Assembly (NCBI GenBank): GCA_948469885.1
Contig: CAOKMT010000007.1
Coordinates: forward strand, 35,623 to 99,622
Direction of reading: 5' to 3'
Source: an uncultured Sporosarcina sp.
Lineage (GTDB): Bacteria > Bacillota > Bacilli > Bacillales_A > Planococcaceae
DNA length: 64,000 nt
The notes under the pieces are model-generated. The model saw only the letters and a program-made list of their open reading frames with translations. It was not told where the DNA came from and did no database searches. This document shows, in pieces, positions 1 through 64,000 of this stretch. Both the position numbers and the translations under genes were made by a program. Every line of letters starts with the position of its first letter. The stretch's first letter is position 1.

Positions 1-15
1 CTTAGTGTAGCATAT

Positions 16-234
16 TTTAACTTGACTCAGCAGAAGTTCCCCTTCTTATAATAAATGGCGGGATGAATGCTGAAATACAATTCTTAAAAGGAGTTCAAAC
101 TCCTTGCTGATTCAAGTTCAAGGGAAGGCAACCTAAGTTCGTCACGTTTAGTGGTCACGGTTACATGACCAATGTCCTGTCGGCCTTGGGCTCGAAAAAA
201 ACTGGATGCAATCACGCCGAGGCGTGATTGATAA
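16..234 (+). repeat. Dispersed structured repeat, copy A
   Basis: This copy begins with AACTTGACTCAGCAG, runs through a GC-rich mini-hairpin and the GGAGTTCAAACTCC hairpin, and closes with CTGCTGATTCAAGTT, the reverse complement of its start. A second module follows (GGGAAGGCAACCTAAGTTCG, then a CTGGATGCAATC stretch) and ends in a palindrome whose arms are CAATCACGCC and GGCGTGATTG. Related copies lie at 2909, 26241, 54737, 58247 and 63772, all in this orientation. It sits just upstream of ecsA. Its function is unknown. Confidence 0.75.
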
Positions 235-306
235 AAGGGATGGACAAAGGACAAGGCATTTCATTCGGATTTTTGTTAAAATGAAATGAAGATTGGGGGA
301 AACAAT

Positions 307-1056
307 ATGGCAATCGTTGAATTGAAAGATGTGACAGGTGGATATACCCGAAAACCTGTTTTACATGATTTATCATTTGAAATCGGGGAAGGTGAACTTG
401 TCGGCTTGATCGGCTTGAACGGTGCTGGGAAAAGTACGACGATTAAACATATTATCGGGCTCATGAATGCGCATCGTGGAGAGATCCGCGTCAATGGCGT
501 AACATTTAACGAAGACCCGGAAGCGTATCGAAAGTCGTTTTCCTATATTCCCGAAACACCGATTCTCTATGAGGAATTGACGCTGAGGGAGCATCTCGAA
601 CTGACTGCGATGGCGTACGGTTTGGACAAGGAAGTGTTTGAAGCAAGATCTGCGGCATTGTTGCGGGAATTTATGATGGAAAAAAGACTACGGTGGTTTC
701 CGTCCCATTTCTCCAAAGGGATGCGGCAAAAAGTGATGATCATGTGTGCATTTCTTGTCAACCCATCGCTTTATATTATTGACGAACCGTTCGTCGGCCT
801 TGACCCGATCGGAATCAAATCACTGTTGGAACAGATGGCTGCACGCAAAGCGGAGGGGGCGTCCGTTTTGATGTCTACACATATCCTTTCGACGGCGGAA
901 AAGTATTGCGATCGGATCATTTTGTTACATGAAGGAAGATTGCGGGCGCAAGGGACGATGGATGACTTACGCCAAGCGTTCGGACGTCCGGGAGCATCGC
1001 TTGATGACCTTTATATTGCAATGACAGAGGAAAATGACAATGAACAATTTGCGTGA
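307..1056 (+). CDS. ecsA: ABC transporter ATP-binding protein EcsA
   Basis: This is the ATPase subunit of the Ecs ABC transporter, which in Bacillus affects secretion, intramembrane proteolysis and competence. The 249-residue protein has the Walker A motif GLNGAGKST near residues 38-46, a signature-like SKGMRQK, Walker B YIIDEPFVGLDP and a switch histidine in MSTHIL. Its N-terminus (VELKDVTGGYTR) matches the EcsA family closely. I chose ATG 307 over the in-frame ATG 286 because GGGGGA lies 6 bases before it and the shorter protein fits family length. It overlaps ecsB. Placement beside uvrBA rather than next to hit and ecsC differs from B. subtilis. Confidence 0.92.
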   Translation: MAIVELKDVTGGYTRKPVLHDLSFEIGEGELVGLIGLNGAGKSTTIKHIIGLMNAHRGEIRVNGVTFNEDPEAYRKSFSYIPETPILYEELTLREHLELTAMAYGLDKEVFEARSAALLREFMMEKRLRWFPSHFSKGMRQKVMIMCAFLVNPSLYIIDEPFVGLDPIGIKSLLEQMAARKAEGASVLMSTHILSTAEKYCDRIILLHEGRLRAQGTMDDLRQAFGRPGASLDDLYIAMTEENDNEQFA

Positions 1057-2245
1057 ATTGTGGGGAACTCGTTTTGTCCATTACATGAACGAATTTCAAA
1101 AATATATGCGTTACGTTTTCACAGGTCACTTAGCAATTGTTCTTCTCTTTACAATAGGTGCAGGCGGCTATGCTTACAGTGAGTGGTTGAAACAAGTATC
1201 ACCCGATTTTCCGTCGGCTTTGTTAACTGCGGTTCTCATTTCAGCAGCTGTCACTTATTCACCGCCCGTTACGTTGTTAAAGCCGGCGGATACTGTTTTT
1301 TTCTTACCGCTTGAAACGAAGTTGGCGGCGTATACAGATCGGGCATTACGATGGACGACATTTTCTCAACTACCTTTGCCGTTCATTTTGTTTATTGTCG
1401 CTGTTCCGCTTCTGTCAGCGACTGCCGCCAGTACAAAGTTGGCGCTTATACTTACGGTCGTTTTCATTGTTGCATTGAAGTGGGTTTTTGTTGAAACGGA
1501 GTATAACTTCCGTCATGCATATGGAGGACAATCAGTTTGGAAAGACCGGGCGATCCGCTTCGTGTTGGCAGGTGGATTATTGTACGGTGTGTTGACGGGA
1601 AGGCTTTTCTTCACGATCATTTTTGCTCTAGCTGTCGTAATCTATCAAGTGAATTGTCGAAAAGCGAAAAATGATCGGGCTTTTCCTTATGAACATTTCA
1701 TTTCGTTGGAACAAAATCGAATGATGCGATTTTACCGATTTGCAAACTATTTTACGGATGTCCCACACTTAAAAGGTTCGGTCAGTCGTAGAGCTTGGCT
1801 TGGCTTTTTGATGGCGCCTCCGAAATTCACTGAATCGGAAGCCCAAACGTTTCTCGTCAGACGCACTTTCCTAAGAACAGATGATACGTTTTGGTTATGG
1901 GTGAGATTGACAGTGATTTCAATGGTCGGCGCATTATTGATCCCATTTCCGATCGTCGTCTTTATTTTTGCAGGTGCACTTGCTTTTGCATCTGCCATCC
2001 AACTCATCTATGCACTTCAGTCGGGCGATGAATTTCGAATGGATATGCTGTTTCCAGAGCGTCAAAATACGCGTCCTGCTGCAATCCGCAAAACGGTCCG
2101 TGCCGTTCAGTGGATCCAAGCCTTCGCTGTGACTGTGGCAGCATTCTTCCTTTTTGGGTTTACTTCGACGCCATTTCTGATCGGTGCCATTATTTTGATT
2201 ATATCGGAAGCGACCATTCGGTTGGCGAAAGAGAAAGATGAATAA
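1040..2245 (+). CDS. ecsB: ABC transporter permease EcsB
   Basis: This is the membrane subunit that pairs with EcsA. The 401-residue protein has many hydrophobic stretches (for example residues 30-50, 75-95, 105-160, 175-200, 290-330 and 350-390) and an EcsB-like N-terminus, RFVHYMNEFQKYMRYVF. It overlaps ecsA by 17 bases, which implies translational coupling. An ATG at 1034 is possible, but AGAGG at 1026-1030 is only three bases from it and nine from 1040. The transported substrate of Ecs is unknown in the family. Confidence 0.88.
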   Translation: MNNLRELWGTRFVHYMNEFQKYMRYVFTGHLAIVLLFTIGAGGYAYSEWLKQVSPDFPSALLTAVLISAAVTYSPPVTLLKPADTVFFLPLETKLAAYTDRALRWTTFSQLPLPFILFIVAVPLLSATAASTKLALILTVVFIVALKWVFVETEYNFRHAYGGQSVWKDRAIRFVLAGGLLYGVLTGRLFFTIIFALAVVIYQVNCRKAKNDRAFPYEHFISLEQNRMMRFYRFANYFTDVPHLKGSVSRRAWLGFLMAPPKFTESEAQTFLVRRTFLRTDDTFWLWVRLTVISMVGALLIPFPIVVFIFAGALAFASAIQLIYALQSGDEFRMDMLFPERQNTRPAAIRKTVRAVQWIQAFAVTVAAFFLFGFTSTPFLIGAIILIISEATIRLAKEKDE

Positions 2246-2544
2246 GAAAATAAAGTAAATACTATGCACTGCTGTCTTCCAAAGGCGAGCGGTGCACCGC
2301 CCATCGAAGCGTCCGGTTTGTATAATTTCTGTGTACGTTGCAGAAATTATACAGGTCGCGCCGGGCGATGATTTAGTAGATCTTCTTCGGCACCGCGCCA
2401 AGCGCTGAAGTGGTCCGTTTTTCAAGTCGAAATGTCAAAAATAATACGGAAATTCACTTTTGAATTTATGGAAAATTCTAAAAAACCTTGCATCTTACTT
2501 GCGAAATTATATATAATAATAAAAAGGCATCAGGGGTGAGTGCA
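2246..2544. repeat. Intergenic region with a 13-bp perfect inverted repeat
   Basis: No gene is evident here. TGTATAATTTCTG at 2319-2331 and its exact reverse complement at 2341-2353 are separated by nine bases and flanked by G+C-rich sequence that can extend the pairing (GTCCGG and CGCCGGG). There is no T-run after it, so it is not a standard terminator. It could be a protein operator or a structured RNA at the 3' end of the ecsAB message. Confidence 0.5.
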
Positions 2545-2781
2545 GTGGAAAGAAATTATTCATATGCCGAATTCATGAAAGCAGTCGGAAGAAATAGCTC
2601 TTCTGTTCAAGCTGAAAAACTGTTGAATGAAATTTACATGGACTTGTTTCTAAATCGCCTTCACCGGAAGCAGACAAAAGCGCGATTACTCGTGCTCATT
2701 GATCAAGCACTTGATGACCGGGACGAGCGGGCATTTCATGACCATGTAAAGCAACTTGTAAAATTCGAAGAAACAAATTGA
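2545..2781 (+). CDS. IDEAL domain-containing protein
   Basis: This 78-residue protein has a C-terminal IDEAL domain: LLVLIDQALDDRDERAFHDHV at about residues 48-68 matches the family's I-D-x-A-L-D-x-R-D-x-x-x-F core. IDEAL domains occur in small Firmicutes proteins such as YpiB and YozD; their molecular role is not settled. The start is GTG 2545 because AGGGGTGAG lies eight bases upstream, whereas the in-frame ATG 2488 lacks a ribosome-binding site. The gene stands alone and is followed at once by a strong terminator. Confidence 0.8.
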   Translation: MERNYSYAEFMKAVGRNSSSVQAEKLLNEIYMDLFLNRLHRKQTKARLLVLIDQALDDRDERAFHDHVKQLVKFEETN

Positions 2782-2793
2782 AGAAGAAGGGAG

Positions 2794-2828
2794 AACGCTG
2801 CATATAATGATTATGCAGCGTTTTTTTC
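2794..2828 (+). terminator. Rho-independent terminator after the IDEAL gene
   Basis: An 11-bp perfect stem (AACGCTGCATA / TATGCAGCGTT) with a seven-base loop is followed by seven T residues. Confidence 0.9.
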
Positions 2829-2908
2829 GTTCGAAATTACAGATTAAGAACGCCTTGGCGTAATTGCGTCCAAATATTGAATGTGCTGGAGGACGGTACC
2901 ATACAGGC

Positions 2909-3188
2909 TTTAACTTGATTCAGCAGAAGTCCTCCACTTCCATAAGTGGCGGGGCGAATGCTAAAATGCATTTAAAATCAGAGGGAGTTCAAACTCCCTG
3001 CTGATTCACGAAGGGAAGGCAGTCTAAGTTCGCGACGTCCTGGAAAGTGCCTTAATTTCTGCAAAAGGCACAGAAATACGGCAAATCGAACCCTTCGCTG
3101 TTCGATTCGCAACGACTGCATAACCAACATCCTGTTGGCCCCGCGCTCGAAAAAATCTGGACGCAATCACGCCGAGCGCGATTGATCT
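2909..3188 (+). repeat. Dispersed structured repeat, copy B, with extra internal hairpin
   Basis: It has the same order as copy A: AACTTGATTCAGCAG, a CCACTTCC/AAGTGG mini-hairpin, GGAGTTCAAACTCC, CTGCTGATTC, GGGAAGGCAGTCTAAGTTCG and a terminal CAATCACGCC palindrome. Compared with copies A and F it carries about 75 extra bases near 3042-3118, including an AATCGAAC / GTTCGATT hairpin with an eight-base loop. That suggests one repeat nested in another. It lies between the IDEAL gene and uvrB. Confidence 0.75.
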
Positions 3189-3226
3189 AAATTTAGTAGG
3201 AATTTGGACCCCTGTCGCATTAAATT

Positions 3227-3240
3227 AAAACAAATGTTCG
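3227..3240. promoter_or_regulatory. Probable LexA (DinR) box upstream of uvrBA
   Basis: Read on the minus strand the site is CGAACATTTGTTTT. It has a perfect CGAAC half-site, a four-base spacer and GTT of the second half-site, close to the Bacillus SOS box CGAAC-N4-GTTYG. It lies 66 bases before the uvrB start, where an SOS operator is expected. The second half-site is imperfect. Confidence 0.5.
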
Positions 3241-3305
3241 CTTTTTGCTCGTGCAGCAAAAGGGAATGTGATAAAATATGAACAACGATAACTGGGAGGA
3301 AGACG

Positions 3306-5288
3306 ATGACTGATAAATTCGAATTACAAGCCCCATACACCCCACAAGGCGATCAGCCGTATGCAATCGGAAAGCTTGTGGAAGGATTGAAGAAAGGGGA
3401 AAGACACCAAACTTTACTCGGTGCAACAGGGACGGGTAAAACATTCACCGTCTCGAATGTCGTAGAAGAAATTAATAAACCAACGCTTGTGATGGCGCAT
3501 AACAAAACGTTAGCCGGACAATTGTATAGCGAATTCAAAGAGTTTTTTCCGAATAATGCGGTTGAATACTTCGTCAGTTATTATGACTATTTTCAGCCGG
3601 AAGCATACGTTGCCCACACAGACACATATATCGAAAAAGATGCAAGCGTGAATGATGAAATCGACAAACTTCGCCACTCGGCCACATCGGCATTGTTTGA
3701 ACGGAAAGATGTCTTGATCGTCGCATCGGTCTCTTGCATTTACGGTCTCGGTTCTCCAAAAGAATACCGGGACATGGTCGTTTCCATTCGTACAGGAATG
3801 GAGATCGGAAGAGATGAACTGCTTCGGAAATTCGTCGCGATCCAATACATCCGCAATGATATCAATTTCACACGAGGCACATTCAGAGTCAGGGGGGATG
3901 TCGTCGAACTGTTTCCGGCATCGCGGGATGAACGATGTATCCGAATCGAATTTTTTGGAGATGAAATCGACCGCCTTCGTGAAGTGGATGCATTGACGGG
4001 AGAAATTATTGGGGATCGCGGCCACGTTGCTGTTTTCCCAGCATCCCACTTCGTAACTGGTGAAGAGAAAATGTTGAAGGCGATTGCGAATATAGAATTG
4101 GAATTGGAAGAACGGTTGAAAGTGTTGAAAAGTGAAGACAAGCTGTTGGAAGCGCAACGACTTGAACAGCGTACGCGTTATGATCTTGAGATGATGCGGG
4201 AGATGGGCTTTTGTTCGGGTATTGAGAACTACTCCCGTCACTTGACACTCAGACCTCCCGGTGCAGCACCGTACACGCTCATCGACTATTTCCCAGATGA
4301 CTTTTTGTTAGTCGTCGATGAAAGTCACGTCACACTTCCTCAAGTCCGAGGGATGTTCAATGGCGACCAGGCGAGAAAAGGCATTTTGGTCGATCACGGT
4401 TTTCGGTTACCGTCCGCTTTGGATAACCGTCCGCTCACTTTCGATGAATTTGAAGCACGTATAAAAGAAGCAATTTACGTTTCGGCAACGCCAGGTCCAT
4501 ATGAGATTGAACATACGCCTGAAATGATCGAACAAATCATCAGGCCGACAGGTTTGCTCGATCCGACGATTGACGTGCGGCCAATTGAAGGACAAATTGA
4601 TGATCTCATTGGAGAGATTAACGAACGGATAGAGAGAAATGAGCGGGTGCTCATCACGACCTTGACGAAAAAAATGTCAGAGGAATTAACCGATTACTTA
4701 AAAGAGATCGGCATTAAAGTACAGTATTTACATTCTGAAATTAAAACACTTGAGCGAATTGAAATTATACGAGAGCTTCGGCTTGGTACGTACGACGTTC
4801 TCGTTGGGATCAACTTACTGCGGGAAGGAATTGACATTCCTGAAGTCTCGCTCGTTACTATCCTTGATGCGGATAAAGAAGGATTCCTTCGCTCCGATCG
4901 CTCACTCATCCAAACGATTGGTCGGGCTGCACGGAACGCCGGCGGTCATGTCATTATGTATGCAGATCGGATGACCGATTCGATGCGAAGAGCAATCGAC
5001 GAGACTGAACGTCGCCGTGAAATTCAAAAGGCTTACAACGAAAAACATGGTATCATTCCGAAAACGATTAAAAAAGAAATACATGATGTCATTCGGGCCA
5101 CGGAAGTTGCTGAAGAGCAAGAATCTTATATCGAAAAACTGACCCATGGCAAAAAGTTGACGAAGAAAGAAAAAGAATCCATTTTGACAACGTTGGAAAA
5201 GGAAATGAAAGAAGCGGCGAAAGATTTGCAATTTGAACTTGCCGCGGAGCTAAGGGATGCCATTTTGGAACTTAAGGCAGAAAGGTAG
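3306..5288 (+). CDS. uvrB: Excinuclease ABC subunit B
   Basis: UvrB is the damage-verifying helicase-like subunit of nucleotide excision repair; it is loaded by UvrA and recruits UvrC. The 660-residue protein has Walker A GATGTGKT (39-46), the beta-hairpin region [12 protein letters not shown] (about 90-101), helicase motifs including DESHVT and the [14 protein letters not shown] motif, and a C-terminal UVR domain (about 620-658) for UvrC contact. Start ATG 3306 has GGGAGGAAG at ideal distance. uvrA follows after only eight bases, so the two form an operon, probably SOS-controlled through the LexA-like box upstream. Confidence 0.98.
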
Positions 5289-5296
5289 ATCATATT

Positions 5297-8170
5297 ATGA
5301 AAAACAAGGAAATCATTATTCAAGGTGCTAGGGCGCATAATCTTCAAAACATTGATATTAATATTCCACGTGACAAACTGGTCGTCATGACAGGCTTATC
5401 AGGTTCAGGAAAATCGTCGCTCGCCTTCGATACGATTTACGCAGAAGGGCAGCGAAGATATGTCGAATCACTTTCCGCCTATGCCCGCCAGTTTTTAGGG
5501 CAAATGGACAAACCGGATGTCGATGTCATCGAAGGGTTGTCGCCCGCCATTTCAATCGATCAGAAAACGACAAGTAGAAATCCCCGCTCAACAGTCGGAA
5601 CTGTGACGGAAATATACGATTACCTTCGACTGCTCTACGCGCGGATTGGGAAGCCGATTTGCCCAGTGCACGGGACAGAAATCACTTCTCAAACAATTGA
5701 GCAAATGGTAGACCGTTTGATGGAATTTCCCGAGCGGACTCGTCTACAAATCCTTGCCCCCGTTATCAAAGGGCGGAGAGGGACACATGCGAAGCTTCTT
5801 GAGGAAATACGGAAGGAAGGATATGTCCGCGTTCGGGTCAACGGCGAAATTACCGACCTGGACGACAACATCGAGTTGAATAAAAACAAACACCATAACA
5901 TTGAAGTTGTCATCGACCGGATTGTGCTGAAAGAAAACATAGAAGCCCGCCTTAGTGATTCACTTGAAGCGGCGCTCCGTCTCGCGGATGGGACAGTCCT
6001 TGTCGATATTATCGACGGCGAAGAATTGTTATTCAGTGAACATCACGCATGTCCGCTTTGCGGCTTCTCGATCGGTGAACTTGAACCGCGTATGTTCTCA
6101 TTTAACAGCCCCTTTGGTGCATGTCAAGAATGTGATGGACTCGGCACAAAGTTGGAAGTCGATCCGAAACTGGTCATCCCGAATGACACGCTTACTTTGA
6201 AAGAACATGCTATCGCCCCGTGGGAGCCGACAAGTTCGCAATACTATCCCGAGTTGTTAAAAACGGTGGCGAACCATTTCGGTATTTCGCTAACGGTGCC
6301 GGTGAAAGAGATTCCGGACGATCAACTTAACAAAATCTTATATGGTGCGAAAGATGAGAAAATCCGCTTTCGCTATACGAATGAATTTGGCGGGACGCGT
6401 GATAGCGATATTTATTTTGAAGGGGTTTTAGCAAACGTCGCACGACGATTCACAGAAACGTCTTCTGATTACGTACGAGAACAGATGGAAAAATATATGG
6501 CGCAAAGACCGTGTCCGACCTGTAACGGTTATCGTTTGAAAGAAGAATCGCTCGCAGTGAAAGTGAACGATGTGCATATCGGAAAAGTGACGGAATTATC
6601 GATTGTCGAGGCGGATCAGTTTTTCAAAACACTTCGCCTGTCGGAAAAGGATACGCAAATTGCCGAACTTATTTTAAGAGAAATTGCCGAACGTCTCGGA
6701 TTCCTCATTAACGTCGGACTCGATTATTTAACGTTATCCCGGGCTGCAGGAACGCTCTCTGGGGGAGAAGCGCAACGGATCCGGCTTGCGACACAAATCG
6801 GTTCCAGGTTAACGGGCGTACTTTATATTTTGGATGAGCCTTCTATCGGGCTCCACCAACGTGACAATGACCGGCTTATCGGGACTTTGCAAAGTATGCG
6901 AGATATCGGCAATACGCTGATCGTTGTGGAACATGATGAAGATACGATGTTAGCGGCTGATTACTTGATCGATATGGGTCCTGGCGCCGGAGCGGCAGGC
7001 GGTCAAATTGTCTCGGCTGGCACGCCACAAGAAGTAATGGAGGATCCCAAATCACTGACAGGAGCCTATTTAAGTGGGAAAAAATTCATCCCGCTACCAC
7101 TTGAACACCGAGAGGCGGACGGCCGAAAAATCACGATTAAAGGGGCGGCCGAAAATAATTTAAAAAACGTGAACGTCGATATTCCGCTCGGTCAATTCAT
7201 TGCAGTCACGGGTGTCTCAGGTTCGGGAAAAAGTACGCTTGTCAATGAAGTGCTTTACAAAGTGCTTGCGCAACAACTGAATCGTTCGAAACAACAACCG
7301 GGCAAATTCAAGTCGTTGAAAGGGATCGAAGCACTGGAAAAAGTGATCGAAATCGATCAATCACCGATTGGCAGGACCCCACGATCGAATCCCGCAACGT
7401 ATACGAGCATGTTCGATGATGTGCGGGACGTGTTTGCGTCGACGAATGAAGCGAAAGTGCGTGGTTACAAAAAAGGGCGGTTCAGCTTCAACGTGAAAGG
7501 TGGCCGGTGTGAAGCGTGTAGGGGAGACGGTATTATTAAAATTGAAATGCACTTCCTACCCGATGTCTATGTGCCTTGTGAAGTTTGTCACGGCAAAAGG
7601 TATAACCGTGAAACACTTGAAGTCCGGTACAAAGGAAAGAATATCGCGGACGTACTTGAGATGACAGTGGAAGATGCACTGACGTTTTTTGAAAATATCC
7701 CGAAGATCAAACGGAAACTTCAAACGATAGTTGATGTCGGACTTGGGTATATTAAACTTGGACAGCCTGCAACGACATTGTCGGGCGGAGAAGCGCAGCG
7801 AGTCAAGCTCGCGTCCGAATTACACAAGCGTTCCAACGGGAAATCTTTTTATATTCTTGATGAGCCAACGACCGGCCTTCACACGCATGACATCGAAAAA
7901 CTGCTCGTCGTCTTGCAAAGACTTGTTGAAACGGGCAATACAGTGCTCGTTATCGAGCATAATCTCGATGTCATTAAAACAGTCGATCATATTATTGATC
8001 TTGGTCCTGAAGGAGGGGATAAAGGAGGAGAAATTATCGCGGTTGGCACGCCTGAAGAAGTTGCGGAGTCGGACACATCATACACAGGTCGCTACTTAAA
8101 ACCGATTTTGGAAAGAGATCGTAAACGGATGGAGAAACTGATCGAAAAAGCCGAGACCTTAGCTGAGTGA
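5297..8170 (+). CDS. uvrA: Excinuclease ABC subunit A
   Basis: UvrA is the DNA-damage sensor ATPase that hands lesions to UvrB. The 957-residue protein has two ABC ATPase modules, with Walker [10 protein letters not shown] at 33-41 and GVSGSGKST near 638. It has two signature motifs LSGGEAQR, one zinc-binding CxxC set near residue 252 and another (CEACRGDG...CEVCHG) near residue 738. Length is typical. The ribosome-binding site AGAAAGG lies over the end of uvrB, consistent with coupled translation. Confidence 0.98.
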
Positions 8171-8237
8171 AACTTTTGTCAATCTCGGTCGTATATATGA
8201 GCAGTACGAAAAATCCGATTTGGGAGGCGGACAAGGA

Positions 8238-9458
8238 ATGCAAAGCAAGCGAAAAAGAATTTTAACGATGTTGGAAAATGGCACGATTACGACGGACGAG
8301 GCGCTGACGCTGCTGGAAAACTTAAGTGACGCCAAAGAGGAAGGCAGCACGGTAGAAAAACAACAAGGACAATCCCAACTTGAGAAGCAACAGGCTCAGC
8401 CAAAAGAAGAACAGCTAGCCGAGGAAATATCGCCAATTGAAAGACAACCCATGTTTGAAGAAGGGGAAACGAACAGCGGAAATGCACGCAAAGAAGAGCC
8501 ACCGGTAGATGAGTTCTTGGAAGATTTGCGAAAAGATTTCACGAATGTCGGGGAGCGTTTCATGCAATTCATGCAGACAGCTGTGCATAAAGTGAAGAAA
8601 TTCGATTTCGACTCGCCATTTGGTCAGTCTACGACGTTTTCGCATACGATGACGAAAAAAGTGGACGAGATCGAAGAAATTATCTTGGATGTCGACCATG
8701 GAAAAGTGACGGTTCATTCGGGTGAAGGAACAGAAGTGAAAGCAGAATTTTCCGTTAAAGCCTTTAATCATGATTCCGAAGAAAAGGCAAAAGAAGATTT
8801 TCTAGAAAAAGTATTATTCGTCGCGGACGGGGAAAAGTTAAGATTGGCGAGTGATATGAAAATGACACAAGTCAATATTGATTTATATATACCTGGAAAA
8901 AGTTATAAAAAATTATCCGCACGCCTGTTGAATGGTGCGTTCAAAATGAAGAATGCGGAAGTTGAAACGGTTCGCGTGAAAACGGCCAACGGTAAAATTG
9001 ATGTATCTCAATTGACGTGCAAACAAGCGGAATTTGAAACGGCGAACGGGGCAATCCGTTTGAATGACGTGACAGGTGAATCGGTGCAAGCAGAGACGCT
9101 GAATGGTCGGGTCTATATCGACGGATATTTAAAAGAAGTTGAAGCCCAATCGTTGAATGGCCATGTAGTCGTCACGACGAAAGAATCTAAAGCAGAAAAG
9201 ATCGAAGCGAAGACGGTAAGTGGTTCTGTGGAAATATATATCCCTTCCACTGTTTCCTTATCCGGAGAAATCGCGTCCAATATTGGGCGGCTTGACCTTC
9301 AACTGCCGGATGTCGACCAGACAGCCGAGCAAGAACAACTATTGCAACGTACGATTCGTTTCAAGAAGAATGAGGCGGAAAGTGATTCGACGCTGCATGT
9401 TTTTGGGGAAGCGAAAACAGGAACGGTACTTGTTTGCTATAACGCGAAACATGAATAA
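8238..9458 (+). CDS. yvlB: DUF4097 family protein, YvlB-like
   Basis: The 406-residue protein begins with a short helical module (KILTMLENGTITTDEALTLLENL) typical of YvlB-type proteins. A charged Gln/Glu-rich linker of about 90 residues follows, then a long repetitive beta region (about 140-390) with NGAFKMKNAEVE / NGKIDVSQLT / NGAIRLNDVTGE-type repeats, the DUF4097 adhesin-like solenoid. The position between uvrA and hprK matches yvlB in B. subtilis, where the yvl genes are linked to cell-envelope stress; no partner yvlA, yvlC or yvlD is present here. ATG 8238 is preferred over TTG 8220 because GGAGG lies between them. Confidence 0.75.
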   Translation: MQSKRKRILTMLENGTITTDEALTLLENLSDAKEEGSTVEKQQGQSQLEKQQAQPKEEQLAEEISPIERQPMFEEGETNSGNARKEEPPVDEFLEDLRKDFTNVGERFMQFMQTAVHKVKKFDFDSPFGQSTTFSHTMTKKVDEIEEIILDVDHGKVTVHSGEGTEVKAEFSVKAFNHDSEEKAKEDFLEKVLFVADGEKLRLASDMKMTQVNIDLYIPGKSYKKLSARLLNGAFKMKNAEVETVRVKTANGKIDVSQLTCKQAEFETANGAIRLNDVTGESVQAETLNGRVYIDGYLKEVEAQSLNGHVVVTTKESKAEKIEAKTVSGSVEIYIPSTVSLSGEIASNIGRLDLQLPDVDQTAEQEQLLQRTIRFKKNEAESDSTLHVFGEAKTGTVLVCYNAKHE

Positions 9459-9472
9459 GCGGCCCACAATAC

Positions 9473-9511
9473 AAACTCACAGCTGACTTGATGTCGGTTG
9501 TGAGTTTTTTA
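9473..9511 (+). terminator. Rho-independent terminator after yvlB
   Basis: The stem AAACTCACAGCTGAC / GTCGGTTGTGAGTTT contains two G-U pairs, has a short TTGAT loop, and is followed by a T-run. Confidence 0.88.
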
Positions 9512-9795
9512 TCGCTTCGGAAATTATAAAAGTTTGGACTATATATCTTTTTTAGTAGAGCTTAGGCGTCCAGCTCCATCGCTAACTCGCTGTGAAAAAG
9601 TTGAAAGTCCCGAAAGTTGAAGAGCGGCTTCTGTGCTTTCTCTATTTCCTTCGCGGGCTGTTCAGGGCACTTGCACTTTTGTTTTGAAAATGATCACAAT
9701 GAAAAAATTGTACATACTACGAGCCGACTTCTTTCGGAATTATGTTAAAATGTAGTATAACAAACATGGAACTAGTATAGAAAGAAGGGATAGCC
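9512..9795. other. Intergenic region with a degraded Bacillaceae-type repeat
   Basis: No open gene is seen. The segment at about 9560-9600 reads AGGCGTCCAGCTCCATCGCT, which resembles a GTCCAGCTCCAGCGCCTAG-type intergenic repeat I recall as common in Bacillaceae genomes. The last 70 bases presumably carry the hprK promoter; TAAAAT at 9746 and TATAAC at 9756 are possible -10 boxes without a clear -35. Confidence 0.35.
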
Positions 9796-10746
9796 ATGTC
9801 GTGTGTCACTGTCGAAGATGTCCAAAAAAAGTTACAACTTGAACTTTGTGCAGGGGGTACTGGTCTGCACCGAAGCATACATAGAAGCGATATTTCACGG
9901 CCCGGTCTTGAAATGGCAGGGTATTTTAATTTTTATCCAGCTGATCGCATTCAATTGCTCGGCAAGACGGAACTGTCTTTTTTTGCAATGTTGGAAAAAG
10001 AAAAACGGGTCATTCGGATGACCAAACTCTGTGCCTCCACTACACCAGCTGTGATCGTTGCCAATGGAGTTGATGTGCCCATAGAATTGCTTGAAGCGGC
10101 TGAAAAAGAAAATATTCCTGTGTTAAAAACAGATGTGCCGACCACAAGGTTTTCAGGTATGTTGACGAATTATTTGGAAGGTCAGCTCGCACCAATGACA
10201 ACGATGCACGGCGTCCTTGTCGATGTCTATGGAGTTGGTGTGCTCATTACCGGTAAAAGCGGTGTCGGGAAAAGTGAAATTGCGCTCGAGTTGATCAAGC
10301 GTGGACATCGTCTCGTCGCAGATGATCTCGTTGAAATTAGAGAAGTCTCCAAAAATGTATTGATTGGAACGCCCCCTAAACTGATTGAACATATGTTGGA
10401 AATTCGCGGTGTCGGCATTATCGACATTATGAATTTGCTCGGCGCAAGCGCGATTAGGAATAATAAGCGCGTCTTGTTAAATATCGATTTGGAAATATGG
10501 GATCCAGATAAAATGTACGAACGTCTCGGCTTGGATGAAGTGAAATTGAAAATTATGGACTCTGAAATAACAAAGTTGACGATTCCGGTCCGGCCTGGCA
10601 GAAACTTGGCGGTCATTATCGAAGTTGCGGCGATGGATTATCGGATGAAAAGGCTTGGCGTCAACGCGGCGAAAGAGTTTTCGGATAAGCTTAACTCGGA
10701 AATTAACCAAAGTGTGAATCAATTGAACGGAGAGGAGAATTTTTAA
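9796..10746 (+). CDS. hprK: HPr kinase/phosphorylase
   Basis: HprK phosphorylates and dephosphorylates Ser46 of HPr and Crh, the central switch of CcpA-dependent carbon catabolite repression. The 316-residue protein has the family N-terminal domain, the catalytic His138 in MHGV, the P-loop GKSGVGKS at 153-160, and the [11 protein letters not shown] signature followed by the C-terminal K3 region. It starts at ATG 9796 behind GAAAGAAGGG. It heads the run hprK-lgt-yvoD-ppaX-yvoF, the order seen in B. subtilis. Its second substrate Crh is also encoded in this window. Confidence 0.97.
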
Positions 10747-10749
10747 TTT

Positions 10750-11556
10750 ATGAATGCTCTATTGGCGATCAACCCTATCGCATTTTCACTAGGACCGATT
10801 GAAGTCCGGTGGTACGGCATATTAATCGCGACAGGAATAGTACTCGCGTTTCTCGTCGTTCAAAAAGAAATGGTGAAGCGCGGAATGGATCCCGATTTTC
10901 TAACGGACCTACTCATTTGGGCAGTCCCCATATCGATCATAAGTGCGCGCATTTATTATGTTATTTTTATGTGGGATTACTACAAAGACCATACGGGACA
11001 AATCATTCAAATATGGCAAGGGGGCATCGCCATCCACGGGGCACTTATCGGGGCTGTCATCACAGCTTACGTATTTACGAAGAAACGTGGTGTCTCCTTT
11101 TGGAAAACGGCTGATATTGTTGCTCCGGGCTTGTTGATCGGTCAAATCATCGGCCGTTGGGGGAACTTCATGAACCAAGAAGCGCATGGAGGCCCCGTTT
11201 CAGAGCAGTTTTTGGAAACGACGATCATTCCGGATTGGATCATGAAACAAATGACGATTGAAGGTGTCACTTATCACCCGACATTCCTTTACGAATCATT
11301 ATGGAATGTCGTGGCGCTCATTATCATTTTACTGTTACGTAAAGTATCGCTGAAACGAGGAGAAATGTTTCTTTTTTACTTAACATGGTATTCGATCGGA
11401 AGGTTTTTTATCGAGGGGATGCGGACGGACAGTTTATATGGAGGCGTTTTGCGTGCGGCGCAAGTCGTATCGATCGTGACAATTATTGTAGCCGTTTCGC
11501 TGTTTATATATAGACGTTATATAAAGAAAGTGGATGTGAACTATCAGGATGATTGA
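10750..11556 (+). CDS. lgt: Phosphatidylglycerol-prolipoprotein diacylglyceryl transferase
   Basis: Lgt transfers diacylglycerol from phosphatidylglycerol to the lipobox cysteine of prelipoproteins, the first step of lipoprotein maturation in the membrane. The 268-residue protein has about seven membrane segments, the conserved [11 protein letters not shown] around residues 95-105, and the signature [15 protein letters not shown] near 136-150. It starts three bases after hprK, with GGAGAGGAG upstream. The next gene overlaps its end or follows closely. Confidence 0.97.
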
Positions 11557-11575
11557 GAAAAAAGGGATTAGGGAA

Positions 11576-12520
11576 ATGAGAACGGTTCAAAATGGACTCA
11601 AATCGGGATTGTTGACGACGTGGACCCTTGGGAAAATCATTTTCCCAATTACGTTGCTCGTTGTCATATTGCAACATACGCCCGTATTGCCATGGGTAAT
11701 TGAGCTCGTTGCACCATTCGTGGGTTTGTTCGGGCTGAGCGGCGAGGCGGCAATTCCGCTTGTCCTTGGTAATGCGCTCAATTTATATGCAGCAATCGGT
11801 GGCGTGTTATCACTCGAACTGACGGTGAAAGAAGTGTTCATCATCGCAGTGATGTTGTCGTTTTCTCATAACTTGTTCATCGAAACGGGTGTTGCTTTAA
11901 AAGTGGGCGTAAAATTGTGGATTGTCCTCGTCGTCCGTTTCGGGCTCGCCATCTTGTCGGGCATCGTCATTAACATGCTCTGGCAAGGCGGCGGTGAAAT
12001 CGCACAATACGGCATGGTGTCGACGAGCGCGAATCTACCGGAAGGATGGCTTGAAATTATTTTGCTTGGCATGCAAAAGGCGATTTTGGGCGTACTACAA
12101 CTCGCATTAATCGTCATCCCACTCATGCTGGCGGTTCAGTTTTTAAAGGATCTGAATTATTTACAAGTCATATCGGAAAAGCTTGCACCTATGACCAAAA
12201 TGATCGGTGTAAAGCCGAATGCTTCGATGACGCTTGCGGCAGGACTGGTCATCGGGCTTGCATACGGGGCGGGTGTGATGATTCAAGCGGTGCAAGAAGA
12301 TGGCGTCAGCAAGAAAGATGCAACACTTTCATTCATTTTTCTTGTGGCTTGTCACGCTGTTATTGAAGATACGTTAATCTTCATGCCGCTCGGGATCCCG
12401 ATCTTGCCATTATTGTTAATTCGGATTATTACAGCTTTTGTGCTTACGATTATTGTGGCCTATATTTGGAATCGTTCGGAGATGAGAGAGAAGAAGGAGG
12501 CGCCAATTATAGATGTCTAA
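11576..12520 (+). CDS. yvoD: Nucleoside recognition domain membrane protein YvoD
   Basis: This 314-residue integral membrane protein has two nucleoside-recognition (Gate) domain halves. The first half contains GEAAIPLVLGNALNLYAAIG and the second contains GLVIGLAYGAGVMI and HAVIEDTLIFMPLG. The family is found in spore-forming relatives and has no firmly assigned substrate. I prefer ATG 11576 (MRTVQNGLKSG) because it follows GGGATTAGGGA and matches the usual N-terminus; ATG 11549, overlapping lgt by eight bases, is the alternative. It lies in the hprK operon and overlaps ppaX by eight bases. Confidence 0.8.
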   Translation: MRTVQNGLKSGLLTTWTLGKIIFPITLLVVILQHTPVLPWVIELVAPFVGLFGLSGEAAIPLVLGNALNLYAAIGGVLSLELTVKEVFIIAVMLSFSHNLFIETGVALKVGVKLWIVLVVRFGLAILSGIVINMLWQGGGEIAQYGMVSTSANLPEGWLEIILLGMQKAILGVLQLALIVIPLMLAVQFLKDLNYLQVISEKLAPMTKMIGVKPNASMTLAAGLVIGLAYGAGVMIQAVQEDGVSKKDATLSFIFLVACHAVIEDTLIFMPLGIPILPLLLIRIITAFVLTIIVAYIWNRSEMREKKEAPIIDV

Positions 12521-13166
12521 ACGAATGACAACGTTATTATTTGATTTTGATGGAACATTGATCGATACGAATGAATTGATCATTCAAACATTCCAATATG
12601 TATTGGATAAGTATTATCCGGGAGAGTATGGAAGGGAGGATATACTTCCGTTCTTGGGTCCGACTTTGCATGATACATTCAACTCGATCAACTTGGAAGA
12701 AGCCGAAAAAATGATAAACGATTATAGAACTTGGAATTTTTCAATGCATGATGAACTGGCAAGTGAATTTGACGGTGTTTCGGAAACGCTTCATGCATTG
12801 AAAGAGGAAGGCTTAAAAATGGCGATTGTTTCAACGAAGAGAAGGGATATGGTGATGAAAGGTCTCGATCTTCTTGGCGTGACCGATCTATTCGATGTCG
12901 TCATCGGGTTGGATGATGTGACAAATGCGAAGCCTGATCCCGAGCCTATTGTACTAGCGCTCGATCGCTTAGGGGCGGATAAAGAAGAGGCACTTATGAT
13001 TGGCGATAATTATCATGATATTCTTGGCGGGAAAAATGCGGGTGTCCGGACGGCAGGCGTCGCTTGGACTTCGAAAGGCGAAGCATTTTTACAAACATTT
13101 GAGCCAGACTATATGTTACAACATATATCCGATTTGCTGACGATCGTGAAAGGTGAGGAAGCGTGA
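12513..13166 (+). CDS. ppaX: Pyrophosphatase PpaX (HAD superfamily)
   Basis: PpaX hydrolyses the pyrophosphate released by HprK phosphorylase activity, pulling HPr-Ser-P dephosphorylation forward. The 217-residue HAD protein has motif I FDFDGTLIDTN (10-20), motif II serine in IVSTKR (about 104-109) and motif III/IV KPDPEP...MIGDNYHDI. Family-specific segments PFLGPTLHDTF and DYRTWN support PpaX over other HAD phosphatases. It overlaps both neighbours, yvoD (8 bases) and yvoF (4 bases), so translation is tightly coupled. Confidence 0.93.
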   Translation: MSKRMTTLLFDFDGTLIDTNELIIQTFQYVLDKYYPGEYGREDILPFLGPTLHDTFNSINLEEAEKMINDYRTWNFSMHDELASEFDGVSETLHALKEEGLKMAIVSTKRRDMVMKGLDLLGVTDLFDVVIGLDDVTNAKPDPEPIVLALDRLGADKEEALMIGDNYHDILGGKNAGVRTAGVAWTSKGEAFLQTFEPDYMLQHISDLLTIVKGEEA

Positions 13167-13705
13167 GACGGACGACCAAATATCCGACAAAAGGAAGCGC
13201 AAATTCACTTTGGCATATTTATAAAACAGTTCCTTTTCTTAAAGTGGCGAAAAATTTCGCAGTCATCCAATTATCACGTTACACGCCTTTCGTGGGGGTT
13301 AAAAATTTCCTGTTTCGGACATTCTTGAAAATGGATGTCGGACGGCAAACGTCCTTTGCTCTTATGGCGATGCCGGATGTTATGTTTCCCGAGCGGATTA
13401 AAGTCGGGGTCAATTCAATCATCGGTTATAATACGACAATTTTGGCTCATGAATATTTGATCGATGAATATCGGATTGGCGATGTTATCATCGGCGATCA
13501 TGTATTGATTGGTGCGAATACAACCATTTTACCCGGGGTGGAAATTGGTGATGGGGCCATTGTGTCAGCGGCAACGCTTGTCAATCGCGACATTCCACCT
13601 GGTGTATTTGCAGGTGGCAACCCGGTCAAAATTATTTTCACGAAAGAACAAATGGCCGAACGTAAGCAAAGGGTTGTACATGAAGGAAAAACTGAAAATG
13701 ACTGA
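13163..13705 (+). CDS. yvoF: Acyltransferase YvoF (left-handed beta-helix)
   Basis: This 180-residue protein has hexapeptide repeats in its C-terminal half (GVNSIIGYNTTILAHEYLIDE, IGDHVLIGANTTILPGVEIGDGAIVSA), the left-handed beta-helix typical of trimeric acetyltransferases. The acceptor substrate is unknown. The start is GTG 13163, overlapping the ppaX stop as GTGA, behind GGTGAGGAAG. It is the last gene of the hprK-lgt-yvoD-ppaX-yvoF operon; its stop codon lies inside the -35 region of the next promoter. Confidence 0.85.
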   Translation: MRRTTKYPTKGSANSLWHIYKTVPFLKVAKNFAVIQLSRYTPFVGVKNFLFRTFLKMDVGRQTSFALMAMPDVMFPERIKVGVNSIIGYNTTILAHEYLIDEYRIGDVIIGDHVLIGANTTILPGVEIGDGAIVSAATLVNRDIPPGVFAGGNPVKIIFTKEQMAERKQRVVHEGKTEND

Positions 13706-13729
13706 CATCCATGCGCTATATGTTATAAT
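13702..13729 (+). promoter_or_regulatory. SigA promoter of yvcD, overlapping the yvoF stop codon
   Basis: The -35 box CTGACA (13702-13707), a 16-base spacer and the -10 box TATAAT (13724-13729) are joined by an extended TGT just before the -10. The predicted start near 13736 lies only a few bases before a strong hairpin. Confidence 0.7.
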
Positions 13730-13741
13730 GGGCATAATTAA

Positions 13742-13776
13742 GAGAAGGAACGTTCGACGTTCCTTCTCGCATTTTT
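13742..13776 (+). terminator. Perfect 12-bp hairpin with T-run between yvoF and yvcD
   Basis: GAGAAGGAACGT and ACGTTCCTTCTC flank a three-base loop (TCG), followed by GCATTTTT. It can terminate the hprK operon. It would also form the 5' end of any transcript from the promoter at 13702 and lies immediately before the yvcD ribosome-binding site. Confidence 0.85.
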
Positions 13777-13789
13777 CGGGGGAATATGA

Positions 13790-15316
13790 TTGAATAACAA
13801 ACGTGTAAAAAATGATGACAGAAAAGTGATATCATTCATTCCAAATGGAGAATTTTATTATAAAAAAGCGCTGCAAGCAATGGAAAAAGATAGCTTGAAG
13901 GATGCGCATAAGTATTTAAAAAGAGCGACAGAGCTTAGCCCGAATGACCCGCTTATTTTAATGCAATATGGTGTCTTACTCATGGAGGAAGGGCAATTTC
14001 ATGATGCCCATAAGTTTCTGACTTCCGCATATTCGCTCAACCCGGACACAACAGAAACGGTTTTTTATTTGGCGGAAGTGCATGCGCACCTTGGTCTTTT
14101 ACGGGATGCGAAGTTTTACGCGGAAAAGTATATTGCCTTGAATCCCGAAGGACCATTCGGGGACGAGTCGATGGAAATTATAGATTTTGCCGAACAGCAA
14201 GATGCGCTACGGGAAGAAGACGAAGAACAAGACGAAGAAGCGTATTACTTACAAGAGAAAGCACGCCATTACATGGAAACAGGAAAGTTCAATGAGGCGG
14301 TGGAGCTGCTTGAATCCATCATCACCGATTATCCGGATTTTTGGGCTGCCTATAATAACTTGGCACTTGCTTACTTTTACATCGGTGAAACGGAACAAGC
14401 GAGTGCGCTTCTTCGGGAAGTTCTCGAAAACAATAAAGGCAATTTGCATGCATTATGTAACCTTGCCATCTTTTATTATTACGAGGAAAAAGATGCGGAA
14501 TTGCAATCACTGCTCGCATTACTTATGAAAATCAAGCCATACTTGAAAGAACATCGCTATAAACTCGGAGCTACTTTCGCCTTGATCGGTAAGCATAAAG
14601 AAGCGTTCAATTGGCTGATCAGTCTTCAAAAACACGGCTTTGATGGGGATGCGGGCTTTTATTATTGGCTTTCCCATTCCGCGTATTTTACCGGACATGA
14701 AGCAATTGCCCACTCTGCTTTTGCTAAACTGATCGAAATCGATCCGACAAAAGAAGGGTACGAGCCTTGGCTTGATATCGAAGGGGAAATTGAACCGGAT
14801 TCCGTTGAGCAAGATCGTGACTTTTTACTTGGGAAAATTGGCAATACGTATCGAAGCGAGCGGATGCTCGGTTTTTATTTGCTTGGAAAATCGGGACATC
14901 AGCAAGAAATTATTTCTCATCCTTCGTATATTGATGTCGAGAAGTTAAGCTTATTGGAAAAATTGTTTTTGGCGAGTGGCTTACGGTATCAATTGACGGC
15001 TGAAACCGAATTTGACCAATCTTTCGAACGTGCTTTAGAAACGACAGAGCTTCTGTACGAGCAATATTGCCCGTTAAATTATGAAGCGACCCACTTGTTC
15101 CAAATGTGGTTCTCAATTTGTGAAAGTGGGCTAACCCGTGAATATGGCTTTCCAAATCCGCCAGCACTCGCTTCAGCAGCGGATTATATGTTTCAATCTG
15201 CCAGGTATTCAGGTGTTACTAAAAAAGCCATTGCAGAAAAGTACGGGATTTCGGTGCCGACATTGACAAAGTATGTGAGCGAACTTGTCGAGTACTTACC
15301 CCATCTTGATACGTGA
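13790..15316 (+). CDS. yvcD: Tetratricopeptide repeat protein YvcD-like
   Basis: The 508-residue protein has TPR units from about residue 18 to 290 (ALQAMEKDSLKDAHKYLKRATELSPNDP, then MQYGVLLMEEGQFHDAHKFL). It has an acidic low-complexity patch (REEDEEQDEEAYY) near 140 and a C-terminal helix-turn-helix-like segment (TKKAIAEKYGISVPTLTKYVSEL, about 476-498). The position before trxB equals B. subtilis yvcD. The start is TTG 13790, with GGGGGA seven bases before it; no better ATG exists. TPRs suggest a protein-protein scaffold, and the C-terminal HTH hints at nucleic-acid binding; neither is proven. Confidence 0.8.
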   Translation: MNNKRVKNDDRKVISFIPNGEFYYKKALQAMEKDSLKDAHKYLKRATELSPNDPLILMQYGVLLMEEGQFHDAHKFLTSAYSLNPDTTETVFYLAEVHAHLGLLRDAKFYAEKYIALNPEGPFGDESMEIIDFAEQQDALREEDEEQDEEAYYLQEKARHYMETGKFNEAVELLESIITDYPDFWAAYNNLALAYFYIGETEQASALLREVLENNKGNLHALCNLAIFYYYEEKDAELQSLLALLMKIKPYLKEHRYKLGATFALIGKHKEAFNWLISLQKHGFDGDAGFYYWLSHSAYFTGHEAIAHSAFAKLIEIDPTKEGYEPWLDIEGEIEPDSVEQDRDFLLGKIGNTYRSERMLGFYLLGKSGHQQEIISHPSYIDVEKLSLLEKLFLASGLRYQLTAETEFDQSFERALETTELLYEQYCPLNYEATHLFQMWFSICESGLTREYGFPNPPALASAADYMFQSARYSGVTKKAIAEKYGISVPTLTKYVSELVEYLPHLDT

Positions 15317-15385
15317 AAGTTGTCGAACGGTGACAATGGTAAGCAGGAAAGTTGATGGAGATAACGGGATCTTATAAGATTTGGT

Positions 15386-15442
15386 AGAAGTTAACGTCAT
15401 TCAGCAAATTCTGAACGCGATTACGCGGAGGCGTAATTGATT
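15386..15442 (+). repeat. Partial dispersed repeat (palindrome module) before trxB
   Basis: The segment contains TTAACGTCATTCAGCA, reminiscent of the repeat start. It ends with the palindrome whose arms are GCGATTACGC and GGCGTAATTG, as at the 3' ends of repeat copies A-D. The palindrome directly abuts the trxB Shine-Dalgarno AGGAGGA. Confidence 0.5.
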
Positions 15443-15444
15443 AG

Positions 15445-16407
<963 letters not shown>

Positions 16408-16439
16408 TGTAAACAATCCTTAATATTTGTGTAATCGTA

Positions 16440-16467
16440 TTGCAACTTTGAAAAGGTATGATATAAA
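16440..16467 (+). promoter_or_regulatory. Promoter-like element between trxB and its terminator
   Basis: TTGCAA (16440-16445), a 16-base spacer and TATAAA (16462-16467) are supported by an extended TGA before the -10. Transcription from here would meet the terminator at 16508 after about 75 nucleotides, so it could drive a small RNA. Confidence 0.4.
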
Positions 16468-16507
16468 AGAATATCATGAAGATCCCCCTTTTTGATAGAG
16501 CAAGCGC

Positions 16508-16549
16508 AAAAAGCCATCTACCGGTATATCCGGCAGGTGGCTTTTTGTT
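16508..16549 (+). terminator. Rho-independent terminator after trxB
   Basis: The stem AAAAAGCCATCTACCGG pairs with CCGGCAGGTGGCTTTTT around a TATAT loop and carries A- and T-tracts on both sides, so it could act in both directions. Confidence 0.88.
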
Positions 16550-16572
16550 GTGAAAACAGAAATTACCTTCCG

Positions 16573-16916
16573 CGCTCAAAAGATGTGTTTCGGCGCCTAA
16601 AGAATACGTTTCGGCGCCCAAAGAGGGGTGTATCGCGCCCAAAGAATGTGTTTCGGCGCCCAAAGAGGCATGTTCCACGCCCAAAAGCTGCGTTTCGGCG
16701 CCTAAAGAGGGGTGTATCGCGCCCAAAAGCTGCGTCTCGGCGCACAAAGAGACGTGTTCCACGCCCAAAAGCTGCGTTTCGTCGCCCAAAGAGCCATGTA
16801 TCGCGCCCAAAGAATGGGTGTCGGCGCCCAAAGAGACATGTTCCACGCCCAAAGAATGTGTTCCAGCGCCCAAAGGAACTCTTTCCGCACCCAAACTCTG
16901 CATCTACCGCCTAAAC
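16573..16916. repeat. Tandem array, about 17 units of exactly 21 bp
   Basis: The unit consensus is CGCCCAAAGAATGTGTTTCGG; core starts fall at 16573, 16594, 16615, 16636, 16657, 16678, 16699, 16720, 16741 and so on to about 16909. Units alternate among TTTCGG, TATCGC and TTCCAC endings. Because 21 is a multiple of three, several frames stay open on both strands, but no ribosome-binding site supports translation. The reverse-complement unit (GGGCGCCGAAAC / GGGCGTGGAAC) resembles the array at 31310. Confidence 0.9.
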
Positions 16917-17045
16917 AAACGAGTTCGTTCTGCACTAAAATGGAAGATAGGGTCCACTGGAAAAAGCTTTATGCTTTTCTAATGACGTTTTGAGCCGATA
17001 AGATGTATAATAAAGTTAGTGTGTAAAAAAAGTGGGGATGCTAAG

Positions 17046-17519
17046 ATGCAAAGAATCGCAAATTTACTCGTAGTGAAAGACCATCAAGTATTATTGTTGA
17101 AAAAACCACGGCGGGGCTGGTATGTGGCGCCGGGTGGGAAGATGGACCCTGGCGAATCTATTTATGAAGCCGCAGTACGGGAATTTACAGAAGAAACAGG
17201 AGCCATTCCGATCAAGCCGCATTTAAAGGGCGTCTATACAATGGTTATACAAGATGAAACCGATTATACCATTCAGGATGAATGGATGTTATATACATTT
17301 GTTGCACATGATTTCGAAGGAACGCCATTTGAAACGACCGTTGAAGGGGAACTTGAGTGGCATCCTATTGAGAGTTTAAAAACACTTCCAATGGCGGAAG
17401 GAGATCGGACGAATTTACTTTTCGCAGTTTCAAAAAACGGCTTGCAGTACGGAACTTTCCATTACACAGAACAGTTCAAACTGTTAAGCGAAGAAATTCA
17501 AAATTCCGTGGAAGGGTGA
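17046..17519 (+). CDS. yvcI: Nudix hydrolase YvcI
   Basis: This 157-residue Nudix hydrolase acts on a nucleoside diphosphate linked to another moiety. Its Nudix box GGKMDPGESIYEAAVREFTEETGA (about 29-52) has all conserved residues G-x5-E-x7-R-E-x-x-E-E-x-G. Closest relatives in this position are YvcI proteins, recently described as RNA-decapping or pyrophosphatase-like enzymes in some species; the substrate here is unknown. ATG 17046 is chosen over GTG 17019 because GTGGGG lies between them. It is the first gene of the yvcI-rapZ-yvcK-whiA-crh operon, seven bases before rapZ. Confidence 0.88.
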   Translation: MQRIANLLVVKDHQVLLLKKPRRGWYVAPGGKMDPGESIYEAAVREFTEETGAIPIKPHLKGVYTMVIQDETDYTIQDEWMLYTFVAHDFEGTPFETTVEGELEWHPIESLKTLPMAEGDRTNLLFAVSKNGLQYGTFHYTEQFKLLSEEIQNSVEG

Positions 17520-17525
17520 GGGGCA

Positions 17526-18416
17526 ATGACAGACAAAAATTCGAAGAATGATGATGTAGAATTAGTCATTATCACGGGAATGTCCGGAGCTGGTAAAACG
17601 GTTGCCATGCAAAGTTTTGAAGATCTTGGCTTTTACTGTATCGATAATTTACCGCCTGAATTGCTCGTCACATTCCTTGACTTAATGATCAAGTCCCATA
17701 ATCGGATGAAACGTATCGTGGCGGTTATGGACACACGCGGCGGCGATCTTTTTGATTCGTTAATCGGAGCGCTTGATGATTTACTTCGGATGGAAGGTGT
17801 ATCGTCTCGTATTTTGTTCTTGGAGGCGAACGACGAAACACTGGTCAGACGTTATAAGGAAAGTAGACGGTCACATCCCCTATCGCCTGGAGGATTATTG
17901 CTTGAAGGAATTCGGAAAGAACGACATCTGCTATCAGAGTTGAAAGGCCGTGCTCGCTCGATTTACAATACATCAGACCAGCATCCACGGGAGTTACGCG
18001 AAAAAATCATTGCCGAATTTTCGACGAGTACGGATGACGTTTTCACTGTGAATTTCTTATCCTTCGGTTTTAAACATGGTATGCCAATCGATGCGGATGT
18101 CGTGTTTGATGTAAGATTTTTGCCGAATCCCTTTTATATTAAAGAGTTAAAGCCGAAAACGGGTCTTGAAAAAGAAGTGTCGAGCTATGTGTTGAAATGG
18201 GGAGAGACACAAATGCTGATCGATAAACTGACGGACTTATTCAAATTCCTTATTCCGCAGTATAAAAATGAAGGGAAATCGCAAGTTGTCATTGCGTTTG
18301 GCTGTACGGGCGGTCAGCACCGCTCTGTCACCCTTGCCGAATTTTTCGGCGAGCGATTTCACGATGAATACCGGACGTTTATCACCCATAGGGATATAAA
18401 AAAGAAAAGGAGCTGA
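17526..18416 (+). CDS. rapZ: RNase adapter RapZ / nucleotide-binding protein YvcJ
   Basis: This is a 296-residue P-loop protein of the RapZ/YvcJ family. Walker [11 protein letters not shown] is at residues 18-27, followed by [12 protein letters not shown] and a Walker B-like region. The conserved C-terminal domain includes [13 protein letters not shown] and [10 protein letters not shown]. In Gram-negative bacteria RapZ senses glucosamine-6-phosphate precursors and controls GlmS; in Bacillus YvcJ hydrolyses GTP and affects competence. It is adjacent to yvcK, which shares the cell-wall precursor theme. Confidence 0.95.
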
Positions 18417-18417
18417 C

Positions 18418-19389
18418 ATGATGTTGCGCTCCGATACGATGAAGAAAATCGTCATTTTTGGCGGGGGTACAGGTCTTGCGACATTGGTTCGGGGGCTTAA
18501 ACAGTTTCCCGTCGATATTACGGCCGTCGTCACTGTTGCTGATGATGGGGGGAGTTCAGGAAGGTTATTGGATGAATATGATATTCCGCCTCCCGGAGAT
18601 GTGCGGAATGTGATGGCAGCGCTTTCGGATGTAGAGCCACTTATCGAGAAAATGTTCCAATACAGATTTGCGAGTTCAGAAGACTTGAAAGGTCACTCGC
18701 TCGGTAATTTGATGTTGGCTGCATTGACGAATATTACAGGTGACTTTGCGCGGGCTGTTGAAATGATGAGTTATATTTTAAACATAAAAGGAAGAGTCTT
18801 ACCCGCTGCAAATCAACGCATTACATTACATGCGGAACTGGAAGATGGCACGATTGTGACGGGGGAATCCAAAATACCTGTCTACGGGCGCAGGATCCGG
18901 GAAGTGTATTTGTCGCCACAAGAAGTTGAACCGTTGCCGGAAACGGTGGAAGCGATTACGAGTGCGGATTTGATCGTATTTGGACCGGGGAGCTTGTATA
19001 CGAGTATTTTACCGACAATTCTTGTGCCTGCGATTCGTGAAGCGGTCTTGACATGTACTGCTAAAAAGGTGTACATTTGCAATTTGACAACGCAAGCGGG
19101 CGAAACTTTGGAATATACAGCTTCCGAGCATGTGCAAGCGTTGTATGACCATGCGGGTGAAGCGTTTATCGATACAGTATTATTGAATGACGCAGATTTT
19201 TCGTCCTTATTGGACGGTGACAGTGCCGAGCATTGGCCGCGACCTGTCAAGCATGATTTGGACATTTTGCAAACGTTGGTCTCTGAAATTGTGTTAAAAG
19301 ATATCGCCGTCATTGTCGATGGACATATACGACATCAATCGGAAAAGGTAGCGACATGGCTCATCGAATATATGGAGAACACACGCTAA
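18418..19389 (+). CDS. yvcK: Gluconeogenesis/cell-wall factor YvcK (GlmR, MgfK)
   Basis: This 323-residue member of the CofD/YvcK family has the nucleotide-sugar binding N-terminus IFGGGTGLATLVRGL, then VTVADDGGSSGRL and PPGDVRN. In B. subtilis the protein binds UDP-GlcNAc, is required for growth on gluconeogenic carbon sources and stimulates GlmS. The conserved GPGSLYTSILP segment is present around residue 195. It starts one base after the rapZ stop behind GGAG. Functional grouping with rapZ and with crh fits carbon-state control of envelope synthesis. Confidence 0.94.
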   Translation: MMLRSDTMKKIVIFGGGTGLATLVRGLKQFPVDITAVVTVADDGGSSGRLLDEYDIPPPGDVRNVMAALSDVEPLIEKMFQYRFASSEDLKGHSLGNLMLAALTNITGDFARAVEMMSYILNIKGRVLPAANQRITLHAELEDGTIVTGESKIPVYGRRIREVYLSPQEVEPLPETVEAITSADLIVFGPGSLYTSILPTILVPAIREAVLTCTAKKVYICNLTTQAGETLEYTASEHVQALYDHAGEAFIDTVLLNDADFSSLLDGDSAEHWPRPVKHDLDILQTLVSEIVLKDIAVIVDGHIRHQSEKVATWLIEYMENTR

Positions 19390-19424
19390 AAGGAACGTAA
19401 ATACGAAAAGGAAGGAGGGTTATC

Positions 19425-20375
19425 ATGTCGTCGTTCGCATCAAGAACTAAAAAGGAAATTACCCAAATCGAAGCGGATGATTGCTGTACAAGAGCTGAAG
19501 TGGCCGCTTTTATCCGTATGAATGGGGCCTTGTCTTTTTCAAATAAGAAAATGAGCTTGGACGTTCAAACTGAAAATGCAGCTATTGCTAGGCGGCTGTA
19601 TTCAAACTTGAAACGTTTGTATCCATATAAAATTGAATTGCTCGTCAGGAAAAAAATGCGTTTAAAGAAAAACAACGTATATATTTGTAGAATACGGGAT
19701 GGCGCAAAGCCATTACTTAAAGATTTGTGCATACTGACAGGTAATTTTGAGTTTAAAAATGAAATTTCACCTGATTTGATACGAGACACATGTTGTGAGC
19801 ACGCCTATTTACGTGGTGCGTATCTCGCGGGCGGTTCGGTCAATAATCCAGAAACCTCTTCCTACCATTTGGAAGTATTTTCGATTTATAAAGAGCATAG
19901 TTTAGCACTCATGGACTTGATGAATAAGTACCATTTGAACGCGAAATCGATTGAACGGAAAAATGGGTATATTACTTATATAAAAGAAGCAGAAAAAATA
20001 TCGGATTTTTTGGGCATTGTCGGTGCGCATGTAGGACTTATGAAGTTTGAAGATGTCCGTATTTTGCGGGATATGCGAAATAGCGTCAATCGACTTGTTA
20101 ATTGCGAGACAGCAAATTTGAATAAGACGATCGGGGCGGCACAACGTCAAGTCGGGAATATTATGTTTATCGACAAAATGATCGGGCTCGATCAATTGCC
20201 TGAAAGATTGCAGGAAGTGGCACGCCTACGAATAGAGCATCAAGATATTACCTTGAAAGAATTGGGAGAACTTGTTTCCGGTGTAACGGTCAGTAAATCG
20301 GGCGTTAACCACCGCATGAGAAAAATAGAGGAAATCGCAGAAAATCTCCGTAATGGAGGAGTCGGCATTAAATAA
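19425..20375 (+). CDS. whiA: DNA-binding protein WhiA
   Basis: WhiA is a 316-residue protein with an N-terminal LAGLIDADG-like fold ([36 protein letters not shown]) that lacks endonuclease residues. Its C-terminal helix-turn-helix is [29 protein letters not shown]. It influences cell division and chromosome segregation in Bacillus and sporulation in Streptomyces. AAGGAGGG precedes ATG 19425 by seven bases. The order yvcK-whiA-crh is conserved. Confidence 0.96.
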
Positions 20376-20406
20376 AGCAGCGTGCAAAAAAGGAGTCGGT
20401 TGTGGC

Positions 20407-20664
20407 ATGGCAGAGAAAACAGTAGAAGTGAAGATGAAACCTGGACTGCAAGCACGTCAAGCGGCGTTGTTCGTCCAAGAAGCAAATCGGTTTACAGCGG
20501 ATATCTTTTTGAAAAAAGATGACCGCCAAGTGAATGCAAAAAGCATCATGGGCATTATGAGTCTTGCGATTGCCCGTGGCACGTCCATTACGCTTATTGC
20601 AAAGGGCAACGACGAAGAGCAAGCGATTGCATCATTGTCCACGCTCGTGCAAAAAGAAAATTAA
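20407..20664 (+). CDS. crh: Catabolite repression HPr-like protein Crh
   Basis: Crh is an 85-residue HPr paralogue that acts with CcpA when phosphorylated on Ser46 by HprK. The sequence shows GLQARQAALF where HPr has the phosphorylatable His15: glutamine replaces it, so the protein cannot join the PTS phosphorelay. The Ser46 region KSIMGIMSLA is intact. ATG 20407 gives exactly the family length; an upstream in-frame start at 20353 would overlap whiA and add an unrelated N-terminus. AAGGAG lies 11 bases upstream. Confidence 0.95.
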   Translation: MAEKTVEVKMKPGLQARQAALFVQEANRFTADIFLKKDDRQVNAKSIMGIMSLAIARGTSITLIAKGNDEEQAIASLSTLVQKEN

Positions 20665-20674
20665 AAATACATCG

Positions 20675-20719
20675 ACCGTTTCCGCCGTCCATTGATCGCG
20701 CGAAACGGTTTTTATTTTT
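20675..20719 (+). terminator. Rho-independent terminator after crh
   Basis: ACCGTTTC (20675) pairs with GAAACGGT (20702), with a further partly paired loop, followed by TTTTATTTTTG. Confidence 0.8.
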
Positions 20720-20910
20720 GTATGAGGAAACGATAGAATCCTTGCACTATGGACAAGTGAGTACAGAGAAATTACCCGTCTATGGGGGATCGGTGCATTT
20801 TGGTCTTGCTGATAAAGGTAAAAAGAACCTTTATCTTCAATCCCTCCAATGCCTGTCTCTCCTGACTAGGCGATTGCGCTTCATAGGTTCACGAATTAAT
20901 TTTCAACAAA

Positions 20911-20942
20911 AAAAGCCGACCTCATGGCGCAGGTCGGCTTTT
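20911..20942 (-). terminator. Rho-independent terminator after clpP
   Basis: A 12-bp stem AAAAGCCGACCT / AGGTCGGCTTTT has an eight-base loop. Read on the minus strand it directly follows clpP and ends in a T-run. The 20720-20910 stretch beside it holds nothing I recognise. Confidence 0.88.
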
Positions 20943-20949
20943 AGTTACA

Positions 20950-21549
20950 TTATTTTGTTTCTTTCATATCACTGCGTGTAATAATATGATCAATGAGACC
21001 GTATTCTTTCGCACGTTCTGCTGTCATGAAATTATCACGTTCTGTGTCTGCCGAAATAACGTCGATCGGCTGTCCAGTACGTTCAGCGAGGATCGTGTTC
21101 AGTTTTTCGCGTAAGAAAAGAATCCGTTTCGCCGCAATTTCAATTTCAGTCGCTTGCCCTTGTGCGCCGCCCAGCGGTTGGTGAATCATCACTTCAGCGT
21201 TCGGCAATGCGTAACGTTTCCCTTTTGTTCCTGCTGCCAGTAGGAAAGCGCCCATCGATGCAGCCATCCCGATACAAATCGTTTGCACGTCGGGTTTGAT
21301 GAATTGCATCGTATCAAAAATCGCCATGCCTGCGGTAATGCTTCCGCCCGGACTATTGATATAGATGGAAATATCTTTTTCAGGATCTTCCGCTTCCAAG
21401 AAAAGAAGTTGCGCGACGAGTGAATTCGCCACATTGTCGTCAATTGCGCTTCCAAGCATGATAATCCGGTCTTTCAACAGACGTGAGTAGATATCATAAG
21501 CCCGCTCTCCTCTGTTTGTCTGTTCAATTACTGTAGGTATTAGATGCAT
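20950..21549 (-). CDS. clpP: ATP-dependent Clp protease proteolytic subunit
   Basis: ClpP is the serine peptidase barrel that works with ClpX, ClpC or ClpE in regulated proteolysis. All catalytic residues are visible: Ser98 in GMAASMGAF, His123 in MIHQPLGG and Asp172 in ERDNFM. Length is 199 residues. The gene is on the minus strand, convergent with crh, and its promoter region carries a CtsR-type operator, implying induction by heat and protein stress. Confidence 0.98.
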
Positions 21550-21618
21550 TCCGATTCCTCCTTCAAGGTGGATACTTTAAAGTTCGCTGAAATGATCTTC
21601 CATTTCAACTGTATTCTT

Positions 21619-21649
21619 ATCATACATAGCATGGTCAATAAAGGTCAAA
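21619..21649 (-). promoter_or_regulatory. clpP promoter with CtsR-type operator
   Basis: On the minus strand TTGACC (21643-21648), an 18-base spacer and TATGAT (21619-21624) form a SigA promoter. GGTCAATAAAGGTCAAA on the plus strand (21633-21649) is the CtsR tandem heptad with one mismatch and covers the -35 box and spacer. Confidence 0.75.
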
Positions 21650-21670
21650 TATAACGCATTAAAATAACCC

Positions 21671-21699
21671 TTGCATTCAACCATAGAAGCTAGTATAAT
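21671..21699 (+). promoter_or_regulatory. SigA promoter of tRNA-Arg
   Basis: TTGCAT (21671-21676), a 17-base spacer and a perfect TATAAT (21694-21699) lie about 40 bases before the tRNA. The promoter is divergent from the clpP promoter. Confidence 0.8.
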
Positions 21700-21737
21700 A
21701 AAAAATGTTCGCTGCTAAACAGCATTCTATTGATATT

Positions 21738-21809
21738 GCCCTCGTGGTGTAACGGATAACACATAAGATTCCGGTTCTTACGATAGGGGTTCGATTCCTC
21801 TCGAGGGCG
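21738..21809 (+). tRNA. tRNA-Arg (anticodon CCG)
   Basis: The acceptor stem GCCCTCG pairs with CGAGGGC. A D-arm GTGT/ACAC, anticodon arm TAAGA-TTCCGGT-TCTTA with anticodon CCG, and T-arm with TTCGATT loop are all present. The terminal CCA is not encoded. It reads the CGG arginine codon. It stands alone with its own promoter and terminator. Confidence 0.95.
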
Positions 21810-21817
21810 TCACTTAC

Positions 21818-21858
21818 ATATCCGCATTGCTTTCATTATAAGCAATGCGGATATTTTT
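21818..21858 (+). terminator. Rho-independent terminator after tRNA-Arg
   Basis: ATATCCGCATTGCTT pairs with AAGCAATGCGGATAT, followed by TTTTTT. Confidence 0.9.
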
Positions 21859-22096
21859 TATTTGCCAAAATGAAACTATTTTTCATGTTGGACAGTATAT
21901 ACATTATAAGAATGTTGGATCCTTAATCGTTCTAACGTCGCGAAACGCGAATAACTTTATAAAATTAAGGAAAAAAAGTGCAAATGTCGAATAGAGCTTG
22001 CAAGCTAATTTAAGGGAATTCGCGGATAGGGTTCAGTGCAAACGTTTCAACGAAGTATAGTTCAGGGTAAACTAAAGTTGATAAGGAGTGAAAGTA

Positions 22097-22675
22097 TTGA
22101 AAAAAGTATTGGGTCCTCTCATAACAGTTGTCATTATACTTGTTGTACTTGGTGCGATGCTCATCCCAAGCTATAATAAGTTCGTCACATTGGAAGAAAA
22201 TGTCGATCAATCATACGCACAAATTGAAAATCAATTGCAAAGAAGGATGGATTTAATCCCAAACTTAGTGAACACGGTGAAAGGGTTCGCAAGTCATGAG
22301 GAAAAAGTTCTTGGAGATATTGCAGATGCACGCGCCCGTCTAGGAAGTGCAAGTGGTCCTGAAGAACAAGCAGCGGCAAATGATGCGTTGGATGGTGCGT
22401 TAGGTAGATTACTTGTCGTTGTGGAAAACTATCCCGATTTGAAAGCGAATCAAAACTTTATCCAACTACAAGATGAACTTGCAGGCACTGAAAATCGGAT
22501 AGGGGTCGCCCGGATGGATTACAACGAAGAGGTTGCCAACTTTAATCGGCAAGTGAAACGGTTCCCAGGGAAAATCGTCGCATCCGTATTCGGTTTTGAT
22601 GAAAAAGAGTATTTTAAAGCGGATGAAGGTGCGAAAGAAGTGCCGAAAGTGGATTTTAGGAATGACGAACAATGA
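22097..22675 (+). CDS. LemA family protein
   Basis: This 192-residue LemA protein has one N-terminal membrane helix (LITVVIILVVLGAMLI) followed by a coiled, helical domain. The family signatures are YNKFVTLEENVDQSYAQIENQLQRRMDLIPNLV near residues 25-55 and ENYPDLKANQNFIQLQDEL near 118. LemA function is poorly defined; family members often pair with TPM-domain proteins, as here. TTG 22097 is preferred since AAGGAG (22083-22088) lies eight bases before it; the GTG at 22088 overlaps the ribosome-binding site. It overlaps the next gene by four bases (ATGA). Confidence 0.88.
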   Translation: MKKVLGPLITVVIILVVLGAMLIPSYNKFVTLEENVDQSYAQIENQLQRRMDLIPNLVNTVKGFASHEEKVLGDIADARARLGSASGPEEQAAANDALDGALGRLLVVVENYPDLKANQNFIQLQDELAGTENRIGVARMDYNEEVANFNRQVKRFPGKIVASVFGFDEKEYFKADEGAKEVPKVDFRNDEQ

Positions 22676-23493
22676 TCCCCGCAGCTGGACGGATTCTAGC
22701 AGCAGTAATTTTGGCTTTTGTATCGTTTATATATCCGATTAAATCTTCGGTTGAGGCTGCTGTTCCGGTAGTGCAGGACAATGCGAATGTCCTCTCCCCG
22801 GAACAGGAAGCGGAGATTGAGGAGTACGGTATACGATTATTCGATGCAACGACAGCCGAGCTCGCGGTGTTGATCGTTCCAAGTATCGGCGATGAGCCAG
22901 TAGAGGAGTACGCGGTCAAGAAGTTGAGGGAGTTCGGATTAGGGAGTCGGAAAGAAAACAACGGTGCATTGCTCGTTGTGACAACGGAGGAAAACTCTGC
23001 TGGCAACCGGCATTTTGAACTGTCGGTCGGCTACGGCTTGGAAGGTGCGCTTCCGGATGGAAAAGTCGGTCGGATCATTGATGAAGTTGCCATTCCTTTT
23101 TTAAAGGAAGAACAACCCGATTTGGCCGTCATGGAAGCGTATAAAGCGTTTTACAATGAAATCGCCGCTGAATATGGACTGGAAGGCGACCAGTTGCCTG
23201 TCCGAACTGCGAGCGGTGGCGAATACGATGATTCGGACGGCGGCTTTCCGATTGTCTTCCTTATCATCGCGATTATCGTCATCGTGGTATTGAGTAGTGG
23301 GGGAAGTGGACGCGGCGGCGGTGGCGGTTCAGGCGGCTCTCGCGGACATCGCGGCGGCGGACCCGTCTTTTTCCCTGGATCATTCGGTGGAGGCGGTTTC
23401 GGTGGCTTTGGTGGTGGAAGTTCGGGCGGTGGCTTCGGCGGATTTGGCGGCGGCGGTTCCGGCGGTGGAGGCGGCGCAGGACGAAGTTGGTAA
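22672..23493 (+). CDS. TPM domain-containing membrane protein (YgcG family)
   Basis: The 273-residue protein has a signal peptide-like N-terminus (residues 5-30), a TPM_phosphatase domain (about 34-160: VVQDNANVLSPEQEAEIEEY, then YGLEGALPDGKVGRIIDE), one membrane helix near 192-208 (FPIVFLIIAIIVIVVL), and a very glycine/serine-rich tail ending GGAGRSW. The tail contains FGGFGGGSSGGG repeats typical of this family. It is translationally coupled to lemA. Members are proposed to act in membrane-protein quality control; the role here is inferred from the family only. Confidence 0.87.
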   Translation: MIPAAGRILAAVILAFVSFIYPIKSSVEAAVPVVQDNANVLSPEQEAEIEEYGIRLFDATTAELAVLIVPSIGDEPVEEYAVKKLREFGLGSRKENNGALLVVTTEENSAGNRHFELSVGYGLEGALPDGKVGRIIDEVAIPFLKEEQPDLAVMEAYKAFYNEIAAEYGLEGDQLPVRTASGGEYDDSDGGFPIVFLIIAIIVIVVLSSGGSGRGGGGGSGGSRGHRGGGPVFFPGSFGGGGFGGFGGGSSGGGFGGFGGGGSGGGGGAGRSW

Positions 23494-23513
23494 AGGTCAA
23501 GGTTGAATGAATG

Positions 23514-23558
23514 CGTGCGGAATGTGCAAGCGTAAGTAGGTGCATTCCGCACGTTTTT
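23514..23558 (+). terminator. Rho-independent terminator after the TPM gene
   Basis: CGTGCGGAATG pairs perfectly with CATTCCGCACG and is followed by TTTTT. Confidence 0.88.
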
Positions 23559-23599
23559 CATTTATACTGAATAGAGTAAAGTAAAGTGTGGTGTTTGAC

Positions 23600-23830
23600 A
23601 TGCATGTGATGTTGTATACAAAGCCTGATTGCGCTCTATGTGATGAGGCGAAGCGAATGATGGAACTTGCACGTGAGGATTTTCCGTTCACTTGGACTGA
23701 AATGGACATTCAAACAGATGACGAAATTCATGAGAAGTATATGTTAATGATTCCAGTCATTGAAAAAGACGGGGAAGTGTTGCTTTACGGAAATATTGGG
23801 TATGTGGATTTAGTGGAAATATTAAGCTGA
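23600..23830 (+). CDS. Glutaredoxin-like thioredoxin-fold protein
   Basis: This 76-residue protein has a thioredoxin-like fold: strand VMLYTKPDC, redox motif C-A-L-C at about residues 13-16, a helix, and the cis-proline loop MIPVIEKDGEVL. It fits the glutaredoxin-like DUF836 group, which probably carries out dithiol-disulfide exchange on an unknown substrate. ATG 23600 is preferred over GTG 23588 on homologous N-terminus (MHVMLYTKPDC); the ribosome-binding site is weak for either. It stands alone between the lemA pair and cggR. Confidence 0.75.
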   Translation: MHVMLYTKPDCALCDEAKRMMELAREDFPFTWTEMDIQTDDEIHEKYMLMIPVIEKDGEVLLYGNIGYVDLVEILS

Positions 23831-23992
23831 CTGTAATATAATGAATATATAATTGTTCATATAGCGATTCGGCGAAAGGTTCTTCGCTCAGATACACTGT
23901 ATTTAGTCTATTCGGATCGAATTATCTAGCTATACACTTGGTTGTTGTATGAAAAAATATTGAGATTGAATAACATCTTTTTTTTAATCCTT

Positions 23993-24030
23993 GTGGGACG
24001 TTTGTTTTTTTCGTGGGACGTCAGACGTCC
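23993..24030 (+). promoter_or_regulatory. CggR operator (two TGGGAC repeats 20 bp apart)
   Basis: TGGGAC at 23994-23999 and again at 24014-24019 lie exactly 20 bp apart just before cggR. This matches the spacing of the B. subtilis CggR operator (CGGGAC-N6-TGTC-N4, repeated). The downstream half GTCAGACGTCC includes a TGTC-like element. It implies CggR autoregulation with relief by fructose-1,6-bisphosphate. Confidence 0.75.
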
Positions 24031-24050
24031 TTATGGCCGGAGGTGAAGTG

Positions 24051-25082
24051 TTGGAACAATTAATCGAAGCGCAAAGTAAGCTCGTTCCTGAAATGATGGA
24101 TGTCTTACAAGCGCGGTACAATATGTTGAGATATGTGAAGATGGCGGGCCCCATCGGCCGTCGTCCGCTCGGAGAAATAGCTGGACTGTCGGAGCGGGAA
24201 ACGAGAACCGTGATGGACTTTTTAAGAGCTCAGCATTTGATTCGCGTAGCTAAAAATGGCGCGACAATTACTGAAGAGGGAAATGAAGTGCTTGAGACAT
24301 TGGCGACAACAGTCGATAAATGGTCAGGGCGGGTCTCGACAGCGAATCGATTATCGACACTTCTAGGCATTCGGGCAGTGAAAGTGATTACAGGAAACTG
24401 TGACAAAGAAGTTGCCGCGAAAAATTTGCTCGGCATGGAAGCAGCTGACGTTTTTATTTCCGGCATCCAAAGTGGTGGGACGGTGGCAGTGACCGGTGGG
24501 AGTACAGTTGCATCGATTCCTGCTTATATCGGAAATAAGAGCGATCGGGAAGATTTGTTATTCGTGGCGGCACGAGGCGGCGTCGGAGATGATATTGGTC
24601 TCCAAGCGAACGTTATTGCGGCTTCGTTCGCGGAAGCGTGCGGTGGAACGTATAGCACTTTCTATTACCCTGAAGCATTAAGCGAAGAAGCGCATGAAGC
24701 ATTTCAAAAAGAACCGTCCGTCCTGAAGATGATCGAGCTGTACGACTCGGTGGATTGTGTTGTCCATGGGATCGGAAATGCGCGGACGATGGCGTCATTG
24801 CGGGGATCGACTGTACAAGAACAAGAGAAGTTGCAAGAAGCGGGTGCTAAAGGAGAGGCATTCGGATATTATTTCGACCGAGAGGGTAAAGTAGTACATA
24901 GGATCCGGACGGTCGGCATTCAAACGAAACAGTTGGAGCGCGTACCTTTGCTCATCGCAGTAGCTGGTGGAAAAAGCAAAGCGGAAGCGATTTTGGCTTA
25001 TTTGGCGACAGCCCCGGAACAGACAATACTTGTCACAGATGAAGGTGCTGCGAATGAAATGTTAAAGCAAATGGCACAATAA
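24051..25082 (+). CDS. cggR: Central glycolytic genes regulator CggR
   Basis: CggR is a SorC-family repressor of the gapA operon; fructose-1,6-bisphosphate releases it. The 343-residue protein has an N-terminal winged HTH (GPIGRRPLGEIAGLSERETRTVMDFLRAQHLI, about 35-65) and a C-terminal sugar-binding domain with VTGGSTVAS, VAARGGVGDDI and VVHGIGNARTM. The start is TTG 24051 (MEQLIEAQSKL), which matches CggR N-termini and lies five to six bases after GGAGGTG. It heads the glycolytic cluster and its operator lies just upstream. Confidence 0.95.
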   Translation: MEQLIEAQSKLVPEMMDVLQARYNMLRYVKMAGPIGRRPLGEIAGLSERETRTVMDFLRAQHLIRVAKNGATITEEGNEVLETLATTVDKWSGRVSTANRLSTLLGIRAVKVITGNCDKEVAAKNLLGMEAADVFISGIQSGGTVAVTGGSTVASIPAYIGNKSDREDLLFVAARGGVGDDIGLQANVIAASFAEACGGTYSTFYYPEALSEEAHEAFQKEPSVLKMIELYDSVDCVVHGIGNARTMASLRGSTVQEQEKLQEAGAKGEAFGYYFDREGKVVHRIRTVGIQTKQLERVPLLIAVAGGKSKAEAILAYLATAPEQTILVTDEGAANEMLKQMAQ

Positions 25083-25137
25083 ACAAGCAACAAAGAATAT
25101 AATTTTTTCATCATAATATAATGCGGAGGGATTTTTT

Positions 25138-26145
25138 ATGACTTTAAAAATAGCAATTAACGGATTTGGAAGAATTGGACGTGTCGTCTTTCGGGAAGCT
25201 TTGAAATCATCGGAAATCGAAATTGTAGCGGTTAACGATTTGACGGACGCAGCTATGCTTGCGCATCTTTTGAAATATGATTCAGTTCACGGTGTATTTG
25301 ATGCTGATGTGCAATCAGATGGAGATTATTTGATCGTTGACGGGAAAAAAGTTCGCGTTTATGAAGAAAGAGACCCAGCAGCACTTCCGTGGAAAGAATT
25401 GGATGTAGATGTTGTCGTTGAATCGACGGGTATATTTACAAACAAAGCGGCGCTTTCCAAACATCTTGAAGCTGGTGCGAAAAAAGTGATCTTATCTGCA
25501 CCTGCTAAAGATGATATTACGACACTTGTCATGGGCGTTAATCACGAATCTTATGACCCTGAAAATGACGATATCGTATCGAACGCGTCTTGTACGACAA
25601 ACTGTTTGGCACCTGTTGTAAAAGTACTCCATGAGCAGTTTGGTTTGAAACGTGGCTTAATGACGACGGTCCATTCTTATACGAATGACCAACGTATTCT
25701 TGATTTGCCGCATTCGGATTACCGACGTGCTCGCGCGGCGGCAGAGTCTATGATTCCGACGACGACGGGCGCAGCTTCAGCAGTTACGAAAGTCATCCCT
25801 GAACTGGCTGGAAAACTGGACGGTATGGCTGTCCGTGTACCGACGCCGAACGTTTCCCTAGTGGACTTCGTCGCTGAATTGGAAAAAGATGTGACAGTTG
25901 AAGAAGTGAACGATGCATTTAAACGTGCAGCTAAAGAAGAGTTGAAAGATATTCTTGTCTACTCGGATTTGCCGCTTGTTTCAACTGACTACAATGGTAA
26001 CCCTTCTTCTTCAACAGTGGATGGTCTTTCGACGATGGTATTGGAAGATAATATGGTGAAAGTAATCTCTTGGTACGATAATGAAACAGCTTACTCTGCA
26101 CGTTGCATTGATTTAGCACTTCACATGTACCGTAAAGGGCTATGA
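25138..26145 (+). CDS. gapA: Glyceraldehyde-3-phosphate dehydrogenase, NAD-dependent
   Basis: GapA oxidises glyceraldehyde-3-phosphate to 1,3-bisphosphoglycerate. The 335-residue protein has the NAD motif NGFGRIGR (8-15), catalytic Cys152 in SNASCTTNC, His179 in TTVHS, and IPTTTGAA. The VNDLTD segment and high similarity to glycolytic GapA support the glycolytic rather than the gluconeogenic (GapB) form. AGCGGAGGG precedes ATG 25138. A terminator separates it from pgk, so cggR-gapA can be expressed more than the downstream genes. Confidence 0.98.
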   Translation: MTLKIAINGFGRIGRVVFREALKSSEIEIVAVNDLTDAAMLAHLLKYDSVHGVFDADVQSDGDYLIVDGKKVRVYEERDPAALPWKELDVDVVVESTGIFTNKAALSKHLEAGAKKVILSAPAKDDITTLVMGVNHESYDPENDDIVSNASCTTNCLAPVVKVLHEQFGLKRGLMTTVHSYTNDQRILDLPHSDYRRARAAAESMIPTTTGAASAVTKVIPELAGKLDGMAVRVPTPNVSLVDFVAELEKDVTVEEVNDAFKRAAKEELKDILVYSDLPLVSTDYNGNPSSSTVDGLSTMVLEDNMVKVISWYDNETAYSARCIDLALHMYRKGL

Positions 26146-26211
26146 TTGCCACCCAATAAAGTTAAAAATAGCCATTAAGGCGAAGACCCTTTATAATAGA
26201 TAAATGGGTAA

Positions 26212-26243
26212 GAGGAACGGGGATCCCCGTTCCTCATTTTTTA
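26212..26243 (+). terminator. Rho-independent terminator after gapA
   Basis: GAGGAACGGGGA and TCCCCGTTCCTC form a perfect inverted repeat followed by ATTTTTT. Confidence 0.9.
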
Positions 26244-26423
26244 ACTTGCTTCAGCAGAAACTCTTAAGTGGAGTAATGAATGTTAAGATACGTTCAAATT
26301 AGTAGGAGTTCAATCTCGGCTGAATCAAGTTAAAGCCTCCGGCGGATGTCACAGATTTTCTGAGGCGCTTTCGAGCCCGCTCGAAAAAATCTGGACGCAA
26401 TTACGCCGAGGCGTAATTGATTA
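26241..26423 (+). repeat. Dispersed structured repeat, copy C
   Basis: TTAACTTGCTTCAGCAG starts the copy. It has a degenerate first hairpin and GGAGTTCAATC. The second module includes GGATGTCACAGATTTTCTGA and TCTGGACGCAATTACGCC, and the terminal palindrome has CAATTACGCC and GGCGTAATTG arms. It fills the gapA-pgk spacer between the terminator and a TATAAT at 26422-26427. Confidence 0.7.
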
Positions 26424-26447
26424 TAATACTGGAGGTGGGCATTTTTC

Positions 26448-27632
26448 ATGATGTCGAAAAAGACAATGAAAGATATGCAGCTTGAAGGGAAACGCGTGTT
26501 TTGTCGGGTTGATTTTAATGTGCCGATGGAAGGTGGCAACGTTGCTGATGACACACGGATTCGCGCAGCGATCCCGACAATTGAATATTTAGTGGAACAC
26601 GGTGCGAAAGTGATCCTTGCAAGTCATCTTGGACGTCCGAAAGGTACAGTACATGAAGAGATGCGACTGACGGCTGCCGGTGAAAGATTGGCAGCGCTTA
26701 TCGGGAAGCCTGTAAAAAAACTGGATACATCAATTGGTGATGAAGTGAAAGAAGCGGTTGCTTCTATGGCAAATGGGGAAATTGTTTTGTTGGAAAACGT
26801 GCGTTTTCACGAAGGTGAAGAGAAAAATGCACCAGAATTGGCAAAAGAGTTTTCGGAACTTGCAGATCTATTTGTGAATGATGCATTCGGTGCGGCGCAT
26901 CGTGCCCACGCATCGACTGCTGGTATAGCCGAGCATCTTCCTGCGGTTTCAGGATTATTGCTTGAAAAAGAATTGGACGTTCTTGGCAAGGCGTTATCGA
27001 ACCCGGAACGGCCATTTACGGCGATTATCGGGGGGGCCAAAGTGGCCGATAAAATTGGTGTGATCGATCATTTGTTGGACAAGGTAGATAACTTGCTCAT
27101 TGGCGGTGGACTTTCCTACACGTTTACAAAGGCGGAAGGCTACGAAACAGGAAATTCGCTCGTCGAAGAAGATAAAGTTGAACTGGCAAAATCATTCATA
27201 GAAAAAGCGAAAGAAAAAGGCGTCCATTTGTATTTGCCGATCGATGCAGTCGTAGCCGATCAGTTTGCGGAAGATGCAGAGACGAAGACCGTAGCCATTG
27301 ACGCAATTCCATCAGGTTGGATGGGGTTAGATATCGGGCCTGAAACAGCCAATTTATATGCCCAAGTCATTCGCGATTCGAAATTGGTCATTTGGAATGG
27401 ACCGATGGGTGTCTTTGAAATGGTACCGTTCGCAAATGGTACGAAACAAGTTGCGGAAGCGATGGCGGAAACGGAAGCGTATACAGTTATTGGCGGCGGT
27501 GACTCGGCAGCTGCGGTTGAAAAGTTCAAAGTGGGCGATCAGATGGATCACATTTCAACAGGCGGTGGTGCTTCTTTAGAATTTATGGAAGGTAAAGAGC
27601 TGCCAGGTGTTGTTACATTAGACGATAACTAA
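26448..27632 (+). CDS. pgk: Phosphoglycerate kinase
   Basis: Pgk makes ATP and 3-phosphoglycerate from 1,3-bisphosphoglycerate. The 394-residue protein has [10 protein letters not shown] near residue 19, the substrate-binding ASHLGRPKG near 60, and the C-terminal nucleotide-site motif GGGDSAAAV near 350. Start ATG 26448 follows GGAGGTG; the next codon is also ATG. It begins the pgk-tpiA-gpmI-eno operon, downstream of repeat copy C. Confidence 0.98.
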
Positions 27633-27647
27633 TCGGAGGGAAGAAAT

Positions 27648-28401
27648 GTGCGAAAACGTATAATTGCAGGTAACTGGAAAATGTATAAGACAGCAGAAGA
27701 AGCGAGAAGTTTCGCTGAGGCGGTAAAAGGGAAAGTATCGGCTTCTGAGCGGGTAGAGGCAGTGATTTGTCCACCTGCGCTTTATTTGTCGGAACTCGTG
27801 CAAACGATGAAAGAGGATGCAATTGGTATTGGTGCACAAACGATGCATGAGGAAAAAGAAGGTGCGTTTACTGGTGAGATGAGCGCGGCAATGCTCCAAA
27901 GTATCGGTGTCCGTTATGCGATTATCGGTCACTCGGAACGCCGAGAATACTATAACGAAACAGATGAATCAGTCAACCGCAAAGTGCATGCTGCACTTGC
28001 AGAAGACTTGACGCCGATCGTTTGTGTCGGTGAGTCGCTAGAAGAACGTGAAAGTGGAACAACCGTCGAAAAAGTTGCCAATCAAGTGAAGCAGGCATTT
28101 AAAGGTATTCATGCTGCGAACGCTGTCAATGCGGTTATCGCCTACGAACCGATTTGGGCAATCGGTACAGGAAAGACGGCGACGGCAGAAGATGCCAACG
28201 AAGTATGTGGTGAAATTCGGTCGACAGTCGGACAATTATATAGTGATGAGGTTGCAAATAACATCCGTATTCAATATGGTGGCAGTGTGAAGCCTGATAA
28301 TATCGAAGAGCTTATGTCAAAAGAACATATTGACGGTGCGCTTGTCGGCGGTGCTAGTTTACAGCCTGAGTCATTTTTAACATTGGTAGAGGCTGCTGAA
28401 A

Positions 28402-28409
<8 letters not shown>
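27648..28409 (+). CDS. tpiA: Triose-phosphate isomerase
   Basis: TpiA interconverts dihydroxyacetone phosphate and glyceraldehyde-3-phosphate. The 253-residue barrel has the substrate-binding lysine in GNWKMYK, catalytic His95 (IIGHSERRE) and Glu167 ([11 protein letters not shown]), and the phosphate-binding GGSVKPDN. The start is GTG 27648 behind CGGAGGG. It overlaps gpmI by eight bases. Confidence 0.98.
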
Positions 28410-31234
<2,825 letters not shown>

Positions 31235-31248
31235 AACATTTGATGAAA

Positions 31249-31270
31249 GCCCGCTTCGGCGGGTTTTTGT
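31249..31270 (+). terminator. Rho-independent terminator after eno
   Basis: GCCCGC-TTCG-GCGGGT is a short G+C-rich stem with a stable TTCG tetraloop, followed by TTTTGTTTT. Confidence 0.88.
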
Positions 31271-31309
31271 TTTGATGGGATGGCATATGGATGCCTGGTC
31301 GTATGTATT

Positions 31310-31440
31310 GGGCGTAGAACCGAATTAATGGGCGCCAGATCGTACGTATTGGGCGTAGAACCGAATTAATGAGCGCCTGATCGTATGTATTGGGCGTAGA
31401 ACCAAATTAATGGGCGCCAGATCGTATGTATTAGGCGCAA
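31310..31440. repeat. Short tandem array with alternating 20/21-bp half-units (41-bp dimer)
   Basis: GGGCG cores start at 31310, 31330, 31351, 31371, 31392, 31412 and 31433. The two half-units are GGGCGTAGAACCGAATTAAT and GGGCGCCAGATCGTATGTAT. The cores resemble the reverse complement of the 21-bp array at 16573. No gene lies in the 31271-31533 spacer. Confidence 0.85.
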
Positions 31441-31533
31441 CCCCGATTAATTAGTCGGTTTTATTGTATGGGCATAAAAAAGTGGCACCTGCTACGGATG
31501 TTTAGTAGTCATTCATCCAGTTTGATCAAAAAC

Positions 31534-31562
31534 TTGTATGCTTGCTGTCAATTTGGTAAACT
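31534..31562 (+). promoter_or_regulatory. Possible secG promoter
   Basis: TTGTAT (31534-31539), a 17-base spacer and TAAACT (31557-31562) match a SigA promoter moderately. They lie about 40 bases before the secG start. Confidence 0.4.
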
Positions 31563-31600
31563 AAAACTATTGTGAAGTTCTAATCAGGAGGTGGTACAAC

Positions 31601-31828
31601 ATGCACGCTTTATTGATAACATTGCTTGTCATCGTCGCAATTTCATTAATTGTTGTCGTTTTATTGCAATCAGGATCCAGTGCAGGTCTTTCAGGAGCCA
31701 TCTCTGGTGGAGCCGAACAACTTTTCGGGAAACAAAAAGCCCGCGGACTAGACTTGGTTCTACAACGTATGACACTTATTTTAGTCATTTTATTTTTCGT
31801 ATTGGCGATTGCCGTTATGAAATTTTAA
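31601..31828 (+). CDS. secG: Preprotein translocase subunit SecG
   Basis: SecG is the small subunit of the SecYEG channel. The 75-residue protein has two membrane helices (about 4-22 and 53-73) joined by the conserved loop [38 protein letters not shown] precedes ATG 31601 at seven bases. It sits between eno and the carboxylesterase gene, as in B. subtilis, with its own terminator. Confidence 0.95.
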
Positions 31829-31847
31829 CTTAGTTTGATAAACCAAT

Positions 31848-31880
31848 CGCCTGACCTGCCGAAGGGTCGGGCGTTTTTTT
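31848..31880 (+). terminator. Rho-independent terminator after secG
   Basis: CGCCTGACC pairs with GGTCGGGCG (one G-U pair) and is followed by TTTTTTT. Confidence 0.88.
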
Positions 31881-31946
31881 TAGAGTTTACCAAAAAACTA
31901 ACAGGGTGTCAGGTCACTGACATCCTCGATTCATGGAGGTTCAAAA

Positions 31947-32693
31947 ATGAGAATTGCACAACCAAAACCATTCTTTTTTGAAAAAGGGAAACGAGCTGTT
32001 TTATTGCTGCACGGCTTTACAGGCACTTCAGCAGATGTTCGGATGCTTGGCAGGTTTTTGGAGAAGAAAGGGTACACATCCCTTGCACCGCATTATAAAG
32101 GGCATGGTGTCCCGCCGGAACAACTGATTCAAACGGGACCGGACGAGTGGTGGGAAGATGTGCTGAAAGGGTACCAACAGCTAAAAGATGCAGGATATGA
32201 GGAAATTGCAGTCGCCGGATTGTCATTAGGTGGCGTATTTTCATTGAAATTAGGGTATAACATGCCACTGAAAGGCATCGTTACGATGTGTGCGCCGATG
32301 ACGATGAAAACGACTGATCTCATGTATGAAGGCGTTCTCGAATATGCTGGGGAATATAAGAAATATGAAGGAAAAGACCCGGCGACAATCGAAAAAGAAG
32401 TAACGGCGTTAAGAGAACAGACGATGCCATCACTTGCCGACCTTCAAGCGCTGATCAATGAAGTGCGGGAAAGTATCGATCATGTCTACGCACCTCTCTT
32501 TGTCGTGCAAAGTTCAAAAGATGATGTCATTAACCCGGATTCGGCGAATATCATTTATGAGCGTGCTGAATCGATAGAAAAACAACAGAAATGGTATGAC
32601 GAATCAGGACATGTCATCACGCTTGGACCGGAAAAAGAGCAGCTTCATGAAGATATCTTCGAATTTCTGGAATCGCTTGATTGGAACGTGTGA
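31947..32693 (+). CDS. est: Carboxylesterase (Est30/YvaK family)
   Basis: This 248-residue alpha/beta hydrolase cleaves short carboxyl esters. The oxyanion-hole segment [14 protein letters not shown] is at about 19-32, the nucleophile Ser93 sits in AGLSLGGV, an acid residue lies in [11 protein letters not shown], and the catalytic His is in ESGHVITLG. Length and motifs match Geobacillus Est30 and B. subtilis YvaK, and the location between secG and rnr is the same as yvaK. TGGAGG precedes ATG 31947. The physiological substrate is unknown. Confidence 0.92.
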
Positions 32694-32739
32694 AACTGAG
32701 TGAAAATGGTCATGCTTGATAAGAAATGGAGGGATGCAA

Positions 32740-35064
32740 TTGAGTCAATTTGATGAAGAATTGCAAGACAAATTATTGTCTCTAATGAAAGAAGAATCAT
32801 ATAAACCGCTTACTGTTCAGGAAATCCAAGAAATGCTTGGATTGGAGCAAGCGGCAGAATTCAAAGAGCTTGTGAAAATGCTCGTCCACCTGGAGCAGAC
32901 GGGACAGTTGGTTCGTTCAAGAACGAATCGATACGGCGTTCCCGAGCGCATGAATTTGACCCGCGGGAAGTTCATCGGGCATGCAAAAGGATTCGGTTTT
33001 GTTACGCCTGAAACGGAAGGGATGGATGATATTTTCATCCCGCCTCATGAAGTGAACGGTGCTATGAATGGAGACATCGTCCTTGTCCGTGTCGCAAGCG
33101 ATAGTCGGGGCGACAGAAGAGAAGGGACGATTACGAGAATCGTTGAACGGAAAACAACGAAAGTCGTTGGAACGTTCCAAGACAACAAAGGATTCGGCTT
33201 CGTTATTCCGGACGATAAAAAATTGCCGATGGATATTTTTATCGCCAAAGGAGATACGCTGGATGCAGTCGAAGGCCACAAAGTCATCGTTGAAATAACG
33301 GATTGGCCGAGCGATACGAGATCGGCGACGGGCATGGTCTCTCAAATCCTTGGACATAAGAATGATCCGGGTGTCGACATTTTATCAATCATTTATAAGC
33401 ACGGCATTACGATAGACTTCCCGGAAGAAGTGCTCAATCAAGCGAATCATATTCCGGATGAAGTGCAAGAAAAAGATCTGTTCAAACGTCGTGATTTACG
33501 CGAAGAAATGCTTATGACGATAGACGGCGCGGATGCAAAGGACTTGGATGATGCTATTGCGGTCGTGAAAAATGCAGACGGGACGTATAAGCTGTCCGTC
33601 CACATTTCGGACGTCAGTTATTACGTGACAGAAAATTCACCGATGGATGAAGAAGCGTATGACCGCGGCACGAGCGTCTATTTGACGGATCGGGTCATTC
33701 CGATGCTACCGCATAAGCTATCAAATGGCATTTGTTCGTTAAATCCGGGTGTCGATCGACTGACCTTATCCTGCGAAATGACGATCGACCCAAGTGGAAA
33801 AGTGGTTGACCACGAAATTTTTGAAAGTGTTATCCGTTCAAAAGAAAGAATGACCTATACAGACGTCTATAAAATCATTGAGGAAAAAGACGAGGAACTG
33901 ATTGCGAAATATGCACATATCGTTCCTATGCTCAATGACATGGCGGATTTAGCCGAGATTTTAAGAAGCAAACGGATGGAGCGTGGCGCCATCGATTTTG
34001 ACTTTAAAGAATCGAAGGTGCTTGTCGACGAAGAAGGCTGGCCGACAGACGTTGTCATCACGGAGCGGACTGTTGCGGAACGTTTGATAGAAGAATTCAT
34101 GTTGGCGGCGAACGAAACGGTTGCAGAGCATTTCCATTGGATGCAAGTGCCTTTCATTTACCGGATTCACGAAAATCCGAAACCGGAGAAATTACAACGG
34201 TTTTTCGAGTTTCTAACGAATTTCGGCGTTGTTGTGAAAGGGACAGGGAATGAAGTTCATCCGCGTGCGTTACAAGAAATTGTCGAATCCATCGAAGGTC
34301 TACCGGAAGAAGCGGTCATTTCGACGATGCTTCTCCGTTCGATGCAACAAGCAAAATATTTCGATGAAAGTTTAGGCCATTTCGGCTTATCCACAGAATT
34401 TTACACGCATTTCACTGCGCCGATCCGTAGGTACCCGGACTTGATCGTCCACCGGCTCATTCGGACCTATCTGTTGGAAAAAGATGTATCCCCACAGACG
34501 CTTGAACATTGGTCAGCGAATCTCTCTGAAATCGCGCAACATACGTCTGAGCGGGAACGCCGGGCAGTGGAGGCGGAACGCGATACGATCGCCTTGAAAC
34601 AAGCGCAATTCATGCTTGATAAAATCGGAGAAGAATATGAAGGTATCATCTCTTCCGTTACGAATTTTGGCTTGTTTGTCGAGTTGGAAAATACGATCGA
34701 AGGCCTTGTCCACGTATCGTATATGACAGACGATTATTACCGTTTCGATGACCGGCAAATGATGATGATTGGCGAGCATACCGGTAAACAGTTCCGCATC
34801 GGATCCGAAGTGACAGTAAGAGTTGTCGCTGTGAAACCGGAGGAATCTTCCATCGACTTTGAACTTGTCGGGATGAAACAGACTTTCCACCGGACACGGA
34901 GAGAATCACCGAAAGTTATCCATGCAAAAAAACGCAACGGGGAAAAACAACGAGGCAAAACACCAGCGAAACCAGGTAAATCCCGTGCCACGAACAATAA
35001 GAAAAAGTTTTATGAAGGTGTCGCAAAAAAATCGAAAAAGCAGCGACCTAGAAAAAGAAAATAA
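32740..35064 (+). CDS. rnr: Ribonuclease R
   Basis: RNase R is a processive 3'-5' exoribonuclease that degrades structured RNA and, with SmpB-tmRNA, faulty mRNAs. The 774-residue protein has an N-terminal winged helix (residues 10-70), two cold-shock domains ([17 protein letters not shown] and [16 protein letters not shown]), the RNB catalytic domain with [14 protein letters not shown], an S1 domain and a Lys/Arg-rich tail. The start is TTG 32740: GGAGGG (32727-32732) is six to seven bases before it, while ATG 32734 is too close. It lies upstream of smpB and ssrA, its partners. Confidence 0.96.
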
Positions 35065-35294
35065 AGCCGGAGCGAAACCCGTCACACAGAACGGGTTTTG
35101 TGAGCAAAAGCGTAGCGTTGTGAGCATCGGAGCAAGATGTCTACTTTCCGCAACGAACGTAGGACCGATCGAACTTTTCATTGTTCGATTGGCCTACGGA
35201 CATCCGATTCGGCAGGAAAGAAGCGGAGATTGTAGACATATTAGCTTTTCGATGTCCTCCCACCCGCTATCCGGCTTTTTAGGGGGAGACAAAG
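35065..35294. repeat. rnr-smpB spacer with long imperfect inverted repeats
   Basis: AAACCCGT / ACGGGTTT near 35085 can act as a weak terminator. Further on, CGTAGGACCGATCGAAC (35158) pairs with GTTCGATTGGCCTACG (35183) around an eight-base loop. Outer segments AGATGTCTAC and GTAGACAT also pair, so most of the spacer could fold into one large stem. The ATCGAAC-N8-GTTCGAT core also occurs inside repeat copy B. Confidence 0.5.
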
Positions 35295-35762
35295 ATGGCG
35301 AAAGGAAAAGGCGGCATACTCGCGAGAAATAGAAGAGCGAACTACGATTACGCAATCGAAGATACAATCGAAGCAGGGATCGTTCTGCAAGGTACGGAAA
35401 TTAAATCCATCCGTGCGGGAAAAGTGCAATTGAAAGAATCATTCGTGCAAATACGGGGCGATGAAGCATGGATTTTAAATATGCATATCAGCCCGTACGA
35501 ACAAGGAAACCGATTTAACCATGACCCGATCCGCTCCCGAAAACTTCTATTGCATAAGAAACAGATCAGACAGTTGATCGGCAAAACGAAACAACAAGGC
35601 TATACAATCGTGCCGATTCAACTTCATTTGAAAAACGGTTTCGCCAAGGTATTGATTGGTGTCGGAAAAGGGAAGAAACATCACGATCGACGCGAAGACT
35701 TGAAACAGAAAGAAGCGAAGCGGGATATGGCGCGCGCGCTGAAGGAGAAACAGCAGTATTGA
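35295..35762 (+). CDS. smpB: SsrA-binding protein SmpB
   Basis: SmpB binds tmRNA and brings it to stalled ribosomes. The 155-residue protein has the OB-fold core [36 protein letters not shown] and the positively charged C-terminal tail ([14 protein letters not shown]) that enters the empty mRNA channel. GGGGGAG precedes ATG 35295. The stop codon overlaps the -35 box of the ssrA promoter. Confidence 0.97.
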
Positions 35763-35787
35763 TTTTTTAAGCGAAATAAGCTATAAT
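35759..35787 (+). promoter_or_regulatory. SigA promoter of ssrA
   Basis: TTGATT (35759-35764), a 17-base spacer and a perfect TATAAT (35782-35787). The -35 box overlaps the smpB stop codon. The tmRNA 5' end at 35843 would arise by RNase P processing. Confidence 0.8.
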
Positions 35788-35842
35788 TATTATTGTAGTA
35801 AGAGTTCGGAAGCCTTGTAGGCTATCCTAACATCCCTTTTAA

Positions 35843-36199
35843 GGGGACGTTACGGATTCGACAGGGGTGGTCTGAGCTTGAGTTGCGCGTCGGAGGGCTC
35901 GGCTCCGTCAGAAACGACACTTATAATAACAGGCAAAACAAACAACAACTTAGCATTCGCAGCGTAAGCTGACTGAATCTGCCTTATCGTTCCATCGCCC
36001 ATGTGGCGCGGTAAGGTTCACTTATTAGTGGGATACGCCGGCTGCTCCCTCCTGAGGCAGACGGAAGAGATTCTCAGGATAGCGCACAGGACGCCTCGTT
36101 TATCGGCATAATGTCGCGCGAAACCAAATAGATAAACTACACGCGTAGATGCTCAAGTGTATGAGCCTCTGGACGCGGGTTCGACTCCCGCCGTCTCCA
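35843..36199 (+). ncRNA. ssrA: Transfer-messenger RNA (tmRNA)
   Basis: The 5' end GGGGACGTTACGGATTCGAC and 3' end GGGTTCGACTCCCGCCGTCTCC form the tRNA-like domain, with acceptor stem GGGGACG / CGTCTCC and discriminator A; CCA is not encoded. The tag reading frame runs from GGC at 35932 to the stop at 35965-35967. It encodes GKTNNNLAFAA after the initial alanine, ending in the Ala-Ala degron for ClpXP. The gene follows smpB, its protein partner. Its 3' end is also the apparent integration site of the downstream island. Confidence 0.97.
36177..36192 (+). other. attL-like site in the ssrA 3' end
   Basis: GGGTTCGACTCCCGCC in the T-arm of tmRNA recurs with one mismatch at 52834-52849. In both places the matching sequence continues for about 100 bases downstream through the terminator. 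A tyrosine-integrase remnant begins about 240 bases away, pointing toward this site as in tmRNA-integrated islands. Confidence 0.6.
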
Positions 36200-36225
36200 T
36201 AAAGCAATATCATGGAGTTTCATTG

Positions 36226-36268
36226 AACGTCATAAACCTTGTTAAATCAAGGTTTGTGGCGTTTTTTA
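36226..36268 (+). terminator. Rho-independent terminator after ssrA
   Basis: AACGTCATAAACCTTG pairs with CAAGGTTTGTGGCGTT around a six-base loop and is followed by TTTTAG. A diverged copy occurs at about 52879-52922. Confidence 0.82.
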
Positions 36269-36431
36269 GTGTCATACGATTTCATTGGAGTTCAACGAAA
36301 TATAGTCAAAATCATAGTCAGAAAAAGTGCTAAGACAACGATGAAATCAGCCTTTATAAAATTGAATGATTGACGGAAATTCATCAAACCCTAGTCAAAA
36401 GTCGAATTTAGTCCGATAGATAGTTAGTGAA

Positions 36432-36603
36432 CTATTCAATTGTGCTTGCTTTTGTTTTTTTGGTAATACGGGTGTAAACATCTAACTTTGTTTTTATGTC
36501 ATTATGTCCCAAACGGTACTGCACTTTCTTGGGTGTTGTCTCTAACTCGAATAATAAAGAACAATGCGTATGACGCAATCCATGAGTCGTAATTGGTTGG
36601 CCG
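36432..36603 (-). pseudogene. C-terminal fragment of a phage-type tyrosine integrase
   Basis: Minus-strand translation from the IS boundary reads QPITTHGLRHTHCSLLFE, then VQYRLGHNDIKTKLDVYTRIT, and stops soon after. These are the box II residues of tyrosine recombinases: H-x-x-R-H, the LGH segment and the nucleophilic tyrosine in VYT. Only about 57 residues remain; the rest has been removed or displaced by the IS3-like insertion that starts at about 36594. The gene faced ssrA, the usual orientation for an integrase that uses the tmRNA site. Confidence 0.75.
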
Positions 36604-37688
36604 TCCCCCTTATAATGGACAGTAATTGGGTGTCAATTGAGAATTAAGGGAGGCGGCCATTTTGGTTTATAAAACTAAAAGAAACGTCTATAACGATCCA
36701 CTAGATAAATTAAAAGCAACTAAAAGAGTTGTTCATGATAACGTTCCATCACGGGGTGTTGCCGAAGAATTGTCAGTGAGTTTAACAAGCATCCAATAAT
36801 GGGCGAAACAATATAAAGACTATGGTCCGGATTACTTTACCAATAAGTGAAGCAATTTGAATCCCGACGTATGGATCGATGCGAAAGAACTGGCACGGCT
36901 TAAGGAAATCGAAAGGGACTTTGAAGCAAAGCAGTTATAGGTGGAAATCCTAAAAAAGTTCCAAGCCTTTCTTGGTCGAAGTAAAATTAAGTATTTCGAA
37001 GCGATTTCTTATTTAAGAAAGGATTATCCGGTGGGCTGTATATGTAAAACTTTCGGCGTATCAAGAAGCGGGTACTATGAATATATAAAGCGCCCAGTTC
37101 GCAGGTCTCGGAACGTGACATCAAATAAAAAGTAGCGATTCAAGCACTGTATGGTGAAAGCTGCGGTATGTTTGGCGCCAAACAGATCGCGCTGGTACGT
37201 TGAAGAAGAGAAAGCATATCGTGAATCATAAGCGGGTTGCACGATTGATGAAAGAAATGAATATAAAATCAAAAATCCGCAAAATGAAAAGTAGGCAGAA
37301 AGAAAAAGTACAAGCCGCAGGGTATATCTATCCTAATCTTCTTGCGTGCGATTTTAATGCTTTTTTTCCTCATTATAAATGGATGATGGACGTGACAGAG
37401 GTCATGCATGAGGAAACCAAAATTTATGTTTCTGCCTTGATGGATTTATTTAATCGGGGGCCAGTTAGTTTTGTCATTAGCAGAAATCCGAACAACGAAA
37501 TGATGGGAGAAACGATTCGTCAAGCGATGGAATCCCGCGGTCTAAAAGATCTGTCGCAAGTGCTGATTCATAAGAACGCGGCCAAAAACGTCTGGGGTAT
37601 TTATCACCCAAAGCGTTCCTGGCCGCGTATCATGAATGTGCCTAATTACGTGATTTCGTGGTGTCCACTTTTAGGGGGCTTGACCACA
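36594..37688 (+). mobile_element. Degenerate IS3-family (IS150-like) insertion sequence
   Basis: Imperfect terminal inverted repeats are visible: GGCCGTCCCCCTTATAATGG at the left and, read inward from the right end, AAGCCCCCTAAAAGTGGACA. OrfA remnants start at TTG 36662 (YKTKRNVYNDPLDKLKATKR...) and are broken by stops at about 36797 and 36848. OrfB remnants include YLRKDYPVGCICKTFGVSRSGYYEY and the integrase-core segment WMMDVTEV...YVSALMDLFNRGPVSFVISRN. Multiple stops and frameshifts, and loss of the second catalytic Asp region (VLIHKNAAKN in place of VLIHSDQG-like sequence), show it is inactive. It interrupts the island integrase. Confidence 0.8.
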
Positions 37689-37760
37689 CATCATCCCGTC
37701 CCAAAAATCGGCTGCATCATATATCTAGATCAGAATTGTTATTATCCAGCATATTGAACA

Positions 37761-38414
37761 TCATAATTCTTTTAACATATCTAATAATATTTTGTAAGCT
37801 TTACGTTTATGTTTTTTTGTTCGTTCCGCAGCTAATTCCGCATCTCTTTCCTTTAATGCATTAAGAATTTCAGTATGTTCCTCGATTGATTTTTGCAACG
37901 TCTTTGTTGTATGGAAAATTCTAGGGTACCTATTTGAGTAATCCCAGAGTTCAAAGATGATTTTATATAGTCGAGAGTTATTGCAATGCCTATAAATATA
38001 TTCATGAAATTCACGGTTGTGTTTTGCATATTCTTCAAACTGACAATCCGTTGAAGTTAACATCTCTTTAGAACTTTCAATCATTTCCTCCAATTTTTCC
38101 AAGTGGAAATTTGTAAGATGATCAACAGCCAATTGAGTAGCGAGAGCCTCCATATATATACGTAATTCAAAAATTTCCCGTATTTCTTCTTCGGATAATG
38201 TACTTACAATGGCGCCAACGTGAGGAACTAACTCAACGTATCCTTCTAGGGACAGCCTTTGTAGCGCCTCTCTCACTGGAATTTCACTGACATTAAATTG
38301 ATCTGCCAAATTTGAAATAATCAATCTTTCTCCTGGAGCAAATGTTCTATTCATAATTTCTTTTTGAATACAACTGTATACCTTTTCTGTTTTAGTACGA
38401 TACCTAGTTTGCAG
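37761..38414 (-). CDS. GntR family transcriptional regulator, FCD (FadR-type) subfamily
   Basis: The protein has an N-terminal winged HTH (MNRTFAPGERLIISNLADQFNVSEIPVREALQRLSLEGYVELVPHVGAIVST) and a C-terminal FCD ligand domain (about 80-210) with E-x-R (FELRIYME) and H-x-x-F-H (KHNREFHEYIYRH) metal/ligand motifs. The first ATG is at 38354, but that would cut off the first helix. In-frame sequence upstream reads QTRYRTKTEKVYSCIQKEI with an AAAAGGGTG ribosome-binding site before a CTG at 38414, so I place the start there; it may instead be a truncated gene. It is transcribed away from the catabolic cluster and is the likely local regulator. Confidence 0.8.
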   Translation of the reverse strand: MQTRYRTKTEKVYSCIQKEIMNRTFAPGERLIISNLADQFNVSEIPVREALQRLSLEGYVELVPHVGAIVSTLSEEEIREIFELRIYMEALATQLAVDHLTNFHLEKLEEMIESSKEMLTSTDCQFEEYAKHNREFHEYIYRHCNNSRLYKIIFELWDYSNRYPRIFHTTKTLQKSIEEHTEILNALKERDAELAAERTKKHKRKAYKILLDMLKEL

Positions 38415-38534
38415 GATAAATCACCCTTTTAATTATTTTATAGCGAGATTCGCAGAATATATACGTTATATTAAAAATAGTACCACAATATACCACTTTG
38501 ATCAATAATATATTATTTAGGTTTAAATATACCG

Positions 38535-38562
38535 TTGACAAACTAAATATATTGTATATAAT
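38535..38562 (+). promoter_or_regulatory. Strong SigA promoter of the catabolic cluster with possible operator
   Basis: A perfect TTGACA (38535-38540), a 16-base spacer and a perfect TATAAT (38557-38562). GTAT-ATA-ATAC overlaps the -10 box as a small inverted repeat that could bind the divergent GntR regulator. The surrounding 38415-38768 stretch has no gene and is very A+T-rich. Confidence 0.7.
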
Positions 38563-38768
38563 ACAGATATATGATCATTGAATTCAGAATAGGAGGATTA
38601 ATAAATAAATTCATTATTTAGCTATTGATGAAATTGAATTCCCTGGCTATGAAAAGTTGATCGATAACAAATAATGGATTGAGAGTAGCATGATTAATAG
38701 TTGTCTCATTTTTAGTTGATTAAAGTTTTGTATAGTAACTAATAAACTGAAGGGAAGTATCAATAATT

Positions 38769-39620
38769 ATGACTAATGTAACTCCATGGATTACAGACTG
38801 GGACCTTGAAAATCCGATTTCAATCAAGACGTCGAATGCTGCACCATTGTTAGAAGCCAAGTGGGAGGCTGGCCCTACACCATTTTTTGAAAGAAGGGAA
38901 CTGAATCTCGACAAGGCTTCTGACGGAAAATTAGGTGGTTCTCATGTTCGGGGTACTGCCGCTGAAGGGGAATGGCAAGCGGATGATGTCGATTTTAATA
39001 TGTTCTATGTTATCAAGGGATCAGCCCAAGTAGAATTCGAGGATGGTTCATCACATGAGCTTATATCCGATAGTTCTGCAGTATTACCTGCGTTGTATAG
39101 GTATCGTTTCACACATATCAGTGATGACTTTGAAGCACTGCACTTCTTTGCTCCGGACGCATATGACATTATTTGGGGAAAGGATGCGGCATTGCCAGAA
39201 CGTGTGAAAACGTTGGATCCTAATCGAAGCCCGGGCATCTCGCACGAGGATGAAGAGGCTTGGGAGGATGGACTCCGAGAGTTTTTTGAATATCGAGATC
39301 TTGGAACATTAGAGCCAACGGATGGCCGTTTGTATGTTCACGTCATCCGCACGACTGGTCAGCCATATGAAGAAGGTACAGGATGGCATTACCATTCTTG
39401 GGCACAGTGCTTCTTTGTGTTAGACGGTCACGCAGATTTACGAGTAGAGACAGGTGCACGCATCGCACTCAGTGCAGGGGATGCCTGCTGCATAGGATCA
39501 GGACCCACAAATCGCCACTTTGTTGATCGTGCAACTGCGGACTACAAGCTTGTGGAGTTATGCGTTCCTGGCTGGAAAGATGCTACGCCTGTGGAGGCAC
39601 CTAAAGGAGCATCACTATAA
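38769..39620 (+). CDS. Bicupin protein, possible metal-dependent dioxygenase or isomerase
   Basis: The 283-residue protein has two cupin domains. The first (about 70-130, FNMFYVIKGSAQVEFEDG) lacks the metal-binding histidines. The second (about 195-265) keeps H207-x-H209 in GTGWHYHSWAQ and H250 in SGPTNRHFV, with Gln in place of the usual motif-1 Glu, so one metal site is likely. Such bicupins include ring-cleaving dioxygenases and other enzymes; I cannot assign the reaction. It is the first gene after the strong promoter and lies 196 bases before a fumarylacetoacetase-family gene, suggesting it acts on an aromatic or oxo-acid intermediate. Confidence 0.7.
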   Translation: MTNVTPWITDWDLENPISIKTSNAAPLLEAKWEAGPTPFFERRELNLDKASDGKLGGSHVRGTAAEGEWQADDVDFNMFYVIKGSAQVEFEDGSSHELISDSSAVLPALYRYRFTHISDDFEALHFFAPDAYDIIWGKDAALPERVKTLDPNRSPGISHEDEEAWEDGLREFFEYRDLGTLEPTDGRLYVHVIRTTGQPYEEGTGWHYHSWAQCFFVLDGHADLRVETGARIALSAGDACCIGSGPTNRHFVDRATADYKLVELCVPGWKDATPVEAPKGASL

Positions 39621-39816
39621 GCATTGACACTTCAGTTCATTGTTTTCATTGCTTAGAATAGCACTTGCTTGGTTGGTAATGTGAGATAACAGGGTTCTTT
39701 TATCTTTAGAGCTTGTCCAAGGGTGGAAACCGGTGAGTAACTCCATTATTGACTGAGCATTGCTCTTTATGTGGTATTCGAGCTATTGGCACCATTTGTA
39801 TAAGGAGGACTATTAG

Positions 39817-41052
39817 ATGATAAATAAATTTACCGCCGTTGATTTACTGGGCAAGCGCGGCTTCGGAGTAGAAAATCTCCCCTACGGTTCAGTGTACATG
39901 GAGGAAAACACCGTTCCTAGGGTGGTTGTTCGGCTAGGGGATCATGCGATTGATCTAGGGTCCCTAGCGTCGACAGTTGGTGGGCTTAGTTCAAAAGCAA
40001 AAGATGCTGTGACAGACCAACCCAACATAGATGCATTGTTGGCTGCTGGTCGCCCCATCTGGTCTGAGCTACGTAACTGGCTAAAACAAACATTTACCAA
40101 TCCCAGCCATACGGCGGCAGTAAAAGATGTGGCAAATAACGTAAGTGATGTTAACATGGCTATGCCTTTTACGGTGGGCGATTATGTTGACTTTTATGCA
40201 TCGGAGAATCATGCATCTAATATTGGTCGCATATTGCGTCCAAGTGAGGAGCCATTGAAACCTAACTGGAAGCACTTGCCAGTTAGTTATCATGGTCGTG
40301 CCTCAAGTGTGTTCGTTTCAGGAACCCCTGTGCGCCGACCGAAAGGGATACGGCCAGAAAAGAATGCGGATCCAAGCTTTGGTCCCTCTAGGAAACTAGA
40401 TATTGAAGCAGAGATTGGGTTCCTCGTTGGAGGTTCGGCACCACATGGTGAAGTCAGCTTGGCGCAAGCTGCGGAGAACCATTTATTTGGGGCTGTTTTG
40501 TTCAACGATTGGTCTGCACGTGATATTCAGGCGTTCGAGTTTGTGCCTTTAGGTCCTAACTTAAGTAAATCGTTTGCTTCAACGATTTCAGCATGGGTTG
40601 TTCCATGGGATGCATTAGACGCAGCTCGTATGATGCCGCCGAGTCGTGATAAAGTACTTTTGCCGTATTTAGATGATTCCAATGCTGACCCATATGGACT
40701 GGATATTTCAGTAGAAATCCATATCGACGATCAACATGTTTCTACAGCACCTTACTCAACGATGTACTGGACAGCGCCCCAGATGTTGGCTCATATGACT
40801 GTCAATGGTGCTGCCATTCGCCCGGGGGATTTCTTTGGTTCTGGCACCATTTCTGGATCGGAACCGAATCAACGTGGCTCTTTGATGGAGATGACTTTGG
40901 GAGGGAAAGTACCACTAATTGCCAGTAACGGAGAGAAATTTAGTTATCTCAGGGACGGTCAGCAAGTAACACTGCGCGGAAGTGCCGCTGGACCAGGAGA
41001 AAGCATCATTAGCTTCGGCGAATGTACTGCTACCGTACTTCCTGCCACATAA
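39817..41052 (+). CDS. Fumarylacetoacetase family hydrolase
   Basis: This 411-residue protein has the architecture of true fumarylacetoacetases: an N-terminal SH3-like domain (1-115) and the FAH catalytic domain. Visible active-site residues are Asp125 and the catalytic His132 in VDFYASENHASNIG, glutamates in LDIEAEIGFLVG, and Asp in FNDWSARDIQ; GSGTISGSEPNQRGSLMEM is also typical. The family hydrolyses the C-C bond of fumarylacetoacetate or a related diketo acid to fumarate plus a second acid. AAGGAGG precedes ATG 39817. No homogentisate dioxygenase or GST-type isomerase is nearby, so the substrate may differ from the classical one. Confidence 0.88.
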   Translation: MINKFTAVDLLGKRGFGVENLPYGSVYMEENTVPRVVVRLGDHAIDLGSLASTVGGLSSKAKDAVTDQPNIDALLAAGRPIWSELRNWLKQTFTNPSHTAAVKDVANNVSDVNMAMPFTVGDYVDFYASENHASNIGRILRPSEEPLKPNWKHLPVSYHGRASSVFVSGTPVRRPKGIRPEKNADPSFGPSRKLDIEAEIGFLVGGSAPHGEVSLAQAAENHLFGAVLFNDWSARDIQAFEFVPLGPNLSKSFASTISAWVVPWDALDAARMMPPSRDKVLLPYLDDSNADPYGLDISVEIHIDDQHVSTAPYSTMYWTAPQMLAHMTVNGAAIRPGDFFGSGTISGSEPNQRGSLMEMTLGGKVPLIASNGEKFSYLRDGQQVTLRGSAAGPGESIISFGECTATVLPAT

Positions 41053-41209
41053 ATCACCATTAGAAGCTATGCGAAAAATTGTTGAGGTACGCGGTGTAGC
41101 CGAAAAAACCGCGCGCCTCTATCCAATTGGCTTTGATTGGGAAGAGGTTTGCAAAGGTGTTTTGTGTAACGGTATTTTAAAAGTTTTAAAGTATACGAAG
41201 GTGGTTTAA
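41053..41209 (+). other. Possible coding remnant after the fumarylacetoacetase gene
   Basis: The sequence just after the stop stays open in another frame and encodes SPLEAMRKIVEVRGVAEKTARL followed by YPIGFDWEEVCKG. It has no ribosome-binding site or start of its own. It looks like the tail of a displaced gene, but I do not recognise the family. Confidence 0.25.
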
Positions 41210-41279
41210 ATTTGAATTCCTTGAGTTTTAATAAATCAAAGAGGCTAATTTTACTGCCAAAATGGTGAGGAGATATAGT

Positions 41280-42032
41280 ATGAAGAAAATTCTTGTTCAA
41301 AGTAGTACCAACGTTAAAAAAAGTCCTGTCTATTTGGAAGGGATACAAAATCATGCGAAAAAGATTCTGTCCTCTAACTTTACAACTGAAATAGATGGCG
41401 TAGAGACGCCATATAGTTCAGAGGTTCACTTTATGTCATACGAGTTTTTGAATAATCGAGAGATTTTAAAGAATATTGTTGAAGCGGAAAAATCTGGGTA
41501 TGATGCAGTGGCATTTCATTGCTTTTTGGATCCGATTTTAGATGAGGCTAGAGAGCTTGTGGATATCCCTGTAATTGGAATGGGTGAAACTTCAATGCTA
41601 ACGTCCTTAATGTATGGAAAGAGATTTGCCATTGTGACCTACACACCGCAGTTAGCAAAAAAATCTTATGGGAACTTGATTCAAAAATATGGGCTTTCTG
41701 ATCAAGCTGTAGAAACTCAATTTTTTGAAGTAAGTATTGAAGATCTTGGAAATGCATTTCATGATCCAAAGCCTATTTTAGATAAATTTATAAGTGCGTG
41801 CGAAAAAGCGATTGCGAAAGGAGCCGAGGTTATATTGCCAGGATGTGGGCTTTTAAATATCCTTTGTATCCAAAATAACATTACCCAGGAAACATTAGGA
41901 GCCACAATTATGGACGTAACTGGAATGGCATTGAAGATGGCCGAAACGCAAATAATTTTGAAAGAAGTTTCGGGAACGTCATTGAGCAGAGTCGGATATT
42001 ATGAAAGTCCAAAAAATTTACCAGAAATTTAA
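41280..42032 (+). CDS. Asp/Glu/hydantoin racemase family protein
   Basis: The 250-residue protein belongs to the aspartate/glutamate racemase superfamily. It has the two catalytic cysteines expected for a two-base mechanism: Cys81 in AFHCFLDP and Cys189 in ILPGCGLLN. DIPVIGMGETSM follows the first, as in hydantoin and allantoin racemases. The same superfamily includes maleate cis-trans isomerase. ATG 41280 is chosen because GAGGAG lies before it; the ATG at 41262 precedes that ribosome-binding site. Between a fumarylacetoacetase homologue and SDR genes, a cis-trans isomerase or racemase role in the pathway is plausible but inferred. Confidence 0.8.
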   Translation: MKKILVQSSTNVKKSPVYLEGIQNHAKKILSSNFTTEIDGVETPYSSEVHFMSYEFLNNREILKNIVEAEKSGYDAVAFHCFLDPILDEARELVDIPVIGMGETSMLTSLMYGKRFAIVTYTPQLAKKSYGNLIQKYGLSDQAVETQFFEVSIEDLGNAFHDPKPILDKFISACEKAIAKGAEVILPGCGLLNILCIQNNITQETLGATIMDVTGMALKMAETQIILKEVSGTSLSRVGYYESPKNLPEI

Positions 42033-42229
42033 TTTTGAAAGCGCATACAAATTAATGTTTATCCATCTCCAATTAGGAAAATAAGAAGATGCTGGCTCCA
42101 GTCGGGAGAATAAAAAAAGGGATTAGCTCTTCGTATGTATCAAGTTGTATTGCGAGGTAAGTTCTTAGTTGATAGCGGAACGGAAATTTATGGTCTTTAA
42201 TATTAAGACTATTTGGAGGGTGAATAAGT

Positions 42230-42970
42230 ATGGGAAGGTTAAAAAATAAAATAGCGTTAATTACCGGCGCTGCTATGGGGCAAGGAAAAGAAATTGCAAA
42301 ATTATTTGCCTCAGAAGGAGCAACAGTTATTTTAACAGACATGAATATGGCAGGGAAAGAAACAGCAGCAGAAATTTCCAACGCGGGCGGAGATGTGAAT
42401 TTTGTACAAATGGATGTTTCGAAGTTAGCGGATTGGAACAAGGTAGCTGACTATATAAAAGACGCCTATAACAATCTGGATATACTTGTCAATAATGCTG
42501 GTATTCCAGGTAGAGGATCGATAGAGGAAATAACGGAAGATGAATGGCAGAAAGTTATGGATGTAGATGCAAAAGGTGTTTTATTTGGAATGAAATCAAT
42601 GCTACCTTTCTTGAAGAAAAGTAAGCAAGGATCTATTGTCAATAATTCATCCATATGGGCATTAGTTGGAACTGGATCAGCAGCATCTTATCACGCAGCA
42701 AAAGGGGCGGTTAGAATGTTGACTAAAACGGCTTCCATAGAATTTGCTCCATTTGGGATAAGGGTTAATTCCATCCATCCGGGACTTGTACGGACGCCTA
42801 TGACAGAGCTTTTGTTAGCAGATCCAAAGGAATCATGGCGGATTGGACCAATTGGGAGAGCCGCTGAACCAATTGAAATCGCATATGCGGCCTTATTTCT
42901 TGCCTCAAATGAATCATCCTACATAACTGGGATAGATTTGCCAGTTGATGGGGGTTACACCGCCCGTTAA
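42230..42970 (+). CDS. SDR family oxidoreductase (1)
   Basis: This 246-residue short-chain dehydrogenase has cofactor motif TGAAMGQG (12-19), Asp37 in LTDMN suggesting NAD(H) preference, NNAG (88-91), and the catalytic set Ser140/141, Tyr154 and Lys158 (SYHAAKG). It starts at ATG 42230 behind GGAGGGTG. It is the first of three SDR genes in this cluster. The substrate is unknown; secondary alcohol or dihydrodiol oxidation is usual for the family. Confidence 0.88.
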   Translation: MGRLKNKIALITGAAMGQGKEIAKLFASEGATVILTDMNMAGKETAAEISNAGGDVNFVQMDVSKLADWNKVADYIKDAYNNLDILVNNAGIPGRGSIEEITEDEWQKVMDVDAKGVLFGMKSMLPFLKKSKQGSIVNNSSIWALVGTGSAASYHAAKGAVRMLTKTASIEFAPFGIRVNSIHPGLVRTPMTELLLADPKESWRIGPIGRAAEPIEIAYAALFLASNESSYITGIDLPVDGGYTAR

Positions 42971-43048
42971 TTTAACGCCTGTTTAAAGAGATAGAAATAA
43001 ATGATGATCAGTTAATTAAAGACATTTGACTAGAAGGGATTGGTTGGT

Positions 43049-43816
43049 TTGAATTTTGATGGAAAGGTTGCCTTAATAACTGGTGCAGCTGGGGGAATTG
43101 GTAAGGAAGCGGCGCGGTTATTTAAGGAAAATGGTGCTCAATTGGTTTTGGTGGATTTGAATGAAGAAGCTTTAAAAAACATGGTAAATGAATTGGAACT
43201 AAAGGATTTTCTTTTAATTCCTGCTGATGTAACAAAAGAGGAAGATGTAAAGAATTACACAAAGCTGGCAGTTGAAAAGTATGGTAAAGTGGATATCTTT
43301 TTCAATAATGCTGGTATCGTAGGAGATTTTGCAGAAATAACAGAGGTTACGTCCGAAGACTTCAATAAAATCATTGATATAAATCTAAAAGGTGTTTTTT
43401 ACGGGTTGAAACATGTTCTGCGTGTCATGAAAGAACAAAAATCAGGTTGTATTGTGAATACCTCATCAGTTGCTGGACTTGGAGGATCACCTTCCCTTGG
43501 CCCATATGCAGCAACAAAACATGCTGTAAATGGACTAACCAAAACTGCTGCGGTGGAGGTTGCAGATGAAGGGATTCGTGTTAATGCGATTTGCCCGTCT
43601 CCTGTAGATACAGCATTGATGAGAGATCTTGATGAAGTAAAATCTCCTGAAGATTCGTCAAAAGCACGCGGCGCATATGAACAAAAAATTCCTTTAAAGC
43701 GTTACGCTACGCCAACCGAAATTGCCGAATTAGTGCTCTTTTTATGTTCTGAACAGTCGTCATTTATTACAGGAGGAGCTTATCTGATTGATGGTGGATA
43801 TACAGCTACTTATTGA
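43049..43816 (+). CDS. SDR family oxidoreductase (2)
   Basis: This 255-residue short-chain dehydrogenase has TGAAGGIG (11-18), Asp36 in LVDLN, NNAG (86-89), and catalytic Ser139/140, Tyr153 and Lys157 (PYAATKHAV). TTG 43049 (MNFDGKVALITGA) is preferred because AAGGGA lies nine bases upstream; TTG 43040 touches the ribosome-binding site. It lies 78 bases after SDR 1 and is clearly a diverged paralogue rather than a recent duplicate. Confidence 0.85.
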   Translation: MNFDGKVALITGAAGGIGKEAARLFKENGAQLVLVDLNEEALKNMVNELELKDFLLIPADVTKEEDVKNYTKLAVEKYGKVDIFFNNAGIVGDFAEITEVTSEDFNKIIDINLKGVFYGLKHVLRVMKEQKSGCIVNTSSVAGLGGSPSLGPYAATKHAVNGLTKTAAVEVADEGIRVNAICPSPVDTALMRDLDEVKSPEDSSKARGAYEQKIPLKRYATPTEIAELVLFLCSEQSSFITGGAYLIDGGYTATY

Positions 43817-43985
43817 ATTAAGGAATGACTTTAATTGAGCAAAGAAAATCGAGCGTTTAATTCTCTAATCTTTTTTTGTATACTTCTCACTTTCGTAGAG
43901 AAATAACCGGCTGATTTAATTTTGCTTGAACAAAAAAACTGTAGAGTTTAATGAATGTAAAGATACTTTACAAAAGGAGATTTCG

Positions 43986-44189
43986 ATGAAAAAGACAAAA
44001 TGGGAATGGTTTGGGGTAATTTATACAACTCTTTTATTATTATTTACAGTCCCACTGCTATTATTTGCTTTTCAATTATTTTTGAAAGTTCCTGAGATAA
44101 GGTTATATTACTATATGATTCTTTTAGTACCTATTATAGGTCTTTCTACCGGCATATATGGATTGAGAAAAACTAAGGAACAAAAATAG
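43986..44189 (+). CDS. Small two-helix membrane protein, symporter partner
   Basis: The 67-residue protein has two membrane helices (about 10-30 and 36-56) separated by a charged turn and a basic C-terminus (LRKTKEQK). AAAAGGAG lies six to seven bases before ATG 43986; the upstream in-frame ATG 43926 has none. It ends nine bases before a sodium:solute symporter, the position in which small DUF3311-like accessory proteins are often found. I infer a subunit or stabiliser role. Confidence 0.65.
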   Translation: MKKTKWEWFGVIYTTLLLLFTVPLLLFAFQLFLKVPEIRLYYYMILLVPIIGLSTGIYGLRKTKEQK

Positions 44190-44198
44190 GAGGTAGGG

Positions 44199-45683
44199 AT
44201 GATGAGTCCAACAATATATATTGTTATATTTTTATATTTACTAGCCACCTTAATTATTGGTTATTTATCCTCCAGAGACAGTACAACAGTTGATTACGTA
44301 GCAGGAGGACAAAACAATCCTTATTGGGTAGTTGGTGCGGGATATATCGCTGAGTATCTGAGTGCATCTAGTTTTTTAGGTATTGTGGGAATTATATATG
44401 TTCAGGGTTTTATGCCTAATGGAGCATACGTTGGATCAGTAATAGGATATATGGGATGTTTAGCTTTATTTGGACCGTTGCTCAGACGTTTCGGTCAGTT
44501 TACTATACCAGACTTTTTGGGAGATAGATATGATAGTAATTTTGTCCGTGGACTCTCAGCCGCTGTAATTTTTATTGGATACATATTTTATGTAACAATT
44601 CAATTTATTGGTGTCGGCTTATTATTCCAATTAATTTTTGATATCCCATATTTTGTTGCAGTTATTATTGCCGCAGGTATTGTTGGGATTTATACCCTTC
44701 TCGGTGGTATGAAGGCTACGGCTTATGTTGATGTGTTTCAACTGTTATTTGCTTGGGTCTCGGCAGGGATAATTATTACTGTAACCGTCCTTAAAGGTGG
44801 AGGAATGTATAATATTATAGGTAATATTGAAAAACATTATCCACATTTCTTTACCAGTGATGCTGGTTTAGGGGATCCTTGGGTAGTATGGAGTTTAATC
44901 TTTATTTGGATTTTCGGTACGTTAGCAAGAGCTGACACAGTTAGCCGTGTATTTTTGGCAAAAAACGAAAGAGAAGTATATAAAGCCATTCTCTTTACGA
45001 CGCCATTTATATGGGCATCTGGATTAATGTTTTTCATTCTAGGGATGGCAGGCAGATCTTTACTTCCGGGTTTAGAGGGAGTAGAAGCGGAAACAATTTA
45101 TTTAATCGCTGCACAAGAGTGGGTTCCACCTGTTATTACGGGTATCGCTTTCGCAGGGCTACTTTCAGCGGCACAATCAACAGCGAGTGGACAACTAATG
45201 GTTTCTTCTTTAGCTGTTGGAAGAGATATCTATGGAAAGTTCTTAGGTGAAAAAATTAAAAAGAGAAAAATTACTGAAGAAGAAATGATCAAAATGACTA
45301 AGATTGTATTAGTCGTAATGGTTCTCTTAACAATGGGTGTTGCATTAATGAGGCTTTCATGGATAACTACTTTTGCCAATTTATCCGCAGCTACAACAGG
45401 ACCAGCTTTCTTAGTTACGTGGCTAGGAGGATTTTTCTGGAAAGGATCTACAAAACAAGGAGCTGCGAGTGCTTTAATCGTTGGTGCGTTGCTAGGTAGC
45501 TATACATTCCTATTTGGTTTCTCTATTCCAGCTGCACCGTGGTTAGTAGGTCCAGTTTTTACGCTGATTGTTACGGCAACTGTTTTCATCGTTGTATCTA
45601 AATTTACCAAGACAACAGAAAATTCATTAAAAGTTTATGATAGCATTGTCGAAAAAAGAAGACAAAAAGCAAAAGTGGGTTAA
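44199..45683 (+). CDS. Sodium:solute symporter family protein
   Basis: This 494-residue SSS-family transporter has about 13 membrane helices. Family features include YVAGGQNNPYWVVGAGYIAEYLSASSFLG in the first helices and GIAFAGLLSAAQSTASGQLMVSSLAVGRDIY, the conserved sodium-site region. AGGAGG lies five bases before ATG 44199 and eight before a second ATG at 44202, so either may be used. It probably imports the substrate of the catabolic cluster, most likely a carboxylate, though specificity cannot be read from sequence. Confidence 0.9.
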   Translation: MMSPTIYIVIFLYLLATLIIGYLSSRDSTTVDYVAGGQNNPYWVVGAGYIAEYLSASSFLGIVGIIYVQGFMPNGAYVGSVIGYMGCLALFGPLLRRFGQFTIPDFLGDRYDSNFVRGLSAAVIFIGYIFYVTIQFIGVGLLFQLIFDIPYFVAVIIAAGIVGIYTLLGGMKATAYVDVFQLLFAWVSAGIIITVTVLKGGGMYNIIGNIEKHYPHFFTSDAGLGDPWVVWSLIFIWIFGTLARADTVSRVFLAKNEREVYKAILFTTPFIWASGLMFFILGMAGRSLLPGLEGVEAETIYLIAAQEWVPPVITGIAFAGLLSAAQSTASGQLMVSSLAVGRDIYGKFLGEKIKKRKITEEEMIKMTKIVLVVMVLLTMGVALMRLSWITTFANLSAATTGPAFLVTWLGGFFWKGSTKQGAASALIVGALLGSYTFLFGFSIPAAPWLVGPVFTLIVTATVFIVVSKFTKTTENSLKVYDSIVEKRRQKAKVG

Positions 45684-45770
45684 CAACCTAAATTTTAATT
45701 TCAATAGAAAGATGGGAATTCAGAATAATCAAGACGATTGAAAATTAAACTGGAACAGGATGAGATTGTT

Positions 45771-46505
45771 ATGAGATTAAAAAACAAAGTCGCGATTATA
45801 ACAGGAGCCGCAGCTGGTATAGGAAAAAGTGTTGCGGAAAAATTTGCTGGAGAAGGTGCTACCGTTGTTCTAGCTGACCTTCCCCACACGGCAGGGACTG
45901 AAGTCGCAAAGGGAATCGAGGACAAAGGTGGAAAGGCACTATTTATTCCTACAGATATTACAAAAAAGGATGAAGTAACAAATCTAGTTAAAAAAACAAT
46001 AGATAACTTTAAAACAATAGATATTTTACACAATAACGCAGGTGTTGCTATGCCTATTACTTCCTTGGAAGAGGTAGATGACGATACTTTTCAAAGGATT
46101 ATGGATGTGAATGTAAAGGGCGTTTTTTGGGGGATACAGGCAGTTATCCCCTATATGAAGGAAGCGGGTGAAGGGGTTATATTATGCACTGGCTCTACCT
46201 CCGCAATCCGCCCTCGTTCTGGGCTAAACATCTATTGTGCATCAAAGGGGGCAGCAGTTACGTTAGCAAAATCTATGGCTCTTGAGCTTGCCTCCTTTGG
46301 AATTAGGGTAAATACCATTAATCCCGTGGCGACGGATACTGGAATGATTGATAATGAGCAACGTGAAAAGTTCATTAAAACAATACCTCTTGGACAGTTA
46401 GCCCAACCGATCGATATGGCGAATGCAGCATTATTTTTAGCTTCGGATGATGCCAAAATGATTACTGGGGTAGAGATAGAGGTAGATGGCGGAAGATGTA
46501 TCTGA
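45771..46505 (+). CDS. SDR family oxidoreductase (3)
   Basis: This 244-residue short-chain dehydrogenase has TGAAAGIG (11-18), Asp36 in LADLP, HNNAG (87-91), and catalytic Ser142, Tyr155 and Lys159 (IYCASKG). ATG 45771 is chosen for its canonical start MRLKNKVAIITGA; the upstream ATG 45738 lacks a good ribosome-binding site. It is the last gene of the co-directional run that starts at the bicupin and is followed by a terminator. Confidence 0.87.
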   Translation: MRLKNKVAIITGAAAGIGKSVAEKFAGEGATVVLADLPHTAGTEVAKGIEDKGGKALFIPTDITKKDEVTNLVKKTIDNFKTIDILHNNAGVAMPITSLEEVDDDTFQRIMDVNVKGVFWGIQAVIPYMKEAGEGVILCTGSTSAIRPRSGLNIYCASKGAAVTLAKSMALELASFGIRVNTINPVATDTGMIDNEQREKFIKTIPLGQLAQPIDMANAALFLASDDAKMITGVEIEVDGGRCI

Positions 46506-46710
46506 AGGAATTTGACGGTCCCAAGAGGAAAGGTACCTTTTGTTGATATGGCAATGTTCATATCTTTATTTGTAAAGAGACGTATGGTATATGATTCAAT
46601 ATGGGGTCGAATCAGGATTTAGCGATTTGCTGGTAGTACCCCTAATAACAAGACAAAACATATGCTAAGTAATTTGTTCAGATAACCACCGTTATATAGA
46701 CAAGTTACCC

Positions 46711-46749
46711 AGCTCGCCTTATTCAACATTTAAGCGGGCTGTTTTTTTA
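46711..46749 (+). terminator. Rho-independent terminator of the catabolic run
   Basis: AGCTCGCCTTA pairs with TAAGCGGGCT, with wobble and one bulge, and is followed by GTTTTTTT. Confidence 0.75.
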
Positions 46750-46751
46750 TT

Positions 46752-46811
46752 AAGTAAGCGTCCAATAATGCCTACCTGAAACACTAGGTGGGCATTATTG
46801 GACGCTTACTT
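46752..46811. repeat. 26-bp near-perfect inverted repeat
   Basis: The arm at 46752-46777 (AAGTAAGCGTCCAATAATGC...) is the reverse complement of 46786-46811 except for one G-U position; the loop is eight bases. It lies three bases after a terminator. It may be a second bidirectional terminator or a relic of a mobile-element end. Confidence 0.85.
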
Positions 46812-47241
46812 TTCTATGTCTAGAAGTAGAAAGCATGGCGTATTTGCAGTTACACCCCATCGTTTTTACAGTATTTATCTATCATACCTGAAAAGTAGGA
46901 AAGAGCCCCATTTCTTTAAAGGGTATTTTTACGTTAATATAGAATAATTAAATAGACTATATATTCCGAAAAACATTAACAGGATTGAATCCATTATTCA
47001 AGTATCCAATGAAAAAAGAAGCACACGATTACAGGAAACGACCATTAAGCAATTAGAAGAAAGCTATGCTCAGTAATTATCAAGTCCAGCCTGAAAGGAA
47101 AGGAGGTGGTAAGGAGAATTGTACCGATACCAGGTGTCCCCCCTGGTTCAATTTAAAACCATTTAGTCGATACAAAAATAACGGTTAAGGAGAGTCTAAT
47201 TCGACGAATGGCGGAAGTTTAATATTTTGAGGAGGGTGAAA
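46812..47241. other. Gene-poor spacer before the iron-type ADH
   Basis: No complete gene is seen. At about 46985-47076 an open stretch encodes ESIIQVSNEKRSTRLQETT and ends LEESYAQ followed by a stop, which looks like the end of a lost coding sequence of unknown family. GGTGTCCCCCCTGG near 47132 has no clear role. The ADH ribosome-binding site GAGGAGGG is at its right end. Confidence 0.3.
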
Positions 47242-48414
47242 ATGAGTAGGATTAGAAACACGGAGTTTTCAGCAAAAACAACACTGTTCACTGGATCTGG
47301 AAGTATCAATTTTCTTGCTGAGGAATTGAAAAAGGATGATTACAACAACTTACTTATTATAACAGATAAAGGAATTAAAAACTCTGGAATTTTAGAAAAA
47401 GTTGAATCAATCCTTAAATCAATAGACCTTGAAACTTTGGTGTATGATGATGTAAAACCAAACCCAAGTGTCTCTGCAACAAATGAGGCGTATGAAAAAT
47501 ATAAACATAAAAATATAAAAGGTATCCTTGCTGTTGGTGGGGGGAGTGTCATGGACGCTGCAAAGGCAGTAGCCGTCTTACTGACTAATGGCGGATCAAT
47601 TGCTGATTATTTTGGGGTTGACCAATATGGAAATGAACCTATTCCTCTATTTGCCGTTCCAACGACAGTGGGGACTGGTAGTGAAGCTGGACGCGCTTCA
47701 GTAATAACAGAAGATACCTCAAATCTTAAAACTAAAAAACTTGTTATTGGTAAATCACTTTTTCCAAAAGCAGCGTTTTTAGATGGTGAATTATTAATAG
47801 GAATGCCTGGATCGCTAGTTGCATCTACTGGAATGGATGCATTAACACATGCCATTGAAAGCTACTTATCAAGAAAGGGTTCTGTAGTTACCGATGCATT
47901 AAACATACATGCTGTAAAAGTCATTGGTGAATCAATTTTACAGGCCTCAGCAAATACAGATAATGAAGAAGCAATGAATAACATGATTCAGGCAAGCACA
48001 GCAACAGGTATTGGAATGTCAAATGGAGGATTAGGATTGGTACATGCAATTTCACATGCAATTGGTGCACAGTACGATGCTCCACATGGAATTGTAAATG
48101 CGATTCTTTTACCTTATGTTCTAGAGTTTAATTGGATAGCAAACCCACATAAATTTGCGGATATAGCTCAAGCACTTCGTGTTAATACGTGGGGAATGCC
48201 CATAGAAAAAGCGGCGAAAGCGGCTGTTGAAAGGGTAAAAGAGCTTACTACCGAAATTGGAATACCAGAAAAGCTAAGTGAAATAGGCATAGATAAAAGT
48301 AATATTGATGTACTAACAGATATTGCATTTAATGATGATCTATATATGATGGCAAATCCTAGGAAAGCCACAAAAGATGATATCTATAAAATATTAGAGA
48401 AAGCAATTGGTTAA
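47242..48414 (+). CDS. Iron-containing alcohol dehydrogenase
   Basis: The 390-residue group III (Fe-type) alcohol dehydrogenase has the NAD-binding GGGSVMDAAKA (99-109), TTVGTGSE (141-148), and metal ligands Asp199, His203, His268 and His282 (GMDALTHAIESYLS; GLVHAISHAIG; APHGIVNAILLP). GAGGAGGG lies seven bases before ATG 47242. The superfamily includes maleylacetate reductases, which is of interest beside a ring-cleavage-like gene set, but the motifs here are those of general Fe-ADHs. A decayed aldehyde dehydrogenase follows. Confidence 0.9.
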   Translation: MSRIRNTEFSAKTTLFTGSGSINFLAEELKKDDYNNLLIITDKGIKNSGILEKVESILKSIDLETLVYDDVKPNPSVSATNEAYEKYKHKNIKGILAVGGGSVMDAAKAVAVLLTNGGSIADYFGVDQYGNEPIPLFAVPTTVGTGSEAGRASVITEDTSNLKTKKLVIGKSLFPKAAFLDGELLIGMPGSLVASTGMDALTHAIESYLSRKGSVVTDALNIHAVKVIGESILQASANTDNEEAMNNMIQASTATGIGMSNGGLGLVHAISHAIGAQYDAPHGIVNAILLPYVLEFNWIANPHKFADIAQALRVNTWGMPIEKAAKAAVERVKELTTEIGIPEKLSEIGIDKSNIDVLTDIAFNDDLYMMANPRKATKDDIYKILEKAIG

Positions 48415-48569
48415 ATTATCGTTAGAGTTTTGTGATAAATAAAGCATAGATTAACACACTACGATGGAATTTCATATGTGATTTAAGTAATGAAAGTGTC
48501 TGATCTTTTTAAATGGAGCAAGCTACTTACTAATGATAGGTTGTAAACGATGTTAAAGGAAAAATACTT

Positions 48570-48965
48570 AAAATATTTAACCCACGAACGGAGAAGTACT
48601 AGTATACGTTAGTGAAAAAAAGAAGGAAGCCGCACATCAAGCGTTTCTTGCAATAAAGACATCATTGAAGGATGGACCTTGGTTGAACATAAGCACTGCT
48701 GAACGGGGGCACCCCCTGTATAAGTTTTCTGGATTAATTGGAATAAAAATACAAATGCAGAGATCGTATCTCTGTATAATGGGAAATCGATTCATGAAGC
48801 AGTGGAATCTGAAATGTGTATGGCTATTTGTCAGTTTAGATATTTTGCTGGATGTATAACAAAATATGTAGGTCAGACCGTTTCTGTTTCAAGATTATAT
48901 TAAAATTATTCGCGTCATGAGCCAGTAGGATTAGTGGGTAAATTATCCCTTGGAATTTTCCTATA
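48570..48965 (+). pseudogene. Aldehyde dehydrogenase fragment, frameshifted
   Basis: Translation in one frame gives TNGEVLVYVSEKKKEAAHQA, then SLKDGPWLNISTAER. After a frameshift near 48740 another frame gives AEIVSLYNGKSIHEAVESEM, FRYFAGCITKYVGQTVSV and, after an internal stop, HEPVGLVGKLSLGIF. These are the ordered N-terminal motifs of NAD-dependent aldehyde dehydrogenases (DNGKPIREA, RYYAGWADK, REPVGVVGQI). The catalytic part is missing. It once followed the alcohol dehydrogenase, as in an alcohol-to-acid oxidation module. Confidence 0.8.
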
Positions 48966-49050
48966 TCAATGCTCGCCTAGAGAATTTAAATTATAAAATC
49001 CAACTGAAAAGTTAGATTACCTTTTTACTATATTCCTAGGAGGAATAAAA

Positions 49051-50634
49051 ATGAAATTTAAAAATTTCGTTAAAAGAATGTCCTTTTTAATATTAGTAAT
49101 GGTCCTATTCGGATGCACGCAGGAAGAAGAAGGCACTATACCTGCTAAAACATCCAGTGAGGGAAATGAAGTGAGTGAAGGAGAATTACGAATGGCGATT
49201 CCGGCTCAGCCTTCGACACTAGATCCACGGATGAGTTCTATGATTGTATTAAGAGACACAACGAGAAGTATTTACGAAACTTTAGTCACTCTAGACTCTA
49301 AGTATGACGTTGCACCAATGTTGGCTGAATCGTTTGAACAAAGTGAAGATGGAAAGACATATACATTCTACTTAAGGGAAGGTGTCAAATTCCATAATGG
49401 AAAAGAAATGACAGCAGAAGATGTTGTAGCTTCAATGAATTCATGGAAGGACAAGGCAATGCAAGGACGTATGCTTTTAAAGGAAGCAACCTTTGAAAAA
49501 AAAGATGATTATACAGTTGTTTTAAACATGAAAGAACCTTCTGGGTTAGTATTGTCTGTGTTAGCTGCGACCAACGAGCCCCCTGCAATAATACCTAAAG
49601 AAGTAATTGAATCTGAGGGACCATCAGGTGTGAAAGAATATATAGGAACAGGCCCCTTTAAATTCGTTGAATGGAAAGCGGACCAGTATATTCATCTGAC
49701 TAAATTCGAGGATTATCAACCGTTAGATTCCCCGGCAGACGGATTAGCTGGTAAGAAAGAAGCTTTAGTAAATGATGTCTATTTTGACTTTGTCCCAGAT
49801 TCCTCCACGCGACTAAATGGTATTAGAACAGGCCTGTACGATATTGCATCAGAAATGCCATATGAAAATTACAAAGAGTTTAAGGATGACCCGGAATATA
49901 AAACACTCGCACCTTTTAATGATATTCAGTATCTAGTCTATGAGAAACAAGAAGGAATATTTTCCGATGTACGAATAAGGCAGGCAGTCAATTTAATGTT
50001 GGATGCTGAAGAAATATCAGTGGCTTCTGTTTCGGGTATTAAAGATCTTTATAGATTAGATTCTAGTTATATGCTAGAAGAACAAGAAAAATGGCACAGT
50101 GATGCAGGAAAAGAATTTTACAATCAAAATAACATGGAAGAAGCCAAGCGGTTATTAGAAGAGGCGGGCTACGATGGCGAGGAAATTGTATTTATTACTT
50201 CGCGAGATTACGACCATGTTTATTATTCTTCAATTGTGATTCAACAGAAATTAGAGGAAATTGGAATGAATGTAAAATTGGAGGTTTACGACTGGGCTAC
50301 AGTCATCAATAAACGTACGGAACCAAAAAACTGGGATTTGTTTTTTTCTGGATTTCCCATTGTTAATACTCCAATTGAATTGTTAGCTTTTACTTCAGAA
50401 TATTACAAGGATCATAACAATACGAAAGCAGAGCAACTGTATGAGGACATTAAAAATTCTTCAACCGAACAAGAAGCAAAAAAGAGTTGGGATGAATTAC
50501 AAAGATATGCTTGGGAATACCTACCTGTAACTAAAATAAGTGACTTCGCTAGGGTTACTGTTACAACCAGTGGAGTAGAGGGTTTTACGGATTTTAGCGG
50601 ACCAGTTCTTTGGAATACTAAAAATGTGAAATAA
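49051..50634 (+). CDS. ABC transporter substrate-binding lipoprotein, family 5
   Basis: The 527-residue protein has a lipoprotein signal (MSFLILVMVLFGC, lipobox Cys at about 24) and the family 5 solute-binding fold for peptides, nickel or opines: LRMAIPAQPSTLDPRMSSM, YETLVTLDSKYDVAPMLAESFEQSEDGKTYTFYLREGVKFHNG, and GTGPFKFVEW. Lgt would lipidate it. AGGAGG precedes ATG 49051. No permease or ATPase genes lie nearby, so it is an orphan component, either serving a system elsewhere or left by deletion. Confidence 0.88.
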   Translation: MKFKNFVKRMSFLILVMVLFGCTQEEEGTIPAKTSSEGNEVSEGELRMAIPAQPSTLDPRMSSMIVLRDTTRSIYETLVTLDSKYDVAPMLAESFEQSEDGKTYTFYLREGVKFHNGKEMTAEDVVASMNSWKDKAMQGRMLLKEATFEKKDDYTVVLNMKEPSGLVLSVLAATNEPPAIIPKEVIESEGPSGVKEYIGTGPFKFVEWKADQYIHLTKFEDYQPLDSPADGLAGKKEALVNDVYFDFVPDSSTRLNGIRTGLYDIASEMPYENYKEFKDDPEYKTLAPFNDIQYLVYEKQEGIFSDVRIRQAVNLMLDAEEISVASVSGIKDLYRLDSSYMLEEQEKWHSDAGKEFYNQNNMEEAKRLLEEAGYDGEEIVFITSRDYDHVYYSSIVIQQKLEEIGMNVKLEVYDWATVINKRTEPKNWDLFFSGFPIVNTPIELLAFTSEYYKDHNNTKAEQLYEDIKNSSTEQEAKKSWDELQRYAWEYLPVTKISDFARVTVTTSGVEGFTDFSGPVLWNTKNVK

Positions 50635-50643
50635 TTAATTCTG

Positions 50644-50672
50644 CCTACCACTTTTGAGTGGTAGGTGGTATT
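50644..50672 (+). terminator. Hairpin after the binding-protein gene
   Basis: CCTACCACT pairs with AGTGGTAGG around a four-base loop nine bases after the stop codon. The T-tract (TATTCTATT) is weak. Confidence 0.6.
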
Positions 50673-50901
50673 CTATTAGTTCCGGAAATAAAAAAGGCGG
50701 ATGAATAGATGATTACTACTTAACGGTTACATTGCAAAACGTATAGTGGGTTGTCCTTAATTTTACATAAGTGTATGTTACTAGTTTCTTTTTGTTTTAT
50801 ATTTTCTGATGCCATACTTTTGATCTAATTACTCCAATGTCACACTAGCGAAAAAACATACCTGGAGTTTAACTTTTCGCTAAGAAATCCTTGTGTTAAA
50901 T

Positions 50902-50937
50902 AAAAGTATCTGTGTTGTCACACACAGGTACTTTTTT
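50902..50937 (+). terminator. Rho-independent terminator-like hairpin
   Basis: AAAAGTATCTGTGT pairs with ACACAGGTACTTTT (two wobble positions) and is followed by TT. No gene immediately upstream explains it. Confidence 0.6.
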
Positions 50938-51503
50938 ATATCCCTTCCTATATAACTAACACCCAGTTTGGAGCTGCCGGTTGTAGAATAGCCTCTGAAA
51001 CACGATTCTTATGTGCAATGTGCAATAACATTTCCGATGACAGCCGAAATTGGGTCAATCGATTGCTGCCTCGTGGTCATAAGTGTGGAAATGTCTTCGA
51101 ACGTTTTTTCTGTATGTTCTACGACAGCTTCTTGACAACTAAAGTTTTCCTTTGTGCTCCATATTCAAGTAAAGGACTCTTAGTAGTTCTTTGTTCTCCG
51201 TTTTCAATTGTATTGATTGTAAGACCAATAGGGATTTTTAACTGAGCAGGATTGTACATGGAATACATTTTGTATGGTAAATGTGGGTATCCTTTAAATA
51301 GTACTTTTTTTCTTTGTCGGCAGGTACGAGTTTGTCCACTATATTGATCATTGAGCGTTAACGCTAAAGAATAAAGTTTTTGGATTTCATGAAATTCAAT
51401 TTCAAAGGCTCCGCTCACTATTAAACTGTCTCGCATACTAGTCATCTACATTTTTAGTCGGCAATTGGGCAATGGTCTTATCCAATCTTATAAGGTTAAA
51501 GTG
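50938..51503. other. Spacer without a recognised gene
   Basis: The longest open frame is on the minus strand, 51119-51445 (108 codons, with EIEFHEIQKLYSLAL and YPHLPYKMYSMYNPAQLK). It has no clear ribosome-binding site and I recognise no family. It may be a decayed gene. The right end leads into the leader of the efflux gene. Confidence 0.3.
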
Positions 51504-51572
51504 ATGCTCTGTATAAAAGAAGCGTCTCGTCTGTTTAGAAATAGACACTCTCCATATGAAAAGAGGTTGTGA
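51504..51572 (+). CDS. Leader peptide (22 codons) upstream of the MFS efflux gene
   Basis: ATG 51504 follows AAGG at eight bases and opens a 22-codon frame beginning MLCIKEAS and ending PYEKRL before TGA 51570. Codons 6-8 form the left arm of the terminator-like hairpin at 51521. A ribosome stalled here would block that hairpin. I infer a regulatory leader peptide like those of antibiotic-induced resistance genes; it is too short to be judged by similarity. Confidence 0.5.
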   Translation: MLCIKEASRLFRNRHSPYEKRL

Positions 51573-51590
51573 ACGTAGACGCTCGTTTTT
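51521..51590 (+). terminator. Attenuator-like hairpin in the MFS leader
   Basis: AGCGTCT (51521-51527) pairs with AGACGCT (51577-51583), followed by CGTTTTT. Between the arms GTCTGTTT/AAATAGAC and CTCT/AGAG can form competing hairpins, and a second CGTCT at 51528-51532 offers alternative pairing with AGACG. The structure lies 23 bases before the efflux gene start. Confidence 0.5.
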
Positions 51591-51612
51591 AAAAGAAGAA
51601 AGGAGCTAATGT

Positions 51613-52773
51613 ATGAAAAGCAAAAAAACAGTACTGGCAATATTGCTGATGAACTTATTTATTGCATTTTTAGGGATCGGGCTTGTGATTCCTGTTTTGC
51701 CGACGATTATGAATGAACTTGGGATTACTGGTTCGGTCGTCGGTTATATGGTTGCTGCATTTGCGGTGACACAGCTCATTATTTCGCCGATTGCGGGGCG
51801 ATGGGTTGACCGTTATGGACGAAAAGTTATGATTATTATTGGGCTTTGTATTTTCGGCTTTTCCGAGTTTTTATTTGGTTACGGGAAAACGGTTGAAGTT
51901 TTGTTTGTTTCGCGGATGCTTGGCGGGATTGCGGCGGCGTTTATTATGCCAGCTGTCACGGCGTTCATCGCCGATATTACAACGACAGCAACACGTGCGA
52001 AAGCGCTTGGGTATATGTCTGCTGCCATTAATACGGGCTTTATAATCGGGCCGGGGCTCGGTGGTTTTTTAGCTGAAGTCGGGACGCGTGTACCATTTTA
52101 CACGGCGGGGGTATTGGGCCTTGTTGCTGCATTGCTATCTTTCTTATTGTTAAAAGAACCAGAACGGCAAAAGAGTGATGCGGGAGAAATGACAGGAACA
52201 CAAGGGCTGAAGCGTGTTTTCTTGCCAATGTATTTCATCGCATTTTTACTTATTTTTGTGTCGGCATTCGGCCTTTCCGCTTTCGAATCGCTCTTTAGTT
52301 TATTCGTTGACCATAAATTTGGGTTTACACCGAAAGACATTGCGATTGTAATTACAGGAGGCGCACTTGTGGGGGCTGTTGCGCAAGTCGGTTTATTTGA
52401 CTCACTGGCGAAACGTCTCGGGGAGATTACATTAATCCGCTATTGTTTAGCGGTATCGGCTGCACTGGTCATGGTGATGACAGTGGTGAAATCTTATCCG
52501 ATGATTTTATTAACAACATTTTTTGTTTTCGTCGGATTTGATTTGATGCGCCCAGCAATCACATCGTACCTATCGAAAGTTGCAGGGGATGAACAAGGAT
52601 TCGTTGGTGGGATGAACTCGATGTTTACAAGTATTGGAAACATCTTCGGTCCGATTATCGGCGGAATCCTTTTCGATATTAACTTGAACTTCCCGTACTA
52701 TTTCGCCACGGTCGTCTTAGTCATTGGGGTAGTCGTTGCACTTTTTTGGAAGAAGCCGAAGATGCTCACTTAA
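51613..52773 (+). CDS. MFS multidrug efflux transporter (Bmr/Blt/NorA-like)
   Basis: The 386-residue protein has 12 predicted membrane helices. The DHA1 signature motif A is present as GRWVDRYGRKV (about 62-72) and motif C as GFIIGPGLGGFLAE (about 141-154), typical of Bmr/NorA-type drug:proton antiporters. AAAGGAG precedes ATG 51613. Base and codon use look like the core genes rather than the A+T-rich cluster to its left. Upstream lies a leader peptide with an attenuator-like hairpin, suggesting induction by ribosome-targeting drugs. It lies just inside the right island boundary. Confidence 0.88.
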   Translation: MKSKKTVLAILLMNLFIAFLGIGLVIPVLPTIMNELGITGSVVGYMVAAFAVTQLIISPIAGRWVDRYGRKVMIIIGLCIFGFSEFLFGYGKTVEVLFVSRMLGGIAAAFIMPAVTAFIADITTTATRAKALGYMSAAINTGFIIGPGLGGFLAEVGTRVPFYTAGVLGLVAALLSFLLLKEPERQKSDAGEMTGTQGLKRVFLPMYFIAFLLIFVSAFGLSAFESLFSLFVDHKFGFTPKDIAIVITGGALVGAVAQVGLFDSLAKRLGEITLIRYCLAVSAALVMVMTVVKSYPMILLTTFFVFVGFDLMRPAITSYLSKVAGDEQGFVGGMNSMFTSIGNIFGPIIGGILFDINLNFPYYFATVVLVIGVVVALFWKKPKMLT

Positions 52774-52817
52774 TCAACAAGAACCATACGAAATACGAAA
52801 TTTGTTGATGTGTTTTT
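52773..52817 (+). terminator. Terminator after the MFS gene
   Basis: ATCAACAA (52773) pairs with TTGTTGAT (52802), followed by GTGTTTTTT. Confidence 0.65.
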
Positions 52818-52825
52818 TCAATTTG

Positions 52826-52948
52826 ATTAACGTGGGTTCGGCTCCCGCCCATAGTTGAATATCATGTAGTTTCATCGAACGCCATTAAACCTTGTTATAC
52901 CAAGGGTTATGGTATTTTTTAGTGTCATGCGATTTCATATTTCATTGG
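52826..52948 (+). other. attR-like duplicated ssrA 3' end and terminator
   Basis: GGGTTCGGCTCCCGCC (52834-52849) matches the ssrA T-arm with one mismatch. The following ATATCATGTAGTTTCATCGA, CATTAAACCTTGTTAT...CCAAGG and TTTTTTAGTGTCATGCGATT track the sequence after ssrA (36206-36280) at roughly three of four bases. There is no tmRNA here, only its last bases plus the terminator region. I interpret it as the right boundary of an island inserted at ssrA. Confidence 0.65.
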
Positions 52949-53085
52949 AACCTAACCCAAAAGCAAATTTTGACCAATAGGCGGTCAATGAATTTTTCAA
53001 TTGCTGCTTTAACAAGGTCAAATAGACTTTTATCAATCATGCCCCGCTTGATCGCAAGTATAATAACAATCGCCGTGTAGGCTCG

Positions 53086-53094
53086 TGTTATAAT
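53086..53094 (+). promoter_or_regulatory. Extended -10 promoter before the AIM24 gene
   Basis: TGTTATAAT gives a perfect TATAAT with an extended TG; the -35 region is poor. It lies 50 bases before the proposed start. Confidence 0.45.
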
Positions 53095-53146
53095 TAATTA
53101 TAACCTTGTAACAAAATTGCGTGAATTAAGAAAGTAGGGGATTATT

Positions 53147-53908
53147 CTGTTTACCATCAGAAATTTTGAAGATAATGAGAATGTTAAAATTAGGGAAGCG
53201 TTAGGTCCTTTTAAGGTAGTAGAGTTCCAAAGAGAGTTAAATGTCGATCATTTAACGGCTCAGTCGGCATATTATGCTTCTGAAATGAATGTGAGAAGAA
53301 GACAATTGGTTTGCGATGTAAATCAAGCAAATATTACGATTCAAGCAGGGGCAATGCAATGGATGGCTGGAGATGTGAAAGCGACAACAGGGATTAAGGG
53401 AGTAGGAGATTTTATTGGAAAAACGTTTAGAGGAAAAGTCACAAAAGAATCTGCTATCAAACCTGAATACACTGGAACAGGTACGCTTGTATTAGAACCA
53501 ACGTATAAGCATATTTTACTCCTTGATGTTGGCGATTGGAATCAGTCACTCATAATTGAAGACGGACTATTTTTAGCTTGTGATTCAGCATTAAAACATA
53601 AAGCCGTGATGCGCTCCAGTCTTTCTTCTGCTGCATTAGGAGGGGAAGGTCTTTTCAATCTGGGACTTGCTGGTCAAGGCGTGGTTGCACTTGAATCTTA
53701 TGTATCGAGAGAAGAACTTATAGAAATAGAATTAGAAAATGATGAGTTGAAAATTGATGGAAATATGGCGATTGCTTGGTCAGGCAGTTTACAATTTACT
53801 GTCGAGCGGTCTGGAAAAACACTTATGGGTTCGGCGGCTTCAGGAGAAGGATTGGTAAATGTATATCGCGGAACAGGAAAAGTGTTAATGGCGCCATTTC
53901 TTCAATAA
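53147..53908 (+). CDS. AIM24 family protein
   Basis: The 253-residue beta-rich protein belongs to the AIM24/DUF124 family (NVRRRQLVCDVNQANITIQAGAMQWMAGDVKATTGIKGVG; GEGLFNLGLAGQG; GSAASGEGLVNVYRGTGKVLMAP). Function in bacteria is not established. The first ATG (53285) would remove 46 conserved residues; the frame is open back to 53138. AGGGG at 53136-53140 lies six bases before a CTG whose translation, FTIRNFEDNENVKIREALGP, fits family N-termini, so a CTG start is proposed. It is the first gene right of the putative island boundary. Confidence 0.82.
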   Translation: MFTIRNFEDNENVKIREALGPFKVVEFQRELNVDHLTAQSAYYASEMNVRRRQLVCDVNQANITIQAGAMQWMAGDVKATTGIKGVGDFIGKTFRGKVTKESAIKPEYTGTGTLVLEPTYKHILLLDVGDWNQSLIIEDGLFLACDSALKHKAVMRSSLSSAALGGEGLFNLGLAGQGVVALESYVSREELIEIELENDELKIDGNMAIAWSGSLQFTVERSGKTLMGSAASGEGLVNVYRGTGKVLMAPFLQ

Positions 53909-53990
53909 GACGCTAGACTACAAACAGAAAATAATTGAGTGTGTATACAGTGGATGATATTGATGCCGCTGACCAAAAGGAGTGCCGCTG

Positions 53991-54329
53991 TTGAAGACAA
54001 ATAAAAAAAGGTCATTGATCGTCATGATTACTGGCTTAATTGGCGCAGCTTTAATTATTGGTATGATTATACCAAGGGAAACTGTGCCATCTGAAGACAC
54101 GCGAGTAATTTTAGAACATACTTATCAGACTTATATTGCACCTATTTGTTTTGAAGAGTCAGATCCAACAAACTTTCTTGAAGAAGCAACTTTACAAAAA
54201 GCGGAAAGTTTAAATTACCCCCCTCACTCGCCATGTACCGAGAAGGCTTTAGAAAGTGAGAGGGATCGACTCCTTCCGAGCTTCCTAAAGGAAATTGGGG
54301 TAGTGGATAAGAAATGGGATAGTTGGTAA
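53991..54329 (+). CDS. Hypothetical membrane-anchored protein
   Basis: This 112-residue protein has one N-terminal membrane helix (about 9-27, LIVMITGLIGAALIIGMII) and an acidic extracytoplasmic part with two cysteines (APICFEES and SPCTEK) that could form a disulfide. TTG 53991 is preferred because AAAGGAG lies eight bases upstream; GTG 53982 overlaps it. I do not recognise the family. It stands between the AIM24 gene and a broken EamA copy. Confidence 0.6.
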   Translation: MKTNKKRSLIVMITGLIGAALIIGMIIPRETVPSEDTRVILEHTYQTYIAPICFEESDPTNFLEEATLQKAESLNYPPHSPCTEKALESERDRLLPSFLKEIGVVDKKWDSW

Positions 54330-54439
54330 AGCCACATTACACTAAAATTGAATTGACTCTCCTTTTATGGTTCAGGATTTTCTTTGCGGTTTGAAATGAA
54401 TACACCGATCTTGCAAAGGAGAGGGTATTGGAGTTATGT

Positions 54440-54610
54440 AATTTTAGAAGTAAATGAGAAGTTTGGAGTGGCAGTTGTGAATAACATTGTAAAAAGCATT
54501 TTATTAATGCTGATTTCATCAATCGGATTTGCGATCATGACGTTGGTTGTAAAGTTAGCGAGGAATCTTCCCGCTGTCCCAAAAACGTTTTTACGAACCA
54601 AAGTGCCTGT
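54440..54610 (+). pseudogene. Truncated N-terminal copy of the EamA transporter gene
   Basis: The sequence from AGAAGTAAATGAGAAGTTTG through LLMLISSIGFAIMTLVVKLA and the following NLPAVPKTFLR closely matches the start and upstream region of the intact gene at 55460-55640. It differs by scattered substitutions. Similarity ends after about 45 codons and the frame continues into unrelated sequence. It is a partial duplicate, not a working transporter. Confidence 0.8.
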
Positions 54611-54696
54611 ACGTCATACAACTTTGAAGCAATTCGGAATCGCTCCAAAGTGGTGTCTCACACAAGTACCACCTTCGTAATTGGAGACAATAAAAC

Positions 54697-54736
54697 AGGC
54701 GACATTTCGTAATAATCAATCGAAATGTCGCCTTTT
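54697..54736. terminator. Terminator-like hairpin between the EamA fragment and repeat copy D
   Basis: AGGCGACATTTCG pairs perfectly with CGAAATGTCGCCT around an 11-base loop, followed by TTTAAAT. Confidence 0.75.
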
Positions 54737-54892
54737 AAATTGATTCAGCAGGAGCTTGCCAATTCTATAAGTGGTGGGATGAATGACAAATTATCTTTCA
54801 CAGCAGAAAGAGTCCCTATTCTCTAATGATTGGCGGAGCTCAACTAACTTTCTTACTTAAGCTGGATACAATCACGCCGAGGCGCGATTGCT
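54737..54892 (+). repeat. Dispersed structured repeat, copy D
   Basis: AATTGATTCAGCAGGAGC, ATAAGTGGTGGGATGAATG, GGAGCTCAACT and a terminal palindrome with arms CAATCACGCC and GGCGCGATTG follow the family order. The middle module is shortened. Confidence 0.65.
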
Positions 54893-54926
54893 AGTTGGGC
54901 TAATTATGACAGCAGTTTCTTGATTG

Positions 54927-55124
54927 TCATGCGTTGCCTTCGTCGTCATCGTCTTTAAAAACTTTTGGGGGCTTGCCGTCCTTGTCATCATGGGGCGGCT
55001 CTTTTTTAATGTCGTAATATTTGTCGGCCCCCAACCCGCCTTCATCAATCATTTTAGAGATACCTTTTTTGCGGGGCTCATCGGTTTTATCGATTTCAAT
55101 GTCGTGTTTTTCGTAACTTTTCAT
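54927..55124 (-). CDS. Small highly charged hypothetical protein
   Basis: This 65-residue protein has no hydrophobic segment. It has a basic/acidic N-terminus (MKSYEKHDIEIDKTDEPRKK), a central KGISKMIDEGGLGADKYYDIKK and an acidic, proline-containing tail (DDDDEGNA). AAAGGGTGG lies before ATG on the minus strand, which supports translation. The ISKMIDEGGLGADKYY segment seems to recur in short Bacillales proteins, but I cannot name the family. Confidence 0.55.
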   Translation of the reverse strand: MKSYEKHDIEIDKTDEPRKKGISKMIDEGGLGADKYYDIKKEPPHDDKDGKPPKVFKDDDDEGNA

Positions 55125-55502
55125 CTTTAATCCACCCTTTCAGCAATAGTGATGATTATGATGTTCCAACAAACTGCTTGCAACATATCTGATAGTGAAA
55201 ATGGATGCTGAGATTGTGTGTGAATAGAGCTTCTTATTTATGCTATACCCTATTATTTTCTCGGTTAATCCTGTTGGTGACGAATTGGAATGTGTGAGTG
55301 CCATTGAACCTACCCATGGAAAACTTTAAACTGGACAGGCTCTTCTATGTATGGGTGATAAGGTTAACGAAAAGACAAGGAAAGCGTGCGGAACCTACTC
55401 TCTTCAAACAAGCTCACCACTTGAACTCTCTTCTAAAGTGGTGGATACTTGTGTAATGTGTCGGATTTTTAGAAGTAAATGAGAAGTTTGGAGTGTACAG
55501 TT

Positions 55503-56363
55503 GTGAACAACATTGTAAAAGGCATTCTCTTGATGCTAATTTCATCTATCGGATTTGCGATTATGACGTTGTTTGTAAAGTTATCAGGGGATCTTCCCGC
55601 TGTTCAAAAAACGTTTTTTCGAAATTTGATATCTGCTGTGATTGCATTTGTCCTTGTGATTTATAATAAGGAAAGTTTATTTGGTAAACGGGAAAACCAG
55701 CTTGTCTTGTTAAGCCGTTCGATCTTTGGGACGGTAGGGATTATCTTTCTTTTTTATGCAATCGACCATCTCGTTCTATCGGATGCGGACATGTTGAATA
55801 AAATGAGCCCGTTTTTAGTGATTATATTTTCAGCCATATTTTTGAAAGAGCGGGTATTGCCATTCCAAATGGTCACGATTGTCCTTGCGTTTATTGGAAT
55901 GCTCTTTATCGTCAAGCCTTCTTTTTCTGTTGACTTCGTACCCTATCTTGTCGGCGTTTTATCGGCGATCTTCGCCGCAGCTGCCTACACGTTTTTAAGG
56001 GTGTTAGGGAGTCGGGAGAAGTTTTATACAGTGGTCTTTTATTTTTCATTCTTTTCAACGGTCGTGTTGTTGCCGTTTCTTATTATGTTTTATGAACCAA
56101 TGACGGCCAAACAGCTAACGTATTTATTGCTTGCAGGTTTATTTGCGACAGTTGGGCAGTTTGGGATTACGTTGGCGTACAAATATGCACCGGCCCGTGA
56201 TATTTCAATTTTTACGTATTCGACGGTCCTATTTACGACGATATTAAGTTTTACATTTTTTGGAGAAGGGCCGGATGGATATAGTTTAATCGGCTACGTT
56301 ATTATTTTAGGTGCGATGATGTATATGTTCTTCAGAGGAAGAAAAGCAGCTCCGCCAGTATGA
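55503..56363 (+). CDS. EamA/DMT family transporter
   Basis: This 286-residue protein has ten membrane helices arranged as two EamA repeats (about 5-130 and 145-280). Features include MLISSIGFAIMTLFVKLSGDLP at the start, RNLISAVIAF, a GTVGIIFLFYAIDHL segment and a C-terminal repeat with TFFGEGPDGYSLIGYVIILGAM. It probably exports or imports a small metabolite; the substrate is unknown. GTG 55503 follows TTGGAG at nine bases; ATG 55479 lies before that site. A broken copy of its 5' end lies 1 kb upstream. Confidence 0.83.
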   Translation: MNNIVKGILLMLISSIGFAIMTLFVKLSGDLPAVQKTFFRNLISAVIAFVLVIYNKESLFGKRENQLVLLSRSIFGTVGIIFLFYAIDHLVLSDADMLNKMSPFLVIIFSAIFLKERVLPFQMVTIVLAFIGMLFIVKPSFSVDFVPYLVGVLSAIFAAAAYTFLRVLGSREKFYTVVFYFSFFSTVVLLPFLIMFYEPMTAKQLTYLLLAGLFATVGQFGITLAYKYAPARDISIFTYSTVLFTTILSFTFFGEGPDGYSLIGYVIILGAMMYMFFRGRKAAPPV

Positions 56364-56369
56364 AGGCGA

Positions 56370-56405
56370 AAGGCACATGCTCAGTGGAAGAGCATGTGCC
56401 TTTTA
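56370..56405 (+). terminator. Rho-independent terminator after the EamA gene
   Basis: AAGGCACATGCTC pairs with GAGCATGTGCCTT around a short loop and is followed by TTACGTTTTA. Confidence 0.8.
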
Positions 56406-56417
56406 CGTTTTATTTTA

Positions 56418-56576
56418 TAAAAAAACATCGGTAACAATGGGACGACGGTAATGATAATTAAGAAAAGCCAAATGCCGGGACGTGCAAAATTGACTGTCCA
56501 TCCGACGCCGAATTTTTTCTCGACAAATAAATCAGGATTATCTTTATTGAAATAAAAAATTCCCCATTTTCAATGT
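56418..56576 (-). pseudogene. Duplicate of the 3' end of the DUF1648/DUF5808 gene
   Basis: About 155 bases here are nearly identical to 58515-58672, the 3' end of the intact minus-strand gene; they would encode KWGIFYFNKDNPDLFVEKKF through the C-terminal helix. Similarity stops abruptly at about 56576 and no upstream part of the gene exists. The high identity indicates a recent partial duplication. The remaining 56577-56726 stretch holds no gene. Confidence 0.88.
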
Positions 56577-56726
56577 TTGAATGGACTTCTTTTTAGGTGA
56601 AAAATCTCACTTCACCTCCTGTACTGAGGTCGTAATTCGCTTGTGATTCACCGCAGGTAGACCCGAATTGGTAACTTTACTCCCATGTCCCCATTTCAAT
56701 TCACCATTTTCCACTAGGTTTCCTGA

Positions 56727-57725
56727 CTACCTGATTTTTAATATTATTTTTCCTTTGGCCCTTCCTGCCTCCGCATATTCCATCGCTTTTTGTGCATCTT
56801 CAAAGGGAAAAACTTTATCAATGATCGGTTTGATTTTACCGGTTTCAATAAAGTTTGCGATTATACGCAATTGCTCTCCACTTGGCTTCATAAACAAAAA
56901 TGTATAGTGTACATTAAGCTTTTTTTCAAGCGCAGTCAGTTTATGACTTGCCGCAGAAAACAACAATGTTTTAAAAAATCCAGAACCATAGTCTTTACCA
57001 AAACGAGCATTCGGTAATCCCGAAACGGAAACAATTTTTCCACCGGATTTTATCACTTCGAATGAATTTTCGAGTATTTCTCCCCCAAGTGTATCAAATA
57101 CGGCATCGTAGTTTTCCAAAATATCTTCGAATTTTTCTGCTTTGTAATTGATAATTTTATCTGCACCAAGAGATTTTACTAAATTCGTACCCGCTTCACT
57201 AGCAGTCGTTGCAACTGTAGCGCCCATTAATTTGGCAAGTTGAATAGCAAAGGTGCCGACGCCGCCAGCCCCAGCCTGAATTAAGATTTTTTGTCCCTTT
57301 TGTAATTGTAAAATGTCTGTCAGCGCTTGATAGGATGTTAATCCAACCAACGGGATCGATGCTGCTTCTTCAAAGCTCAAATTTTTAGGTTTTAAGGCGA
57401 TATCATCTTCATGAATAGCGATATAATCAGCAAAAGTACCGATTTTATTTTTACGTGGACGTGCATATATTTCGTCACCAACTTTAAAACGAGTCACTTT
57501 TGCGCCGACCTTTGCAACTACACCTGAAAAATCATTGCCTAAGATAAGTGGCATTTTATATTTTACTAATAATTTCACTTTCCCATCCCGGATCTTAAAA
57601 TCGACAGGATTAATACTCGCTGCATGAATTTCTGCGAGTACCTCATTTTCACCAATTTCAGGGGTCGGTACTTCTGCTAATCGCATCGGAATTTTCCCGT
57701 ATTTATCAATCATCATTGCTCTCAT
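56727..57725 (-). CDS. NADP-dependent quinone-oxidoreductase-like protein (MDR superfamily)
   Basis: The 332-residue medium-chain reductase has a GroES-like N-terminus (PEIGENEVLAEIHAASINPVDFKIRDG; LGNDFSGVVAKVG) and a Rossmann domain with AGAGGVGTFAIQLAK (about 152-166). Structural zinc cysteines are absent, so it is a zinc-independent quinone or enone reductase type. TTGGAGG precedes the ATG. It lies 26 bases after an ArsR-type regulator, which probably controls it in response to a reactive electrophile or oxidant. Confidence 0.87.
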   Translation of the reverse strand: MRAMMIDKYGKIPMRLAEVPTPEIGENEVLAEIHAASINPVDFKIRDGKVKLLVKYKMPLILGNDFSGVVAKVGAKVTRFKVGDEIYARPRKNKIGTFADYIAIHEDDIALKPKNLSFEEAASIPLVGLTSYQALTDILQLQKGQKILIQAGAGGVGTFAIQLAKLMGATVATTASEAGTNLVKSLGADKIINYKAEKFEDILENYDAVFDTLGGEILENSFEVIKSGGKIVSVSGLPNARFGKDYGSGFFKTLLFSAASHKLTALEKKLNVHYTFLFMKPSGEQLRIIANFIETGKIKPIIDKVFPFEDAQKAMEYAEAGRAKGKIILKIR

Positions 57726-57751
57726 GTTTTATACCTCCAAATAGTGTGTAT

Positions 57752-58102
57752 TTAAACGTCGTCACTTAAATAAAAATCCTGCATAAACTTATCAATATTC
57801 AATACAAGCGTTCTTAATAAACCTAGTTCTGTACGTACATTAATATAATAAAAGTTTTTTGTCCCTTCCTTCCGCATTAAAATAACCCCGGCATCTCGTA
57901 GAACTTTCAGATGATGGGATACGGCAGGTCGCGAAAGATGTGTTTGTTCAGTGATTTCTCCCACACGTAATCCAGTTTGACAATCCGTCCCCATCAGGAC
58001 TAACAAAATCGATTGACGTGTTTCGTCCCCAATGGCCAATAGTACTTTTTGACAGTTAATAAAATCATCTTTGATTATATTTAATTGTTCTTGTTTATTC
58101 AT
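57752..58102 (-). CDS. ArsR family transcriptional regulator
   Basis: This 116-residue winged-helix repressor has ALGDETR-like LLAIGDETRQSILLVL (about 20-36) and the recognition helix HLSRPAVSHHLKVLRDAGVILMRKEGTKNFYYI (about 55-87). No typical metal-binding ELCVCDL box is present; the only cysteines (Cys17 and Cys41) are outside it, so it may sense redox or organic ligands. TTGGAGG precedes the ATG. It forms a two-gene operon with the oxidoreductase and probably represses it. Confidence 0.87.
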   Translation of the reverse strand: MNKQEQLNIIKDDFINCQKVLLAIGDETRQSILLVLMGTDCQTGLRVGEITEQTHLSRPAVSHHLKVLRDAGVILMRKEGTKNFYYINVRTELGLLRTLVLNIDKFMQDFYLSDDV

Positions 58103-58246
58103 AAGTAAAATACCTCCAACGTTTAGTTTAATGGTTTAAGTTGATAAACAATATTACCGAATACAACAATATACGATTGTTATGATGAGTGCAATATTGA
58201 GAAAGCAAATCGAGACGAATGTATCATAGAGAGAAGGATCATTAAC

Positions 58247-58343
58247 TTTTAACTTGATTCGGCACAGTACCCATTTCCGTAAGTAGGGGATGAATGACAA
58301 AACACGTTTTAAATCAGGGAGGCTAGCATTCAGCTAGATGTCC
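58247..58343 (+). repeat. Dispersed structured repeat, copy E (partial)
   Basis: TTTTAACTTGATTCGGCACA and GTAAGTAGGGGATGAATGAC match the first module. GGAGGCTAGCATTCAGCTAG replaces the second hairpin, and the distal palindrome is missing. It lies in the 58103-58511 spacer, which otherwise holds only the terminator below. Confidence 0.6.
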
Positions 58344-58420
58344 GGGGTGGTTCAGAAATGATGTGAATATTTCTGTTATGGGCGAAAGATGGCGAGGTGT
58401 GACGAAAAATGAACAGAATA

Positions 58421-58456
58421 AAAGCGTTAGAAAAAGGATGTCTTATCTAACGCTTT
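58421..58456 (-). terminator. Terminator of the GntR-DUF1648 operon
   Basis: AAAGCGTTAG pairs with CTAACGCTTT; on the minus strand it is followed by TATTCTGTTCATTTTT. It lies 55 bases after the DUF1648 stop codon. Confidence 0.65.
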
Positions 58457-58511
58457 GGGCATTATCTGTTAAATGATTTGAGATTGCTATGGGAATGACC
58501 AATTTACTTGC

Positions 58512-59606
58512 TTATAAGAAAAACATCGGTAGCAATGGGACGACAGTAATGATAATTAAGAAAAGCCAAATGCCGGGACGTGCAAAATTGACTGTCCATC
58601 CGACGCCGAATTTTTTCTCGACAAATAAATCAGGATTATCTTTATTGAAATAAAAAATTCCCCATTTCCAATGTTCGTCATCGCTCGGACTTGACTGTAA
58701 ATTATTCGCTTTTTTAAACTTCTCATTCAATGATTTTGAACGTTTCATGAAGTAATAAATACTGCCAAACACAAGGAGTAGAAAAATGGGTAATGCATAA
58801 AGAACGGATAGCGTGTCATCACCGTATAGAATGCTCCAATTCGATTGTACGAGTAACAGACCGAGCAGTAAAGTTGTTGCGATATTCATAATCGCCATCA
58901 TTTCAGCATTCAGTTTTCTCGTTTCATGTTCTCGTTGCAAACTATATGAGGCATCTTGTGCTTTGATTTGCACGGCTGAATGAAAGATGCCATAAGATAG
59001 CCCGTACAGCAACAGTTGTAAGAAAAGTAAAATGAAAATCAGGAAAAAAACAGAGAAAAAGGATTTATCACTCCAAGCATCCGGCTGTCCACTTAGCCCC
59101 CAATGTGTTGGAATCGAGGCTGGAAGGGCGGGATAAATATACACGAGCCAAGCTGTTAATCCGGTCGTAATGAGTAATGTCGGTAAAAATAATAGATGAG
59201 GAAAAGGCCGTTCTTTTTTGTCGAATTTATTTTCAAAAGCTGAAACTCGAACAATGGAAATTTGCTCTTCCCAGCCTTGTTGTACCTTGTAGCGTTCGAC
59301 TGCTCGATGCAATTTAAGGTAAAGCGCCATACTAATTGTTAAATAGACGAACATTCCACCAATCATTAAAATGGATTGGTGTATTTCACTTAGAAAACTT
59401 GCAATCGTCAGGAGCAGTATGACGAGGGGGAGTTGAATGCAAACGATGAATAAAGAGTACTTTTTCTTGAAAATTGCGAGTTGCCCATCTTCTACAAAAG
59501 GCTCAGGTATAGAAATGCCAAAGACCGTTGTTTTTCGAATGACGTGCGGTGTAAAGAAATCAATCAAAATAAGTGCAATAAAAATGAATGAAAATGTAAT
59601 GATCAC
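58512..59606 (-). CDS. DUF1648/DUF5808 domain membrane protein
   Basis: This 364-residue membrane protein has about eight helices. A DUF1648 segment (ALPASIPTHWGLSGQPDAWSDKS, about 165-190) and a C-terminal DUF5808 segment (HWKWGIFYFNKDNPDLFVEKKFGVGWTVNFARPGIW) are clear; SdpI-type immunity/signal proteins share the first. Start GTG 59606 overlaps the GntR stop as GTGA, so the genes are coupled. It may be a transporter-like or envelope-stress membrane partner controlled by the regulator. Its 3' end is duplicated at 56418-56576. Confidence 0.82.
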   Translation of the reverse strand: MIITFSFIFIALILIDFFTPHVIRKTTVFGISIPEPFVEDGQLAIFKKKYSLFIVCIQLPLVILLLTIASFLSEIHQSILMIGGMFVYLTISMALYLKLHRAVERYKVQQGWEEQISIVRVSAFENKFDKKERPFPHLLFLPTLLITTGLTAWLVYIYPALPASIPTHWGLSGQPDAWSDKSFFSVFFLIFILLFLQLLLYGLSYGIFHSAVQIKAQDASYSLQREHETRKLNAEMMAIMNIATTLLLGLLLVQSNWSILYGDDTLSVLYALPIFLLLVFGSIYYFMKRSKSLNEKFKKANNLQSSPSDDEHWKWGIFYFNKDNPDLFVEKKFGVGWTVNFARPGIWLFLIIITVVPLLPMFFL

Positions 59607-59980
59607 GTAGATCGCTTCCTTTCGAATACAACTTCGATAAGTTGCTGTATTTCCTTGTCTGTTAAATTTTGAGCCTTGCATTCATTGTGAAAGCGTGTAA
59701 AGGTTTTTTGCCAACGTTCAAGCCAATGCGTTTCGTTGAAATGGTCTTGCCCCACGATGGCAGTCGCTTTTTTTCGTTGGACAATAAACCCTTCATCTGC
59801 CAGTTTTTGATAGGCCGCCTGCACAGTTTTCATGTTGATTTGTAAAGAAGCGGCCAGTTTCCGAATAGAGGGGAGTTCATCCCCGGTAGCTAATTGTCCT
59901 TCCGCCATTAACCGAATCATTTCATCGGCTAACTGAATATAAAGATCCCGTTCATCATCATCAAAAAGTCGAATAAACAC
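59603..59980 (-). CDS. GntR family transcriptional regulator, YtrA subfamily
   Basis: This 125-residue regulator has a GntR winged HTH (YIQLADEMIRLMAEGQLATGDELPSIRKLAASLQINMKTVQAAYQKLADEGFIVQRKKA) and only a short C-terminal dimerisation tail, as in YtrA-type proteins, which usually repress membrane-transport operons they head. The start is GTG 59980 behind GGAGGTG. It overlaps the next gene by four bases and likely autoregulates the pair. Confidence 0.88.
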   Translation of the reverse strand: MFIRLFDDDERDLYIQLADEMIRLMAEGQLATGDELPSIRKLAASLQINMKTVQAAYQKLADEGFIVQRKKATAIVGQDHFNETHWLERWQKTFTRFHNECKAQNLTDKEIQQLIEVVFERKRST

Positions 59981-60123
59981 ATTTACACCTCCATCTGCAT
60001 CCCACTAAGAGGAACAGATTCTGTTACCTTTAGTATAACACAGATTGAAATTTCAGGTCATTATTTTCTTAGAAAAAGAAGCCGAAAGAATAAATAAAAA
60101 CTCTGGCAAAGAAAATAGGGAAA

Positions 60124-60261
60124 ATGGAAGATAGAGAAAGAGTCGTTAAGCCAGGGGAGATTTTAGAAACAACCTACATAATGAGTCAATCCAAAGTGAT
60201 GGTTGATCTTGCCTTAACAACGGAACTTCAAATGGCTTGCGAACAGAATCATATTCATTGA
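60124..60261 (+). CDS. Possible small open reading frame, 45 codons
   Basis: ATG 60124 opens a frame MEDRERVVKPGEILETTYIM and ends QNHIH before TGA 60259. AGGG lies four bases before the ATG, too close to be convincing. A terminator follows at 60321. It may be a real small protein or the tail of a lost gene; I recognise no family. Confidence 0.25.
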   Translation: MEDRERVVKPGEILETTYIMSQSKVMVDLALTTELQMACEQNHIH

Positions 60262-60320
60262 GAGATTTGATGTTATTTAGAGTGCGCTCATCAAATAAAA
60301 TCATCATTCCCCGACTTTTG

Positions 60321-60349
60321 AGCGATATAAATTATTTATATCGCTTTTT
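60321..60349 (+). terminator. Rho-independent terminator
   Basis: AGCGATATAA pairs with TTATATCGCT and is followed by TTTTC. Confidence 0.75.
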
Positions 60350-60803
60350 CTATGATCCCAAATGTATAATTACATATAAAATGACTTTAGATTAAAGCTT
60401 CTGTTGAACTAACAAACAGAAGTGGACCAGTTGATACATCTTCAAAGCAGCAGCATAGTAAGTGATTTTACTACGCAAAAAATGAGCAAAAGTCATCTCC
60501 ATTGTTGCATACGATTTAACGATCAGAGCTTCAAAGAGAGGACCCGTTTCAAGGTTGCGAAAGTAATGAATTGAAAATCCAGTAATGGGGGCATTAAAAG
60601 AAGGGTTCATTACAAAATCACGCAGTAAACACTAGGCTGTTTTTGTAACGAACCTCTCGTTCGACTAAATTGTCGGACGATTTCGAATGATTATTAAGAG
60701 TAGAATCTTTAAACCAAATATAGTACATTATTAATTCATAAAAAAACAATCAGAAATATGAATGATAACATGAGTGCTATAAGAAAGTGAGGTGGGAACG
60801 ATT
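60350..60803. other. Spacer before the antiporter gene
   Basis: A minus-strand frame of 72 codons (60392-60610, MNPSFNAPITGFSIHYF...) is open but has no ribosome-binding site; I do not count it as a gene. The right end is A+T-rich and presumably carries the antiporter promoter. AGGTGGG lies just before ATG 60804. Confidence 0.3.
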
Positions 60804-62822
60804 ATGCATATCCCACTGCAGGAACCAGTTCTCATATTTGGTTTAGCTGTGTTGATTTTTTTGTTTTTCCCTTTACTGATGGGAAGATTAAGGATGCCTG
60901 CCATTATCGGACCGATTTTCGCAGGAATTATCGTGGGACCAAATGGGCTGGGAATATTAGCGCGCGACTCGACCATTGAGCTGCTCGGAACAGTCGGTTT
61001 ACTGTTTATCATGTTTATCGCTGGACTGGAGCTGGACTTTGACGGTTTTAAAAAGTATCGGAACCGTAGTATTGTCTTTGGGGTACTTTCCTTTGGACTC
61101 CCTTTTATTCTTGGCATAATCGTAGGATTATGGCTTGATCTCGGTGTACTGCCAGCCATTTTATTCGGTACGATTCTTTCTTCGCATACGTTACTCGGCT
61201 TTCCTGCTGTGAGCCTCTTCGGCGTGACAAAAAATAAAGCTGTCACGACAGCAATTGGCGGTACGTTATTAACAGATAGCTTGGCCATGCTTGTCTTGGC
61301 GATCGTCACAGGGGCAGCCGCTGGTAATTTAACATTCGGGTTTTGGGTGTATTTGATTATTTCAACAGCTATTTTTGCAGCTGGTATTCTCGTTATCACG
61401 CCTTACTTGACGAAGTGGTTTTTTAAGCACTCAAAAAATGAGGGCGCACTGGAATTCAACTTTGTACTGGCCGTTCTATTCGTAGCGGGGGCTATCTCCT
61501 TGTTTGTCGGCTTAGAACCGATTATCGGCGCATTCTTGGCTGGTCTGGCGCTAAACCGATACATTTACGACCATGGCCCACTCATGAATAGACTCCGGTT
61601 TACAGCGAATGCATTGTTTATTCCGTTCTTCTTATTATCCGTTGGGATGTTGATGGATCTTCGTGTGCTTGTGTCTAGCCCGGATGCGTTGATGATAACA
61701 GCAGTTATCCTCATTGTAGGGGTTATCGGTAAACTGATGGCAACATGGATTACAGGTAAAATATACGGTTATTCTAAAGTGGAAAGTAAGCTGATTTTTG
61801 GACTTTCCATTTCGCAGGCGGCAGCTACATTGGCAGCGACGCTCGTTGGGTTTCGACTCGGGTTGATCGATCAGCAAATCGTAAACGCTGTAATTGTAAT
61901 CATCTTGGTGACTTGTATTATGGGACCCTACTTTTCCGAAAAGTATGCGAGAAAACTTGCTCTTTCACAAGATAAGGGGACCCGGGACGAGTCACTTCCA
62001 GAACGGATTTTAATCCCACTGGCGAATCCGAATACGATGGAATCTCTTATGGATTTAGGATTTGTTTTAAAGAAAGCGATCAAGACAGATGAACCACTAT
62101 ATCCACTGACAGTTGTTCAAAAGGATTTAAAACAGGCGAGCAATGAAGTGTCTCAGGCAGAAAAAATGCTCGAGCATGCGGTTATGTATGCAGCAGGCGC
62201 AGAAGTTCCGGTTAAGCTACTCACACGCGTAGATCAAAATGTTGGATGGGGAATTGAACGCGCTGCTACGGAAGAACGAATCACGACCATCATCGTAGGT
62301 TGGGATGGCGTCATTGAAGGTGACAAAAAAACCTACGGAAAAGTCATTGATAACTTCCTTGAACATACGAACCAGCGCACGCTCATAACGCATGTAAGGC
62401 AACCATTGAATACAATGGAGCGCGTCATTCTGATTTTGCCAAATAATGTTGTATATAAACCGGGGTTTGAAGATGCAATCGCCATTATTAAAGGGATCGC
62501 TTCTCAGCTGAGTACAACCGTTCAAGGCTTTGTCCTTCGCGACGACTTAGAAGTTTATGAAAAAGTTTCGGGACGGGTACGCCCTAATGTTAAAATCGGT
62601 TTTCATTCAAGGGAGAGCTGGGATACTCTTTACGAAAATGATCTGAACGACATTAAATCAACGGACCTTGTGATTTTATTAAGTGCTAGAAAAAGTACGG
62701 TGGCATGGAACCCTGAACTAGAAGCTTTACCGCAGAAACTCGCTACTTTGAATCGCGGAAACTTTATTGTGTTCTATCCAAATGAAATGAAAGAAACAGA
62801 TATTCGTGGCTCACGTGATTGA
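60804..62822 (+). CDS. CPA2 family cation:proton antiporter with C-terminal USP-like region
   Basis: The 672-residue protein has an N-terminal Na+/H+ exchanger domain with 12-13 helices (residues 1-390; LEPIIGAFLAGLALNR, GTLLTDSLAMLVLAIVTGA and SISQAAATLAATLVGF are conserved). A cytoplasmic region of about 280 residues follows with two universal-stress-protein-like halves (ILIPLANPNTMESLMDLGFVL; VILILPNNVVYKPGFEDAIAI). It probably exchanges Na+ or K+ for protons for pH or salt homeostasis. ATG 60804 is preferred over GTG 60792, which lies in the ribosome-binding site. The neighbouring GbsR-type gene may relate to osmotic control. Confidence 0.9.
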   Translation: MHIPLQEPVLIFGLAVLIFLFFPLLMGRLRMPAIIGPIFAGIIVGPNGLGILARDSTIELLGTVGLLFIMFIAGLELDFDGFKKYRNRSIVFGVLSFGLPFILGIIVGLWLDLGVLPAILFGTILSSHTLLGFPAVSLFGVTKNKAVTTAIGGTLLTDSLAMLVLAIVTGAAAGNLTFGFWVYLIISTAIFAAGILVITPYLTKWFFKHSKNEGALEFNFVLAVLFVAGAISLFVGLEPIIGAFLAGLALNRYIYDHGPLMNRLRFTANALFIPFFLLSVGMLMDLRVLVSSPDALMITAVILIVGVIGKLMATWITGKIYGYSKVESKLIFGLSISQAAATLAATLVGFRLGLIDQQIVNAVIVIILVTCIMGPYFSEKYARKLALSQDKGTRDESLPERILIPLANPNTMESLMDLGFVLKKAIKTDEPLYPLTVVQKDLKQASNEVSQAEKMLEHAVMYAAGAEVPVKLLTRVDQNVGWGIERAATEERITTIIVGWDGVIEGDKKTYGKVIDNFLEHTNQRTLITHVRQPLNTMERVILILPNNVVYKPGFEDAIAIIKGIASQLSTTVQGFVLRDDLEVYEKVSGRVRPNVKIGFHSRESWDTLYENDLNDIKSTDLVILLSARKSTVAWNPELEALPQKLATLNRGNFIVFYPNEMKETDIRGSRD

Positions 62823-62856
62823 AAACGGACATGTGAAAAAATGAGGTAATCATAAA

Positions 62857-62900
62857 CGAGCCATAGATTCTCCAACGGGAGTTTCTATGGCTCGTTTTTT
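62857..62900. terminator. Rho-independent terminator after the antiporter gene
   Basis: CGAGCCATAGA pairs with TCTATGGCTCG, with an inner CTCC/GGAG pairing, followed by TTTTTT. Confidence 0.88.
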
Positions 62901-63014
62901 GTTTTTTACAAACGGAATTAAAGCTTTTATGAGGTAAGGGGAAGTCCTTGTTCCTGATTCGATAGAAAGAAATCGATGCATTTGGAATAGGGAAGAAGAA
63001 AATGAATAAGTTCA

Positions 63015-63563
63015 CTACTCTTTCTCTTCATCCACTGTGATTGGCACATATTTAAAGATTTCTTTTGACTCGAACAATAAAGCTAACCGTCGAATCCAGT
63101 CGAAATATTGTAGAGATGCTTTTGAATCCTCGTACAGTTTTTGGGCTGTTTCTTTTTCTTCTTCTGAGGAAGATTCGTCTTCAATGATTTGCGATAAGTC
63201 TCTTAATAACCGGTTTTCAATATGCGCATTACGCTCTACAAGATTATTCCAATTGTGCACCAATAGCGTTAAAAATGTTTGATAATAATCTTGTTCCACA
63301 ATATACGTGTCTTTACGTGAGCCGGGGACAAAAGTTTTCTCAGCAATATTTAAGTCACTCATCTGTCGTAACACTTGGCTCATTCTCGTCTTACTCATCC
63401 CCGTTTTCTCAGACAATTCATCGAGATTCATTGGTTTATCTTCATAATGAATAATTGCCAACACTTTCCCAATTGTCCCAGCATGACCGTATGACTTCAT
63501 ATTTTCAGCCACTTGCTCGATAATTCTATTTTTTATCAAATCAATTTTATGACTGTTTTCCAT
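63015..63563 (-). CDS. GbsR/MarR-like transcriptional regulator
   Basis: The 182-residue regulator has a winged HTH (KPMNLDELSEKTGMSKTRMSQVLRQMSDLNIAEKTFVPGSRKDTYIVEQDYYQTF, about 45-100) and a helical C-terminal domain. The order and MSKTRMSQ recognition helix resemble GbsR and OpuCR, choline-sensing repressors of glycine betaine synthesis and uptake. No gbs or opu gene is in the window. The start is probably ATG 63563, with GGATTGTGAT before it; ATG 63578 lacks any ribosome-binding site. It converges on the antiporter gene. Confidence 0.82.
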   Translation of the reverse strand: MENSHKIDLIKNRIIEQVAENMKSYGHAGTIGKVLAIIHYEDKPMNLDELSEKTGMSKTRMSQVLRQMSDLNIAEKTFVPGSRKDTYIVEQDYYQTFLTLLVHNWNNLVERNAHIENRLLRDLSQIIEDESSSEEEKETAQKLYEDSKASLQYFDWIRRLALLFESKEIFKYVPITVDEEKE

Positions 63564-63771
63564 AATATCACAATCCATTTATAGTAATTTTGATGAATAG
63601 TTTTAAACGTACTACGCATTTTTCATGACTGTATTTCATTATAGTATAAAAAAATCAGAAATGAAACACCTTTTAGAATTGCAACTTTGTACAGTGTGTA
63701 AACTTGTAATTGCACAAACTTTATGATATTAATATTCTTATTGTATATTTTTTTCTATACTTTTTAAAAAG

Positions 63772-64000
63772 TTTAACTTGATTCAGCAGAAGTTGCCCAC
63801 TTTCATTAAGTAGCGGGATGAATGTCAAAATTCTATTAAACCAGAAGGAGTTCAAACTCTCTGCTGATTCAAGTTCAAAGGAAGGCAACCTAAGTTCGCC
63901 ACGTCCTGTGGTGAAGGTTGTATGACCGACATCCCGTCGGCCCGTGGATGTCACAGATTTTCAGAGGAGCTTAAGAAGGCAGTCTAAGACCGCGACTTCC
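63772..64000 (+). repeat. Dispersed structured repeat, copy F (runs off the window)
   Basis: This copy opens with TTTAACTTGATTCAGCAG, then CCCACTTTC/AAGTAGCGGGATGAATG, GGAGTTCAAACTC and CTGCTGATTCAAGTTCAA, closing the outer stem. The second module GGAAGGCAACCTAAGTTCGC and GATGTCACAGATTTTCAGA follows, and a second AAGGCAGTCTAAG begins before the window ends. The region upstream to 63579 is very A+T-rich with no gene. Confidence 0.75.

Follow-up and report, generated by a model that had tools for sequence, protein, structure and literature searches.

A putative laterally transferred catabolic unit with a bicupin and a fumarylacetoacetase near ssrA in Sporosarcina

Do the genes downstream of the tmRNA gene of an uncultured Sporosarcina sp. 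form one catabolic pathway and, if so, how would that pathway open and split its substrate? The window, a stretch of DNA of 64,000 nucleotides, was analyzed with this question in mind. The tmRNA gene (ssrA, 35843..36199, plus strand; Rfam) marks the neighbourhood of the insertion. The catabolic unit at 37720..46584 is the extent of the block common to Sporosarcina sp. ACRSM. It consists of a divergent GntR/FCD-family regulator, a promoter at 38535 and eight co-directional genes, nine genes in all, the eight being in the order bicupin, fumarylacetoacetase (FAH), hydantoin-racemase-family enzyme, two SDRs, small membrane protein, sodium:solute symporter (SSS) and a third SDR. The genes named in the initial annotation were each found to be open, intact and in the direction that it had stated, by an ORF check and profile searches. 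The best explanation, to which we give nearly an even chance, is that this is a laterally transferred unit near ssrA, in which an imported cyclic acid would undergo ring cleavage by the bicupin, isomerisation and final cleavage by the FAH. We infer every reaction, the order of the steps, the regulation and the substrate of this pathway.

The unit recurs with nine genes in the same order in Sporosarcina sp. ACRSM, so its families do occur together elsewhere, although this was the single other full copy found; a megablast search of plasmids gave no copy of the whole unit. The ACRSM copy likewise lies downstream of ssrA, and the tmRNA 3' end occurs a second time between ssrA and the unit there. 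The DNA identity of the block is 91.8% and 94.5% in two pieces, while that of the flanking genes is 75% (smpB), 78% (rnr) and 89% (tmRNA). The dS values are 0.15-0.36 across the nine unit genes, compared with about 3 in smpB. Since the unit is far closer between the two species than the flanking smpB, these facts indicate a recent transfer of the block. The dN/dS values are 0.02-0.16, and every unit gene is under purifying selection. The proposal of a coherent import-and-degrade unit is thus supported, because the genes moved as one block and all nine are under purifying selection.

The Fe-ADH gene (47227..48414, well above the Pfam cut-off), which had been counted as a member, lies outside the unit. 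It begins 721 bp past SDR 3, and similarity to ACRSM ends before it, at 46584. Between the two genes lies a 20-pair hairpin with a T-rich tail (46758..46805, plus strand), which is likely to be the transcript end, although terminator-like sites overall (8 found, 7.5 expected) were about as many as expected. No relative of the Fe-ADH was present among the ORFs in about 3 kb downstream of the ACRSM copy, and no blastn similarity to it was detected in the following 9.8 kb. We therefore rejected the Fe-ADH as a unit member.

The strong promoter claimed at 38535 was confirmed. The sigma-70-like site (38535..38562, plus strand) is a perfect TTGACA-16-TATAAT, both hexamers of which are identical in ACRSM. 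It is the sole 12/12 match in 37700-48500, a region whose promoter-like sites (23 in total, shuffled mean 33.5) show no excess. AT-rich imperfect inverted repeats lie over and near the promoter and are possibly a regulator site. In the proposed pathway, the FCD regulator would release this promoter once an inducer is present.

It is worth considering that the unit might be a chance composite, in which a bicupin-FAH pair of one origin has been joined to an unrelated uptake module of racemase, SDR and symporter genes, so that the whole would not serve one pathway. The GC content of the bicupin and FAH genes is 47.7%, against 28-41% for the remaining seven genes, and the spacers between bicupin, FAH, racemase and SDR 1 are about 200 bp long. 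The spacer between the racemase and SDR 1 genes, moreover, differs by 139 bp in length between the two species and is only 70% identical. However, in both lineages the nine genes have stayed side by side, with each one intact and under selection, and a single strong promoter stands at the front of the unit. We consider a chance composite very improbable.

The last enzyme is the best understood. The FAH (39817..41052, plus strand) is a two-domain protein matched over its full length by TIGR01266, with 405.7 bits against a cut-off of 375.3, and is of the long type, not a short FAH-type hydrolase. Thirteen positions, which we take to be catalytic, metal-binding or substrate-binding residues, match PDB 9sqs (D125, Y127, H132, R141, Y158, E197, E199, D231, R235, Q238, K251, T344 and E358); one further Tyr of 9sqs is replaced by Phe (F242). 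An FAH-like active site is shown at the level of sequence. This enzyme would split a fumaryl diketo acid to fumarate and acetoacetate or a close analogue. In a nine-row tree, it grouped with actinobacterial FAHs, at 98/98 with two Rhodococcus rows. The nearest plasmid FAHs among the matches listed (12 of 118) are 46-52% identical and belong to actinobacterial HGO-hypothetical-FAH operons of Rhodococcus, Tsukamurella and Pseudonocardia. Besides an HgmA-like cupin, those operons, unlike the unit, encode an unknown protein. Three of these proteins (281-283 aa) were compared with the bicupin and proved unrelated to it. The passages on Rhodococcus in one report (PMC11889516) name HmgA and HmgB but are silent on the unknown protein of the HGO-FAH operons.

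The bicupin (38769..39620, plus strand; 283 aa; dN/dS 0.11) would be the ring-cleaving enzyme. It matched the Cupin_2 and Cupin_3 models, the best stretches of both being in its C-terminal half. Each half is homologous to small single cupins, namely a Polaromonas protein and PDB 2o8q, whose relatives occur on Burkholderiales plasmids; the proteins of this type differ from the bicupin in having a single domain with no tandem fusion. PDB 2o8q, the sole clear solved relative, is labelled as a hypothetical protein, and this counts against the best explanation. In cupin dioxygenases with a 3-His site, an HxH motif is followed by a later His within one cupin domain. Such an arrangement is present in the C-terminal half of the bicupin, where H207, H209 and H250, together with Q213, are invariant in all three bicupins; the HxH motif is kept by this half only. 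The bicupin is therefore a candidate ring- or diketone-cleaving dioxygenase. Using O2 and a single 3-His(/Gln) metal site located in the C-terminal half, it would open the ring (or split a cyclic diketone) to yield a maleyl-type diketo acid.

The bicupin did not match the gentisate dioxygenase model TIGR02272 and had no significant match to HgmA-like proteins, the latter also counting against the best explanation; we accordingly rejected it as a gentisate or homogentisate dioxygenase. Its sole NCBIfam match at E <= 0.001 was a weak one to nif11_cupin (19 bits of 159). In viral contigs, 66 pattern matches were obtained and 0 were confirmed, and PHROG gave no match. A looser search of 396 Actinomycetota found Agrococcus and two weak matches, both to bicupins of greater length (352 and 358 aa), which look to be of a different kind.

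As the initial annotation had noted, Pfam and NCBIfam scans found no homogentisate dioxygenase, hydroxyphenylpyruvate dioxygenase (HPPD) or GST-type isomerase in the unit. It had also allowed for the rest of the homogentisate route being elsewhere in the genome. This was true in part: two HgmA-like (homogentisate-type) clusters are present on another contig of the window's genome, but each stands beside its own FAH. In ACRSM, on the other hand, the unit FAH is the only FAH over the cut-off in the genome, and the unit occurs with no match to HgmA_C (PF04209) or MaiA (TIGR01262). The silence of HgmA_C there is weak evidence, because, of the two HgmA-like copies that the window's genome contains, the same search recovered only one. 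Neither a MaiA match nor an HPPD over the cut-off was found in any of three genomes (the window's, ACRSM and Agrococcus). Since each HgmA-like gene of the window's genome has its own FAH and no HgmA_C match was obtained in ACRSM, the idea that the unit FAH is a mere missing part of the host homogentisate route was rejected as the main reading.

There is another version of the homogentisate interpretation. The unit may be an accessory branch, in which homogentisate precursors would be fed in by the SDRs and the symporter, and the bicupin would act as a non-orthologous homogentisate dioxygenase. The grouping of the FAH with those of actinobacterial HGO operons, the acetoacetyl-CoA synthetase (AACS) gene that adjoins the bicupin in Agrococcus and the HgmA_C result in ACRSM, from a search that is not fully sensitive, would all agree with such a branch. 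The HPPD result, however, does not, and two HgmA-like clusters are already present in the window's genome. The branch would also leave three SDRs with no obvious role, and the bicupin shows no significant match to HgmA-like proteins. We regard it as improbable.

For the best explanation, an isomerase is required of the Asp/Glu/hydantoin racemase family enzyme (41280..42032, plus strand; PF01177, Asp_Glu_race, 88.9 bits), whose gene start is likely to be at 41280. Alignment to 3qvj showed that both family cysteine columns are kept, and the protein is a candidate cis-trans isomerase or racemase. It would take the place of a GST-type isomerase and act on the diketo acid, either by cis-trans isomerisation or at a stereocentre. 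It is closest, however, to hydantoin and allantoin racemases, which speaks against this role. Its relatives in five plasmid neighbourhoods are mostly beside thiolase, acyl-CoA ligase, SDR or transport genes, not FAH.

The remaining genes would serve uptake and oxidation. The symporter (44199..45683, plus strand; PF00474, 172 bits; dN/dS 0.02) would import a cyclic carboxylic acid. Its best named models, PanF and PutP, are far under their cut-offs (TIGR02119, 156 of 328; TIGR02121, 148 of 515), and no match was found on plasmids at E <= 1e-50. An 87-aa membrane protein (43926..44189, plus strand) with two hydrophobic stretches and no Pfam or NCBIfam match is encoded just before it, with 9 bp between the two genes, and is possibly a small partner of the symporter. 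All three SDRs are well above the Pfam cut-off. SDR 1 (42230..42970, plus strand; 246 aa), which has the SDR motifs, is nearest among solved structures to Rv2002 and to hydroxysteroid and R-specific alcohol dehydrogenases. SDR 2 (43040..43816, plus strand; 258 aa) is nearest to levodione reductase, the 12 matches listed for it also including cyclohexanol and borneol dehydrogenases, and SDR 3 (45771..46505, plus strand; 244 aa from ATG) to TsaC 4-formylbenzenesulfonate dehydrogenase. The nearest solved enzymes thus include those of cyclic alcohols, yet likeness at such a level is not predictive of substrate. The three SDRs would oxidise ring hydroxyl groups and so ready the ring for opening. 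Since Pfam and NCBIfam scans revealed no hydroxylase or ring-hydroxylating oxygenase in the unit, an aromatic substrate would need to arrive already dihydroxylated, a point against the best explanation.

The same set of genes can be read with no oxygenase. The bicupin would then be an isomerase, lyase or hydratase, while a 2,4-diketo acid would be formed by the SDRs from a non-aromatic source (sugar-acid or alicyclic). The racemase would be a true racemase that sets stereochemistry, and the FAH would perform the final C-C cleavage only. The lack of a hydroxylase, three SDRs suggestive of repeated alcohol oxidation, the closeness of the racemase to hydantoin and allantoin racemases, and an uncharacterised bicupin with HxH in one half are in agreement with this reading, which is nevertheless unlikely. 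In the L-rhamnose/L-fucose type of sugar-acid diketo route, a short FAH-type hydrolase is accompanied by a dehydratase and a lactonase. Neither of these two enzymes was seen among the ten gene products scanned, the Pfam and NCBIfam scans of the unit revealed no aldolase gene either, and the unit FAH belongs to the full fumarylacetoacetase type. In addition, one single-cupin relative, on a Polaromonas plasmid, lies in an aromatic-type gene run with FAH-family, VOC and MhpA-like hydroxylase genes. This was the one aromatic-like case among three neighbourhoods viewed of six matching plasmid records, that of Comamonas not being so and that of Cupriavidus being unannotated, which in turn counts against the best explanation.

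Related neighbourhoods bear on the best explanation in both directions. In Agrococcus, AACS, FAH-superfamily and bicupin genes stand in a row, and the position of the bicupin after the other two genes suggests acetoacetate as a product. The FAH partner there is of another subfamily, however, and was not seen to have a racemase gene next to it, which argues against the best explanation. In its favour, a Sagittula plasmid carries a parallel trio of a gentisate-dioxygenase-like cupin, an FAH-family protein and an Amdase/Asp-Glu-racemase-superfamily protein, although BLASTP gave no meaningful match between this last protein and the racemase-family enzyme of the unit. The gentisate pathway (gentisate dioxygenase, maleylpyruvate isomerase, fumarylpyruvate hydrolase) resembles the unit in its cupin with a His-rich site and its FAH-superfamily hydrolase, and in the Sagittula gentisate-like trio the third place is held by an Asp/Glu-racemase-superfamily gene. 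It differs in its dioxygenase, whose model the bicupin does not match, and the unit hydrolase is a full-length FAH. With the homogentisate pathway (HgmA-MaiA-FAH), the unit would have in common a cupin-fold first enzyme, a true fumarylacetoacetase last, and fumarate and acetoacetate as expected products. It lacks HgmA, HPPD and GST-type MaiA, its small-cupin protein is a different, duplicated one, and it adds the symporter, three SDRs and the racemase-family enzyme.

The unit seems to be a variation on known cupin/FAH ring-cleavage logic. It is rather unlikely, but conceivable, that it represents a new glutathione-independent ring-cleavage pathway that moves between Bacillota as one island at ssrA, with a duplicated 2o8q-type bicupin as a hitherto unrecognised ring-cleaving dioxygenase and a hydantoin-racemase-family enzyme as maleyl-to-fumaryl isomerase ahead of the FAH. 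The unit would offer a test case for the maleyl-to-fumaryl step in Gram-positive bacteria that lack a GST-type isomerase. A search of the literature at shallow depth found nothing on such a cluster. Since the gene set is bounded and horizontally moving, has a strong promoter and includes the well-understood FAH as last enzyme, the substrate of the uncharacterised bicupin can be searched for directly through induction and the FAH products.

Finally, the leader appears to hold no known riboswitch, as Rfam at gathering thresholds showed the tmRNA alone in 35700-49000. The divergent regulator (37761..38354, minus strand; dN/dS 0.15) matched FCD with 86.3 bits (2.8e-24) and GntR with 45.4 bits (6.2e-12). 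In both species, an open frame with no ATG lies 5' of its first ATG and encodes what seems to be the N-terminal part that the GntR domain lacks. The true start of the regulator is therefore probably upstream of the first ATG, at a non-ATG codon.

All the genes named in the initial annotation were found by ORF analysis and Pfam/NCBIfam profile scans. The promoter proposed at 38535 was confirmed: it matches the consensus perfectly (12/12) and its hexamers are 16 bases apart. Both hexamers are identical in Sporosarcina sp. ACRSM, the only other genome found with a full copy of the unit. Since promoter-like sites as a whole were no commoner in this region than in shuffled sequence (23 found, shuffled mean 33.5), the weight rests on this one perfect site and its conservation. 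In both species, the open frame of the GntR regulator continues upstream with no ATG (window 38355-38440), so that the gene probably begins at a rare start codon. The spacer between the bicupin and the fumarylacetoacetase (FAH) genes (window 39621-39816) shows 95.9% identity between the two species, while six other measured spacers are 70-91% identical; it is possibly a conserved element.

In a bicupin scan of genome_contigs, a collection with a single genome per species (84,980 species), two of eight candidate stretches were confirmed, namely those of Sporosarcina sp. ACRSM (93% protein identity) and Agrococcus baldri (63%). In the Sporosarcina genome, the whole set of nine genes, regulator through third SDR (SDR3), is present in the same order and with 92-99% protein identity. 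The DNA similarity spans window 37720-46584 in two pieces (91.8% and 94.5%), interrupted only briefly at 42093-42135, and the identities of the flanking smpB, rnr and tmRNA genes are 75%, 78% and 89%, respectively. In a Nei-Gojobori calculation against Sporosarcina, dS was 0.15-0.36 across the nine genes, compared with about 3 (saturated) in smpB, and dN/dS of the nine genes was 0.02-0.16. The block therefore moved between the two lineages recently, and every gene in it has been kept working. The Fe-ADH gene, which had been assigned to the unit, turned out to start 721 bp beyond SDR3, with a 20-pair hairpin in between. No relative of it was found among the ORFs of the approximately 3 kb downstream of the Sporosarcina cluster, and a further 9.8 kb showed no blastn similarity. 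Fe-ADH and the genes after it are outside the unit. The unit is real, bounded and mobile; a megablast search with it matched no plasmid in the plasmid collection.

The window lies within a 99.6-kb contig of a genome of 3.59 Mb (225 contigs, 88.5% complete). Directly upstream of the cluster region are rnr and smpB, both named by eye from ORFs, and the tmRNA gene (ssrA; Rfam match at 35843-36199). Window 36425-37757, between the tmRNA gene and the cluster, contains what looks by eye like the remaining C-terminal part of a tyrosine integrase (minus strand, about 36.4-36.6 kb) and a broken transposase, in which HTH_21 scored above its cut-off and rve slightly below. Islands at ssrA usually leave debris of this kind. 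The Sporosarcina cluster is likewise downstream of ssrA, beyond a duplicate of the tmRNA 3' end (8349-8369 of locus L007), an arrangement to be expected where islands stand in tandem at this site. The duplicate sets off a separate element of about 6.9 kb (from 1477-1497 to 8349-8369) that lies between ssrA and the cluster.

Four of the unit proteins are rare in overlapping genome samples, searched at strict thresholds that leave remote relatives uncounted. The window's own genome was the only match for the bicupin in the family sample (1 of 151) and in the phylum sample (1 of 299; E <= 1e-20), for the racemase-family protein in the class sample (1 of 398; E <= 1e-40), and for the symporter (E <= 1e-120) and FAH (E <= 1e-70; three copies), each 1 of 151. 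The Sporosarcina genome was not among the matches. In the order of Agrococcus, the bicupin matched Agrococcus itself (1 of 347; E <= 1e-15). In Actinomycetota (E <= 1e-6), 3 of 396 genomes matched: Agrococcus and two weak matches, bicupins of 352 and 358 aa which seem to belong to a different type.

Very probably, the unit ends in a fumarylacetoacetase-type reaction. The FAH exceeds the fumarylacetoacetase model cut-off. Of the residues that serve catalysis, metal binding or substrate binding in mammalian FAH, 13 match the fumarylacetoacetase of PDB 9sqs, and a further Tyr is replaced by Phe. A midpoint-rooted tree of nine rows places the unit FAH with two from Rhodococcus (98/98), apart from the two that its own genome carries on contig C26. 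On the basis of this tree and the Agrococcus relative of the bicupin, an actinobacterial source of the bicupin-FAH pair seems plausible. The GC content of the unit is a mosaic (47.7% for bicupin and FAH, 28-41% for the other seven genes). Since the host rnr and smpB have 45-46%, GC by itself names no donor.

The initial annotation had considered that the FAH might serve a homogentisate route encoded elsewhere in the genome. Two HgmA-like genes are indeed present on another contig, C26; they scored 63-65 bits against the TIGR01015 cut-off of 510.75, and the copy scanned was above both Pfam HgmA cut-offs. Each, however, adjoins its own FAH gene, and the FAH of the unit is therefore a third, separate copy. 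In Sporosarcina, only the cluster FAH, among five matches, exceeds the fumarylacetoacetase cut-off. The Sporosarcina genome gave no HgmA_C match, in a search that is not fully sensitive since it listed one of the two copies in the window's genome, and no HPPD (hydroxyphenylpyruvate dioxygenase) above the cut-off, with one weak 42-bit match. GST-type maleylacetoacetate isomerase (MaiA) was matched in none of the three genomes (the window's, Sporosarcina and Agrococcus). The absence of these matches in Sporosarcina, for whose genome no completeness figure was given, is evidence, not proof.

For the front end, we propose that the SDRs would oxidise the substrate, the bicupin would open the ring, and the racemase-family enzyme would isomerise the product. 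The odds on this reasoned scheme are about even. Against it, no hydroxylase is found in the unit. Each half of the bicupin shows homology to small single cupins (a Polaromonas protein; PDB 2o8q), and the metal motif is kept in the C-terminal half only (H207, H209, Q213 and H250, invariant in all three bicupins). Gentisate and diketone dioxygenases have 3-His sites, and homogentisate dioxygenase has a 2-His-1-Glu site. The bicupin motif resembles the former and not the latter, which offers a lead but tests nothing. In alignment, the racemase-family protein retains both cysteine columns of hydantoin racemase 3qvj; the related chain 3qvk has serine at both, taken to be a deliberate mutation. Tyr-x3-Lys and NNAG motifs are retained in all three SDRs. 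Among the closest relatives of known structure are hydroxysteroid, levodione, cyclohexanol, borneol and 4-formylbenzenesulfonate enzymes; this is a hint, but no proof, that the substrates are cyclic.

Gene neighbourhoods gave further clues. In Agrococcus, three consecutive genes encode an acetoacetyl-CoA synthetase that scored 832 bits against 520.9, a protein of the FAH superfamily (PF01557 and PF18288) and the bicupin, a row that fits acetoacetate as a product. Against the proposed scheme, this FAH is of another subfamily than the unit FAH, and no racemase gene was seen in the neighbourhood. A Sagittula plasmid carries in a row a gentisate-dioxygenase-like cupin (289 bits, under the cut-off of 442), a member of the FAH family and an Amdase/Asp-Glu-racemase-superfamily protein. 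This trio offers a parallel for placing a racemase-superfamily enzyme at the isomerase step, although the function of the Sagittula protein is itself presumed. A relative of the window racemase (33% identity) lies a few genes away on the same plasmid; against the parallel, the window racemase had no meaningful BLASTP match to the Amdase-type protein. Among five racemase-relative neighbourhoods compared, of 271 plasmid records with a match, Sagittula alone had an FAH-family gene nearby. The neighbours were acyl-CoA dehydrogenases at one locus, tricarballylate and amino-acid genes at another, thiolase, ligase, SDR and cyclase at two, and thiolase and aldehyde dehydrogenase at one. Since the relatives mostly have no FAH-family gene nearby, some other role of that branch is favoured. 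Of six plasmid records with a match, three single-cupin neighbourhoods were compared; only that of Polaromonas was aromatic-like, in a gene run with FAH-family, VOC, MhpA-like hydroxylase and MFS transporter genes, while that of Comamonas was not and that of Cupriavidus had no annotation. Literature searches, at the level of listings, found no description of such a cluster.

Several features of contig C26 are also recorded. CoA-transferase-subunit-like ORFs (by eye) are near one HgmA-like gene. In both HgmA-like clusters, a protein family without Pfam or NCBIfam match adjoins the FAH gene (6693-7697 of locus L003 and 4879-5835 of L004). On Rhodococcus and Tsukamurella plasmids, relatives are encoded between the genes for HGO and FAH. 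A Cys close to the C-terminus is among the residues that are invariant across five members, and no convincing solved relative was found (best E 0.58). Because the genome lacks a GST-type MaiA match, the family is a candidate glutathione-independent maleylacetoacetate isomerase. The homogentisate-type cluster at L003 4191-9336 also contains a luciferase-like monooxygenase and an NADPH-FMN reductase-like ORF (by eye); since the window's genome gave no HPPD match, this cluster possibly represents another way to homogentisate.
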